Below, in pieces: positions 1 through 47,010 of a stretch of DNA of 47,010 nt; position 1 is the stretch's first letter; each line of letters opens with the position of its first letter. Source of the stretch: an uncultured Alistipes sp. (GTDB taxonomy: Bacteria > Bacteroidota > Bacteroidia > Bacteroidales > Rikenellaceae); the NCBI GenBank assembly GCA_944321185.1, contig CALUKH010000012.1, positions 1 through 47,010 of the forward strand, written 5' to 3'. Made by a program: the position numbers and the translations under genes. The notes below the pieces were generated by a model, which was not told the DNA's origin, did not search any database, and saw only the letters and a list, made by a program, of their open reading frames with translations.

Positions 1-129
1 GAGCCACAGAAGCTTGTTCTGGAGATCCTGGATTAGGCAGTCCTTTTCAGCAATGGTCATACGGAGATTTTCCACCTGTGCAAGTGCTGCCGCCAGCTGT
101 TCCTCGACTGTCATAACTACTTGTTTCAT
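1..129 (-). CDS. tnpC: IS66 family transposase TnpC, N-terminal part (cut by window edge)
   Basis: The first 43 codons are readable from the ATG at 127-129 to the window edge. The peptide starts MKQVVMTVEEQLAAALAQVE and continues as a Leu/Gln/Glu-rich heptad helix, which is the usual N-terminal coiled coil of IS66 transposases ahead of their zinc-finger and DDE domains. It lies downstream of tnpA and tnpB in the normal IS66 order, after a 71-nt gap that holds a hairpin. The catalytic domain is outside the window, so activity cannot be judged. Identification rests mainly on the neighbouring tnpB and tnpA. Confidence 0.75.
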   Translation of the reverse strand, partial: MKQVVMTVEEQLAAALAQVENLRMTIAEKDCLIQDLQNKLLWL

Positions 130-154
130 CCTCTGTTTTCAATACTTGAAGATA

Positions 155-190
155 CGAAAAAAGTGCCATATACGCAAGTCTGTGGCACTT
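155..190 (-). terminator. Hairpin with T tract between tnpB and tnpC
   Basis: On the minus strand, AAGTGCCA (190-183) pairs with TGGCACTT (168-161) around a 14-nt loop and is followed by a run of T. This is a rho-independent terminator shape placed after the tnpB stop and before the tnpC start, so it could attenuate transposase expression. Confidence 0.6.
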
Positions 191-200
191 TCCCATTCAC

Positions 201-569
201 TTATCTACGTAGTTTCTTCAGATTCTCCAGTCGCTGTCTGCGACAATCCGGCTGTTCGATTATGCCCTCTACGATCATGACCAGTTCGCTCCATTCTATC
301 CTCCCGCTGACGGTATCCTTCTCCATGCCGGAGGGCATGCCGAAGGTCCCGGATTCAAGAAGCTTGCAGTACAGCACAAGACCGCCCGGCTCCCAGTGAA
401 GAAGCTTTATCCTGTTCCGCGACTTGTTCATGAAGATATATACGTCTCCGTTACACGGGTCACACCCCAGCTCATTAGTCACTATTCCACTCAGTGTGTA
501 GTAGCTCTTCCGCATGTCAGTAGGCCGGTTATATAGCCAGTACCTCATGCTGTCATTCAGGCTAAACAT
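201..569 (-). CDS. tnpB: IS66 family accessory protein TnpB (Orf2-like)
   Basis: This 122-residue protein has the IS66 Orf2/TnpB pattern: an N-terminal stretch with RPTDMRKSYYTLSGIV, then DVYIFMNKSRNRIKLLHWEPGGLVLYCKLLESG. TnpB is an accessory protein needed with TnpA for transposition of many IS66 elements; its biochemical role is poorly defined. Its start overlaps the end of tnpA by 8 nt (562-569), a translational-coupling arrangement typical of the family. The length is normal and there are no internal stops. Confidence 0.88.
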   Translation of the reverse strand: MFSLNDSMRYWLYNRPTDMRKSYYTLSGIVTNELGCDPCNGDVYIFMNKSRNRIKLLHWEPGGLVLYCKLLESGTFGMPSGMEKDTVSGRIEWSELVMIVEGIIEQPDCRRQRLENLKKLRR

Positions 570-930
570 GACTCGACGACGCCTGGATTATTGCCTGTAT
601 CATCGTCGCGTCCAGATTGCCCTGGATCCGCAATACTGTCCCTGTCTGCGTGCGCATCTCTATGCTCATCGGTATGGACTCGTATCCCGACTTCCTGCCC
701 TTGCCTGCTTTCCTGTTTGTCAGCACAGGTTCCGGAAAACTGTCATTTCCACGCACCAGCTGAAGGAACTCTCCGGATTCCCGTTCACTGGCCTGAGCCT
801 CGGCATATCTGCGTTTGCTTTCATAAAACTGCCACTCAGGTATCCCAATTTCTTTCAGTCGGCTCTTGTAGGAGGCTCCATGCTCCTTGCAGTATTGAAC
901 TATCTCTGCAATTTCTTCTCGTGTAAGCAT
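562..930 (-). CDS. tnpA: IS66 family accessory protein TnpA (helix-turn-helix-like)
   Basis: This 122-residue protein starts MLTREEIAEIVQYCKEHGAS and continues SRLKEIGIPEWQFYESKRRYAE, the helix-turn-helix-like N-terminus of Bacteroidetes IS66 TnpA proteins. The C-terminal half is a short basic region followed by a beta-rich segment (SIEMRTQTGTVLRIQGNLD) that is also usual in the family. It is the first gene of the element, 62 nt inside the terminal end at 993, and overlaps tnpB. The element looks intact at this end. Confidence 0.85.
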   Translation of the reverse strand: MLTREEIAEIVQYCKEHGASYKSRLKEIGIPEWQFYESKRRYAEAQASERESGEFLQLVRGNDSFPEPVLTNRKAGKGRKSGYESIPMSIEMRTQTGTVLRIQGNLDATMIQAIIQASSSHV

Positions 931-1013
931 TTTTTTGTGCGAAGATACCTCGCGTGGAATAAATTCGCTACACGCACTTCACCGGTTGCTTACGATCCAC
1001 ACGCCGCGGCGTG

Positions 1014-1043
1014 TTGTTCTGAAAACAAGAATCGCTATATTTG
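1014..1043 (+). promoter_or_regulatory. Bacteroidota-type promoter without a downstream ORF
   Basis: TTG at 1014-1016, a 19-nt spacer, then TATATTTG at 1036-1043 matches the Bacteroides sigma-ABfr consensus (TTTG / TAnnTTTG). Transcription would start near 1050. No plausible reading frame follows before the terminator at 1114-1164. Confidence 0.55.
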
Positions 1044-1049
1044 CATATC

Positions 1050-1164
1050 TGAAGAATCTGAAGGCGCCTGCACAGACACACTTTTTGAAACACTACCGAA
1101 CAGCAAAAATAAAGAATCGAATTTCCCAGGATCAAAAAACTGAGAAATTCGATTCTCCTTTTTT
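1050..1164 (+). ncRNA. Candidate small RNA of about 115 nt
   Basis: The stretch is bounded by a consensus promoter (1014-1043) and a strong terminator (1114-1164) and has no credible ORF. It lies between the IS66 end and the fimbrillin operon, and it would converge on the 3' end of that operon. An alternative is that the promoter is the remnant of a gene removed or displaced when the IS inserted. No known RNA family is recognised. Confidence 0.3.
1114..1164. terminator. Bidirectional rho-independent terminator
   Basis: GAATCGAATTTC (1114-1125) and GAAATTCGATTC (1144-1155) form a perfect 12-bp stem. On the plus strand it is followed by TCCTTTTTT; on the minus strand by TTTATTTTTG. It should end the fimbrillin operon transcript (minus) and any plus-strand transcript from 1050. 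Confidence 0.85.
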
Positions 1165-1176
1165 CTACCGGAGTTA

Positions 1177-2055
1177 TCAGTTCCAGCCTCCTACGATTTC
1201 GCCGCCAATATCAACCGACACCTGATCCGGATTGGAATTGATAATCAGCGACAGCGTATGCTGCATGCCAGCCTTGAACTGGAACGTATCTTCCAGCAAG
1301 TATGACACGTTGTTGACGACAACCTCGACAAAGGGTCGGCGCGACTCCAGACGCTGCGGAATCATGACCGCCTCGTAGGTTGCGTTATCCACCTTCCGAG
1401 CCTTGACAGTCGCCATCTCGCCGAAAATATCCTTCGTCACGGCTCCCGTCGCCAGATCGATGGTTGCCGTCGGCACAACGCTGTGGATGTAGACCGTCGC
1501 ATTGTCCGGCAGTTCGCCTTCATACGACGCCCCCTTCACGAGCTTAATGACCAGCTTGCTGCATCGGTGCGAGAACTGCAGGGTCACGGTCTGTGCCGAC
1601 TGATCGACCCTCTCCGTTTTTGCCCACAGGAAATCCGAGGCCTCATAGCCGCCCAACTGGTCGCCGACCCGTTCGGTCGACTGATCCAGCGCAATGGAGA
1701 AGGGCTGCTCATCGACGGAGGTCGGTGTCATGTAAGGATAGTAGCCGTAGACATCCATGCGATTGTCGCTCCAGAAGATCTTCTTGGCCGTCACCCAGTC
1801 CTCCCCGTCGAGGGTTGCGGCCACGTTGTTGGCCCAGTTGCCGGAGATCTGCAGGGGAGCCGGCGTTTCACCGGTGTACTCCGTGAGATAGAGACCGATC
1901 TTGTCCCCCTGCTCGAAGGAGGTCTCCGTAGCACGAGTTGCGGAGGGATACTGCATCTCGAAACGCATGCTGCCGTCATCGACCGTAATCTCTTCCGCCT
2001 TATCACAGGAGGCGAGCAACAGGGCCGCCATCCATATGTAATTCCATTTTCTCAT
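1177..2055 (-). CDS. Fimbrillin family lipoprotein
   Basis: This 292-residue protein has a lipoprotein signal peptide (MRKWNYIWMAALLLASC; lipobox LASC, Cys17). After it comes SATRATE, an Arg-containing site like the one cleaved by Arg-specific proteases when Bacteroidales type V pilins mature. The body has the fimbrillin-like pattern: KIGLYL, VYGYYPY, LGGYEASDFLWAK, then a second beta-sandwich with TIDLATGAV and MIPQRLE. It should be exported, lipidated and carried to the outer membrane as a pilus subunit or pilin-like adhesin. It is the last gene of a three-gene operon, 17 nt after the M64 fusion gene, and shares the GGYEASDFLW block with both neighbours. Family assignment is firm; the role as stalk, tip or anchor is unknown. 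Confidence 0.85.
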   Translation of the reverse strand: MRKWNYIWMAALLLASCDKAEEITVDDGSMRFEMQYPSATRATETSFEQGDKIGLYLTEYTGETPAPLQISGNWANNVAATLDGEDWVTAKKIFWSDNRMDVYGYYPYMTPTSVDEQPFSIALDQSTERVGDQLGGYEASDFLWAKTERVDQSAQTVTLQFSHRCSKLVIKLVKGASYEGELPDNATVYIHSVVPTATIDLATGAVTKDIFGEMATVKARKVDNATYEAVMIPQRLESRRPFVEVVVNNVSYLLEDTFQFKAGMQHTLSLIINSNPDQVSVDIGGEIVGGWN

Positions 2056-2072
2056 AATCGAATCGCTGATTG

Positions 2073-5000
2073 TTAGTTGAATTTCGGCTTGTCACCCATG
2101 TAAACCGGGTGCTGCTGCTTGTTCGAGGCGGCGAACTCCAGGGCCGAGGAGAACGACCGGGTTTCGTCGCCGGCCGTCGATGCATCGAGAACATCGAGTG
2201 TCTTGAACTCCTCGAACGAATAGCTTTCGCCCGCATACTCCTTGATCCGCTTGACGATGGCCTCGCGCGAGATGGCCGAGAAGTACGGAATATTGTTGTT
2301 CATGCAGCTGTTCGGTTCGGAGCGGAAGACCCCGCGCATATGCATGTAGCCGCCTTCGTAGATATCGACCAGATTCGAATACTGCGGATCGAAGATCAGA
2401 TGGTTCCAGGGTACGTCGTACATGTTTCCCGTTAGGGAGAGGTTCTCATACCAGCCCCGCGACTTGTTAGCATTGAACTCTTCAACATGCGGGCAGCACG
2501 TACAGGAACAAGTCTGGATAAACTCATTGTGATAGATGTACTCATCACCCAACTTACCGAAACCGTGGCCGCCGGCTTCGTGCTGAACCAACCCGCGGAA
2601 ATCATAGGGATAGACATCCTCGCTCATCGGGCAGCAGGCAATCGCCGACCCGTCGCCCCACATGTAGGTGATTCCGCCGTAATCGGCCGTATTTTCGATC
2701 AGCGTGATCAACGTCCGACCAATCCGATCTTCGGTGACGGTCGGAGCCTTGCAGGCATATTCGAAGCAGATCTGCTCGTCGGGAGTAATACCTCCAAGCG
2801 CATAGGCCGATCCGAATTTCGACTCCCGGATGGTGTTCACATCCCCCACCCCGCTGTCGGGCGAGAGGCCGAAGACGGAGTAGACGTTGAAGTAGTCGCG
2901 ATAGGTCTTGTAAGGCTCCACGGCGAAGAAGTAACCGATGGCCTCGTTTACGGCATCAAGGTATTTGCCCTCGGAGATATCCTTGGCATCGAAGCAGTCG
3001 CCCATGAATACCAGGTCGACGCCGGCGCCCTTCATCGCCGTCTGTACGGTCATCACCTCGCCGTCGCCATACTGATAGTCGTATTGTTCGACCTTGGTGC
3101 GGGTCCGGTAATCCTTCCCGTTGAGCAGGAAGACCACCTCGCCTTCGCGATATCCGGCCCCCTTGGGCTGATCAGCCACCGTGACGGTCACCTCGACCTT
3201 GCCCGTTCCGCTCATCGGTTCCACCATCACCCAGTCGGGTTTGGACTCCACGCTCCACACCTCTCCGCTCGGAGCACGCAGCACCAGCGTCTTCGTGAGC
3301 GATGCATTCAGCGACCGGAACAGATTGCGGGAGATCGAGAAGTCGTGATGAGCCGCAAAGCGCTTGAACTCCATCCATCCGGGCGCCGTACTGTAGCTGT
3401 TGACCGACGCTTCAGGCACCTCGACCGTAAAGTTGTCCTTCGCAACACCATTGAATGCCGAAGCATCCAACTGCGGAGGATTTTGCGCTTCGCAGACAAT
3501 CGAGTTGAGTTGGAAACAATCCGTAAAAGCATTCTCCCGGATAAACTCCACATTCTTGGGAATAACCACACCCTCCAACTGGGAGCAACCGGAGAAAAGA
3601 CCAGCACTGACTGAAATAATATCCTCGGGCAGCTCAACAATACCAGTCAATCGGAAATTTCTGCTAAAAGCCTCATTTCCAAGCACAGCCAATCCTTGAG
3701 GCAATTTCAACTCCCCGGAGAATAAATTACCAGCAAAAGCGCCTTCACCTATAACCGTCAAATTATCAGGCAACTGCAAGGATCCTCGGAATTTACAATT
3801 AGAAAAAGCATTTGCCCCGATTTCAGCCAAATCCTTTGATAAATTCAATTGACCATTGAGACCTGAGCAACCGGAAAAACAGGAATCCCCTATTTTTGTA
3901 ATACCATGAGGAATAGTAAGCGAACCTGTAAATCCGGAACAGCTCAAAAAAGCTTCTGTTCCCAACTTTTTTAATCCGCTGGGAAGTTGCAGATTTCCGG
4001 TAAATCCCGTACAAGCACCAAATGCGAGCTCACCTATTTCCTCCACAGAAGCAGGAATAATCAAATCTCCAGAAAGTCCTTTACAAAAGAAAAACACATT
4101 TGAGCCAATCAGAATCAATGATTTAGACAACGTCAACGTTCCATTTAATGGACAATTATAGAATGCAAAATTTCCAATTTCGGTAACTCCATTCGGAATA
4201 ATCAATGACCCAGACAAATTTGTTTTCAAAAATGCCCTATCTCCAATTCGCGTAATATTTTCAGGAAAAACAAAACGGATAAGGGTTGATTTTCCATCGA
4301 ACGCTCCATACGGGATCTCATTAGCGGCATAACTGCCATATTTCGCAATCTCGACCTCCCGCAGATTGAGCGACTGCAAAACCGTCATTTCGTCCCGCAT
4401 CATCACAAAATCCCGCTGGTCGATGGTTCCGGTCACCTTGAGATTCTTGACCTTCGTATAGTCCTTCCCGGCGGCCGTGATGCACTCCTTCAACGTTCCG
4501 GGTTCCGGACAGTCGACGATGATGTATTCACGCGCCGTTGCGTCGTGCGAGACGTTATCCGTCTCCCACGCCGTGATGCTCTCGCCCAGCAGTTTGAACT
4601 CCAGACCGCTGGCGCTCTTCTTCGAGACCTCGATGGTAAACTTGTGCAGCTTGCCGCTCACATAGCTGAACGGCTCGCTCTTGCGGAAGACATAGGGCAC
4701 GCCGTCGACCGTAATGCTGAATAACGGCGTCGAGGCCGCTACGGTCTGCGGAACCACCACGGCCCGGAAATCACCGTCCCGCTTGTAGGGGATGGTACCC
4801 GTGGTCGGCACCTTGCCGGTCGGAGTCACCTCGCCGGTCGAAAGGTCGATCACCGCCTTGCGGATCGTGTTGGTCACCAGGACGCTCTTCTCCAACTGAC
4901 CAAATTCGCCGGCGTCAAAGCCCGTACCCTCCGTCAGCGTCACCAGCACACCGGCCATCCGGTGCTGGAACTTGACGGCGATACGCTGCGTGGTCGGAGC

Positions 5001-5486
5001 GATGTCGGCCGCCTTGCCCCACAGGAAATCGCTGGCTTCGTATCCGCCCAGAAGCCCGTTGGCAGCCTCGGTCGACTGGTCCTTGGACACCTCGAAAGCA
5101 TAGGAATCGACCGACGACGGCGAACCGTAGGGATAATAGCCGATGATGTCGACGTGCGTATTCTTGTCCCGGAAGTAGACCGACTCGTCGGGGATCCACT
5201 TGCCGTTGGCCTCGTCGTAGACATAACGGACGTTATCGGCCTGGTTACCCTCGGTGACAAGCTGGCCGGGAAGCCCCTCTTCATAATTGACGACGTAGAT
5301 GCCCACGCCGTCACCGTCGCAGAAGCCCTCGTCGTTGACACGCGTGGTGGCGACCTGTTCGATCTCGTTGAAGAGCTGGATGGGATACGACTGGTCGACC
5401 GCAACGGACATTTCGTCGGGCTCGTACGAGCAGGCACCCAACACGACCGTGAGGATGCCGCATATCAATAAACGCTTGGATTTCAT
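2073..5486 (-). CDS. Fimbrillin-LRR-BACON-M64 metallopeptidase fusion lipoprotein
   Basis: The protein has 1137 residues. Residues 1-19 are a lipoprotein signal peptide (VVLGAC). Residues ~30-300 are a fimbrillin-like domain with VATTRV, IIGYYPYG and GGYEASDFLWGK. Residues ~390-680 are BspA/LRR_5-type leucine-rich repeats (repeating pattern LxxIGxxAFxxCxxLxGxLxIP). Residues ~725-800 are BACON-like (WSVESKPDWVMVEPMSGTG). Residues ~810-1110 are an M64 (IgA-peptidase-like) domain with HEAGGHGFGKLGDEY (H969, E970, H974, D981). M64 enzymes are secreted zinc endopeptidases; some cleave IgA. The chain would therefore be a surface-anchored protease with adhesive modules. It lies between two fimbrillin genes in one operon. 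The LRR core (3640-4310) is clearly AT-richer than the flanks. The zinc motif reads HExxxH rather than HExxH. Confidence 0.85.
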   Translation of the reverse strand: MKSKRLLICGILTVVLGACSYEPDEMSVAVDQSYPIQLFNEIEQVATTRVNDEGFCDGDGVGIYVVNYEEGLPGQLVTEGNQADNVRYVYDEANGKWIPDESVYFRDKNTHVDIIGYYPYGSPSSVDSYAFEVSKDQSTEAANGLLGGYEASDFLWGKAADIAPTTQRIAVKFQHRMAGVLVTLTEGTGFDAGEFGQLEKSVLVTNTIRKAVIDLSTGEVTPTGKVPTTGTIPYKRDGDFRAVVVPQTVAASTPLFSITVDGVPYVFRKSEPFSYVSGKLHKFTIEVSKKSASGLEFKLLGESITAWETDNVSHDATAREYIIVDCPEPGTLKECITAAGKDYTKVKNLKVTGTIDQRDFVMMRDEMTVLQSLNLREVEIAKYGSYAANEIPYGAFDGKSTLIRFVFPENITRIGDRAFLKTNLSGSLIIPNGVTEIGNFAFYNCPLNGTLTLSKSLILIGSNVFFFCKGLSGDLIIPASVEEIGELAFGACTGFTGNLQLPSGLKKLGTEAFLSCSGFTGSLTIPHGITKIGDSCFSGCSGLNGQLNLSKDLAEIGANAFSNCKFRGSLQLPDNLTVIGEGAFAGNLFSGELKLPQGLAVLGNEAFSRNFRLTGIVELPEDIISVSAGLFSGCSQLEGVVIPKNVEFIRENAFTDCFQLNSIVCEAQNPPQLDASAFNGVAKDNFTVEVPEASVNSYSTAPGWMEFKRFAAHHDFSISRNLFRSLNASLTKTLVLRAPSGEVWSVESKPDWVMVEPMSGTGKVEVTVTVADQPKGAGYREGEVVFLLNGKDYRTRTKVEQYDYQYGDGEVMTVQTAMKGAGVDLVFMGDCFDAKDISEGKYLDAVNEAIGYFFAVEPYKTYRDYFNVYSVFGLSPDSGVGDVNTIRESKFGSAYALGGITPDEQICFEYACKAPTVTEDRIGRTLITLIENTADYGGITYMWGDGSAIACCPMSEDVYPYDFRGLVQHEAGGHGFGKLGDEYIYHNEFIQTCSCTCCPHVEEFNANKSRGWYENLSLTGNMYDVPWNHLIFDPQYSNLVDIYEGGYMHMRGVFRSEPNSCMNNNIPYFSAISREAIVKRIKEYAGESYSFEEFKTLDVLDASTAGDETRSFSSALEFAASNKQQHPVYMGDKPKFN

Positions 5487-5548
5487 ACCGTTTGTTGTTT
5501 CAACTGATCCAATGGGTGAGTCCGTAAGCCCACCCTACAACCCGAAGG

Positions 5549-6436
5549 TTATTCGGCAGCACCGCCGTTATCCGTCTCGTCGATCTCCCAGTCGCCGATA
5601 CCAATATCGACACCGCTGCTGGCCTTGTTGACGGTAACCGTAAATTTATGCTGCGTATTGGCCTTGAAGGTGAAGCCCTTGGCCAGCGTATAGTCCACGC
5701 CGTCGACGGTAATCGTAATCAGATTCGAGCCGTCGGCCACGGTCTGCGGAACGAGCAGCGCCCGGTAATAGGTTCCCTCGTTGTAGGGGACGATCTCCGT
5801 TGCCACACCGGTGGCCGTAGCGACACCCGTCCGGAGATCAATCGTGGCCGAAGCCTTCACGTTGCAGATGCGCACCGACTTGGTGGCAGCAGCCAGCGTC
5901 TCCTCGGTGAAGCCCTTGCCCGGGGTCACGTAGATCAACATGTTGCTCATCGAGCGATTGGTGATGATGGGCACGGCACTGGCCGTCGGGCTGATGCCGG
6001 TAGCCTTGCCCCAGAGGAACTCCGAGGCCTTGTAATCGGCCTGCAGCGACTGGTCGCTCTTGACCGAGAAGGGATAGGCCGCAATGTCGGCGGGCTTGCC
6101 GTAGGGATAGTAGCAGTAGAAATCGGCCTTCGTCGTCTCATCCTTCCAGTAGATCTCCGAATCGGGAGTCCACGATCCGGCGCAGGTGAAGCACATGTTG
6201 TCGACGTAGTTGCCCGAAGGCTGCAGAGCCGTGGATGAGGATCCTTCGTTGTTGACAACGTAGATACCCACCTTGTCGCCCGTTTCGTAGGCCGTATCCG
6301 TCACACGGGTCCAGACATTCATCGAGATGTTGATGGGGATCTTCGCCGGTTCGGGCGTCGGTTCCGTACCGTTGTCCGACGAGGAGCAGGAAGCCAGGCA
6401 CAAAAGTGCCGCGAGAGAGAGGAAAAATCTTGTCAT
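5549..6436 (-). CDS. Fimbrillin family lipoprotein
   Basis: The chosen start is the ATG at 6434-6436, giving MTRFFLSLAALLCLASCSSSD, a clean lipoprotein signal peptide; an in-frame ATG 30 nt further upstream would add an unlikely leader. The 295-residue product has NVWTRVTD near the N-terminus (possible Arg processing site), then GDKVGIYVVN, FYCYYPYGKP, DYKASEFLWGK and a C-terminal beta-rich domain ending in an acidic EIDETDNGG tail. It belongs to the fimbrillin/Mfa-like group of pilin-type lipoproteins. It is the first gene of the operon, 62 nt ahead of the M64 fusion gene, with a -7 element at 6555-6562. Confidence 0.85.
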   Translation of the reverse strand: MTRFFLSLAALLCLASCSSSDNGTEPTPEPAKIPINISMNVWTRVTDTAYETGDKVGIYVVNNEGSSSTALQPSGNYVDNMCFTCAGSWTPDSEIYWKDETTKADFYCYYPYGKPADIAAYPFSVKSDQSLQADYKASEFLWGKATGISPTASAVPIITNRSMSNMLIYVTPGKGFTEETLAAATKSVRICNVKASATIDLRTGVATATGVATEIVPYNEGTYYRALLVPQTVADGSNLITITVDGVDYTLAKGFTFKANTQHKFTVTVNKASSGVDIGIGDWEIDETDNGGAAE

Positions 6437-6554
6437 AGGAGCATATTTAAGGGTTAGACAATTCATTTCCGACCATTACTAAATATTTAAAGAACCGGGC
6501 TCCATTCGGGAGCGAGTTGCAGGGATATATATTAAGGTATAGTCGAATCTGGAG

Positions 6555-6562
6555 CAAAGATA
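6555..6562 (-). promoter_or_regulatory. -7 element of the fimbrillin/M64 operon promoter
   Basis: The minus strand reads TATCTTTG, a perfect TAnnTTTG match, giving a start near 6548 and a leader of about 110 nt before the first fimbrillin ATG. No good TTTG element is seen 19-21 nt upstream, so a regulator or alternative sigma factor may contribute. Confidence 0.55.
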
Positions 6563-6723
6563 CATATATTCCTACAAGATTGTCCTTTTTTATTGAAATA
6601 CAAACTTGTCATTCCACGCCCCGGACAAAATGCTTCGCTTTCAGTCCCACGGTACGCAGCAACCGCTCAAACAGCCCCTCAGTACGGTCTCCAAAAGATT
6701 GCGGAAAATATTATCCGAAAAAG

Positions 6724-6754
6724 TTTGAATTGTTCATTTCTTTACCTATTTTTG
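6724..6754 (+). promoter_or_regulatory. Consensus promoter with no assigned gene
   Basis: TTTG (6724-6727), exactly 19 nt, then TATTTTTG (6747-6754) is a full Bacteroidota consensus. The start would be near 6761. The only close ORF is a 19-codon basic peptide (ATG at 6764-6766, starting MPNREQRGNS), so the transcript may be leaderless or noncoding. Confidence 0.5.
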
Positions 6755-7217
6755 CAATACCGTATGCCAAACAGGGAGCAACGCGGAAATTCAGCGTGGG
6801 CCAGTCGGAAACGACGAAAATAAAGGCCCGGAATTTATTGAGAGGCAAATGCATAACTTTCAACCAGAAGAGCCTCTCTCTCCAAAATCACAACTTTCCA
6901 AGGTATTTCCGACGAAAGATTTTATTAAATCCAGATCCAAATACCAACCAAACAATCACCCCGAGCAGTAATCCACCTTCACTCTTATTATTCATAATCG
7001 GATCAATTTACATCATTCAAGTTTTGAATCGACCTCTTCGGAGTCTACCATTCCCTCCATTACGCGCACTCCGTACATACCCAATCATCCCCGCCTCATC
7101 AAAGAATATTCTGTCACAAGTATCTCCACATATCTACGCCACACGATACGACCGACTAGAGATATGACCTGCTTATAATTATTTACTACAAGGATGTTAT
7201 AATAAAATAAAAACTAT

Positions 7218-7225
7218 TATCTTTG
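7218..7225 (+). promoter_or_regulatory. -7 element upstream of the ECF sigma / RyR locus
   Basis: TATCTTTG at 7218-7225 matches TAnnTTTG. The predicted start near 7232 leaves a leader of about 150 nt before the sigma-factor ATG at 7384. The upstream element is weak, which would suit a conditionally expressed or autoregulated locus. Confidence 0.5.
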
Positions 7226-7383
7226 TACAACGATTTATTGTCACGGGTCGTACATCTGCAATTCGGAGGACAAAAAGCACCACAAGGGACCGACACATAG
7301 AGGATTCCGTCTGTCAGAGGGCTTTGAGCAAAATCTTGCTCCAAATATTCACGATGCAGTCTACCGCCCCACCAGAAATCACA

Positions 7384-7959
7384 ATGAAAACAGACACCCC
7401 CATCATAGAAGCTCTGATCGCCCGGGACGAAGCTGTAACACGGCAGTTCTTTTTCAACAATTGTCGTCCGTTGTTCCGGAGTATCATCCACCACGTATTC
7501 TCTTACGAGGTCGATTACGACGAATTTGTCAACGAATTTTATCTGTACCTGCTCGAGAATGACGCTTGCCGTCTGCGCCAATTCGAGGGACGTAGTTCGA
7601 TCTACCAATGGCTGAAGGTCGTAGCCATCCGATATTTCATTTCGAAACGCAACCGGATGATAGATATGGAGCACCGGAATCCTCCTTTAGAAAACATGGT
7701 ACGAAAGCGCGGCAATGACGAAGAGCGAACGACAACGGCAAGAATCGATGTAAGGTCGATCCTTGCACAATTGCCGAACCAACGCTACGCCCGTGTGATT
7801 GAACGGCTGATGCTGGATGAGGCAGAGCCGCGCCTCGTAGCCCTCGAACTGGAGACGAATGTCAACAACCTGTACAACCTGAAGAAGCGGGCCATGGCAG
7901 CTCTGACACGAATCATAATCAAAGAAATCGGGAACGATGAAGAAAAAATCGGCAAATAA
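7384..7959 (+). CDS. ECF-like RNA polymerase sigma factor
   Basis: This 191-residue protein has a sigma-70 region 2 (VDYDEFVNEFYLYLLENDAC, then FEGRSSIYQWLKVVAIRYFI, the core-binding and -10-melting helices). A C-terminal region 4-like helix-turn-helix follows (LAQLPNQRYARVIERLMLDE, then LETNVNNLYNLKKRAMAALT). No region 1 or 3 is seen, as in ECF factors. In-frame starts exist at 7324 (TTG) and 7354 (ATG); 7384 is preferred because the conserved part begins just after MKTDTPIIEALIARDE. It leads the locus and its last 23 nt overlap the next gene. It probably directs transcription of this locus or a small regulon. Confidence 0.85.
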   Translation: MKTDTPIIEALIARDEAVTRQFFFNNCRPLFRSIIHHVFSYEVDYDEFVNEFYLYLLENDACRLRQFEGRSSIYQWLKVVAIRYFISKRNRMIDMEHRNPPLENMVRKRGNDEERTTTARIDVRSILAQLPNQRYARVIERLMLDEAEPRLVALELETNVNNLYNLKKRAMAALTRIIIKEIGNDEEKIGK

Positions 7960-9070
7960 ATCCATATCATCAGAGCTTTTTGCCGCTTTTTTGGACGGCA
8001 ACGTCACGGTGCAGGAACTCCAGACAATCCTTGACGCATTGAGCGACGACCCCCGATTGCGCGAAGAGCTGCTCCTCGCCCTGGACGTAGACGAGGAGCT
8101 GGAGACAAACACATCGGATCCGGAGCTGCTTCCGATGACGGCATTGGCGGCCGCATGCACAGCATCGAATTATTGCGTGTTGGAGTGTGAAAAATTCATT
8201 CTCCGACGCCACGGCATTAACTTCAACGCACAACGCCTTCTCGGTCAGTCCGTGGACAAGGGACGGCAGCGCGAGAAAGGGATGGCCTTGCATGCCATCG
8301 GTCAGGACTTGGAGGAGATGGGCCTGATCGTCCGACGCCTCTACCAATGCCGTATGGCCGATATCGAACGGGCATTGACGGCGCATGAGGATGTGATTGC
8401 GGTCGTCGACGGCGGCGAACTGACGGGCGATGCAGCGGCTGAAAAGCGCGAGGATCTGCTGACCGGAGAAGATCCGGACCATGCGGTTGTGGTTCTCGGC
8501 TGTGACAAGGGAGCACAAAGCATCATGCTCTATGATCCGGCCTCGGGCCGTGGGAAGATTACCTGCCCGCTCGAACAGTTCGAAGACGCCTGGCACGATT
8601 CAAAAAACTATCTGGTAACCGTCACAACTCAAGAAGAGATGAACACATATATACCCAAACCGATCGATCTATCGGATGTCGAACTGGCGGACGATCTGAA
8701 CGACCTTCGAGAAGCCATCGCAGAGAATGCACATGAGATCTGGGCCGAGAGCCGACGAAAGGAGGGGTGGAGCTACGGTCCGCGCCGGGACGACGTACTG
8801 AAACAGACCCCCGACATGGTACCCTACTCGCAGCTGCCGGAGAGCGAGAAGAGCTACGACCGGGAGATGGCGATGAAGACCATTAAGCTGTTAAGGAAAC
8901 TGGGCTACGATCTGATCAAACGCGAGGAGACCGAACTTTACCGGGTACTGAAGCAGCGCCTCGAACATTCGGGCGAAGAGTTCCACTGCCGACGATGCGG
9001 GAATGTCATCTACAAGCATCAGGTTTTCTGCGACAAGTGCGGTCTCGAGCTGAAGATCATCTGGGACTGA
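7937..9070 (+). CDS. Papain-like (C39-like) / RyR domain / zinc-ribbon protein, apparently frameshifted at its end
   Basis: The 377-residue product has four parts. Residues 1-60 are a helical segment (FAAFLDGNVTVQELQTILDA, then DPRLREELLLALD) that resembles the N-termini of Bacteroidetes ECF-partner proteins. Residues ~75-235 fit a C39-like papain fold with candidate Cys80, His182 (DPDHAVVVLG) and Asp200 (LYDPASG). Residues ~238-330 are a clear RyR domain (IAENAHEIWA, EGWSYGPRRDD, MVPYSQLPESEKSYDRE). Residues 351-369 are a zinc-ribbon half (CRRCG...FCDKCG). RyR domains occur in animal ryanodine receptors and in bacterial proteins, where they are proposed ligand sensors. The first 23 nt overlap the sigma gene, suggesting coupled translation. 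A second ribbon half continues in the +1 frame to 9170, so the natural product may be about 33 residues longer. The protease assignment is moderate and the RyR assignment is strong. Confidence 0.82.
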   Translation: MKKKSANKSISSELFAAFLDGNVTVQELQTILDALSDDPRLREELLLALDVDEELETNTSDPELLPMTALAAACTASNYCVLECEKFILRRHGINFNAQRLLGQSVDKGRQREKGMALHAIGQDLEEMGLIVRRLYQCRMADIERALTAHEDVIAVVDGGELTGDAAAEKREDLLTGEDPDHAVVVLGCDKGAQSIMLYDPASGRGKITCPLEQFEDAWHDSKNYLVTVTTQEEMNTYIPKPIDLSDVELADDLNDLREAIAENAHEIWAESRRKEGWSYGPRRDDVLKQTPDMVPYSQLPESEKSYDREMAMKTIKLLRKLGYDLIKREETELYRVLKQRLEHSGEEFHCRRCGNVIYKHQVFCDKCGLELKIIWD

Positions 9071-9170
9071 TCTTCGCAACCCGGACAAACGGATCGAGAC
9101 CTATTGTCCAACATGTGGAGGAGCCCTGAGAGGCGATGAATCGTTTTGTCTCCAATGCGAAAAAAATTAA
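9054..9170 (+). pseudogene. Out-of-frame second half of a double zinc ribbon
   Basis: In the frame +1 to the upstream gene, 9054-9170 is open and ends at TAA 9168-9170. It encodes YCPTCGGALRGDESFCLQCE, a textbook zinc-ribbon half, with no in-frame ATG before it. Together with CRRCG...FCDKCG at the end of the RyR protein it would form a normal double zinc ribbon with about 30 residues between the halves. The next gene starts 29 nt after this TAA, ordinary operon spacing. A one-base indel between about 9051 and 9070, an assembly error, or programmed +1 frameshifting at UGA (9068-9070) would explain it. Confidence 0.7.
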
Positions 9171-9198
9171 AATAGACCAACATGACATAGACAGCCAC

Positions 9199-10077
9199 AT
9201 GATTAAACCAGCAGAATTCATCCATCCCGAAGATGCCGCCGCATTGCGCCAGTTGGAGAGTATTCCGGGCTTTCCGGCCCTGGCCAAAAAGATCTTGGAA
9301 CTCGGCTATGAAAAGTTGATGTACGGTCTCAACATGGCCTCTGCCATCCGTCTCAGCGAGACCCAGCTGCCGGAATTGTACCGGCATCTGCCGCCAATCT
9401 GCGAGAAACTGGGAATTGCCGAACCCGAATTCTATCTGCGGATGGACCCCAATCCCAACGCCTACACGTCGGGCGACACACGCATCTTTATCGTCGTCAC
9501 CTCGGGCCTCGTCGAGATGATGGACGACGAGGAACTCGATGCCGTATTGGCACACGAATGCGGCCACATTCTGTGCCGGCACGTGGTCTACAACATGGTG
9601 GTCCAATATCTGCAGTACGGGCTCGACGCACTGGGCATATTGGGTTCGATCGCCAAACCGGTCGAATATGCCTTGCTGTACTGGAGCCGCAAGGCCGAAC
9701 TATCGTGTGACCGCTGCGGCAGCATCATCACCACACCGGATGTCGTGGCACGGACGATGGCTCGACTTGCCGGCGGACCGCAGTCGATCACCCGCCATCT
9801 GAACATGGAGGAGTGGGCCCGACAGGCCGATCGCTACGACGAAATCCAGAACGACGGTCTGTGGAACAAGGCTTTGCAACTGTCAGTCATCATCGGCCAG
9901 GATCACCCGTTCAGTGCAGTTCGTGTACGGGAGATTCTCAAATGGGGCCGAAGTGCACAATACCGACAGTTGATGGAGGGTCTCCAGGCTGCAGCATCGG
10001 GCAAACATTGCCCACATTGCGGGCGATCCGTCTGCACGGACTGGAATTTCTGCAAATATTGCGGCACCAAACTGTAA
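9199..10077 (+). CDS. M48-family metallopeptidase with C-terminal zinc ribbon
   Basis: This 292-residue protein carries LAHECGHILCRHVV, the HExxH motif (H119, E120, H123), and a downstream glutamate ligand in WSRKAELSCDRCG (E167, with D171), as in M48 (HtpX/Ste24-type) peptidases. Residues ~136-165 are hydrophobic and may contact or enter the membrane. Residues 271-288 form a zinc ribbon (CPHCG...FCKYCG). The start at 9199 (MIKPAEFIHPED) is preferred over the in-frame ATG at 9136, which lies inside the out-of-frame zinc-ribbon coding of the previous gene. M48 enzymes cleave membrane or misfolded proteins. Here the enzyme is the second predicted protease of the locus and shares the C-terminal ribbon with two other members. 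Confidence 0.87.
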   Translation: MIKPAEFIHPEDAAALRQLESIPGFPALAKKILELGYEKLMYGLNMASAIRLSETQLPELYRHLPPICEKLGIAEPEFYLRMDPNPNAYTSGDTRIFIVVTSGLVEMMDDEELDAVLAHECGHILCRHVVYNMVVQYLQYGLDALGILGSIAKPVEYALLYWSRKAELSCDRCGSIITTPDVVARTMARLAGGPQSITRHLNMEEWARQADRYDEIQNDGLWNKALQLSVIIGQDHPFSAVRVREILKWGRSAQYRQLMEGLQAAASGKHCPHCGRSVCTDWNFCKYCGTKL

Positions 10078-10102
10078 ATGACATTTAAAAATCAGGACAA
10101 CT

Positions 10103-10360
10103 ATGTTTTTCAATGAAAACGGGATGCTGAACCTTGACGAGACGGTCGCCAACAACGCATCATTCAAGAAGATCATGGAGGACGGGATCGTCACCGAAGA
10201 GGAGATCCGCACCCAATCGGAGAAGGTCCTCGCCATGCTCCACGCCATGGAGACAAAATACGACGAGGAGCAGCTTCGTCAGATCAAGGATCTGATCGTG
10301 GAATCGAGCGTACTCTACGCGGCATACAATCTTTATTCAATTCAGAATCTAAGCAAATAA
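10103..10360 (+). CDS. Small conserved-looking helical protein
   Basis: This 85-residue acidic protein is predicted to be mostly helical (SFKKIMEDGIVTEEEIRTQS, then YDEEQLRQIKDLIVESSVLY). There is no signal peptide, membrane segment or metal motif. It sits 25 nt after the M48 gene and 5 nt before the membrane zinc-ribbon gene, on the same strand and so probably in the same transcript. The family is not recognised. It could be an adaptor or an immunity-like partner, but that is only inference from position. Confidence 0.7.
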   Translation: MFFNENGMLNLDETVANNASFKKIMEDGIVTEEEIRTQSEKVLAMLHAMETKYDEEQLRQIKDLIVESSVLYAAYNLYSIQNLSK

Positions 10361-10365
10361 CAGAC

Positions 10366-10872
10366 ATGTCAACATTCAATACGAAACAATTGCTGCACGG
10401 ATCGCCCGTGCTCATACCAACCATCGCACAACGCATCGAGGCCGATTTCCAGGGTGAAGGCTATGAAGTGACCATGGACTCGCTGAGCAGCGGAGGCTAC
10501 GAAATTTCGATCACCAAGGGAGGTCTGTTCAAGGCCGTACTGGGGATGAAGACAGCCTTGAACATAACATTGCTGCCACAGGAGAACGACATTCGCTTCG
10601 AAGCCGGCGTAGGCATTTGGGGACAGCAGGCTATTCCGACGATTATCTCGATGCTGTTTTTCTGGCCGGTCCTCATCACGCAGATCTGGGGTATGATCCA
10701 GCAGTCGAAACTGGACGACAAGGCTTTGGATATCGCGCGAGAGGTCATCGCAGCCAATAACACTCCCACAGGCGAAGTCCCGACGCATGGCTCGGCCAAG
10801 TTCTGCACCTCATGCGGGACAGCCAACGTGGCGACGGCCCGTTTCTGCTGCGGGTGCGGCAAACCGCTCTGA
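10366..10872 (+). CDS. Membrane-associated zinc-ribbon protein
   Basis: This 168-residue protein has an N-terminal alpha/beta region (residues ~10-85, with GYEVTMDSLSSGGYEISITKG) and one hydrophobic segment (residues ~88-110, AIPTIISMLFFWPVLITQIW). It ends in a zinc ribbon (CTSCG at 147-151, CCGCG at 161-165). The ribbon type matches those ending the M48 and RyR proteins. The arrangement suggests a cytoplasmic domain and ribbon tethered to the inner membrane. Function is not recognised; the ribbons may let these proteins assemble with one another. Confidence 0.75.
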   Translation: MSTFNTKQLLHGSPVLIPTIAQRIEADFQGEGYEVTMDSLSSGGYEISITKGGLFKAVLGMKTALNITLLPQENDIRFEAGVGIWGQQAIPTIISMLFFWPVLITQIWGMIQQSKLDDKALDIAREVIAANNTPTGEVPTHGSAKFCTSCGTANVATARFCCGCGKPL

Positions 10873-10943
10873 AAAGGGCAAAGCAGGCGATCGGCCGCGA
10901 TCCATTTACCCGGGGAAGCATGAACCAATAACAGCACAAGCAA

Positions 10944-11960
10944 ATGAAACCGAAGTTGACCCTGTTTGTCGCCGGATCCAAAGAGCTCAAGGAAGAACGG
11001 ATGATCTGCCGTTCCGTATGTAACACCTTGCAGAATCAATGGGGAACAATCCTCACCCGAACATTTGAAGATTTCCCAGAGACCATTTCGACCGAAGGGC
11101 ATCAAAATGAATATAACCTGTTCATCCGGGATGAAGCAGATGTTGTTCTTTTCATCTTTTCGGGCAAGGTCGGTACAATTACGATTTCAGAGTTCAGACA
11201 CGCATATCAATCCTTCACTCAAAACGGTCATCCGAAGATATTGGTTTACATAGACACCCAACAAGCGAACTCTCCAGAGATAACAGATCTCAAGAACAGT
11301 CTCGCCCAACAAGGCCAATACTACAAGGAATATCATGATCTTGAGGAGCTGGAGCGCATGGTGGACAAACACCTGACAAGAATTTTGATCGAACAGACGA
11401 AGAACCGGGAACAACCGGGCAAACTGTCACCCGTCATGAAAGTATTGGGCATCTCCGCATGGATTGTCGGCATATGGTGCTTTTTAGCGGTTTGCGGCGG
11501 TATTGGCATGTATATCCACGACCGAAACATGTCCGATCAGAAATGTGCCAGTTTAGCCACAAAATACATGGAATCGGGAAGAGATGGAGAATTGCTTTAT
11601 TATTTTCCCGACGAGACGTTCATCTACAATCAAGCAAGCGAAACCGTCGATGTACTGGCTCGAAAAAACACCTCTTCCACAAGCGATCTGTCCATTGCGA
11701 AACTGGAGCACGTCACCTTCGGTGCCACGGCATCGATTCTGTTGGCCCGCCTCATGAAATTCAAAGCAAAAGGGAATGCCAAAACCATGCTGGGGTATGC
11801 AGCGGCCGTTGCTGCCGGCGCAATCGGATTCGGGGTGGGATGTGTCATTGAACAGATGCTGTTCCCTCCACAATATTCTCAACCGATGAAAGAATATCTT
11901 TCCAATGCCGCCAACTGGGAACATGCGGTTGATCAACACCAACAGACTCATTGGTTCTAA
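10944..11960 (+). CDS. TIR-like/Rossmannoid domain membrane protein
   Basis: This 338-residue protein begins with an alpha/beta domain (residues 1-~150): LTLFVAGSKELKEERMICRS, then EYNLFIRDEADVVLFIFSGK, VGTITISEFRHAYQ and HPKILVYID. This order (first strand with a small turn, aDvvlFif, G-x-T-x-x-E-F, then a kpkilvY strand) resembles TIR-like, DUF4062-like and nucleoside deoxyribosyltransferase-like folds. Glu83 in SEFRHAY sits where the catalytic glutamate of NAD-cleaving TIR domains would lie. Two hydrophobic segments follow (~165-190 and ~282-305), the second Gly/Ala-rich. It is encoded 71 nt after the zinc-ribbon membrane protein. If catalytic, it could be a nucleotide-hydrolysing or signalling effector; binding only is equally possible. 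Confidence 0.65.
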   Translation: MKPKLTLFVAGSKELKEERMICRSVCNTLQNQWGTILTRTFEDFPETISTEGHQNEYNLFIRDEADVVLFIFSGKVGTITISEFRHAYQSFTQNGHPKILVYIDTQQANSPEITDLKNSLAQQGQYYKEYHDLEELERMVDKHLTRILIEQTKNREQPGKLSPVMKVLGISAWIVGIWCFLAVCGGIGMYIHDRNMSDQKCASLATKYMESGRDGELLYYFPDETFIYNQASETVDVLARKNTSSTSDLSIAKLEHVTFGATASILLARLMKFKAKGNAKTMLGYAAAVAAGAIGFGVGCVIEQMLFPPQYSQPMKEYLSNAANWEHAVDQHQQTHWF

Positions 11961-11970
11961 CAATTCTGAC

Positions 11971-13365
11971 ATGACAAGAAAATCCAAACGTCTTATCTTC
12001 ATATGGAGCCTGATTCTTGTTACAGGTCTACTCGTTATCTGGAACCTTAACCGACACTGGAAGATTCAGGAAGAAAAAGATCGGATCGCTCAAGATTTGG
12101 CATCGAGAGCATGCATCCAGGGAGATAGTTGCATGGTAGCTAACGACTTGCGCTTGGCATCGAAGTTCTATACCAGTTCTTTCAGCAGAAATCCAACCGA
12201 CAGCATAGTGGCAAGGCTTATAACCTGCGAACAGAGGCAAGGCAACACGGCCGAAGCATTGAAATGGCTTGACGAGTTGGAGAAACAAAGCAGAAAGAGT
12301 GATTTCACGGCATTGCGTCGCAGCAATATCATTCTGCAATCAGGAGACAGCACACGGGCACTGCAACTCCTCGACAGTATCCTTGCCAGACCCATCCGAC
12401 TGAAGAAAAGCCGATTCGTCCAATCTTTACTCGACGCATGGCTACACTCGAACAAAGATTATACAAAAGCTACCAACTATTACTGCTATTATTGTGATTA
12501 TCTGGGTAAATTGATGGTTCTTAATAGTCGCCTGAGTATCTCAAGCAAGGAAGACGTCTTCAGACAAGGAGCTGTGCTGTTTCATTTAGCCGAGGATCAG
12601 GAGGATGATTACGAGGTCATGAATGAATATCTCGAGATGTTGCGAGAGAACTCGACTGTGTTCTGGAAGATTCTGCGAAAAGGATGGATGAGCTGGGGCA
12701 AAAACGATCTGGATCTCCATATTCTCTATTCAACAGGGTTTTCCAACTATGATTACCATAATCTCATCGATCTTGTCAGTTCCATCAAATGGAGGATATT
12801 CAATAACTTGATCATTCAGAAACACATCAACCAAGGCCATACTGAAGCTGTAGATTATGCTCAACAGATCACACAATCCAACTCCTGCAATACCGACGCT
12901 CGCTACAATTTTCACAAATTTATATACGGCATCTACCTGGGAGCAAGCAATAACGATCTATTCCCCAGCACACTGACCGCAAACGACCTCGACAGCATAC
13001 TATACCAGTCGTTGGATACGCTGCAGCGCATACAACCGGCCTACCTTACCATCGGTCAACGTTTCATGCTATCCCTGGGAGATAAAGATAAATTCCATAT
13101 GACCGGAGACAAATTCATAGGACCCGCCATCATTTTGCAATGCAACGATTGGAATTGGAGAAACGACAGTCTCACGTTCCCGCAATATGTCGAACGACAC
13201 AAGAAAGATCTGAAAACCATCAAATACCTCAATGACAATTTCAAGGCGAGCGAATCATCCACCGAAGGCCAGAAATTCGGACTTATGATCAGCTTCATAC
13301 CGTCCAACACATACGAAATGAATCTCCTTCAAGCCGAATACGAAAGACAGATAAGTCCCCGCTAA
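11971..13365 (+). CDS. TPR-like single-pass membrane protein
   Basis: The start at 11971 (MTRKSKRLIFIWSLILVTGL) gives a membrane anchor at residues ~7-26 preceded by basic residues; the longer frame from 11905 overlaps the previous gene. The 464-residue product then has helical pairs typical of tetratricopeptide repeats (DLRLASKFYTSSFSRNPTDS, NTAEALKWLDELEKQ, DSTRALQLLDSILAR). A less recognisable, aromatic-rich C-terminal half follows, with many Asn and Asp. It lies 10 nt after the TIR-like gene and appears to end the locus. A scaffold or ligand-capture role on the periplasmic side is plausible but unproven. Confidence 0.72.
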   Translation: MTRKSKRLIFIWSLILVTGLLVIWNLNRHWKIQEEKDRIAQDLASRACIQGDSCMVANDLRLASKFYTSSFSRNPTDSIVARLITCEQRQGNTAEALKWLDELEKQSRKSDFTALRRSNIILQSGDSTRALQLLDSILARPIRLKKSRFVQSLLDAWLHSNKDYTKATNYYCYYCDYLGKLMVLNSRLSISSKEDVFRQGAVLFHLAEDQEDDYEVMNEYLEMLRENSTVFWKILRKGWMSWGKNDLDLHILYSTGFSNYDYHNLIDLVSSIKWRIFNNLIIQKHINQGHTEAVDYAQQITQSNSCNTDARYNFHKFIYGIYLGASNNDLFPSTLTANDLDSILYQSLDTLQRIQPAYLTIGQRFMLSLGDKDKFHMTGDKFIGPAIILQCNDWNWRNDSLTFPQYVERHKKDLKTIKYLNDNFKASESSTEGQKFGLMISFIPSNTYEMNLLQAEYERQISPR

Positions 13366-13372
13366 CACACGA

Positions 13373-13405
13373 TGCCAGATTTCATATCCCAACCACTATC
13401 TGGCA
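13373..13405 (+). terminator. Weak hairpin after the RyR/TIR-like locus
   Basis: TGCCAGAT (13373-13380) pairs with ATCTGGCA (13398-13405) around a 17-nt loop, 8 nt after the TPR gene. There is no T tract, so it may be an RNA-stabilising or weak termination structure. Confidence 0.3.
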
Positions 13406-13647
13406 GACGGAGGGGGCTTCACCAACCGAGCATTTGCTGGCATGACATTCGATCACAACCCTGCTGCAAGGAGTGCTCCGCAACCTGGACACCCACTGAC
13501 GAACCATAACTGCCCGAGGTCTCGCGCCACGCGCCACAGCAACCAAAGGCTGTCACCTTCAAAGAAAAAGTATCGAAAACCGGATCCCAAAGTATCATCC
13601 GATGGAAATTCATGCGATATTTGCAGCGTGATTTGAACAACGAATCT

Positions 13648-14247
13648 ATGAAAAAGAAAATTCTGTTTCTGCATGGCTTCTTCGCCTCGGGAGCCTGTGC
13701 TCCGGCCCGTGCGCTGGCGCACTATTTCGAGGGGCATGCCGACGTGCTGTCACCCGATCTACCGATGCATCCGCAGCAGGCGCTCGACTTTCTGCGGCAA
13801 CTCTGCGCGACGGAACATCCCGACGTCGTGGTGGGCAACAGCAACGGTTCGTTTCTGGGACAGATTCTGGTTTCGGAGAACGGATTGCCGGCCCTGCTGG
13901 GGAATCCGCATCTGGAGATGTCGCGTTTTCTGAGCGAGCGGATCGGCACCCACACCTACAAAACGCCCCGTGCCGACGGCCACCAGCAACTGACCATCGA
14001 TCAGGCGTTGATTGACGAATTTACCGCATTGCAGCTGCATCAGTGGGACCACTGCCGTCCGGAATATCGTGATCGGGTATGGGGACTGTTCGGAGAGAAC
14101 GACACGGTAGCCCATCACGAATCGCTCTTCCGCGAACACTACGACCAAATCTACCACTTCCCGGGAGGCCATACGCCCACCGACGAAGAGGTCCTCACCT
14201 ACTATGCGCCGCTTGCGGAACGCCTGCTGACACTCCAGCTTCACTGA
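13648..14247 (+). CDS. YqiA/YcfP-like alpha/beta-hydrolase
   Basis: The start at 13648 gives MKKKILFLHGFFASGACAPA; the upstream in-frame ATG at 13612 adds an unconserved leader. The 199-residue protein has the small YqiA-type serine-esterase layout: oxyanion strand FLHGFF, nucleophile elbow GNSNG (Ser65), an acid in FGENDTVAHHES, and His in FPGGHTPTDEE. Enzymes of this group hydrolyse short-chain esters or thioesters; the natural substrate is unknown. It is monocistronic, read towards the DUF5117 protease gene and separated from it by a shared terminator. Confidence 0.82.
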   Translation: MKKKILFLHGFFASGACAPARALAHYFEGHADVLSPDLPMHPQQALDFLRQLCATEHPDVVVGNSNGSFLGQILVSENGLPALLGNPHLEMSRFLSERIGTHTYKTPRADGHQQLTIDQALIDEFTALQLHQWDHCRPEYRDRVWGLFGENDTVAHHESLFREHYDQIYHFPGGHTPTDEEVLTYYAPLAERLLTLQLH

Positions 14248-14293
14248 CCAAACGGCCGGCGGGTTCATCGAACACGTCGCCCCCCGACACAAG

Positions 14294-14326
14294 AATGCCC
14301 CGAGGAGATTCCCCGGGGCATTTCAT
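14294..14326. terminator. Convergent terminator hairpin
   Basis: AATGCCCCG (14294-14302) pairs with CGGGGCATT (14314-14322), lying between the convergent hydrolase and protease genes. The T-rich tails are short on both strands, so termination strength is uncertain. Confidence 0.55.
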
Positions 14327-14371
14327 AGACAGTATGGGTTATGGACGGAGCCGTCGGGGCTCCGAGGTTCA

Positions 14372-17002
14372 TCAATTCGTTGCGAGGGCCTTTTTCAGGC
14401 GGTACAGCAGCAGCCCGTAGTGTGCACGGTCGGCCGCCGGAGCCGAAACGGCCTTGCCGGCAAGCAGACGCTCGCAGCGTCGGGCCATGTCGTACCACAG
14501 GGCCGGCGTCTGATCGATCGTGCTGACGCCGACACGTTTCTGCCAGTTGTAACCGGCCTTTCCGAACATTCGCTCGCCGACCTCCTGCCAGCCATATTCG
14601 GCTACGGCCTGCTCGAGCAGTTCGCTGTCCACGACCCCTTCGCTCAGGAGCGCGTACTGATGCAGCGAGGGACGATAGGCCTCGTCAGCCGTCAGGCTCT
14701 TGGAGCTGCCGGACTGTGACTTGCTCTGCGGCGCAAAGGCCGAGATGCAGGCCGCCACGAACTGACTCTGCATCGTACGTTCGGCCGCCGTCAACCGCTT
14801 GTTGGCGCGGGTCGATTTCCAGACGCGGTCGTAGATGTCCCCGAGGAATTCGTCGGGCGTGTAGGCTTCGCCGCGGGCCACGTGGGCCGACAGCACCACC
14901 GAGTTCACCTTGCCCAGCAGATCCGAGAAGGTTTCCGACACGAAATCGGGCTGATTGTCCACGTGCAGCGCAAGATGGTCGTTCAGCGGCGTGCGGTCGA
15001 TCCATTCGCTGTCGGCGATGCAGTCGAGAATCCAGCGCACGGCACGGCGCTGCTGTTCGGCATCGACGGCCTCCGCACGCGCACGATCCGCCAGATCGTA
15101 CAGCTTGATGCCGCCCACATTCAGGAGCACGGCCTGCACGTAGCGGTCATTCTGCTTCAACAGGGCCTTGTAGAGCTCTTCGCGATGCTGATAGTCGGCA
15201 TCGACCGTATCGGGGATCCACTCGTCGAGATGCGAGAGGATGTACTTCAGGTTCGACACGCCGTAGTCGGAGGCCAGCATGGCGTCATCGCCCAGATCCT
15301 CCTCGATGGCCGAGGGGTCGCAGCGGAACGAGACCTGCTGACGTCCGTAGCGGTAGCGCGGGTCGTCGGCATGCTCTTCGATCCAGCCCTCCAGCACGGG
15401 GCGCTCCTCCTCCATGCCGGCGGCCTCGAAGATCGGCGCATAGGCATACTTCACCAGATAGTAGTCGTAGACGCCGAGGTCGGGCGGCGTGAGCGACACG
15501 CCCTTGTCTCCGGGCTGGGCCACGTAGTTGAAGCGCGCATAGTCCATGATCGAGGGTGTGGTGCCGTTGCGGCGGGTGAAGTCGGCATTGCGCAGCGAAT
15601 CGACCGGATAGGCGGCCGAAGCGGCCATGTTGTGCATGAATCCGAGGCAGTGGCCCACCTCATGGGCGAGGACATACTCGAGCGACTCCATCATCACGTC
15701 GTCGGGCATGCGCATGGCACGAACCCGTTCATCGACCTGGGCCGTCTGGCAGAAGCGCCAGTTGTTGATCAGCTTGGCCACGTCGTTGTAGACGATCACC
15801 GAGGCGTTGATGATCTCGCCCGTCGAGGGGTCGACCCACGAGGGACCCATGGCGTTGCTGATGGCGATCGGGACGTAGCGCACGCACGAGTATTTCAGGT
15901 TGTCGGGATCGAACTCCGGGTCATCCGTCGGGAAATCCTCCACGCGGACGGCATTCTTGAATCCGACGGCTTCGAAGGCCTTGTTCCAGCGCAGGATGCC
16001 GCGCCGTGCGGCTTCGCGCCACAGCTCCGGGAAGGCGCTGTCGACATAGAAGACAATGGGTTTGACCGGCTCGGAGAGTTCGCCGCGGAGCACGGCGGCC
16101 GTATCACGCGGTTCGAGCCGCCAGCGGTTGACCACCGAATAGGTCTCGATCTTGTCGGATTTCGAACTGAGGCTCTGACGGTTGGTCAGGAACGTGCCGA
16201 TGCGGCTGTCGGCCGCACGGGGTTTCATCTTCCGTTCGGGCAGCAGCAGAATCGTATGCGTTGTCTGGACGTTGACCGGGGCATCGCGCAGCACGGTGAG
16301 CAGCCCCAGGAACGACGTGGTCACCGAGTAGGAGAGCGTCGATTTGATCGAGACATTGTCCGAGAAGGCCTTGAGCTGATCGAAGGTGCTGCGGTCGGAC
16401 TTGAGGCTCGACTTGATCGTCAGCCCCATGGCCGAGCGGGAGCCCAGCGGCGAGAGGTCGTCGAACGTGCGGAAGAGCGACGTGGCTTCGAAGACGATAT
16501 TCTGTTTGTCATCCGATTCGCAGAACCATTTCGAACCGCCCCACACCGAGGGGTCCAGATTGGCGAGCCGGAGGTTGCGGTCGTGGAGCGAATCGGGCAC
16601 GTCCAGATCCGGCAGCACGGCGATCCGTTCGAGGAAGATCGCGCTGTCGCGCTCGACGAAGCGGCCGTGGAACGGATCCTGGGCCTTGTAGCCGATCGTT
16701 GCCACATCCGTGTCACTCGTACCGGTGACCGTAGCGGCGATGAGCAGTTCGCGGCCGAGGTACTTGCGCGGAATCTCGATATAGAGTTTGCCGCCGACCT
16801 TGTGCAGGGTCAGGAAGGGGCCCTGGGCCGTCACGCAGCCCTTCTCCTTCGAGAAGGTCTTCTTATACTTCGAAACCGGGGGTTTCGCGGCCTCGGCCTG
16901 TTCGGTCTTGTCCTTCTTTTTGGACCGCTTCTTGGCCCATGCCGGGGTTTGCCCGATGAGCAGAAAACTAGAGATCAGAAGTAGAAAAATTCGCCATTTC
17001 AT
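14372..17002 (-). CDS. Secreted zinc-dependent metalloprotease (DUF5117/DUF5118 family)
   Basis: The ATG at 17000-17002 gives a signal peptide (MKWRIFLLLISSFLLIGQTP, cleaved after AWA); a start 18 nt upstream would spoil it. The 876-residue protein begins with a Lys-rich segment, then DUF5118/DUF5117-type beta-rich regions (PFLTLHKVGGKLYIEIPRKY, SVVNRWRLEPRD). The catalytic part carries AHEVGHCLGFMHNMAAS, an extended HExxHxxGxxH motif (H447, E448, H451, H457), with a possible Met-turn-like SIMDYARFNYV. It is a metzincin-type periplasmic or outer-surface protease found widely in Bacteroidetes, with unknown substrates. It is monocistronic with a -7 element at 17031-17038. Confidence 0.87.
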   Translation of the reverse strand: MKWRIFLLLISSFLLIGQTPAWAKKRSKKKDKTEQAEAAKPPVSKYKKTFSKEKGCVTAQGPFLTLHKVGGKLYIEIPRKYLGRELLIAATVTGTSDTDVATIGYKAQDPFHGRFVERDSAIFLERIAVLPDLDVPDSLHDRNLRLANLDPSVWGGSKWFCESDDKQNIVFEATSLFRTFDDLSPLGSRSAMGLTIKSSLKSDRSTFDQLKAFSDNVSIKSTLSYSVTTSFLGLLTVLRDAPVNVQTTHTILLLPERKMKPRAADSRIGTFLTNRQSLSSKSDKIETYSVVNRWRLEPRDTAAVLRGELSEPVKPIVFYVDSAFPELWREAARRGILRWNKAFEAVGFKNAVRVEDFPTDDPEFDPDNLKYSCVRYVPIAISNAMGPSWVDPSTGEIINASVIVYNDVAKLINNWRFCQTAQVDERVRAMRMPDDVMMESLEYVLAHEVGHCLGFMHNMAASAAYPVDSLRNADFTRRNGTTPSIMDYARFNYVAQPGDKGVSLTPPDLGVYDYYLVKYAYAPIFEAAGMEEERPVLEGWIEEHADDPRYRYGRQQVSFRCDPSAIEEDLGDDAMLASDYGVSNLKYILSHLDEWIPDTVDADYQHREELYKALLKQNDRYVQAVLLNVGGIKLYDLADRARAEAVDAEQQRRAVRWILDCIADSEWIDRTPLNDHLALHVDNQPDFVSETFSDLLGKVNSVVLSAHVARGEAYTPDEFLGDIYDRVWKSTRANKRLTAAERTMQSQFVAACISAFAPQSKSQSGSSKSLTADEAYRPSLHQYALLSEGVVDSELLEQAVAEYGWQEVGERMFGKAGYNWQKRVGVSTIDQTPALWYDMARRCERLLAGKAVSAPAADRAHYGLLLYRLKKALATN

Positions 17003-17030
17003 ATCGCACAAAATTTGCACACGGTTTGTA

Positions 17031-17038
17031 CAAATATA
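17031..17038 (-). promoter_or_regulatory. -7 element for the DUF5117 protease gene
   Basis: The minus strand reads TATATTTG, perfect to TAnnTTTG, only about 30 nt upstream of the ATG, giving a short leader. Confidence 0.5.
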
Positions 17039-17170
17039 AAGATTTATTTTTCAATGATACGATTCGAGCGCTACTTTTTGTCTTCAACCGGGTTAATCGG
17101 CTTGTGATCAAACACATGAAAAAGATTACAGTTTTCAACCTCCCGAACACTCCATTCCGGGGAAAAAGCG

Positions 17171-17178
17171 TATATTTG
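17171..17178 (+). promoter_or_regulatory. -7 element for the 17415 hypothetical gene
   Basis: TATATTTG at 17171-17178 predicts a start near 17185 and a leader of about 230 nt. No clear upstream TTTG is seen at the right distance. Confidence 0.45.
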
Positions 17179-17203
17179 CAATATATTATTGTATAAATAC
17201 ACA

Positions 17204-17308
17204 ATGTTTGATTTTAATAAAATCCCGAAGCTTGGGGTCGCAGTTGACCGAATGGCCGGAAATCGGCACATTTGCCGGCAAAGGGGGTCCGTGAAAAGAC
17301 CCGGATGA
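17204..17308 (+). other. Possible 34-codon leader ORF
   Basis: Just after the predicted transcription start, ATG 17204-17206 opens a 34-codon frame (MFDFNKIPKLGVAV...) ending TGA 17306-17308. It has no recognised family. It could be a translated leader affecting the downstream gene or chance. Confidence 0.2.
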
Positions 17309-17414
17309 ACCGACTGAAACGCAGATCGGGGTCGAAACAAGAATCGCCAGAAAACCTCCCGCCATGGGGATCCGCAACGGAACCGACAAGAACCATCAAA
17401 AACAACCGAAAAAT

Positions 17415-17786
17415 ATGTACGTACCCAACCATCTGAAATGGAGAATCCTCCTGGCACAGGAGCTGAAACAGGTCTACTTCGAACGTGAGAACTCGCATCG
17501 CAACTGCAAACGCATCTTCGAACTCTACGGCCGCTACCTGCTCGGAACGACCTACGATACATTTCTGAACTACCTCAATCAACTGAAATACGAGATCAAC
17601 ACGCTCAAGCTGCCGCCCTACATCATTGCAGCCATCGGCTTGCTCGAACCGTTGCGGATAGCCAGCGAGCGGCTCCGGCTGCGGAAACTGAACCGTTCGT
17701 GGACGCTGCTGGAGATTGCGGAGGAGACGCTTGCGATTCTCCGCGAACGGGAACACATGAACCACAACACGCCCCTCATCCCCTGA
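17415..17786 (+). CDS. Hypothetical helical basic protein
   Basis: The start at 17415 (MYVPNHLKWRILLAQELKQV) is preferred because an A-rich stretch precedes it; an in-frame ATG at 17364 would add 17 polar residues. The 123-residue product is basic and predicted almost wholly helical (YFERENSHRNCKRIFELYGR, YDTFLNYLNQLKYEINTLKL, then RLRLRKLNRSWTLLEIAEET). There is no signal peptide or metal motif. The family is not recognised; a nucleic-acid-binding or regulatory role would fit the charge but is only a guess. It ends at the first copy of a direct repeat and is followed by a terminator. Confidence 0.6.
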   Translation: MYVPNHLKWRILLAQELKQVYFERENSHRNCKRIFELYGRYLLGTTYDTFLNYLNQLKYEINTLKLPPYIIAAIGLLEPLRIASERLRLRKLNRSWTLLEIAEETLAILREREHMNHNTPLIP

Positions 17787-17918
17787 CCGCCGCGACCGAT
17801 CCACCCCCTGGAGACCAACCTCCGACAGCCGCCACAACCGATCAGCCGAGGAAGACCGCCCTCTGACCGCCACGGCCGATCCACCCCTGGAGACCGCCCT
17901 CCGACAGCCGCCGCAACC
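17784..17918. repeat. Two-copy imperfect direct repeat (about 55 bp each)
   Basis: Copy 1 (17784-17839) and copy 2 (17864-17918) both read TGACCGCC(G/A)CG(A/G)CCGATCC, then ACC4-5TGGAGACC..CCTCCGACAGCCGCC.CAACC. They differ by a few substitutions and one C. The first copy begins at the stop codon of the preceding gene. This looks like a recent tandem duplication of the 3' flank. Confidence 0.8.
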
Positions 17919-17925
17919 TCACACA

Positions 17926-17958
17926 AAAAGCCCCTGCCACAATTGTGACAGGGGCTTT
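17926..17958. terminator. Strong terminator hairpin
   Basis: AAAGCCCCTGCCACAATTG pairs with the complementary arm ending GTGACAGGGGCTTT; the stem is about 12-14 bp. A and T flanks allow it to act in both directions: for the 17415 gene (+) and for the tRNA-Ser transcript (-). Confidence 0.75.
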
Positions 17959-17998
17959 ATCCGGAATATTCAACCCGCACTTTCGAGCGGATCATCAG

Positions 17999-18086
17999 CG
18001 GAAAGAAGGGGATTCGAACCCCTGAAACCCTTTTGAGGTTTACTCGCTTTCCAGGCGGGCCAGTTCAACCACTCCTGCATCTTTCC
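17999..18086 (-). tRNA. tRNA-Ser (anticodon GGA)
   Basis: Read on the minus strand the sequence folds into a tRNA with acceptor stem GGAAAGA/TCTTTCC, D-arm GAGTGGTTGAACTGG, and anticodon loop CTGGAAA (GGA, reading UCC/UCU). It has the long variable arm expected of serine tRNAs and T-arm GGGTTCGAATCCC. The discriminator base is G and no CCA is encoded, which is normal for the phylum. Confidence 0.93.
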
Positions 18087-18174
18087 TTGACGTGCCGCAA
18101 AAGTACGCAATATTTCCCGATTCTGCAAATGGCGACGGATTTTTCTGACCGACGCTGCCTGCCGAAAGCGGGAA

Positions 18175-18789
18175 TCAGCGGATGAAGTTGGTCATCACAC
18201 GGGGTTCAGGCTCAGGGAGATTCTCCGTAGCGCGCAGTCCCGCCTTGAGCATCCGCGCCATGTTGCGTCCGAGGACGCGCATGATCTGCATGCCCTCCTC
18301 GTCCTGACTTGCCTCGCCGGGCAGCCGACCGTGCACGCTGTTCCAGTATTGCGACGAGACGACGGGCATGTTCGTGATGGTAAAATACTTGTTCAACCGG
18401 TCGAACGTGGCACTTGCGCCACCGCGGCGGCACACCACAACCGCAGCCGCCGGTTTGTAGGCCAGCCGCTCACCACACGAGTAGAACAGTCGGTCGAGCA
18501 GGGCACACAACGAACCGTTCGGGCCGGCGAAGTAGACCGGCGAACCGACGACGAGGCCATCGGCCGAAGCGAGTTTATCGCGGACCTCGACATAAACGTC
18601 GTCCTTAAAGGCGCAATGTCCGAGCGTGGCACACTGCCCGCAGGCGATGCAGCCGGGAATGGGACGCGTCCCGATCGAGACGATTTCCGTATCGATCCCC
18701 TCGGCCTCGAGGGCTCGGGCGACTTCACTCAGTGCGAGAAAGGTATTTCCCTGACGATGAGGGCTACCGTTGAGAAGAAGAACTTTCAT
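18175..18789 (-). CDS. Isf-like flavodoxin-fold NAD(P)H-dependent oxidoreductase
   Basis: The start at 18789 (MKVLLLNGSPHRQGNTFLAL) begins exactly at the flavodoxin-fold first strand and FMN phosphate loop; the longer open frame upstream is an Arg/Leu-rich artefact. The 204-residue protein has GSPHRQGNT (FMN binding), a compact cysteine motif GCIACGQCATLGHCAF (Cx2Cx2Cx5C) as in iron-sulfur flavoproteins, and GLVVGSPVYFAGPNGSLCAL. Such proteins transfer electrons between an Fe-S cluster or NAD(P)H and small acceptors or quinones. It is monocistronic with a near-consensus promoter just upstream. Confidence 0.83.
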   Translation of the reverse strand: MKVLLLNGSPHRQGNTFLALSEVARALEAEGIDTEIVSIGTRPIPGCIACGQCATLGHCAFKDDVYVEVRDKLASADGLVVGSPVYFAGPNGSLCALLDRLFYSCGERLAYKPAAAVVVCRRGGASATFDRLNKYFTITNMPVVSSQYWNSVHGRLPGEASQDEEGMQIMRVLGRNMARMLKAGLRATENLPEPEPRVMTNFIR

Positions 18790-18814
18790 GGCAAACAGGT
18801 TTTCGAACGAGATC

Positions 18815-18845
18815 GAAAGATAGCAAAAAACAGGCAGGAAGGCAA
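18815..18845 (-). promoter_or_regulatory. Near-consensus promoter of the flavoprotein gene
   Basis: The minus strand has TTG (18845-18843), a 20-nt spacer, then TATCTTTC (18822-18815), one mismatch from TAnnTTTG, 26 nt from the ATG. Confidence 0.4.
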
Positions 18846-18855
18846 GCCGTACAAC

Positions 18856-18888
18856 AAAAAAGGGAGATCCCCTCAAGGATCCCCCTCG
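18856..18888 (-). terminator. Terminator of the small lipoprotein gene
   Basis: The minus strand forms a GGGGGATCC / GGATCTCCC hairpin followed by TTTTTTG, 20 nt after the lipoprotein stop codon. Confidence 0.75.
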
Positions 18889-18907
18889 TTTCAGGCCTGA
18901 AAGATGC

Positions 18908-19129
18908 TTATTTAGCAGCCTCAACGGTCTCAGCAGCCTCGCAAGCGGTCGAATCAGCCTGCTCGCAAGCAGCCGTCGAATCGCACTCCTCGGTGCAAGC
19001 CGAAGCCTCGGTAGCAGCAGCTTCCGTAGCAGCGGCGTCCGTAGCGGCAGCCTTCTTGCTGGCGTTACCACCGCAGCTAACCATGGCTACGGCAGCCAGA
19101 ACGATGACCAAAGAGAAAATCTTTTTCAT
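18908..19129 (-). CDS. Small acidic, Cys-containing lipoprotein
   Basis: The start at 19129 gives MKKIFSLVIVLAAVAMVSCG, a lipoprotein signal peptide with lipobox VSC. The mature part of the 73-residue protein is almost entirely Ala, Glu, Thr and Asp, with repeated AATEAA-type units and four further cysteines (ACTEEC, AACEQ, TACEA). No fold is recognised. It has its own perfect promoter (19170-19200) and terminator, so it is probably strongly expressed, as small Bacteroidales lipoproteins often are. The DNA is repetitive (GCAGCC/GTAGC units). Confidence 0.75.
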   Translation of the reverse strand: MKKIFSLVIVLAAVAMVSCGGNASKKAAATDAAATEAAATEASACTEECDSTAACEQADSTACEAAETVEAAK

Positions 19130-19169
19130 AGTGTCAAACGTTTTAAAGAGTAACATTTTTTAAACGCCG

Positions 19170-19200
19170 CAAAGATAGAGATTCGGACAAAAAAAGCAAA
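19170..19200 (-). promoter_or_regulatory. Perfect Bacteroidota consensus promoter
   Basis: Minus strand TTTG (19200-19197), exactly 19 nt, then TATCTTTG (19177-19170), driving the small lipoprotein gene with a leader of about 35 nt. Confidence 0.75.
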
Positions 19201-19233
19201 GAAAAATCGAAAATTTTTTAAAAATGCAAAAAA

Positions 19234-19701
19234 TCACTCCAAAAGGTCGGCAGCAGAGATCACTTCATTCTTCAGAAAGGCCTTGGGGAACGTCGTTGAA
19301 ACCTTGCCTTTCAGGATGATAGCCTCTTCGGTTGTCAGGCAGTTTCCGACCGAAACCGAGAACCACGGACTTTCGTAAACCATGTAGACGCGAATGCCGG
19401 GAAAAGTCTCCTCGAAGAGTTGTTTGGCGGCCAGCGCACCGCTGCGGGCATCGGGTCCGTTGTCGAAGAAGATGCAGACACGGTGTCCCTTGTAGGAGAG
19501 GCGCTGGGCGTTTCGGGCGGCATCGGCCACGGCACGTGCCGCGTCGCCATGCTCCACCACCACCACACGCGCCGGTTCGAAGAGGGCCGAACCGGCCGTG
19601 GGCTGGGCCAGACGCTGCTTGAACGCATCGAGCGACTGCGCGTGAACGACCGTTGCCGCAACGGCAAAGACCAGAATAAGGATCAGCGTACGGTATCTCA
19701 T
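19234..19701 (-). CDS. Secreted SPOR-like domain protein
   Basis: This 155-residue protein has a signal peptide (MRYRTLILILVFAVAATVVH, cleaved near HAQ). The C-terminal half fits the SPOR-like pattern seen in Bacteroidetes: KGHRVCIFFDNGPDAR, an amphipathic helix (AKQLFEETFPG), VYMVYESPWFSVSVGNCLTT and EEAIILKGKVSTTFP. SPOR domains bind denuded peptidoglycan glycan strands. It is the last gene of the operon starting with the LolC/E-type permease, one nt after the stop of the LEA-like gene. Assignment is by pattern and moderate. Confidence 0.65.
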   Translation of the reverse strand: MRYRTLILILVFAVAATVVHAQSLDAFKQRLAQPTAGSALFEPARVVVVEHGDAARAVADAARNAQRLSYKGHRVCIFFDNGPDARSGALAAKQLFEETFPGIRVYMVYESPWFSVSVGNCLTTEEAIILKGKVSTTFPKAFLKNEVISAADLLE

Positions 19702-19702
19702 T

Positions 19703-20209
19703 TTATTTCAGATAATTTTGCACATCCTGGATCGAGAATCCAAAGGTATTCAAAAATTCGGACAACGGCATCTTTTCGCGGGAAAAAATGACGGGAGCGG
19801 GACCGCCGCGCCCTTCGACCCGACACGAAACGGCAATCTGATCGAACTGCCCGGCCTTGACCCGCGCATAGAGCACCAACATCGTCAGCGGATCGGAGAT
19901 CTTCAGCCGCCAGTTGGTGGTGACGCTGGCCACGGTTCGGGGTTCGATTTCGACGGGGTCGACCAGCACGACCGTCGCAACGCGCGAATCGTCGTAGTAG
20001 ACGTCGAACTCCGCCGACGCGAGCGTCAGCCGATGAGCCGACCCGTTGTTGATGCGCGCAACGATCTCGGCACCGGTCAGGCCCTGACGTTCGACCCGTT
20101 CGATCCCTTCGAAACGCACCTTGCGGGCACTCTTCTCGACGGCCCGCCGGCATCCGCCGGTCATCAGCACGACGGCCAGCAGCAGAATGTGGAGCAACAG
20201 TTTTTTCAT
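19703..20209 (-). CDS. LEA-type-2-like lipoprotein
   Basis: The start at 20209 overlaps the ubiE stop in an ATGA arrangement and gives a lipoprotein signal peptide (LLLAVVLMTGGC). The 168-residue mature region has the beta-sandwich pattern of LEA14/WHy proteins (VARINNGSAHRLTLASAEFD, VYYDDSRVATVVLVDPVEI, RTVASVTTNWRLKIS). Such domains are structural and periplasmic here. It is translationally coupled to ubiE. The family match is by pattern only. Confidence 0.65.
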   Translation of the reverse strand: MKKLLLHILLLAVVLMTGGCRRAVEKSARKVRFEGIERVERQGLTGAEIVARINNGSAHRLTLASAEFDVYYDDSRVATVVLVDPVEIEPRTVASVTTNWRLKISDPLTMLVLYARVKAGQFDQIAVSCRVEGRGGPAPVIFSREKMPLSEFLNTFGFSIQDVQNYLK

Positions 20210-20922
20210 CGTATACCAATATATATTTGGGCAATGCCGCAGCTTTGGCTGCGGGCCTTGCAATCATGGAATCCGGCCGCCTCGAGCCGGCGCAGGAATT
20301 CGGCCGGCAGCGGGAATTCGCCGACCGAGGCCGGCAGGTATTCGTAAGCCCGGCGGTCGTGCGAGACCATGCCGCCGATGCGGGGCAGGATGCGGTAGGT
20401 GTAGAACTCGTACAAGGCACGGAACCAGCGGTTCGACGGACGCGAGAATTCCAAGATGACGACCCGGCCGCCGGGTTTGAGCGTACGGGCCAGTTCGCGG
20501 AGCCCGGCGTCGAGATCGCCGAAGTTGCGCACGCCAAAGGCAACCGTCGCCACATCGACCGAAGCCGTCGTCACGTCGAGATGCTCGGCATCACCGCGGT
20601 CGAGGACAATCCGGCTGTCGAGCCCCCGGGCCTCGACCTTGCAACGGGCGATGTCGAGCATCCCCTCCGAGAGGTCGACGCCAAGGATGTGCGCCCCCTC
20701 GATCCGGCGAGCCATGGCGATGGCCAGGTCACCGGTTCCGGTTGCCACGTCGAGAATCCGGCGGGGTTTTGCACGCCGCACGACGTTGACAACACGGCGC
20801 CGCCACAGCCGGTCGATGCTCATCGAGAGCGTATGGTTGAGCAGGTCGTACTTCGGCGCGATGTTGTCGAACATCTCGCGGACCTCCTCCTTCTTCGTCT
20901 GATCGGTGTTATAGGGTTTCAT
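20206..20922 (-). CDS. ubiE: Demethylmenaquinone methyltransferase
   Basis: This 238-residue class I SAM-dependent methyltransferase starts KKEEVREMFDNIAPKYDLLN, the UbiE/MenG signature. It has motif I ILDVATGTGDLAIAMA, GVDLSEGML and DRGDAEHLD, and the C-terminal Tyr-rich YEFYTYRILPRIGGMVS. It makes menaquinone by C-methylation of demethylmenaquinone using S-adenosylmethionine; menaquinone is the usual quinone of Bacteroidota, so menG is the functional name. It overlaps the upstream permease gene and the downstream lipoprotein gene by 4 nt each. Confidence 0.94.
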   Translation of the reverse strand: MKPYNTDQTKKEEVREMFDNIAPKYDLLNHTLSMSIDRLWRRRVVNVVRRAKPRRILDVATGTGDLAIAMARRIEGAHILGVDLSEGMLDIARCKVEARGLDSRIVLDRGDAEHLDVTTASVDVATVAFGVRNFGDLDAGLRELARTLKPGGRVVILEFSRPSNRWFRALYEFYTYRILPRIGGMVSHDRRAYEYLPASVGEFPLPAEFLRRLEAAGFHDCKARSQSCGIAQIYIGIR

Positions 20923-22163
20923 TCGTAACGAATTGTTTCTTCAGGTTTTATGCGGGATACGACGGCCGTCGGGATCATCAGCAGGGCAACGATCGCCACG
21001 ATGAACCCCGCATTGAGCGCCAGCCACCACCCCCATTCCAACGCCACGGGGACCTCCGAAAGGAGATACCCTTCAGGATCGAGCCGTACCAGATGGGTCG
21101 TCTGCTGCACGATGCAGAGCCCCACGCCGACCAGATTGCCCCAGCAGAGGCCGCGCAGCGTGACGAAGGCCGCCCGCCAGAGGAAAATGGCCCGGATCTG
21201 GGCGTTGCGCATGCCGAACGTCTTCAGCAGACCGATCGTGCGGGTGCGCTCGAGTACGAGGATCAGCAGCGCCGAGGTCATGTTGAAGAAGGCCACGACG
21301 AGCATGATGACGATGATGACGGCCGCATTGACATCGTGGGCCTTGAGCCAGTCGAAGATGTTCGCATAACGCTCCGTCACACTCTCGACGGCGAGATTTT
21401 CCGTACCGTCGCCCTCGTCGTAGAGCAGCGTGCGGCCCAGCGTGCGGGCGAACGCATCGGCCTCATCGAGCGAACGGGTGCGGATTTCGTAGCCCGAGAT
21501 CTCGTCGGGGCCCCAGTCCGAGAGGCGCTGCACGTTGCGGATGTCGGTCAGGACCATCGTCCGGTCCATCTCCTCGAGCCCGGATTCATAGATTCCGGCC
21601 ACCTTGAAGCGGTCGCGACGGGGACGTTCGCCGCCATCGACGAAGAGCATCTCGACCTTGTCGCCGACGCCGAGCAGCAACCGGTCGGCCAGCACCCGCG
21701 AGAGAAGGATGTCCTTCGTACGGATCGAATCCCCGACGCGGGGCAATTCGCCCGCCACGAGCCATTCGCCGAGCAGCGACCAGTCGTAGGAGGCCTCCAC
21801 CCCCTTGAGGATCACCTCCCCCACGGTCTCCTCCGTGCGGACGATTCCCCCCTTGACGGCGTAGGGGGCCATCGCAACAAAGCCGTCCGTCGAACGGATC
21901 AGCTCTTCGAGCCGGGCATTGCGCCGCACGGGCTGCGAATCGAGCGCATCGACCCCGCGGATGTCGGTCACCGAGACATGAGCCGCAAAGCCCTCCATCT
22001 TGCGGGCGACCTCCCGCTTGAAGCCGATGACGACGGCCAGCGTCAGGATCATCACCGCCACCCCGAGCGCCACCGACCCCACGGCAATACGCTCCATCAC
22101 TCCGGGTCTGTTCTCCGAAGTGGGTCGGGCCATGCGGCGGGCGATGAAAAAGGCGAGATTCAC
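20919..22163 (-). CDS. LolC/LolE-type ABC transporter permease (FtsX/MacB fold)
   Basis: This 414-residue protein begins MNLAFFIARRMARPTSENRP, the N-terminal motif of LolC/E-type permeases, with a first membrane helix at ~24-48 (AVGSVALGVAVMILTLAVVI). A large periplasmic domain follows (~50-270), then three C-terminal helices (AAVIIVIMLVVAFFNMTSAL, GLCWGNLVGVGLCIV, LALNAGFIVAIVALLMIP) with the conserved LLKTFGMRNAQIRAIFL loop. It probably works with a LolD-type ATPase in releasing lipoproteins from the inner membrane; no ATPase gene is adjacent. It is the first gene of a four-gene operon, with divergent transcription from the SDR gene. Confidence 0.88.
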   Translation of the reverse strand: MNLAFFIARRMARPTSENRPGVMERIAVGSVALGVAVMILTLAVVIGFKREVARKMEGFAAHVSVTDIRGVDALDSQPVRRNARLEELIRSTDGFVAMAPYAVKGGIVRTEETVGEVILKGVEASYDWSLLGEWLVAGELPRVGDSIRTKDILLSRVLADRLLLGVGDKVEMLFVDGGERPRRDRFKVAGIYESGLEEMDRTMVLTDIRNVQRLSDWGPDEISGYEIRTRSLDEADAFARTLGRTLLYDEGDGTENLAVESVTERYANIFDWLKAHDVNAAVIIVIMLVVAFFNMTSALLILVLERTRTIGLLKTFGMRNAQIRAIFLWRAAFVTLRGLCWGNLVGVGLCIVQQTTHLVRLDPEGYLLSEVPVALEWGWWLALNAGFIVAIVALLMIPTAVVSRIKPEETIRYE

Positions 22164-22213
22164 GAGCGCTCTATTTTGTCGTAAAATTTATGCAAAGAAA
22201 CATATAAATTTCG

Positions 22214-22221
22214 TATTTTTG
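22214..22221 (+). promoter_or_regulatory. -7 element of the SDR-PAP2 operon
   Basis: TATTTTTG at 22214-22221 matches TAnnTTTG and lies 20 nt before the SDR ATG. The divergent permease gene has only a one-mismatch TTTCTTTG (minus strand, 22200-22193). Confidence 0.5.
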
Positions 22222-22240
22222 CCCGAAATACGGGATTTTC

Positions 22241-22990
22241 ATGAAAAAACTGGCTCTCATCACGGGCGCAACGTCGGGTATCGGCCGCGCCACCGCACTA
22301 CGGCTCGCCGAAGCGGGCTACGCCATCATCGCTACGGGACGCCGCGCCGAACGCCTCGCCTCGCTCAAGGCCGAAATCGAAGCGGCCGGCGGAAGCTGCT
22401 CGACCCTGACGTTCGACGTGCGCTCGGAGGAGGAGGTGCGCCGCCATCTCGAACCCCTCGAGCGGGTCGACCTGCTGGTCAACAATGCCGGTCTGGCGGC
22501 CGGTCTGGAGCACATCGACCGCGGCGATACGCGCGACTGGGACGCCATGATCGATACCAACATCAAGGGTCTGCTCTACGTCACGCGGGTGATCACCCCG
22601 AAGATGGTGGCCGCCGGAACGGGCCATGTCATCAACCTCGGCTCGATCGCCGGCACGGAACCCTACGAGAACGGCGCGGTCTACTGCGCCACGAAACACG
22701 CCGTGCATGCCATCTCGCAGTCGATGCGTGCCGATCTGCTCTCGGCGGGCATCAAGGTGACGGAGATCCGCCCGGGAATGGTCGAGACGGAGTTTTCGGA
22801 GGTGCGTTTCCACGGCGACCGCGAACGGGCTGCCGCCGTTTACGAGGGGGTCGAACCCCTCACCGGCGCGGATATTGCGGAGGCAATCGCATGGGTCGCA
22901 CAATTACCGACCCACATGAACGTTAATGAAATGGTGCTGATGCCGAGCCAACAGGCCGGTTCGTACTACACGTACCGCAAAAAACAATAA
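22241..22990 (+). CDS. SDR family oxidoreductase (YdfG-like)
   Basis: This 249-residue short-chain dehydrogenase has TGATSGIG (cofactor binding, 9-16), an NADP-favouring TGRRAERL after the second strand, NNAG (81-84), Ser135, and YCATK (Tyr148, Lys152). It ends in RPGMVETEFSEVRF. The pattern matches YdfG-type 3-hydroxy acid/serine dehydrogenases acting with NADP+. It starts a five-gene plus-strand run with short gaps, but its metabolic link to the surface-modification genes downstream is not obvious. Confidence 0.85.
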   Translation: MKKLALITGATSGIGRATALRLAEAGYAIIATGRRAERLASLKAEIEAAGGSCSTLTFDVRSEEEVRRHLEPLERVDLLVNNAGLAAGLEHIDRGDTRDWDAMIDTNIKGLLYVTRVITPKMVAAGTGHVINLGSIAGTEPYENGAVYCATKHAVHAISQSMRADLLSAGIKVTEIRPGMVETEFSEVRFHGDRERAAAVYEGVEPLTGADIAEAIAWVAQLPTHMNVNEMVLMPSQQAGSYYTYRKKQ

Positions 22991-23002
22991 ACTCATACGA
23001 CC

Positions 23003-23767
23003 ATGTATCAACCCCTTATCGCCCTGCTTCAGGCAGGTTACTACGCAGAGCCGCACGCCGCACGCTACGACGCCGCGACGATGGGCATGTTCGTGCTGAT
23101 CATCGTCATCGGCGTGATCGGCTTCCTGGTGCAGGCCCGCCTGCAGTCGGTCTTCAAGAAGTATTCGAAAGTGCAGTTTCCGGGCGGTCTGACGGGTGCC
23201 GAGGTAGCCGAGAAGATGCTGCGCGACAACAACATCCACAACGTGAAGGTGACGCACGTCAGCGGCCAGCTGACCGACCACTTCAATCCGCAGACGATGA
23301 CCGTCAATCTGAGCGATGCGGTCTATTCGTCGACGAGCGTGGCAGCGGCCGCCGTAGCCGCCCACGAATGCGGCCACGCCGTGCAGCATGCCCAGGGTTA
23401 TGCGCCGCTGGTGCTTCGCTCGCAGCTGGTTCCAGTGGTTCAGTTCGCCTCGTCGGCCGCCACGTGGGTCATCATCCTGGGACTGATCATTCTGGCCTCG
23501 ACGCAAAACGAGGTGCTGTGCTGGATCGGCGTGGGACTGATCGCCATGTCGGCCCTCTTCTCGATCGTGACGCTGCCCGTCGAGTACAACGCTTCGGCCC
23601 GGGCCCTGGAGTGGCTCCAGGCCAGCCGCACGATCCAGGGCGTGCAGCTCTCGCAGGCCCGTGAAGCCCTTTCGTGGGCAGCCCGCACCTACCTGGTGGC
23701 CGCGCTGAGCGCCATCGCCTCGGTCCTCTATTACGTCTTCCTGATCCTCGGTCGACGCAACGACTGA
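23003..23767 (+). CDS. YugP-type membrane zinc metallopeptidase
   Basis: This 254-residue protein has a membrane helix at ~27-45 (MGMFVLIIVIGVIGFLVQA), the family block FPGGLTGAEVAEKMLRDN, and VAAHECGHAVQHAQGY (HExxH at H121, E122, H125). Two or three further hydrophobic segments follow (WVIILGLIILAS, WIGVGLIAMSALFSIVTLP) and a terminal one. This is the neutral zinc metallopeptidase family represented by YugP in Bacillus; physiological substrates are unknown. It is encoded 12 nt after the SDR gene. Confidence 0.9.
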   Translation: MYQPLIALLQAGYYAEPHAARYDAATMGMFVLIIVIGVIGFLVQARLQSVFKKYSKVQFPGGLTGAEVAEKMLRDNNIHNVKVTHVSGQLTDHFNPQTMTVNLSDAVYSSTSVAAAAVAAHECGHAVQHAQGYAPLVLRSQLVPVVQFASSAATWVIILGLIILASTQNEVLCWIGVGLIAMSALFSIVTLPVEYNASARALEWLQASRTIQGVQLSQAREALSWAARTYLVAALSAIASVLYYVFLILGRRND

Positions 23768-23774
23768 CACCCGA

Positions 23775-25409
23775 ATGGACGCTCCCGAGAAAGACTACAC
23801 CCATCACACCTGGCTGGCGGCCGTGGCTGTAATCGCCATCCTCGTGGCCGTCAGCTTCATCCCGCCGCAAAGCATCGGAGGCATCCATCTGCGACGTGCA
23901 AACATCCTGTCGGACGTGATGAGCTTCGACGATGCGGTTGCCGCGGACAAGGCGGCCGCCACGGAGCTCTACGACGAAGAGGAGTTCCGCGTCGACCTGG
24001 AGGAGGTGGCCTCGCGCATCGAAGCCGACACCACCCCGCGCGAGGTGACAACCAGCTACGAATGGCGCCTTGCGGAGCGTGACACCACGGCGGAGAGTCA
24101 CCGGCTCCGTGAGCCCGACAGCATCCGCCGCATCGAAACGCTGATCCCGCTCGAAGACTACAGCGACAGCAACCGTCTGGAGGCCTTCTGCGATACGCTG
24201 CTGCTGGCGCGGCGTCCGGTGCGGATAGCCTTCCTGGGCGACTCGTTCGTCGAGGGCGACATCCTGACAGCCGACCTGCGCGAACGGCTCCAAAGCGCCT
24301 ATGGCGAACGTCCGGGCGGCGGTACGGGCTTCGCGCCGATAGCCTCGCCGCTGACGGCCTTCCGCCGCACGATCAAGACCCAGTCGAAGGGCTGGACCAC
24401 CTACAACATCATGCAGCGCAAGTCGGCCCCCGACTTCCTGCGCGAACATTTCTACATCTCGGGCTGGGTCAGCCAGCCCTCGGCCGACGCCTCGACGCGC
24501 TGGGAGATGACCGACTTTCGCCGGATGCTGGATGCCACAACGGATGCCCGGATTCTCTTCCTCTCGTCGCGCGACAGCCGCGTGGAGGTGACGCTGAACG
24601 ACACGCTGCGCCACGAATTCGCCATCGAGGGTGATGCCTCGGTGCGCCAGATCGCCGTCTCGGCGCCGCGGATCCATTCGCTTACGTTCCGTGTGCTCGC
24701 GGGCACGGAGGACTTCATCGGTTACGGCGCCGTGTTCGAAGGTCGCGGCGTGGTGGTCGACAACTATTCGGTGCGCAGCAACAACGGACAGGCCATGTTC
24801 TGGACCAATCCGTCGGTCAACGCCCGCATCAACGCCTTTGCCCCGTACGATCTGGTGATCCTCCAGTACGGCCTGAACATCATGCAGGCGGGTGTGACGA
24901 ACTACCGCAACTACGCCCAGCAGATCGAGAAGATGGTGGCCTACGTACGGCAATGCTTCCCGGGCGCGGCGGTGCTGATTCTGGGCGTGAGTGACCGATC
25001 GGTGAAGACCGACTCGGGCTTCGAACCGATGGATGCCATCCCCTACATGCTGGAGAGCCAGCGCGAGGCCGCCCGTCATACGGGGGCGATCTTCTGGCCC
25101 ACGAGCGATGCCATGCGGGCCCAGGGCGGCATGGCGGAGTTCGTCCGCAACGGCTGGGCCGGCAAGGATTTCACCCACATCAACTACGCCGGCGGCCGCC
25201 GCGTGGCATGGGCGCTCTACGACGCGCTGAACGACGAGATCCGCAAGGCCTACTCGAGAATTCTCCTGGCCGAGCGCCGCAAGGCCGAAGCCGTCGCCGT
25301 GATGGACTCCCTGCAACGGGCCCGTCTCCAACGCGAACTGCTGCCGGATCCGATTGCCGAACCCGAGAGGCTTCCGGCCCCCGCATCCCTTAATCTGCCG
25401 CAACCATGA
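23775..25409 (+). CDS. Membrane-anchored SGNH/GDSL-like hydrolase
   Basis: This 544-residue protein has an N-terminal membrane anchor (residues ~11-28, HTWLAAVAVIAILVAVSFIP), then a periplasmic region and an SGNH fold starting IAFLGDSFVEGD (nucleophile Ser157). The block V pair is in GKDFTHINYAGGR (Asp465, His468), and VILQYGLNIM fits block III. A split SGNH domain with an insertion at ~190-340 is likely. Its stop overlaps the MBOAT start (ATGA at 25406-25409). Paired with an MBOAT it is probably the periplasmic esterase/transferase of a glycan O-acylation pair, as with AlgJ/AlgX beside AlgI. Confidence 0.85.
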   Translation: MDAPEKDYTHHTWLAAVAVIAILVAVSFIPPQSIGGIHLRRANILSDVMSFDDAVAADKAAATELYDEEEFRVDLEEVASRIEADTTPREVTTSYEWRLAERDTTAESHRLREPDSIRRIETLIPLEDYSDSNRLEAFCDTLLLARRPVRIAFLGDSFVEGDILTADLRERLQSAYGERPGGGTGFAPIASPLTAFRRTIKTQSKGWTTYNIMQRKSAPDFLREHFYISGWVSQPSADASTRWEMTDFRRMLDATTDARILFLSSRDSRVEVTLNDTLRHEFAIEGDASVRQIAVSAPRIHSLTFRVLAGTEDFIGYGAVFEGRGVVVDNYSVRSNNGQAMFWTNPSVNARINAFAPYDLVILQYGLNIMQAGVTNYRNYAQQIEKMVAYVRQCFPGAAVLILGVSDRSVKTDSGFEPMDAIPYMLESQREAARHTGAIFWPTSDAMRAQGGMAEFVRNGWAGKDFTHINYAGGRRVAWALYDALNDEIRKAYSRILLAERRKAEAVAVMDSLQRARLQRELLPDPIAEPERLPAPASLNLPQP

Positions 25410-26911
25410 CACTCCCCACGACGGAAGGCTTCTGGGACAAACTGCAGGCGCTGCTGACCTACGACGCCACCTCGCCGCTGATCTTCAGCAGCGGGCTCTT
25501 CCTGTTCCTGTTTGCGGGTTTCCTGCTCGTATACAGTGCCTTCCGGCGGGCGCCGATGGCCCGCATCGTCTATGTGGTGCTCTTTTCGCTCTACTTCTAC
25601 TACAAGTCGAGCGGCATCTACTTCCTGCTGCTGATCTTCGCCGCCACAAGCGACTTTCTGATCGCCCGGGCAATCTTCCACACGCAGAGCCGGCGGGCCA
25701 AACGCTGGCTCGTGGCGCTGAGCGTGGCGGTGAACCTCGGCATGCTCGGCTACTTCAAGTACACGAACTTCCTGATCGACATCTCGAACCAGCTGTTCGG
25801 CCAGGGATTCCTCCAGTTCCAGAACATCTTCCTGCCGGTCGGCATCTCGTTCTTCGTCTTCCAGTCGATGAGCTACACGATCGACATCTACCGCGGACAG
25901 CTCCGCCCGCTGACCAACTGGCTCGACTACCTCTTCTATCTGTCGTTCTTCCCGCAGCTGGTCGCCGGGCCGATCGTGCGGGCCCGCGACTTCATCCCGC
26001 AGATCCGCCAGAATCCGATCCACATCACGCGCGAAATGTTCGGCACGGGGGTCTTCCTGATCCTCACGGGCCTCTTCAAGAAGGCGATCATCTCGGACTA
26101 CATCTCACTGAACTTCGTCGACCGCGTCTTCGACGAACCGCTGCTCTACTCGGGATTTGAATGTCTGATGGGCATCTACGGCTATGCGCTGCAGATCTAC
26201 TGCGACTTCTCGGGCTACTCGGACATGGCCATCGGCATCGCCCTGCTGCTGGGCTTCCGCTTCCCGAAGAACTTCGACGCCCCGTACAAATCGGCCACGA
26301 TCACCGAATTCTGGCGGCGGTGGCACATCTCGCTCTCGTCGTGGCTGCGCGACTACCTCTACATTTCGCTGGGCGGCAACCGCAAGGGGCGTCTGCGCAC
26401 CTATGCGAACCTGCTCATCACGATGCTGCTCGGCGGGCTGTGGCACGGCGCGGCGGTGCGGTTCATCCTCTGGGGCGGGCTGCACGGCGTGGCGCTGGCC
26501 CTGCACAAACTGTGGCTGAGCGTCGTCCCGGGGGCCAAGGTCTCGGGATCGCAGATGCACGTGTGGAGCCGTGTGGCGGGCATCTTCCTAACGTTCAATC
26601 TGGTCTGCTTCGGATGGCTGATGTTCCGCGCCGAATCGATGCAGACCGTCTCGCTGATGCTGCACCAGATCTTCGAAAACTTCAACGCCGCGATGATCCC
26701 GCAGGTGGTGGCCGGCTACGCCGGAGTCTTTGCACTGATTGCCGCGGGATACGTGCTGCACCTGATGCCGGCCCGGGTCGACGCCCTGACCCAGCGCATG
26801 GTGGTCAATGCTCCGCTGGTGCTGCAGGTCGTAATGGCCGCGGCGATGATCTGGTGCGTCATGCAGATCAAGTCGAGCGACATCCAGCCCTTCATCTACT
26901 TCCAATTCTGA
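25406..26911 (+). CDS. MBOAT family O-acyltransferase (AlgI/DltB-like)
   Basis: This 501-residue polytopic protein has the MBOAT signatures FLPVGISFFVFQSMSYTIDI, FPQLVAGPIVRARDFIPQI, and TEFWRRWHISLSSWLRDYLY. The active-site histidine lies in GGLWHGAAVRFILWGGLHG (His347, with His360). It should pass acyl groups from the cytoplasmic donor across the membrane to the partner SGNH protein, which modifies an extracellular polysaccharide or surface glycan; acetyl is the usual group. The target polymer is not encoded nearby. Confidence 0.93.
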   Translation: MTLPTTEGFWDKLQALLTYDATSPLIFSSGLFLFLFAGFLLVYSAFRRAPMARIVYVVLFSLYFYYKSSGIYFLLLIFAATSDFLIARAIFHTQSRRAKRWLVALSVAVNLGMLGYFKYTNFLIDISNQLFGQGFLQFQNIFLPVGISFFVFQSMSYTIDIYRGQLRPLTNWLDYLFYLSFFPQLVAGPIVRARDFIPQIRQNPIHITREMFGTGVFLILTGLFKKAIISDYISLNFVDRVFDEPLLYSGFECLMGIYGYALQIYCDFSGYSDMAIGIALLLGFRFPKNFDAPYKSATITEFWRRWHISLSSWLRDYLYISLGGNRKGRLRTYANLLITMLLGGLWHGAAVRFILWGGLHGVALALHKLWLSVVPGAKVSGSQMHVWSRVAGIFLTFNLVCFGWLMFRAESMQTVSLMLHQIFENFNAAMIPQVVAGYAGVFALIAAGYVLHLMPARVDALTQRMVVNAPLVLQVVMAAAMIWCVMQIKSSDIQPFIYFQF

Positions 26912-26926
26912 CCATTTTGCCCGCCG

Positions 26927-27598
26927 ATGAACCAGCTTGACGAACGCCTCTTCCTGGCCCTGAATTTCGACGGGGGACCCGTCTGGGACCGCATCATGCT
27001 CACACTCTCGGGCACGACGATGTGGATTCCGCTCTATGTACTGATTCTCTGGCTCGTATGGCGGCGTTCGGGCTGGCGGGGAATGCTGCTTTTTCTCGTA
27101 CTGATGGCCGTGACGGTGGCACTGGCCGACATGGTGGCCGGCATCTTCAAGCACAACGGCCTGCTGGGCGGCCTGCTCCCGGACTTCGAGCCGCGCTGGC
27201 GCCCGATGTTCACCCCCTCGCTCGAAGGACTCGACATTTCGCCCGATTCACTGCGGACGCTGCGCTGGCTCTCGCCCGAAGAGCTGGCCGCCGCCGGATA
27301 TTCGGGCAATTGGGTGGTCCACGTTCCCGTCGAAGCGGTCAGCGGCCGCTACGGAAGCGTCTCGGCCCATGCCGCTACGATCGTGGCGCTGTCGCTCTTC
27401 GCGGCTCGGGTCATCCGCCGGCAGTGGTTCACGGGGCTGGTCATCGTCTGCTCGCTCGTCATCTGTTACTCGCGCATCTACCTGGGCAAGCACTTTCCGA
27501 TGGATCTTGTCTGGGGGGCCCTGGTGGGTGCCGTGCTGGGATGGGTGGCATGGGTCGTCTACCGACGGTTCGCTCCCCGCAGCAAAGCCGCAAAATAA
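26927..27598 (+). CDS. PAP2 family membrane phosphatase
   Basis: This 223-residue protein has several membrane helices and the PAP2 catalytic motifs: SVSAHAATIVALSLF (the PSGH-equivalent motif) and SRIYLGKHFPMDLVWG (SRxxxxxHxxxD). The first motif is less clear. An insertion of ~50 residues between the first helices and the SAH motif is unusual. PAP2 enzymes dephosphorylate lipid phosphates or undecaprenyl pyrophosphate, so a role in recycling the lipid carrier for envelope glycans would suit the neighbours. It begins 15 nt after the MBOAT gene and ends the operon. Confidence 0.88.
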   Translation: MNQLDERLFLALNFDGGPVWDRIMLTLSGTTMWIPLYVLILWLVWRRSGWRGMLLFLVLMAVTVALADMVAGIFKHNGLLGGLLPDFEPRWRPMFTPSLEGLDISPDSLRTLRWLSPEELAAAGYSGNWVVHVPVEAVSGRYGSVSAHAATIVALSLFAARVIRRQWFTGLVIVCSLVICYSRIYLGKHFPMDLVWGALVGAVLGWVAWVVYRRFAPRSKAAK

Positions 27599-27610
27599 TC
27601 TTCCACATAC

Positions 27611-27645
27611 AAAAAACAAGGAGGGCACCTTCATGGGCGCCCTCC
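27611..27645. terminator. Terminator between convergent PAP2 and nuclease genes
   Basis: GGAGGGC (27620-27626) pairs with GCCCTCC (27639-27645). On the minus strand it is followed by TTGTTTTTT, so it mainly serves the nuclease gene. Confidence 0.7.
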
Positions 27646-27674
27646 CTGTCATTCCCGAAGATCCGCTGCCCCGG

Positions 27675-29627
27675 TCAGAATCCCCAGTCGGAGGGGTTGC
27701 ACTGCTCCTTGACCGATGCCGGCACCTCGGGGAAGAGCGTCAGACCGGTCTGCCGTTCGATCGTGGAGACCGGCACGGCCACCGCCCGCAGGGCCGATGA
27801 GGCACTCGACGCATCGATCCGCGTAAAGGTCTCGACCCAGAATCCGATGGACTGCAGTTCGTCGGCCGAACACTCCTGCACACGCCGGCCGGTCTGTCCC
27901 GAACGGGTGCGCAGCAGCACCTTGAACTGGTGGGTGGGCATCACACACGATTTGCGGTTCGGGTCGACGGTCGGCTCATTGTAGTTCGACGAATCGTATT
28001 CAGCCCACTCCTCATGCGCATAGTGGCATCCGGCCACCACAAAGAGCGTATCGGCGACGATATTGCGGTTCGAGGCGTTGTCGTCGGCCGGGATATCGTT
28101 GCTGCGGTCGTCGGAGCCCGAGATCAGCGACTCGACACATCCCCACACCTCACCGAACGTGCCGGCCGAAGCATTGGGCTGCGGAGCGATGTTGGTCGGA
28201 TAGAAGGTCTGGCGGTTGATCTCGCGGTTGGCACCGCCCCGCTCGCGCGACATGCAGAGGTGCCCCTTGGTCCAACTGCCCCGGAGCCCCAGCGCGTACA
28301 TGGTATTCGTCGACCAATAGACATAGGGATCGGATCCGTTCACACCGTCCGAGCGGTAGATTTTCGACTGAAGCGACTCGTCTAACACCGGATCGGGCAC
28401 CCACGGATCGGGCGACGTGCGTCCGTAACCACCCTCGAGATAGACCGCATGCAGGGGATAGGCCACCCATACGGGGTTGTGGCGCCGCGTATCGTAGCAG
28501 TAGGAGAAGTTTCGGATCACACGGTTGCTGTTGACCGAGCGAGTCCAGTGGGTGAAGAAGGCGTAATCGCCCGAGATCTCCGCCGCATTGCCCAAGGGGG
28601 CGGTCCAGTTGGACGGCAGTTCGGGGAAGCGGTAGTCGTCCGCGACGGGTGTCGAGCCCGGATCGACCGTCTGGCCGCCGCCACCGGCCGTCAGCACGAT
28701 ATCATCGAAGTTCAAGCCGTACTCGCGGTCCACGCCCGTCGGGACGAAGCGGATATTCAGGCGCTCGACGGCCCGTGTGAGGGTAAATCCGACGACAACC
28801 CGCGTCCAGGTGTTGTAGGCCGCAGCCCCCGTATAGGTCAACGGCGTCCAGTTCCGGGAATCGGCACTCACTTCGAGCCGCATGTCGCCGGCCGGGAAGA
28901 TCGCCCCGAACGAAAGCGTATAGGCGGTCTGCGCGGCGGGCAGCGTGATGTCGCGGATCACGAAATAGTCCGTCGACGGATCCTCATACATGCGGGCATA
29001 ACTGCCGCCCGAAGCCCCTTCGTAACGTCCGGAACTGCCGTAGGGGCTTGCAATCTGCACGTTGTAGGTTTCGTAACGCACCGTCGCGGCACCCGATCCG
29101 CTCTGTGTCTGCCAGCCCGTATCCTGGTTGGCCCACACCCACGACGAGCGTTCGGGTCCGAAATCCAGCCGGAAAAGGGTCTCTCCCAATGGGATCTCCT
29201 CCTCGTCGTTGTCGTTATCCCCCTCATCCTCCTCGCCGCCGGACGATTCGGCAGCCCGCGTCACGGTCACATACTGCTCGATGGACTTTCCCGTGGCGGT
29301 ACGCACGGCAAAACGCAGCGTCTGTCCGGCCGGCATGTCGGTCACCCGAAACGAACCATTGCCGACCCCCGCCGACGGATCGACCGCAACCCCCTCAGCC
29401 TCGGGCGTCCAGAAGACCTGCCAGCCGGTGTTGGCCAGCACATGGATCTCGTTGAGCGAGGGATCCGTCTCGTTGAAGGTGAAGGCGGCGGTCTGAACCA
29501 CCGCGTAGGAGTCGTCCGACGCATCGTCACTGCTGCCGCAGGCCGTCGCCAGGAGCAGCATCCAGCAGATCCCAATCCATGCGGGAAGTCGGCCCATGCG
29601 CCAAAAAGGAGGGAGAGGTGCTTTCAT
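27675..29627 (-). CDS. Secreted NUC1-type DNA/RNA non-specific endonuclease lipoprotein
   Basis: The chosen start at 29627 (MKAPLPPFWRMGRLPAWIGI) gives a lipoprotein signal peptide ending LLATAC; an internal ATG at 29597 is also possible. The 650-residue protein has a BACON-like domain (~40-125, TGWQVFWTPEAEGVAVDP), an acidic Glu/Asp linker, and a jelly-roll carbohydrate-binding-like domain (~145-310, LDFGPERSSWVW). A NUC1 (Serratia nuclease-type) domain follows, with SWTKGHLCMSRERGG (His456, in place of the classical DRGH) and TFYPTNIAPQ. It would be a surface nuclease for scavenging or for degrading extracellular DNA. It is monocistronic. Confidence 0.86.
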   Translation of the reverse strand: MKAPLPPFWRMGRLPAWIGICWMLLLATACGSSDDASDDSYAVVQTAAFTFNETDPSLNEIHVLANTGWQVFWTPEAEGVAVDPSAGVGNGSFRVTDMPAGQTLRFAVRTATGKSIEQYVTVTRAAESSGGEEDEGDNDNDEEEIPLGETLFRLDFGPERSSWVWANQDTGWQTQSGSGAATVRYETYNVQIASPYGSSGRYEGASGGSYARMYEDPSTDYFVIRDITLPAAQTAYTLSFGAIFPAGDMRLEVSADSRNWTPLTYTGAAAYNTWTRVVVGFTLTRAVERLNIRFVPTGVDREYGLNFDDIVLTAGGGGQTVDPGSTPVADDYRFPELPSNWTAPLGNAAEISGDYAFFTHWTRSVNSNRVIRNFSYCYDTRRHNPVWVAYPLHAVYLEGGYGRTSPDPWVPDPVLDESLQSKIYRSDGVNGSDPYVYWSTNTMYALGLRGSWTKGHLCMSRERGGANREINRQTFYPTNIAPQPNASAGTFGEVWGCVESLISGSDDRSNDIPADDNASNRNIVADTLFVVAGCHYAHEEWAEYDSSNYNEPTVDPNRKSCVMPTHQFKVLLRTRSGQTGRRVQECSADELQSIGFWVETFTRIDASSASSALRAVAVPVSTIERQTGLTLFPEVPASVKEQCNPSDWGF

Positions 29628-29716
29628 AGAGAAACGTGTTGGTTGAACATGAGTGGTTGAATATACAAAAAATCCGAACAAACAAAAAACGTCCACATAC
29701 AGAAAATGGCTGCGGG

Positions 29717-29747
29717 TTGCGATTTTGCGGGTTTTTCACTACTTTTG
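29717..29747 (+). promoter_or_regulatory. lysS promoter
   Basis: TTG (29717-29719), a 20-nt spacer and TACTTTTG (29740-29747) fit the Bacteroidota consensus; the leader before the lysS ATG is about 30 nt. Confidence 0.6.
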
Positions 29748-29782
29748 CACGGATATACCACGAAACATCAAAAACAGACGAT

Positions 29783-31507
29783 ATGGCAATCGAACTCAGT
29801 GAACAGGAACAGCTTCGCCGACAGTCGCTCCAGGCACTGCGCGACCTGGGCATCGACCCCTACCCCGCCGCCCGCTACGATGTGACGGCTACGGCACGCG
29901 AGATCGCCGAAGGCTATGACGACGAAAAGAAGAACTTCCAGGATGTCCGCATCGCCGGCCGCATCATGTCGCGCCGCATCATGGGCAGCGCCTCGTTCTT
30001 CGAACTGCAGGACCACACGGGCCGCATCCAGGTCTACATCCGCCGCGACGATATCTGCCCCGAGGGCGACCCGACGCTCTACAACACGGTCTTCAAGAAA
30101 CTGCTCGACATCGGCGACTTCATCGGCGTCGAAGGTTTCGCCTTCCGCACCAACACGGGCGAACTGTCGGTTCACTGCAAACGTTTCACGGTTCTGTCGA
30201 AATCGATCCGCCCGCTGCCCGTCGTCAAGGAGAAGGACGGCAAGACGTTCGATGCCCTGACCGACCCCGAGATCCGCTACCGGCAGCGCTACCTCGATCT
30301 GATCGTCAACCCGCAGGTGAAGGAGATCTTCATCAAACGCGCCAAGATCATCACCACGATGCGCGAATACTTCGACTCGAAAGGGTATCTCGAGGTCGAG
30401 ACGCCGATCCTGCAGCCCATTCCGGGCGGAGCCGCCGCGCGTCCCTTCATCACGCACCACAACTCGCTGGATATCGATCTCTACCTGCGCATCGCCACGG
30501 AGCTCTACCTCAAACGGCTGATCGTCGGCGGATTCGACGGTGTCTACGAGCTGGGCAAGAACTTCCGCAACGAGGGCATGGACCGCACACACAACCCCGA
30601 ATTCACCTGCATGGAGATCTACATCGCCTACAAGGATTACCGCTGGATGATGGAGTTCACCGAGCAGATGCTCGAACGGATCGCCCTGGCGGTCAACGGC
30701 ACGACGGAGATCGAGATCGACGGCCGTCAGGTCTCGTTCAAGGCGCCGTTCCGCCGCGTGACGATGACCGACGCCATCCGCGAAAAGACCGGCTACGACA
30801 TCACCGGCCAGACGGAAGAGCAGCTGCGCGAAGCCTGCAAGCGGCTCAACGTCGAGATCGACGACACGATGGGCAAGGGCAAACTCATCGATGCCATCTT
30901 CGGCCAGTACTGCGAAGGGGATTTCATCCAGCCGACGTTCGTCTGCGACTACCCGATCGAGATGTCGCCGCTGTGCAAGCGCCACCGCGACAATCCGGAT
31001 CTGACCGAGCGTTTCGAACTCTTCGTCAGCGGCAAGGAGCTCTGCAACGCCTACTCGGAGCTGAACGACCCGATCGATCAGCTGGAGCGCTTCCAGGAGC
31101 AGCTGCGCCTCTCGGAAAAGGGCGATGACGAGGCGATGTTCATCGACATGGACTTCGTGCGCGCCCTGGAGTACGGCATGCCGACCTGCTCGGGCATGGG
31201 CATGGGCATCGACCGTCTGACGATGTTCATGACGGGCCAGAGCTCCATCCAGGAGATCCTGCTCTTCCCGCAGATGCGCCCCGAAAAGAAACCCGTGAAC
31301 GATCCGGTCGAGGCCTATACGGCCATCGGTGTGCCGGAGGAGTGGGTGCCCGTGATCCAGAAGATGGGCTACCTGACGGTCGATTCGCTGCGCAAACTCG
31401 CCCCGGGCAAGTTCTTCAACGACCTCTGCGGCTTCAACAAGAAGAACAAACTCGGACTGAAGGCCCCTTCGATGGAGGAGGTCAAGGCGTGGTGCAGCGA
31501 AGCGTAA
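29783..31507 (+). CDS. lysS: Lysine-tRNA ligase, class II
   Basis: The start at 29783 (MAIELSEQEQLRRQSLQALR) is the conserved N-terminus; the longer frame upstream crosses the promoter. The 574-residue protein has an OB-fold anticodon-binding domain (VRIAGRIMSRRIMGSASFFE, LQDHTGRIQVYI), then class II motifs: motif 2 FRNEGMDRTHNPEFTCMEIY and motif 3 GMGMGIDRLTMFMTG. It attaches lysine to tRNA-Lys. After motif 3 there is a ~70-residue C-terminal extension (AYTAIGVPEEWVPVIQKMGY, then LRKLAPGKFFNDLCGFNKKN) that is usual in Bacteroidota LysRS and looks like a helical nucleic-acid-binding unit. tpiA follows after 60 nt. Confidence 0.97.
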   Translation: MAIELSEQEQLRRQSLQALRDLGIDPYPAARYDVTATAREIAEGYDDEKKNFQDVRIAGRIMSRRIMGSASFFELQDHTGRIQVYIRRDDICPEGDPTLYNTVFKKLLDIGDFIGVEGFAFRTNTGELSVHCKRFTVLSKSIRPLPVVKEKDGKTFDALTDPEIRYRQRYLDLIVNPQVKEIFIKRAKIITTMREYFDSKGYLEVETPILQPIPGGAAARPFITHHNSLDIDLYLRIATELYLKRLIVGGFDGVYELGKNFRNEGMDRTHNPEFTCMEIYIAYKDYRWMMEFTEQMLERIALAVNGTTEIEIDGRQVSFKAPFRRVTMTDAIREKTGYDITGQTEEQLREACKRLNVEIDDTMGKGKLIDAIFGQYCEGDFIQPTFVCDYPIEMSPLCKRHRDNPDLTERFELFVSGKELCNAYSELNDPIDQLERFQEQLRLSEKGDDEAMFIDMDFVRALEYGMPTCSGMGMGIDRLTMFMTGQSSIQEILLFPQMRPEKKPVNDPVEAYTAIGVPEEWVPVIQKMGYLTVDSLRKLAPGKFFNDLCGFNKKNKLGLKAPSMEEVKAWCSEA

Positions 31508-31567
31508 CCGCCCGCAAAACCCGCAAAACAGAAACTCAACACAAACTGTCTAAACACAAATAAAGTT

Positions 31568-32326
31568 ATGAGAAAGAAAATCGTAGCCGGCAACTGGAAG
31601 ATGAATACGCTTCCGGCCGAAGGAGTGGAACTGGCAAAGGGCGTCGTCGCAGGTCGCGGCGAGGTATGCTCGTGCGTGAACTTCATCGTCTGCCCGCCGT
31701 TCACCCACCTGTCGATGGTTGCCGAGGCCCTGAAGGGTTCGGACATCGAACTGGGTGCCCAGAACTGCGCCGCCGAGGCCAAGGGTGCCTATACGGGTGA
31801 AGTCGCAGCCTCGATGATCGCCGCCCTGGGTTGCAAATACGTGATCCTCGGCCACTCGGAGCGCCGCCAATACTACGGCGAGACCTCCGCAACGCTCAAC
31901 AAGAAGATGGAGCAGGCCTATGCCAACAACCTCACGCCGATCTACTGCGTGGGTGAGAACCTCGAGGAGCGCGAGGCCGGCAAACACTTCGACGTGGTGA
32001 AGGCCCAGATCGAGGAGGTAGTCTACAACCTCACCGAGGAGCAGTTCAAGAACCTTGTGATCGCCTACGAGCCCGTATGGGCCATCGGTACGGGCAAGAC
32101 CGCCACGGCTGACCAGGCTCAGGAGATTCACGCCTACATCCGCAAGGTACTGGCCGAGAAGTTCGGTGCCGCAGCCGCCGAGTGCCCGATTCTCTACGGA
32201 GGCTCGTGCAAGCCGGCAAACGCCGCCGAAATCTTCGCCAAGGAGGATGTCGACGGAGGTCTGATCGGTGGTGCCGCCCTGAAGGCAGCCGATTTCCTGG
32301 CCATCGGCAAAGGTTTCCAGAAATAG
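31568..32326 (+). CDS. tpiA: Triosephosphate isomerase
   Basis: This 252-residue TIM barrel has all catalytic residues: GNWKMN (Lys11), ILGHSERR (His96), [12 protein letters not shown] (Glu168, mobile loop), and the phosphate-binding [11 protein letters not shown] and [10 protein letters not shown]. It interconverts dihydroxyacetone phosphate and glyceraldehyde 3-phosphate in glycolysis. It is probably cotranscribed with lysS and ends in an unusual purine-rich 3' region. Confidence 0.97.
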
Positions 32327-32330
32327 TCCA

Positions 32331-32459
32331 TTACACCGGGGGGGGGTGAATGAAGGGAGAGAGAGACACTCGCACGAGAGAGAAACGAGGAGAGAGAAAA
32401 AAGAGAGGAGAGAGGAGAGAGGAAGAAAACTCCCGGAAGAAGAACCCCCGAAGGTGTAA
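32331..32459 (+). repeat. Long-range inverted repeat with purine-rich loop and G9 tract
   Basis: TTACACC plus nine G (32331-32346) can pair with CCCCC...GGTGTAA (32445-32459), enclosing about 100 nt made mostly of GA/GAA units (32347-32440). It starts 5 nt after the tpiA stop and precedes the terminator at 32474-32505, so it would form the 3' untranslated region of the lysS-tpiA transcript. Confidence 0.6.
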
Positions 32460-32473
32460 ACACTGTAGAGACG

Positions 32474-32505
32474 AAGCGTCCGATCGATGGATCGGACGCT
32501 TTTTT
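32474..32505 (+). terminator. Strong rho-independent terminator of lysS-tpiA
   Basis: AAGCGTCCGATC (32474-32485), loop GATG and GATCGGACGCTT (32490-32501) form a perfect 12-bp stem followed by TTTT. Confidence 0.9.
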
Positions 32506-32606
32506 AATGCGGACACATTGCGTCAGAAACCGTCCAAAAACACGGTGGCCCTATTCAAAATCGGATCCTCCAACCCGGAAACCGATACAGAAACAGAAAG
32601 TTTTGC

Positions 32607-32614
32607 TATCTTTG
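32607..32614 (+). promoter_or_regulatory. -7 element of the MaoC-like gene
   Basis: TATCTTTG at 32607-32614, 22 nt before the ATG; no good upstream TTTG is visible. Confidence 0.5.
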
Positions 32615-32636
32615 TAAAAACCGAAAACATTGCAAC

Positions 32637-33101
32637 ATGAGCCGACTGATTATCCACGATTTCGACGATTTTGCCCGCTATACGGGACAGGAACTGGGCG
32701 TTTCGGACTACCTGAAAATCACCCAGGAGCAGATTAATCTCTTTGCCGACGCCACGCTCGACCACCAGTGGATCCACGTGGATCCCGAACGCGCCCGGAC
32801 CGAAAGCCCCTACAAGAAGACCATTGCCCACGGATATCTGACCCTCTCGCTGCTGCCCTACCTGTGGGGACAGGTCGTGGAGGTGCAGAACGTGAAGATG
32901 CTGGTCAACTACGGCATCGAGAAACTGCGCTTCAACCAGGCGGTGACGGTCGACAGCGAGATCCGGCTGCGGGCCACGCTGCTCTCGATCACCAATCTGC
33001 GCGGCATTGCCAAGGCCGAGATCAAGGTCTCGCTCGAAATCCGCGACTGCCCGAAGACGGCCATGGATGCCACGGTCGTCTTCCTCTACCACTTCAAATA
33101 G
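32637..33101 (+). CDS. MaoC-like hydratase/dehydratase
   Basis: This 154-residue hotdog-fold protein has ITQEQINLFADATLDHQWIH and VDPERARTESPYKKTIAHGY, the R-hydratase/MaoC motif (Asp and His in A-D-A-T-x-D-x-Q-W-I-H). It then has LTLSLLPYLWGQVVEVQNVK and RFNQAVTVDSEIRLRATL. Such enzymes hydrate enoyl-CoA or enoyl-ACP; the substrate is not clear here. It is monocistronic, followed by a strong terminator. Confidence 0.88.
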   Translation: MSRLIIHDFDDFARYTGQELGVSDYLKITQEQINLFADATLDHQWIHVDPERARTESPYKKTIAHGYLTLSLLPYLWGQVVEVQNVKMLVNYGIEKLRFNQAVTVDSEIRLRATLLSITNLRGIAKAEIKVSLEIRDCPKTAMDATVVFLYHFK

Positions 33102-33138
33102 ACAGGCAGGACAGCCCGTCCCCCCCCGGCATACAAAA

Positions 33139-33178
33139 ACTCCGGATGCTCCCGAAAGGGCTTGCATCCGGAGTTTTT
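33139..33178 (+). terminator. Terminator of the MaoC-like gene
   Basis: ACTCCGGATGC (33139-33149) pairs with GCATCCGGAGT (33164-33174), followed by TTTT. An eight-C run (33120-33127) precedes it. Confidence 0.88.
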
Positions 33179-33259
33179 CATCCGCCCGAGAAGCGCATAT
33201 TTACCGGCAGTCGTGCGCACGGCACCATTCATGCGATTCTCCGGGCCTCAAAACGAGGA

Positions 33260-33703
33260 TCAGTCGTCGATCTCGATCACCTGGAAATTCTTGTCGAACT
33301 TGATTTCGAGACCGTTCATGAGTTCGATCTCCCAGGTGTAGGCATTGCGCTCGATCTTGCGGATCGGCTGATTGGCATACGGGCTCTTGGCCACGTAATC
33401 GGCAATCTGCTTCGGAACGATCGTAGCGGGGACAGCGTCGTACTTACGCTCGACGGACGACCATTCGCCATTGGAGCGGAAATCCACCTCCGTGCGATCG
33501 GTGTAGGTCACTTCATACTCCGAACCGATGATCTTGGGATCCTCGACGGCAAAGGCCAGCGTCAGATTGGAGAAGTGGCTCTTGAGGAAATTCTGCGCCA
33601 CGGCGGGGAGCTTGTCGAGCGAGATGGGGCGGTCGTTGTTATCGGCCTGCGAAACGGAGATACCTGCGAAGAGAAGGGCGGCTGCCAAAAAGAACTTTTT
33701 CAT
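33260..33703 (-). CDS. Periplasmic PepSY-like (DUF2874) protein
   Basis: The start at 33703 (MKKFFLAAALLFAGISVSQA) gives a signal peptide cleaved after SQA; the longer open frame upstream is noncoding. The 147-residue product has two tandem beta-lactamase-inhibitor-like units: LPAVAQNFLKSHFSNLTLAF and EYEVTYTDRTEVDFRSNGEW, then VPKQIADYVAKSPYANQPIR and WEIELMNGLEIKFDKNFQVI. Proteins of this kind are secreted and often linked to protease inhibition or envelope sensing; the role here is unknown. It is monocistronic. Confidence 0.85.
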   Translation of the reverse strand: MKKFFLAAALLFAGISVSQADNNDRPISLDKLPAVAQNFLKSHFSNLTLAFAVEDPKIIGSEYEVTYTDRTEVDFRSNGEWSSVERKYDAVPATIVPKQIADYVAKSPYANQPIRKIERNAYTWEIELMNGLEIKFDKNFQVIEIDD

Positions 33704-34087
33704 GGTTTTAAAAGGTTTTAAATTGAACATTCGTTTTTGATTACGATACAAAGGTCCGCAACAATTCTGAACGGAATCTAAAATTGCATGCACCAACCCG
33801 ATTTTTTGCAAAAAATTCGCCACTCGACGGTCTATACCGGCAAAAAAGGAGTTCAAGCGATCTCGATCGGCCCGGCATCAGAGCCCCACATCCCCTGATC
33901 CGACGCCGCTCTCCCAGCCCCATTCCAGTACATCTCCACCGCCACGCCAAGCCCCTCCACACAAAAAATCTCCGAAGAAGGATGCCGCAGCATCCATCTT
34001 CGGAGATTTCGATCCGCAATCGGGAAAGAAACCGGCCGGGAGCCTCGACTCCACGCTTCCTGTCTCCCCCCCCCGCTCGGCGGGAAA
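33704..34087. other. Intergenic region downstream of the ribosomal cluster
   Basis: It holds the promoter region of the PepSY-like gene (only a poor GACCTTTG-like -7, minus strand near 33757), the ribosomal cluster terminator (33963-34007) and a nine-C tract (34066-34074). Nothing else is recognised. Confidence 0.6.
33963..34007 (-). terminator. Terminator of the ribosomal protein cluster
   Basis: On the minus strand ATCTCCGAAG...GGATGC, loop, GCATCC...CTTCGGAGAT forms an 18-bp stem with one mismatch (33968-34007), followed by TTTTTT, 80 nt beyond the rplQ stop. Confidence 0.92.
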
Positions 34088-34666
34088 TTACATTTTCTTG
34101 CCCACGTTGGTCTTCTTGGCAACCTTCGGAGCAGCCGTCTTGGCAGCCGTAGCCTTCGGAGCCTTGGGAGCAGCCTTCTTGGCCTCGCCCTCGACAACCG
34201 TAGCATCCTCGACAGCGTCGGTCTTCTTGGCAGCGCTCTTGCGCGAACGACGCGTCTTGGGCTTGGCCTCCGTAGCGGCAGCCGGCGTGATGCCCAGCGT
34301 GTAAGCCTCGTTGAAGTCCACGAACTCGATGATGCACATTTCGGCGGCATCACCCAGACGGAAGCCCGTCTTCAGGATTCGCGTGTAACCGCCCGGACGC
34401 TCGGCGACCTTCGGAGCGATCGTACGGAAGAGTTCCGTCACGGCCTCCTTCTGCTTCAGGTACGAGAAAACGATACGGCGCGAGTGGGTCGTGTCCTCTT
34501 TCGACTTGGTAACCAGAGGCTCTACGAACATCCGTACGGCCTTGGCCTTGGCAACGGTGGTTTCGATGCGCTTGTGCAGAATCAGCGACGATGCCATGTT
34601 CGACAGCAGGGCCTTGCGGTGACCTGCCTGGCGGCCGAGGTGGTTGTAATTCTTATTGTGTCTCAT
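34088..34666 (-). CDS. rplQ: 50S ribosomal protein L17 with Ala/Lys-rich tail
   Basis: The 192-residue protein starts [20 protein letters not shown], typical L17, and the core runs to about residue 130. A Lys/Ala/Thr-rich tail of about 60 residues follows ([12 protein letters not shown], then [14 protein letters not shown]), longer than in E. coli L17 (127 residues) and common in Bacteroidota. It lies near the peptide tunnel exit. It is the last gene of the cluster, 4 nt after rpoA. Confidence 0.96.
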
Positions 34667-34670
34667 TTAA

Positions 34671-35663
34671 TTAATCTTTGTCAAGTTTGTAGATTGATAC
34701 GTCCATTCCGAACTTCAGGTTCAGCGAGGCCAGCAGCTCGTCAAGCTCCGTGAGCGACTTCTTGCCGAAGTTGCGGAACTTCAACAGGTCGTTGCGGTTG
34801 AGCTTCACCAGATCCCCCACGGTATCGACATCGGCGGCCTTCAGGCAGTTCAGGGCGCGGACCGAGAGGTCCTGATCCGAGAGCTTGGTCTTCAGCAGCT
34901 GACGCATGTGGAGAACATCCTCGTCGAACTCTTCCGTACCGTTCGTGTCTTCCATGTTGACGGTGATCTTCTCGTCGGAGAAGAGCATGAAGTGCTGGAT
35001 GAGGATCTTGGCGGCCTCTTTGAGAGCCTCTTTGGGGTGAATCGACCCGTCGGTAGTAATTTCCAAATTCAGCTTCTCGTAGTCGGTCTTCTGCTCGACG
35101 CGGTAGTTCTCGATCGAGTACTTCACGTTCTTGATGGGCGTGAAGATCGAGTCGATCGGGAGGGTTCCGAACTCACAGTCGGCGGGCGTGTTCTCCTCGG
35201 CGGGAACATAGCCACGGCCCTTGCCGATCGTGAGCGTCATCTGCATCTTCGTTCCCGGGGCCAGGTGGCAGATCACCAGGTCGGGATTGAGGACCTTGAA
35301 GAACGACAGGTAATTCGAGATATATCCGGCAGTCAGCTCCGTCACACCCGCAACGTTAATGGACACTTTTTCGGCATCCTGATTATCGACTGTGCGGATA
35401 AAACGAACCTGCTTGAGATTGAGGATGATGTTCAACATATCCTCCATCACACCGGGGATAGCGGCAAACTCGTGATCGACACCGGCTACCTTGACAGTCG
35501 TGATCGCGTAGCCCTCGAGCGAGGAGAGCAGGATACGACGCAAAGCGTTACCGACAGTCATCCCGAATCCGGGCTCCAGCGGTCGGAATTCGAACTTTCC
35601 GAACGACGAAGTGGACTCGAGCATAATAACCTTCTCAGGTTTCTGGAATGCTAATATTGCCAT
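34671..35663 (-). CDS. rpoA: DNA-directed RNA polymerase alpha subunit
   Basis: The 330-residue protein has the alpha N-terminal dimerisation domain ([34 protein letters not shown]) and a helix-hairpin C-terminal domain ([36 protein letters not shown]) that contacts UP elements and regulators. It assembles core polymerase. It lies between rpsD and rplQ, its usual place. Confidence 0.98.
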
Positions 35664-35686
35664 AATTGCGTGAATTTGTTTGATTA

Positions 35687-36295
35687 CTACTTCGAGTACA
35701 ACTCGACGATAAGCTGCTCCTTGATGTTTTCGGGGATCTCCTCACGCTCGGGTTTCTGGAGGAACTTGCCGCTCATCGTGGCGTTGTCCCACTCCAGCCA
35801 GGCGTAGCGGCTCTTCGACGAGCCGGCCAGGGAGGCCGTAATCACTTCGAGGCTCTTCGACTTCTCGCGAACCGACACGATGTCACCCGCACGCAGCGAG
35901 TAGGACGGAATGTTGACCACATTGCCGTTGACGCAGATGTGACGGTGCGAGACGAGCTGACGGGCAGCGGCACGCGTCGGGGCGATACCCAAGCGGTAAA
36001 CCACGTTGTCCAGACGGCACTCGAGCAGTTTCAGCAGGTTTTCACCCGTGATACCGCCCATGCGGGCAGCCTGCTCGTACGTACGCGAGAACTGCTTCTC
36101 CAGAAGTCCGTAGGTGAACTTGGCCTTCTGCTTCTCGCTCAGCTGCGTGCCGTACTCCGATACTTTCTTGCGCTTGCGCGCCAGACCGTGCTGTCCAGGG
36201 GGTACATTGCGCTTTTCGAGCACCTTGTCCGCACCATAGATAGCTTCGCCGAAACGACGGGCGATTTTCGATTTAGGTCCTATGTATTTTCCCAT
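35687..36295 (-). CDS. rpsD: 30S ribosomal protein S4
   Basis: The 202-residue protein starts [20 protein letters not shown] and contains the S4 RNA-binding domain ([38 protein letters not shown]). It lacks the N-terminal zinc-binding cysteine cluster, as other C-minus S4 proteins do. S4 nucleates assembly of the 30S body and can act as a translational repressor of the alpha operon. Confidence 0.97.
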
Positions 36296-36344
36296 TGTTG
36301 TGACAATTTAATAAATCGTGAAAAAATTTCTCCGCAAGCGGGCG

Positions 36345-36734
36345 TTATACACGACGACGGTTGGGAGCGCGGCATCCGTTGTGCGGCAGCGGCGTGACGT
36401 CGATGATCTCCATCACCTCGATACCGGCACCGTGGATGGTACGTACGGCCGACTCGCGACCGGCACCCGGACCCTTGACATAGACCTTGACCTTGCGCAG
36501 ACCCATGTCGTAAGCGACCTTGGCGCAATCGGCGGCCGACGTCTGGGCGGCATACGGAGTATTCTTCTTCGAACCACGGAATCCCATCTTACCGGCCGAC
36601 GACCAGCTGATGACATCGCCCACCTCGTTGGTGATGGTGATGATTACGTTGTTGAAAGTGGAGTGAACATAGGCATTGCCCACGGCGCCCACCTTGACAA
36701 CCTTCTTCTTGACTGTTCCAGTTTTCTTTGCCAT
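36345..36734 (-). CDS. rpsK: 30S ribosomal protein S11
   Basis: The 129-residue protein has the S11 core [40 protein letters not shown] and the C-terminal [18 protein letters not shown]. It sits in the 30S platform near the mRNA exit. It is 13 nt downstream of rpsM. Confidence 0.97.
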
Positions 36735-36747
36735 AATTCCTTAAAGA

Positions 36748-37128
36748 TTACTTCGTTGCCTTTTTCTTGTTTGCGACGGTCTTCTTGCGGCCCTTGCGGG
36801 TACGCGCGTTGTTCTTGGTCGACTGACCGCGGACCGGAAGGCCCAGACGGTGACGGATACCGCGGTAGCAGCCGATATCCATCAGGCGTTTGATGTTCAA
36901 CTGAACCATCGAGCGGCATTCGCCCTCGACCTTCAGACCCATTTCAGCGATCTGCGAACGGATGGCGCCGACCTGGTCGTCGGTCCAATCCTGTACTTTG
37001 ACGTCGTAGCTGATGCCTGCGGCGTCGAGAATCTTGCGAGCCGTCGAACGACCGATACCGTAAATATAGGTCAGGCCGATCTCGCCTCTTTTGTTTTTCG
37101 GTAAATCTACACCGACAATACGTGCCAT
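36748..37128 (-). CDS. rpsM: 30S ribosomal protein S13
   Basis: The 126-residue protein starts [20 protein letters not shown] and ends with the P-site tRNA-contacting tail [20 protein letters not shown]. It forms bridges with the large subunit in the 30S head. Confidence 0.97.
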
Positions 37129-37159
37129 ATTGAAATTTTGTCTTTTTTAACTGATTAAA

Positions 37160-37276
37160 CTAACCCTGGCGCATTTTGAACTTGGGATTCTTCTTGCAAA
37201 TGACGTACAGTTTTCCCTTACGCTTCACAATCTTGCAATCCTCGCTTCTCTTCTTGATGGATGCTTTGACTTTCAT
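37160..37276 (-). CDS. rpmJ: 50S ribosomal protein L36
   Basis: A 38-codon gene read from ATG 37276-37274 to TAG at 37162-37160: [20 protein letters not shown], then [18 protein letters not shown]. The zinc-ligand pattern is C-minus type (two Cys only, no CxxC). It lies between infA and rpsM as expected. Confidence 0.96.
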
Positions 37277-37292
37277 TTTTCGAGCGTTCTAA

Positions 37293-37511
37293 TTATTTGT
37301 ACCGGAAGGAGATCCGTCCTTTCGTAAGGTCGTAGGGCGTCATCTCCACTTTGACTTTATCCCCGGGCAGGATCTTGATGTAGTGCATGCGCATCTTGCC
37401 GGAGATATGAGCGGTAAGCACGTGACCGTTGTCCAGTTCGACGCGGAACATTGCGTTCGACAGGGCTTCGATAATCGTGCCGTCGCGTTCGATAGCAGCT
37501 TGTTTTGCCAT
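37293..37511 (-). CDS. infA: Translation initiation factor IF-1
   Basis: The 72-residue OB-fold protein ([20 protein letters not shown], then [20 protein letters not shown]) occupies the A site of the 30S subunit during initiation. It is placed between map and rpmJ, as in many bacteria. Confidence 0.97.
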
Positions 37512-37517
37512 AGAGTT

Positions 37518-38294
37518 TCAGTTGTTAATTGCCTGTTCGATGATACTGAAGTCCGTCAGGACATCGGGTCCCGACTTGCGGATCGCAACGGCGAACTCGT
37601 AGTGAGCCGCCGGTTTGCGGTCGCGCGTACGGACCGTCCAGCCATCCCGTTCAAAGACCACCGCTTTGGTTCCCATGGTAATCATGGGTTCGATGCAGAT
37701 GACCATGCCCTCGCGGAGCAGGGGGCCTCTGCCGCGTGCGCCGTAATTGGGGACTCCGGGGTCTTCGTGCATCTTGCGACCCAAACCGTGACCCTCCAAT
37801 TCGCGCACCACTCCGTAGCCGAAGCTTTCGGAGTACTCCTGCACGGCCGCCGACACATCGCCTACGCGATTACCGGCCTTGGCCTGTGCCGTACCTTTAT
37901 AAAGAGCCTCTTTGGTGACCTGCATGAGCTGTCGTACATCCTCCGACACCTCGCCGACGGCGAACGTATACGCCGAATCACCAACAAACCCCTTCATAAA
38001 CGTACCACAATCGACCGAAACGATGTCGCCCTCCTTGAGGACGCATTTCGAGGATGGGATACCGTGGACAACCTGCTCGTTGACCGAGATGCACAACGAG
38101 GCGGGATATCCTTCGTACCCGAGGAAAGCGGGAACTGCGCCGTGGGCCCGGATGAACTCCTCGGCAATCCGGTCCAGCTCCAGGGTCGTGACCCCCGGAC
38201 GGATGTGGCGCCCCACTTCCGCCAGGGTCTTCGACACCAGAATATTGTTTTCGCGGAGCAATTCGATCTCCTCGTCTGTTTTCAAATGAATCAT
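37518..38294 (-). CDS. map: Methionine aminopeptidase type I
   Basis: The 258-residue pita-bread fold enzyme has all five metal ligands: Asp95 and Asp106 (SVDCGTFMKGFVGDSAYTF), His169 (LEGHGLG), Glu202 (ICIEPMI) and Glu233 (HYEFAV). It removes the initiator methionine from nascent proteins. It lies 6 nt upstream of infA. Confidence 0.97.
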   Translation of the reverse strand: MIHLKTDEEIELLRENNILVSKTLAEVGRHIRPGVTTLELDRIAEEFIRAHGAVPAFLGYEGYPASLCISVNEQVVHGIPSSKCVLKEGDIVSVDCGTFMKGFVGDSAYTFAVGEVSEDVRQLMQVTKEALYKGTAQAKAGNRVGDVSAAVQEYSESFGYGVVRELEGHGLGRKMHEDPGVPNYGARGRGPLLREGMVICIEPMITMGTKAVVFERDGWTVRTRDRKPAAHYEFAVAIRKSGPDVLTDFSIIEQAINN

Positions 38295-38329
38295 TGAAGT
38301 ACTATGCTAAAAACTCTTCGGAAAAACTC

Positions 38330-39706
38330 CTAATGACGACCTTGGATACGTCCGGTCTTCATCAGACCATCGTAATGGCGCATCAGCAGGTAGCTCTCGA
38401 TCTGTTTGAGAGTGTCGAGCACCACGCCGACCATGATCAGCAGCGACGTACCGCCGTAGAAGTAGGCGAACGACTGCTGGATACCGAGGAACTTCATGGC
38501 CAGGGCGGGCAGGATTGCCACGATAGCCAGGAAGAACGACCCGGGGAGCGTGATACGCGTCATGATGGTATCGATGTAGTTGACGGTCTGCTTGCCGGGT
38601 TTCACGCCCGGGATGAAGCCGCCGTTGCGTTTCATGTCATCGGCCATCATTTGAGGGTTGATGATGATCGCCGTATAGAAATAGGTGAAGGCGATCACCA
38701 GCACTGCCAGCGTAAAGTTGTACCAGAAACCGGTCATCGAGCTGAAGGCAGCAGCGAAGGCCGTTCCGGAGAACAGCGCGGGGATGAACATCAGCGCCTG
38801 GGCAAAGATGATCGGCATCACGTTGGCCGCATTCATCTTCAGGGGGATGTACTGACGCACTCCGCCGTACTGTTTGTTACCGACGATACGTTTGGCATAC
38901 TGCACAGGCACCTTGCGGACGGCCTGTACCAGGGCAATGGTTGCCATGAAGACAAGGAAGAGCAGGATCAGCTCGAGAATCAGCATGATGGCGCTGCCCG
39001 TAGCGGTCTGGAACCGGGCGTTGACCTCGGCCAGAAGGGCGTGCGGGAGACGGGCCACGATACCGATCATGATGATGAGCGAGATACCGTTGCCGATACC
39101 CTTGTCGGTGATCTTCTCGCCGAGCCACATGATGAACATCGTGCCGGCGATCAGGATCGTTGTCGCATAGGCAACAAAGCCGAACGAGTTGCCGTAGACG
39201 AACGCACCGGGAACCTGGTGATACAGGTTGGCGATGTAGGCCGGGCCCTGGATGATCAGTACAATGATCGTCAGGAAACGCGTCCACTGGTTCATCTTGC
39301 GGCGGCCGCTCTCACCCTCCTTCTGCATCTTCTGGAAATACGGAATCATCATACCCATCAGCTGGATGATGATCGAGGCGGTGATGTACGGCATGACTCC
39401 GAGTGCAAAGATCGCCGCGTTGCCGAATGCACCGCCGGAGAATACGTTCAACAGACCCAGAAGTCCGTTGCCTTCCAGCTGGCTGGCATAGGCCGATCCC
39501 TCGCCCAGGGCGTTGGGGTTGATACCCGGAATCACAACGAAACTACCCAAGCGGTATACAAGAAGAAGGCCGATCGTATAGAGTACGCGTTTGCGGAGTT
39601 CCTCGATCTTGTAGATGTTCTTGAGTGTTTCTACCAATTTCTTGTTGGTCGCCAATAGAGCGATGACCACTATAAAGACGATACCAACAACGAGATACTG
39701 ATTCAT
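38330..39706 (-). CDS. secY: Protein translocase subunit SecY
   Basis: The 458-residue channel protein has ten membrane helices, an N-terminal LKNIYKIEELRKRVLYTIGL, the plug-region-like VVIPGINPN, and the conserved cytosolic loop RRKMNQWTRFLTIIVLIIQG. It forms the core of the Sec translocon. It lies between rplO and map. Confidence 0.97.
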   Translation of the reverse strand: MNQYLVVGIVFIVVIALLATNKKLVETLKNIYKIEELRKRVLYTIGLLLVYRLGSFVVIPGINPNALGEGSAYASQLEGNGLLGLLNVFSGGAFGNAAIFALGVMPYITASIIIQLMGMMIPYFQKMQKEGESGRRKMNQWTRFLTIIVLIIQGPAYIANLYHQVPGAFVYGNSFGFVAYATTILIAGTMFIMWLGEKITDKGIGNGISLIIMIGIVARLPHALLAEVNARFQTATGSAIMLILELILLFLVFMATIALVQAVRKVPVQYAKRIVGNKQYGGVRQYIPLKMNAANVMPIIFAQALMFIPALFSGTAFAAAFSSMTGFWYNFTLAVLVIAFTYFYTAIIINPQMMADDMKRNGGFIPGVKPGKQTVNYIDTIMTRITLPGSFFLAIVAILPALAMKFLGIQQSFAYFYGGTSLLIMVGVVLDTLKQIESYLLMRHYDGLMKTGRIQGRH

Positions 39707-39727
39707 AGTTATCGGGTTCTAAGGTTC

Positions 39728-40174
39728 TTACAGTTTTTCCACGCTGCCGCCGGCTGCCGTGATGGCTGCCTCGGCGCTCTTCGAGAAAGCGTGAGCCTTG
39801 ACGGCCAGGGCTTTCGTGAGGGCGCCGTTTCCGAGGATCTTCACCTTGTCGTTCGACGAGATGAAACCTGCGGCGATCAGCGTATCGACCGTAATCTCCG
39901 AGAGCTGCTTCTTGGCAGCCAGGTCGTCCAGGGCGCTGAGGTTGATGGCCTTGAACTCGACGCGCTTGAGGTTCGTGAAGCCGAACTTCGGCAGACGGCG
40001 CTGGAGAGGCATCTGACCGCCCTCGAAGCCGAGCTTACGCGAGTAGCCCGAACGCGACTGTGCGCCCTTGTGACCACGGGTTGCGGTTCCACCGTGTCCC
40101 GATCCGGCACCGCGACCGATACGTTTGTCGTGATGCGTTGAACCCTTTGCAGGTTTGAGATTATTGAGTTCCAT
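39728..40174 (-). CDS. rplO: 50S ribosomal protein L15
   Basis: The 148-residue protein has the Gly/Arg-rich N-terminal tail (RIGRGAGSGHGGTATRGHKG, AQSRSGYSRKLGFEGGQMPL) and a C-terminal globular domain. It binds 23S rRNA and takes part in late 50S assembly. Confidence 0.97.
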   Translation of the reverse strand: MELNNLKPAKGSTHHDKRIGRGAGSGHGGTATRGHKGAQSRSGYSRKLGFEGGQMPLQRRLPKFGFTNLKRVEFKAINLSALDDLAAKKQLSEITVDTLIAAGFISSNDKVKILGNGALTKALAVKAHAFSKSAEAAITAAGGSVEKL

Positions 40175-40204
40175 GTTGCTTGTTAATCGTTAGCAGTGTT
40201 AAAC

Positions 40205-40390
40205 TTATTGCGCTACAACCTCGACCTTGACGAGGTGTTTCACGCGCTCGATCATACCCTTGATAATGGCCGAGTCGTCGTGTTCGACGCTGGCATTGAT
40301 CCGTTTCAGACCCAGGGCGTCGAGGTTTTTGCACTGACGCTCGGTTGCACCGATCCGGCTTTTGATCTGGGTGATTTTCAATCTTGCCAT
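40205..40390 (-). CDS. rpmD: 50S ribosomal protein L30
   Basis: The 61-residue protein (MARLKITQIKSRIGATERQC, then LDALGLKRINASVEHDDS) matches bacterial L30. It lies between rpsE and rplO. Confidence 0.96.
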   Translation of the reverse strand: MARLKITQIKSRIGATERQCKNLDALGLKRINASVEHDDSAIIKGMIERVKHLVKVEVVAQ

Positions 40391-40404
40391 TTCTTAATTT
40401 GGAA

Positions 40405-40923
40405 TTAACCGTTAAACACCTGGTCCATCGAGATACCGCGCAGGCGGGCGATGCTGGCTGCGTCGCGCAGTTCGCACAGGGCGCCGATGGTTGCCTTGAC
40501 GAGGTTGTGCGGGTTCGACGAGCCCTTGCTCTTGGCCAGCACGTTCTTCACGCCCACCGACTCCAGTACGGCACGCATGGCACCGCCGGCGATGATACCC
40601 GTACCGGGGGCAGCCGGGCGGATCATCACGAGCGATCCGTCATAGCGGAACTCCTGCTTGTGAGGGATCGTACCGTTGATAACGGGGATCTTGATCAGAT
40701 TTTTCTTGGCATCTTCCACGCCTTTGGCGATGGCAGCCTGCACTTCGGAGGCCTTGCCCAGGCCGTAACCCACGACGCCGTCCTCGTTGCCCACGACCAC
40801 GATGGCCGAGAAGCTGAAGGTACGACCGCCCTTGGTCACCTTCGTAACACGCTGAATGCTTACGAGCCGGTCCTTGAGTTCGAGATCGCTCGTGCGAACT
40901 TTCTTTATGTTGGTATTTGCCAT
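40405..40923 (-). CDS. rpsE: 30S ribosomal protein S5
   Basis: The 172-residue protein has the S5 RNA-binding fold ([40 protein letters not shown]) and the C-terminal [20 protein letters not shown]. It sits near the mRNA entry and affects decoding accuracy. Confidence 0.97.
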
Positions 40924-40929
40924 GATCGA

Positions 40930-41292
40930 TTAGAATTTAAGACCGGCTTCGCGAGCAGCTTCGGCCAACTGTTTTACTCTTCCGTGATAGAGGTATCCGT
41001 TTCGGTCGAAAGCCACGGCCGAGATTCCCTTTGCGGTGGCGCGTTCAGCGGCGAGTTTGCCGACCAGAGCGGCGATTTCGCATTTGGTCTTGCCGGCAGC
41101 TGCTTCGGCGACCTCCTTGTCGAGCGACGAGGCCGTAGCCAGCGTTACGCCTGCCTGGTCATCGATGAACTGCACGTAGATCTGCTTGTTGCTGCGGAAA
41201 ACGGTCATACGGGGCTGTTCGGGCGTTCCGCTGACGATTTTGCGGATACGCATCTTGATCCGCGCTCTTCTTTCTATCTTGTTCAGTGACAT
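40930..41292 (-). CDS. rplR: 50S ribosomal protein L18
   Basis: The 120-residue protein ends with [20 protein letters not shown] and AAREAGLKF, the L18 C-terminal signature. It binds 5S rRNA with L5. Confidence 0.97.
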
Positions 41293-41308
41293 AATTTCTG
41301 ACTATTTA

Positions 41309-41896
41309 CTATTTTGCACCAGCGGACTTACCGGCCTTGCGACGCAGCTGTTCGCCTACGAACTTGATACCCTTGCCCTTGTAGGGTTCCGGCTTGCGCA
41401 GCGAGCGGAGTTTGGCGGCAACCTGGCCGATGAGCTGCTTGTCGATCGACTTGAGCGTCACGATCGGGTTACCCTTCTTTTCGGTCACGGCCGTAGCGGT
41501 GATCTCTTTCGGGAGCAGGAAGTGGGTATCGTGCGAGTAGCCGAGGCTCATTTCGAGCACCTGGCCCTTGACTTCGGCCTTGTAGCCGACGCCGACGAGC
41601 TCCTGTTTGATTTCATAGCCTTTCGATACGCCGACGACCATGTTGTGGATCAGGGCGCGATAGAGGCCATGGAGCGAGCGGTGACGCGGCTGGTTGGTCG
41701 GGCGCGTTACGAACACGGCCGGGATTTCCTTGCCGGTATGGGGATCCGTGTGCGTGCTGACCTCTACCTTGATGTCCGAGTCGACCTTCTGACTCAGCGT
41801 TCCAAGCGGCCCTTTCACGCTTACCGTATTGTCGGGAGCCACCTCTACGGTTACTCCGGCAGGCAAGTTTACAGGTAATTTACCAATTCTTGACAT
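41309..41896 (-). CDS. rplF: 50S ribosomal protein L6
   Basis: The 195-residue protein has two L6 domains (MSRIGKLPVNLPAGVTVEVA and a second unit with IDKQLIGQVAAKLRSLRKPE and PYKGKGIKFVGEQLRRKAGK). It lies by the factor-binding site of the 50S subunit. Confidence 0.97.
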   Translation of the reverse strand: MSRIGKLPVNLPAGVTVEVAPDNTVSVKGPLGTLSQKVDSDIKVEVSTHTDPHTGKEIPAVFVTRPTNQPRHRSLHGLYRALIHNMVVGVSKGYEIKQELVGVGYKAEVKGQVLEMSLGYSHDTHFLLPKEITATAVTEKKGNPIVTLKSIDKQLIGQVAAKLRSLRKPEPYKGKGIKFVGEQLRRKAGKSAGAK

Positions 41897-41914
41897 TGCG
41901 TTGATTTTTAATAA

Positions 41915-42313
41915 TTAGTAGATGTAGCACAGCACCTCGCCGCCGACGTTTTCCTTACGTGCCTTGGCGTCGGTCATGATGCCTTTGGAAGTCGAGAGGA
42001 TTGCGATACCCAGACCGTTCAGTACGCGGGGCATGTCCGAAACCGAAGCGTAGCGGCGAAGACCCGGACGGCTGACGCGCTTGAGGTCCTTGATGGCGTT
42101 GCTCTTCGTAGCGGCATCCCACTTCAGTGCGATCTTGATCGAAGGATGGCCCTTCTCATCGGTGTCGAACTTGTAGGCCAGGATGTAGCCCTGCTCGTAG
42201 AGGATCTTGGTGATCTCCTGTTTAATTTTTGAACCGGGAGCTTCAACCACCTTGTGGTTGGCTTTCACCGCGTTTCTAATTCTGGTCAGAAAGTCCGCAA
42301 TAGGATCAGTCAT
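41915..42313 (-). CDS. rpsH: 30S ribosomal protein S8
   Basis: The 132-residue protein ([20 protein letters not shown], then [20 protein letters not shown]) binds the central 16S domain and in other bacteria represses its own operon. Its ATG follows a 677-nt gap after rpsN and a promoter at 42485-42515 gives it a leader of about 165 nt. Confidence 0.97.
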
Positions 42314-42990
42314 AACGAATAGAAGTTAAAAATTAAAAAATAAAATTGTTAAACAACGTTTTGGCTTTCAACGGTTTGCATCTGCGTTCCGTTTTCCGGC
42401 CGGATCTTTGGGCTCCGCTTTCCGGCACGTTCCGGACCTGTCCGACAGCTCCTTCGCATACGCATACGCGGGGCACAAAGCGCGCAAATATACGCATTAT
42501 TTCCCAAAAAACCAAGATGATCGCCTGATTTTTAGCGATTTTCCGGGGCTGGCAGGAATACGGAAATGTTAGCACACCGAAGTTGCTAACATGATTCCGT
42601 ACAGAAACTCCCGCAATCACACCCCGAAAACCGGTTCCCGACCATCCCGTCCGAAGCCTGCAACGGCCTCCGTCCGACGGGATACCCGATTCCGGCCTCG
42701 TGGTCCGAGAAATCTGTAACCCAGTGTCCGACTTTTCGTTACGCCCCACATATCGGGAAGTTACCGCTTGCGGCGGCACTTTCCCCGATACTGTGACGTA
42801 TCTACGCGGGTCGTACACCCCTATCGGCCCCGGCTCCTCCGCGGCATATGCCGCACAGGCTCTTCACCTTCCGGATTCCGGAACCTTCCTTACGCCCGGG
42901 CTTGCCCGGCGGCTTTCGAGAGAGGGGCTGCGGACTCCGTAATCGGTGCCCTCTCTCCACCCCACTCTTGCCCCTTGCAGCCCCCCGGGA
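42314..42990. other. 677-nt noncoding block inside the ribosomal cluster
   Basis: This gap separates rpsN from rpsH, which are normally adjacent. It contains hairpins at 42561-42600 (ATGTTAGCA/TGCTAACAT with CGGAA/TTCCG ends), 42751-42790 (TATCGGGAAGT/ACTTTCCCCGATA enclosing ACCGC/GCGGC) and 42918-42957 (GAGAGAGGG/CCCTCTCTC). It also holds the promoter at 42485-42515. An open minus-strand frame of 161 codons (42333-42818) has no recognisable fold and crosses the promoter, so it is not called. Confidence 0.6.
42485..42515 (-). promoter_or_regulatory. Internal promoter for rpsH and downstream genes
   Basis: Minus strand TTG (42515-42513), 20 nt, TATATTTG (42492-42485). The predicted start near 42478 gives rpsH a separate transcript inside the ribosomal cluster. 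Confidence 0.55.
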
Positions 42991-43287
42991 CTACCAGCTG
43001 GCCTTCGTAACGCCCGGGATCAGGCCCTTGGATGCCATCTCGCGGAACTGAATACGGCTGATGCCGAACAGGCGGATGTATCCTTTGGGACGGCCCGTGA
43101 TCTTGCAGCGGTTGTGCTGGCGGATGGGATTCGAGTTGCGCGGCAGCTTCGACAGTGCCTGCCAAGCCTCCTCGTGGTCCATTTCTCCGCTCTTCACCTT
43201 CGCAGCGATCTCGTCACGCTTGTGCTGGTAGCGCTTGGCGAGTTTCGCACGCTTCACCTCGCGGGCTTTCATCGATTCTTTTGCCAT
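42991..43287 (-). CDS. rpsN: 30S ribosomal protein S14
   Basis: The 98-residue protein is the long zinc-free form ([21 protein letters not shown]-terminal [20 protein letters not shown]), without the CxxC pairs of the short zinc form. It is part of the 30S head. The noncoding block follows it. Confidence 0.96.
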
Positions 43288-43290
43288 GGC

Positions 43291-43848
43291 TTAGTTCTTT
43301 TTAGCGTTTTTGAAAGGAAGTCCGAATTCGCGCAGCAGGGCATAGGCCTCTTCGTCGGTCTTGGCCGTGGTCACGAAGGTGATCTCCATACCGAAGATCT
43401 TGGTGATCTTGTCGATGTCGATCTCCGGGAAGATGATCTGCTCGGTGATGCCGAGGGTGTAGTTGCCCTGGCCGTCGAACTTCTCGTTGATACCCTTGAA
43501 GTCGCGGATACGCGGCAGTGCCACGGCGATCAGACGCTCCAGGAACTCGTACATCTTGTTGTCGCGCAGCGTGACGCGCACGCCGATGGGCATGCCCTTA
43601 CGCAGTTTGAAGTTCGAGATGTCCTTCCGCGAACGGGTCTGCACGGCCTTCTGACCGGCGATCTGGGTCAACTCGGCTTCGGCCACGTCGATGAGTTTCT
43701 TGTCGGCAACGGCCTGGCCCATTCCCTGATTGATGACGATCTTGGTGAGTTTCGGGCACTGCATGACGCTCGTGTAGCCGAACTCCTTCATAAGGGCAGG
43801 TTTGATCTGCTCCTTATACTGGGTTTTGAGTGTAGGTACGTAAGCCAT
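43291..43848 (-). CDS. rplE: 50S ribosomal protein L5
   Basis: The 185-residue protein has [40 protein letters not shown] and a C-terminal [20 protein letters not shown]. It binds 5S rRNA and P-site tRNA. Its start overlaps the rplX stop by one base. Confidence 0.97.
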
Positions 43849-44165
43849 TATTTGATCTCCTCCCCTGATTTTTTAGCGAAACGAACTAATTTACCTTTGG
43901 AGTCGAGTTTGCGACCGACCTTGGTCGGCTTGCCCGACTTGGGGTCGATGAGCATGAGGTTCGACACATGGATCGGGGCCTCTTTCTCGACGATACCGCC
44001 CTGGGGGTTCTTGGCATTGGGCTTGGTGGCCTTCTTGCAGAGGTTCACCCCTTCGACGATGGCGCGCTGCTTGGAGACTTCGACCTTCAGGACTTTGCCC
44101 TGCTGGCCCTTCGAGTCACCGGCAATAACCTGGACCTGATCCCCTTTCTTAATATGCAATTTCAT
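43848..44165 (-). CDS. rplX: 50S ribosomal protein L24
   Basis: The 105-residue protein has the KOW motif ([20 protein letters not shown]) at the N-terminus. L24 initiates 50S assembly at the 5' end of 23S rRNA. Confidence 0.97.
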
Positions 44166-44185
44166 ATCCGAAACAGTTTTTATGA

Positions 44186-44551
44186 TTACAAAACTTCGGG
44201 TGCGAGGGAGATGATCTTCATGTACTGGTCACGCAGCTCGCGGGCTACGGGGCCGAAGATACGGGTTCCGCGCATTTCACCCTGGTTATTGAGCAGCACC
44301 ACGGCGTTGTCGTCGAAACGAATGTACGAACCGTTGGCACGTCTGATCTCTTTGGTGGTACGCACGACGACGGCCTTGGATACGGCGCCCTTCTTGACGT
44401 CGCCCGAAGGAGAAGCGCTCTTGACGGCCACCACGATTTTGTCGCCGATCGATGCATAGCGACGCTTCGTACCGCCGAGGACGCGGATGCAGAGGACCTC
44501 CTTCGCACCGCTGTTGTCGGCTACTACGAGTCTACTTTCCTGTTGTATCAT
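44186..44551 (-). CDS. rplN: 50S ribosomal protein L14
   Basis: The 121-residue beta-barrel protein starts [20 protein letters not shown] and has [20 protein letters not shown] at its end. It forms an inter-subunit bridge. Confidence 0.97.
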
Positions 44552-44553
44552 AA

Positions 44554-44808
44554 CTACTTAGCTCTTTCAATGATTTGTACTAATCTCCAACGTTTCGTTT
44601 TGCTGAGCGGACGGGTCTCCATGATCCGTACGGTATCGCCCTCCTTGCAGGTTTCATCGAGCGACTCGGCGACGAACTTGGTGGTCTTGTTCACGAACTT
44701 GCCGTAGATAGGATGCTTGACCTTACGAGCAACGGCCACCACGATGGTTTTGGCCATTTTGTTGCTGACGACCACACCGATACGCTCTTTTCTAAGATTT
44801 CTTTCCAT
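44554..44808 (-). CDS. rpsQ: 30S ribosomal protein S17
   Basis: The 84-residue OB-fold protein ([20 protein letters not shown], then [20 protein letters not shown]) binds 16S rRNA early in assembly. It is 2 nt upstream of rplN. Confidence 0.97.
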
Positions 44809-44818
44809 GGTTCTCTAC

Positions 44819-45010
44819 TTATTTGGCGTTTTTTTGACGCAGAATCGTCAGCATGCGAGCTATATCTCTGCGGTTTTTCTTGATGATCGACGAATTTTCG
44901 ACGGGGGACACGGCATGCTGCACCTTGAGCTTGGCGAGCTGAGCCTTTTCGGCCTCGATGCGCTCCTGCAGGTCCTTGATCGAAATATCCTTGATTTCTG
45001 CACTTTTCAT
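44819..45010 (-). CDS. rpmC: 50S ribosomal protein L29
   Basis: The 63-residue helical protein (MKSAEIKDISIKDLQERIEA, then SIIKKNRRDIARMLTILRQK) lies near the tunnel exit and helps dock the signal recognition particle and trigger factor. Confidence 0.95.
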   Translation of the reverse strand: MKSAEIKDISIKDLQERIEAEKAQLAKLKVQHAVSPVENSSIIKKNRRDIARMLTILRQKNAK

Positions 45011-45022
45011 GTTGTGTCTCCC

Positions 45023-45451
45023 TTAAATTGTGGTTTCGACGTAGTCACGCCGTACGATGAACTTGGTAGTGATCGGCAGCTTCTGGGCGCCCAGACGGAG
45101 AGCCTCCTGAGCCACGGCCAGGGGCACTCCCTCGGCCTCGAACAGGATGCGGCCCGGAGTTACGGGGGCTACGAATCCTTCGGGATTACCCTTACCTTTA
45201 CCCATACGAACCTCGGCGGGTTTCTTGGTGATGGGTTTATCGGGGAAGATGCGGATCCAGAGCTGACCCTCACGCTTCATGCAACGGGTGATGGCCTGAC
45301 GGGCGGCTTCGATCTGACGACCGGTGATCCACGACGACTCGAGAGCCTTGATTGCGAACGATCCGTATGCAAGTTGGTTACCTCTTTGAGCGATACCTTT
45401 CATACGGCCTTTCTGCATTCTTCTAAATTTGGTCTTTTTCGGCTGTAACAT
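45023..45451 (-). CDS. rplP: 50S ribosomal protein L16
   Basis: The 142-residue protein starts [20 protein letters not shown] and has [20 protein letters not shown] and [20 protein letters not shown]. It helps place A-site tRNA. Confidence 0.97.
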
Positions 45452-45481
45452 GTTAGTTCTGCTTTAAAAAGGTCCTACTTA

Positions 45482-46255
45482 CTACTGATTGTTGTTGCGA
45501 CGGTCGCCACCGCGGCGTCCGCGACGGTCACCGCGACGGTCGCCACGACGCTCGCGACGCTCACCGCGTTCGCCACGCTCGCCCGAGGGAGCCTGGGCCG
45601 ATGCGCCGGCGATCTCGAACAGGTCGCGTTTGCCATAGACGATGCCCTGGCAGATCCAAACCTTCACGCCGAGGATACCCACCTTCGTGAGGGCTTCGGT
45701 CAGGCAGTAGTCGATATCTGCGCGGAACGTATGCAGCGGAATACGACCCTCCTTGACGGTCTCGGTACGGGCCATTTCGGCGCCGCCCACACGGCCGGCA
45801 ACCTGAACCTTGATACCTTCGGCGCCCATGCGCATGGTCGAAGCGACGGCGGTCTTCACGGCGCGGCGGAACGATACGCGGCCCTCCAGCTGGCGGGCGA
45901 TGTTCTGACCCACGATCACGGCGTCAACCTCCGGACGCTTTACCTCGAAGATGTTGATCTGAATCTCCTTGCCGGTGAGCTTCTTGAGCTCCTCCTTGAG
46001 TTTGTCGACCTCCTGGCCGCCCTTGCCGATGATGATACCGGGGCGGGCCGTCGAAATCGTAACCGTCACGAGTTTGAGCGTACGCTCGATGATGATCTTC
46101 GAGATCGACGCCTTGGCCAGACGGACGTTCAGATACTTGCGGATCTTGGCGTCTTCTACGAGTTTGTCGGAGAAGTCCTTGCCACCGAACCAGTTGGAAT
46201 CCCAACCGCGGATGATACCAAGACGATTTGCTATCGGATTAACTTTCTGTCCCAT
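45482..46255 (-). CDS. rpsC: 30S ribosomal protein S3 with Arg/Gly repeat tail
   Basis: The 257-residue protein has the KH domain ([20 protein letters not shown]) and S3 C-terminal domain. A tail of about 40 residues made of RGERG/RRGDRRG-type units follows (coding DNA repeats at 45484-45590). S3 is near the mRNA entry channel and has helicase activity there; the tail is longer than in E. coli and could contact RNA. Confidence 0.97.
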
Positions 46256-46259
46256 CTGT

Positions 46260-46670
46260 TTACTTGTTTTCTACGGTTACCATTTTGTCAACAACGATCG
46301 TTACGTGGTTCGAGCGCTTGCGGATCCGATGCGCGCGGCCCCGGGGCGCGGCCTGGATTCGTTTGAGCATGCGGCCACCGTCTACGAATACCTCCTTGAC
46401 ACAGAGTTTCGTATCTTCGAGACGCTCGTTCTCGTTCTTGGCCTCCCAGTTGGCGATAGCCGATTTGAGGAGCTTCTCCATACGGATCGAGGCCTCTTTC
46501 TTCGAGTAACGCAGGATGCCCAGCGCCTTGTTGATCTCCACACCGCGGATGATGTCGGCCACCAGGCGCATCTTGCGGGGCGAGGTCGGGCAATCACGCA
46601 TGATGGCGATTGCCTTCTGCTTCTTTTCGGCCTTCAGTTTTTCGGCCATATTTGCTTTTCTTGCACCCAT
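46260..46670 (-). CDS. rplV: 50S ribosomal protein L22
   Basis: The 136-residue protein has [20 protein letters not shown], the tunnel loop [20 protein letters not shown] and the terminal [10 protein letters not shown]. An in-frame ATG 7 codons later could be the start; the longer form is kept. Confidence 0.95.
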
Positions 46671-46677
46671 TTTCTAC

Positions 46678-46947
46678 CTATTTTTTCTTGTTACCGGCAT
46701 GACCACGGAAGTTGCGGGTGGGAGCGAACTCACCGAGCTTGTGTCCTACCATGTTCTCAGTTACGTAAACCGGAATGAATTTGTTTCCGTTGTGGACAGC
46801 GATCGTCTGGCCGACGAAGTCGGGAGAGATCATGCTGGCACGCGACCATGTCTTGATTACCGACTTCTTGTTACCTTCGGCCTGGGCAACCACCTTTGCC
46901 TCGAGTTTGGGGTCGATAAACGGTCCTTTTTTTAATGAACGGCTCAT
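46678..46947 (-). CDS. rpsS: 30S ribosomal protein S19
   Basis: The 89-residue protein starts [20 protein letters not shown] and ends [20 protein letters not shown]. It sits in the 30S head with S13. Confidence 0.97.
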
Positions 46948-46964
46948 TATGTACTCTTATTTAA

Positions 46965-47010
46965 TTATTTTTTCTTCTTGGAAATAATGAACTTCGAAGT
47001 GGTCTTCTTC
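46965..47010 (-). CDS. rplB: 50S ribosomal protein L2, C-terminal end
   Basis: The last 14 codons are visible, ending TSKFIISKKKK and TAA (46967-46965), matching the Lys-rich end of L2, the gene normally upstream of rpsS. The rest lies beyond the window. Confidence 0.85.
   Translation of the reverse strand, partial: KKTTSKFIISKKKK

Follow-up and report, generated by a model that had tools for sequence, protein, structure and literature searches.

A sigma factor and C39-RyR regulator head a patchily distributed gene module of Bacteroidales with a possible role in biological conflict

What is the role of a run of seven genes that brings together a sigma factor, two predicted proteases, an RyR domain and TIR-like and TPR-like membrane proteins, and has such a system been described before? 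The run lies in a 47,010-nucleotide stretch of DNA from an uncultured Alistipes sp. (contig CALUKH010000012.1), hereafter the window. As a sequence-only reading had reported, all seven ORFs are present on the + strand with short gaps or overlaps, between positions 7381 and 13365, in the order sigma factor, C39-RyR-ribbon protein, M48-ribbon protein, 85-aa protein, 168-aa membrane protein with ribbon, TIR-like membrane protein and TPR membrane protein. ORFs were called mechanically, and some small genes may be spurious or missed. Since our locus comparison found the same gene order in other genomes, a chance arrangement is ruled out. The features of the run are as follows.

7218..7225, + strand: TATCTTTG, -7-type box (TAnnTTTG) preceding the run
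7381..7959, + strand: divergent ECF-type sigma factor, 192 aa (TIGR02937, E 4.6e-9), first gene of the conserved pair
7937..9070, + strand: C39-RyR regulator, with an N-terminal helical domain (residues 1-62), C39 peptidase (74-234), RyR domain (about 234-330) and C-terminal zinc ribbon
8732..8860, + strand: candidate ligand-site residues of the RyR domain, H266, W269, T291 and D308 (alignment with RyDEP gp78)
9069..9170, + strand: second zinc-ribbon fragment, out of frame, candidate relic of a lost neighbour gene
9199..10077, + strand: M48 metallopeptidase, 292 aa, with HECGH and a C-terminal zinc ribbon (PF01435, E 4e-21)
10103..10360, + strand: S85, 85 aa, member of the M48-S85-S168 module (alignment A4)
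10366..10872, + strand: S168, with a small alpha/beta domain, a membrane helix and a C-terminal zinc ribbon (alignment A3)
10944..11960, + strand: TIR-like protein, with the domain in residues 1-160, a conserved E83 and two predicted membrane helices
11971..13365, + strand: TPR-like protein with an N-terminal membrane helix (weak TPR matches; ORF opens at 11905)

The first two genes are a conserved pair. We gathered 100 loci and dropped 22 that were duplicates or lacked a regulator with all three parts; the 78 non-redundant loci are from Bacteroidales wherever they are named, organism labels being taken from record titles. L041 and L047 were excluded from alignment A7. The sigma factor and the regulator are neighbours in 76 of the 78 loci, which bears out the idea that the module is a conserved unit, and their genes overlap in 69 of 77 such pairs, by 23 nt in the window. 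The sigma factor scores 36.1 bits against TIGR02937, below the curated cut-off of 42.9. A crude k-mer/dyad count revealed no ECF promoter motif upstream, while TAnnTTTG boxes precede 52 of 68 operons (shuffles: mean 12.8, maximum 22); with no new ECF-type motif and many ordinary boxes, control of the sigma factor by itself is therefore not supported. The regulator falls short of the Pfam cut-off for Peptidase C39 (PF03412, 20.4 bits; cut-off 22). Its predicted structure (pLDDT 88.8) displays a papain-like C39 fold with Cys-His-Asp, and the structural matches of this part include ComA and PCAT1. What had been read as a papain-like protease is thus indeed papain-like, refined to C39-type by the predicted fold, and the C80/H182/D200 motif is well conserved (C80 and H182 in 76/76 aligned copies, D200 in 67/76). 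The N-terminus of the regulator, which forms three helices in the model, matched no anti-sigma model in the Pfam scan.

The RyR domain is clear from both profile and fold. It matches PF02026 above the curated cut-off (107 bits, E 4.6e-31), and this part of the model resembles an RyR protein of B. thetaiotaomicron. In the alignment with RyDEP gp78, H266, W269, T291 and D308 correspond to H75, W78, H100 and D117, respectively. The available text of the preprint on RyDEP (PMC13232231) reports that H75, W78 and D117 contact 2'/3'cADPR and that the H/D dyad cleaves; RyDEP degrades signals, which six of eight tested homologues bound, with no degradation by the others tested. H266 and W269 are present in all 76 aligned regulators and D308 in 73. 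Position 291 is His in 36, Thr in 28 and Asn in 11 of the 76; it is Thr in the window copy, so the equivalent of RyDEP H100 is not kept there. The same position is His in 37 of 44 short RyR ORFs (60-160 aa, a set that includes a few fragments and RyR-ribbon pieces), and short stand-alone RyR genes are present in 36 of the 78 loci. W269 falls at position 880 of the RyR3 chain in an equal-length PDB match, and Trp880 is named a key contact of the dantrolene/nucleotide cleft in the available part of PMC12627627. The regulator RyR domain keeps the H, W and D residues of a RyDEP-type nucleotide site, and this identity supports a predicted role in holding a nucleotide.

Downstream of the pair, M48, S85 and S168 form a module that accompanies about one-third of the loci. 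The M48 assignment is secure, with 76.1 bits against PF01435 (cut-off 20.3), HECGH in 8/8 sequences and 66-80% identity to seven relatives (alignment A5). While its ORF opens at 9136, a start equivalent to 9199 is found in six of the seven relatives and three residues earlier in the other. A profile scan shows resemblance to HtpX-type models, and a simple hydrophobicity scan detects no membrane helix. S85 and S168 were found in the fetched stretch of 28 and 27 of the 78 loci, respectively. A fold assignment for S168 was set aside, as the AF2 pLDDT is only 62 and START/Bet-v1-like matches are weak, and a profile search in the PDB returned chance-level hits only. As proposed earlier, three window proteins (C39-RyR, M48 and S168) share a C-terminal zinc ribbon; over the loci compared, it is present in 31/32 M48 and 26/28 S168 proteins and in only 29/79 C39-RyR proteins. 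The "hidden half" of a fourth ribbon does exist, as a second, out-of-frame ribbon. Because a ribbon just past the regulator stop occurs in only 2 other loci of the 78, however, it does not stand as a system feature; the fragment looks like a local relic, which it probably is, and a programmed frameshift is not supported.

The likeness of the sixth protein to TIR is distant, and its support indirect. On the one hand, hhalign aligns its profile with a TIR profile (E 2.3e-4, probability 45), and a Glu seen by eye in 10/10 rows of the family aligns with the TIR Glu; on the other, no TIR Pfam model (PF13676/PF01582) matches at E<=1, and DUF4062 was rejected for this protein, with 0 matches to PF13271 in G000 at E<=1. 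A PDB sequence search with this protein gave no match. In its homologue in L046, the TIR-like domain is fused to nSTAND1 (E 1e-70). The ORF of the TPR-like protein, if read from 11905, overlaps the TIR-like gene by 56 nt; judged by eye, the in-frame ATG at 11971, just before the membrane helix and after a 10-nt gap, is a more plausible start. The TPR-like protein is a singleton with no relative among the loci clustered.

The distribution of the locus is patchy. Of 200 family genomes, 17 (counting that of the window) have a copy that extends over C39, and in two genomes of the same genus the corresponding site is without the cluster, so close relatives differ in its presence. Patchiness and conserved order together rule out a housekeeping reading; neither separation of the genes in other genomes nor core housekeeping status, which the sequence-only reading had named as fatal to it, was found. 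No full-length regulator was found in viral contigs, plasmids or phages, which removes phage or plasmid carriage as a candidate, and S168 was not found in plasmids. Families intermix in the tree, which is only suggestive of horizontal transfer because MAG labels are uncertain and the starred branches allow one origin per group, without forcing more.

Slots between the modules hold changing proteins, an exchangeability of downstream genes that, like the link of RyR to cADPR, lay beyond the reach of the sequence-only reading. Among a random 125 of 188 eligible operon neighbours (150-700 aa, up to eight genes downstream, one locus set only), 38 are TIR_2 proteins, versus at most 2 of 125 control ORFs drawn from 307 outside operons. 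The control value is an upper limit because the tallies give the first 25 families and TIR_2 is unlisted in that of the control, where the smallest families listed have 2 members; two matches to the SAVED_TIR model agree with it. Fisher's test, taking 2 in the control, gives p 7e-11, which is too small because related loci share relatives and their neighbours are not independent. The catalytic Glu is kept in 89/91 operon TIR proteins. TIR proteins with this Glu occur in 45/78 operons of relatives, and 33/78 show no TIR, some contigs being truncated. Among the matches listed, other neighbours are SIR2_2 (5/125) and PrsW (10/125); nSTAND1 proteins are found in L032, L046 and L049 and a CreD neighbour in L031. 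The association with conflict-type domains that had been suspected is thus seen in other copies, as TIR, nSTAND1 and SIR2-type proteins.

A membrane RCK protein, found in 31/78 loci, matches DMI1 (5e-5) and CASTOR (1.4e-4) profiles and has at its C-terminus an RyR-like domain (hhalign E 6e-6, probability 85); a PDB sequence search with one RCK protein alone gave no match. RyR-only loci comprise 15 of the 19 family genomes with an RyR match only (G091, G144, G157 and G169 being left out) and one RyR place in G190, which also carries a regulator. Short RyR and RCK genes occur together in 14 of these 16 loci, and TIR in 4/16. L167, from G190, additionally has a sigma gene and an N-terminal fragment of the regulator. 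The window locus has no canonical TIR and no adjacent channel gene; its genome, 79% complete, has a TIR elsewhere.

Is this a known system? We found no description of the module in the literature searched, in line with its having been called undescribed, and the run shows no strong match to a defence gene of known type: its best PADLOC E values are 2.6e-4 (TIR-like) and 1.6e-3 (S85). Ten other window proteins scanned are surface, metabolic and core proteins, with 0/10 defence genes, and Pfam scans place the run next to adhesin-like and fimbrillin genes. Like Thoeris, many of these loci combine TIRs bearing the catalytic Glu, a nucleotide-binding domain that would fit a TIR product and effector enzymes. 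What sets them apart from Thoeris is an RyR domain as candidate signal module, linked to a C39 protease and a sigma factor, and window proteins match neither ThsB nor ThsA models of PADLOC at E<=1. With RyDEP, as far as described in the available text of PMC13232231, they share the RyR fold and its H, W and D ligand/catalytic residues; RyDEP is carried by phages and counteracts defence, whereas the domain here is on bacterial contigs, protease-fused and sigma-linked, and has Thr at the H100 equivalent in the window copy. The EACC2/caspase conflict systems (available text of PMC8195603) are also predicted conflict loci in which exchangeable domains accompany a protease and an ECF sigma factor, and include a TPR protein. 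They have caspase and EACC2 where we find C39-RyR and M48/S85/S168; the Pfam scan of window proteins detects no caspase domain, and 'RyR' does not appear in the available main text of that paper. DUF4062 TIR-like NADases, or Swarozyc (available text of preprint PMC13174449), have a distant TIR-like domain with a conserved Glu as well, and the replacement gene in G169 and G212 is DUF4062, but the window protein has no PF13271 match. Finally, the RCK proteins are reminiscent of CASTOR/DMI1/Slo2 RCK channels, from which they differ by the C-terminal RyR-like domain, and none lies beside the window copy.

Which function would fit? The conflict role first proposed draws support from the TIR, nSTAND1 and SIR2 context and from patchiness, while the RyR ligand, the anti-sigma role, a proteolytic response to phage or stress and the defence function are what we infer. 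Our preferred reading, for which we see slightly less than an even chance, is a conditional conflict locus of Bacteroidales, most likely anti-phage, where sensing of an NAD-derived signal by RyR would govern the C39 protease and the sigma factor. Infection would prompt a TIR or TIR-like protein encoded there to consume NAD+ and yield an ADP-ribose-type nucleotide, which the regulator RyR domain, judging by its residues, may hold in the pocket already described in phage RyDEP and in Repeat12 of animal RyR. Binding would act as a switch on the C39 peptidase fused to this domain and on the N-terminal helices, which would otherwise hold the neighbouring sigma factor; transcription of conditional genes and proteolysis would then begin. 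The M48/S85/S168 ribbon module would act at the membrane together with exchangeable effectors, putatively TIR, nSTAND, SIR2 and RCK channel-like proteins in other copies and the TIR-like and TPR membrane proteins here. Several observations speak against this reading: the window locus has neither a canonical TIR nor a neighbouring channel gene, 33/78 operons show no TIR, RyR-only loci are linked more closely to RCK than to TIR, the H100 equivalent is Thr in the window copy, no anti-sigma model matches the regulator N-terminus, the upstream boxes are ordinary, PADLOC gives no strong match, PrsW and CreD neighbours would suit an envelope response too, and domains of RyDEP type can erase signals instead of sensing them. 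A broader proposal, which we consider speculative and rather unlikely, is that RyR domains of bacteria act on the host side as receptors of (c)ADP-ribose signals made by TIR proteins, with one branch leading to a fused C39 protease that controls a sigma factor and another to a CASTOR-like RCK channel; the co-occurring short RyR and RCK genes of the RyR-only loci are offered as the channel branch.

The same genes could instead serve an envelope- or proteotoxic-stress response, with the sigma factor, the proteases (M48, PrsW and C39) and CreD/TPR membrane proteins sensing or mending the envelope and TIRs hitchhiking in a variable region. This would suit the PrsW and CreD neighbours, the HtpX-type likeness of the M48 protein, the ordinary -7 boxes and the site beside adhesin-like and fimbrillin genes. 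HtpX, however, has a membrane helix, unlike the M48 protein of the locus, and hitchhiking accords poorly with the TIR enrichment, the conserved catalytic Glu, the nSTAND1 and SIR2_2 neighbours and the site polymorphism between relatives; we regard an envelope role as doubtful. Another option arises from the structural comparison, in which peptidase domains of ABC exporters such as ComA and PCAT1 account for many of the best matches to C39: this domain would be a maturation peptidase of secretion type, with the locus exporting or maturing small peptides or adhesins. No ABC transporter appears in the Pfam-scanned sequences (neighbour families being those among the matches listed), and we consider this highly improbable.

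A further alternative concerns the RyR domain itself, which may erase or buffer TIR-made cADPR and keep the system off, while sigma/C39 answers another cue. Equivalents of the RyDEP dyad H75/D117 are kept, RyDEP degrades signals (available text of PMC13232231), and stand-alone short RyR genes sit in 36/78 loci. Nevertheless, 76/78 loci join RyR to a protease next to the sigma gene, and RCK membrane proteins likewise have RyR-like domains fused to them, which suggests gating; moreover, Thr replaces the H100 equivalent in the window copy. We hold erasure to be rather unlikely but, like the envelope role, a serious rival to the preferred reading of a sensing RyR domain in a conflict locus.

Binding of cADPR-type immune signals by RyR domains was reported in 2026 for phage anti-defence proteins, and the available text of that preprint (PMC13232231) urges study of cADPR and animal RyR. 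In the present loci, a protease-fused RyR domain on bacterial contigs has the same key residues; it is linked to a sigma factor, and TIR enzymes often surround it. If the broader receptor proposal were true, these domains would be an immune forerunner in bacteria, or a parallel, of the disputed animal cADPR-ryanodine-receptor axis, and phage RyDEP would be a captured receptor domain. If it does sense TIR products, the domain would represent a receptor class for immune nucleotides and a transcriptional arm for TIR immunity, and would offer a simple route to check whether the cADPR-RyR link is ancient.

The sequence-only reading described seven successive genes on one strand, and our analysis confirms this run, in which every junction is an overlap or a short gap:

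7381-13365, forward strand: in order, sigma (ECF-type sigma factor), the regulator (C39-RyR-ribbon), M48 metallopeptidase with ribbon, S85 (85 aa), S168 (168-aa membrane protein with ribbon), TIR-like membrane protein and TPR membrane protein.

When the window proteins were scanned against Pfam/NCBIfam, RyR (E 4.6e-31) and M48 (E 4e-21) were matched, the sigma70-ECF match (E 4.6e-9) fell below the cut-off, and the remaining matches were weak. PADLOC returned only PDC-S60 for the TIR-like protein (2.6e-4) and one match for S85 (1.6e-3). A second zinc ribbon, out of frame and possibly the tail of a lost neighbor, lies between regulator and M48 (9069-9170). Just upstream of the cluster, two proteins are encoded on the reverse strand (2073-6466): one is fimbrillin-like (PF13149, 1.1e-61), and the other has an LRR-adhesin-type match that scores far below cut-off (HupY). 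The core translation genes lysS, rpoA, secY and rpsC (29636-46255) are found ~16-33 kb from the cluster.

The cluster is real, conserved and patchy. Scanning 84,980 species genomes gave 166 relatives, from which 79 distinct loci were retained; the record titles name groups of Bacteroidales, among them Alistipes, Prevotella, Barnesiella, Paludibacteraceae and Muribaculaceae. The module was compared across 78 loci once duplicates were removed. The genes are kept together in other genomes: sigma adjoins the regulator in 76 of the 78 loci, the exceptions being one that starts at a contig end (L100) and one with no sigma match (L041), and the two genes overlap in 69/77 pairs. Within the fetched stretches of these loci, M48 is present in 31, S85 in 28, S168 in 27 and a short RyR ORF in 36. 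Of the 28 loci with any of these three in the operon, 21 have the order M48-S85-S168, and two of those 21 carry an additional copy. One 12-kb stretch (L115:9316-21336) contains two sigma/regulator pairs, the second regulator being cut by the locus end.

The spread is also patchy. Some regulator match occurs in 36 of 200 genomes of the family, spanning the C39 part in 17 (rows counted, the window's own genome included) and covering RyR alone in the other 19, while the S168 profile matches in 20/200, over most of the protein in 11 (our own count) and in the ribbon only in the rest. The whole regulator was absent from the viral contigs, plasmid records and phage records searched. On Anabaena sp. 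90 plasmid pANA01 (L144, 6683-7504), a gene for a C39 peptidase with 31% identity to the window's C39 part runs together with Hsp70-family and dynamin-family genes. Both flanks of the cluster are matched in a same-genus genome, G212 (upstream 89%, 5701-6613; downstream 88%, from 13566), and G169 matches downstream at 86-88% and upstream over 157 nt at 80%, but window 6860-13565 has no DNA match >150 nt in either. At the matching site (L138-L139 and L136-L137, respectively), both have ~17 kb with a 1514-aa DUF4062 protein (2e-11, 4e-11), further genes and, as sole remnant of the seven window proteins, RyR residues 247-294. The cluster is thus present or absent between near relatives.

Pfam scans of relatives reveal slots between the constant genes whose contents vary by locus: TIR proteins with Sel1, hexapeptide, SIR2 or FGE-sulfatase domains, nSTAND1 proteins, TPR, WG repeats, PEGA and PrsW. 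Among 125 sampled downstream neighbors, TIR_2 was found 38 times, PrsW 10, FGE-sulfatase 7 and SIR2_2 5, whereas among 125 control ORFs outside the runs FGE-sulfatase was found twice and TIR_2, missing from the 25 families listed, at most twice. A custom profile identified 91 TIR proteins in 45/78 operons, and 89/91 filled rows of a 93-domain alignment have E at the catalytic Glu position. PADLOC TIR-type models are likewise more frequent in the neighbors than in the control (SAVED_TIR 18 vs 2; PDC-S66 14 vs 2), but control ORFs also give single strong matches to other defense-type models, e.g., DrmC and PDC families; defense genes are thus not absent from other parts of these contigs. The conflict-type context in relatives is strong. 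Single operon proteins combine TIR (just under cut-off) with an FGE-sulfatase domain (L083:18477-19928) or SIR2-like with TIR (L120:11033-12409). As for the window's own TIR-like protein, no TIR or DUF4062 Pfam model matched it. Comparison of its family profile to TIR was weak with eight rows (E 0.007, probability 5) and gave E 2.3e-4 (probability 45) with ten different rows, placing the Glu of this family, which is E83 in the window, on the TIR Glu column; one relative is fused to nSTAND1. Its TIR-like identity is likely, not proved.

According to a preprint (PMC13232231), the phage RyR-domain protein RyDEP cleaves 2'/3'cADPR, with contacts from H75, W78, H100 and D117; six of eight homologues bound, but those others that were assayed showed no degradation. 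In an alignment of DyoEdafos gp78, the window RyR and six other bacterial RyR domains, H75, W78 and D117 (H266, W269 and D308 in the window) are invariant, and H100 is Thr291 in the window and His in the six others. Across 76 regulators the counts are H 76, W 76 and D 73, with position 291 being H36/T28/N11; across 44 short RyR ORFs they are H 41, W 41 and D 43, with H37 at 291. W269 corresponds to RyR3 chain position 880 (equal-length PDB match), and PMC12627627 mentions Trp880 in its abstract. A bolder reading, to which we give a low probability, is that the bacterial RyR is a host receptor for TIR-made (c)ADP-ribose signals. A family of 700-900-aa membrane proteins, with no counterpart in the window copy, occurs in 31 of the 78 loci, 23 times immediately 5' of sigma; its profile matches DMI1/CASTOR RCK channels (5e-5, 1.4e-4), it carries a C-terminal RyR-like domain (hhalign E 6e-6, probability 85), and a simple pattern found a TxGYG-like filter in 0/28 members. 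Around RyR matches lacking the full regulator (16 stretches, L152-L167), the RCK-type protein is present in 14, TIR in 4 and the window's TIR-like domain in 3. RyR is thus linked more frequently to a channel-like protein than to a TIR protein, and this pattern favors a gating role and cautions against a TIR-only story; short RyR and the CASTOR-like protein possibly form a separate two-gene RyR-channel system. On a Priestia aryabhattai plasmid (L145, NZ_CP128553.1), a stand-alone RyR gene adjoins an adenylate/guanylate cyclase-domain gene, with a Pycsar effector and a TIR protein nearby.

TAnnTTTG boxes, of the Bacteroidota primary-sigma type, lie upstream of 52/68 operons (shuffles: mean 12.8, maximum 22), and no ECF-type motif was found in these regions; a basal promoter for the operon is probable. 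Among the matches listed, no title or abstract start in the open-licence literature describes the sigma/C39-RyR module, which as far as searched is undescribed, although an earlier mention is possible, since a 2015 survey of nucleotide-centered systems may discuss RyR domains. The nearest published idea is an ECF-sigma-linked EACC2/caspase system (PMC8195603). We place the module among TIR/nucleotide-signaling conflict systems, with a mechanism that we infer.
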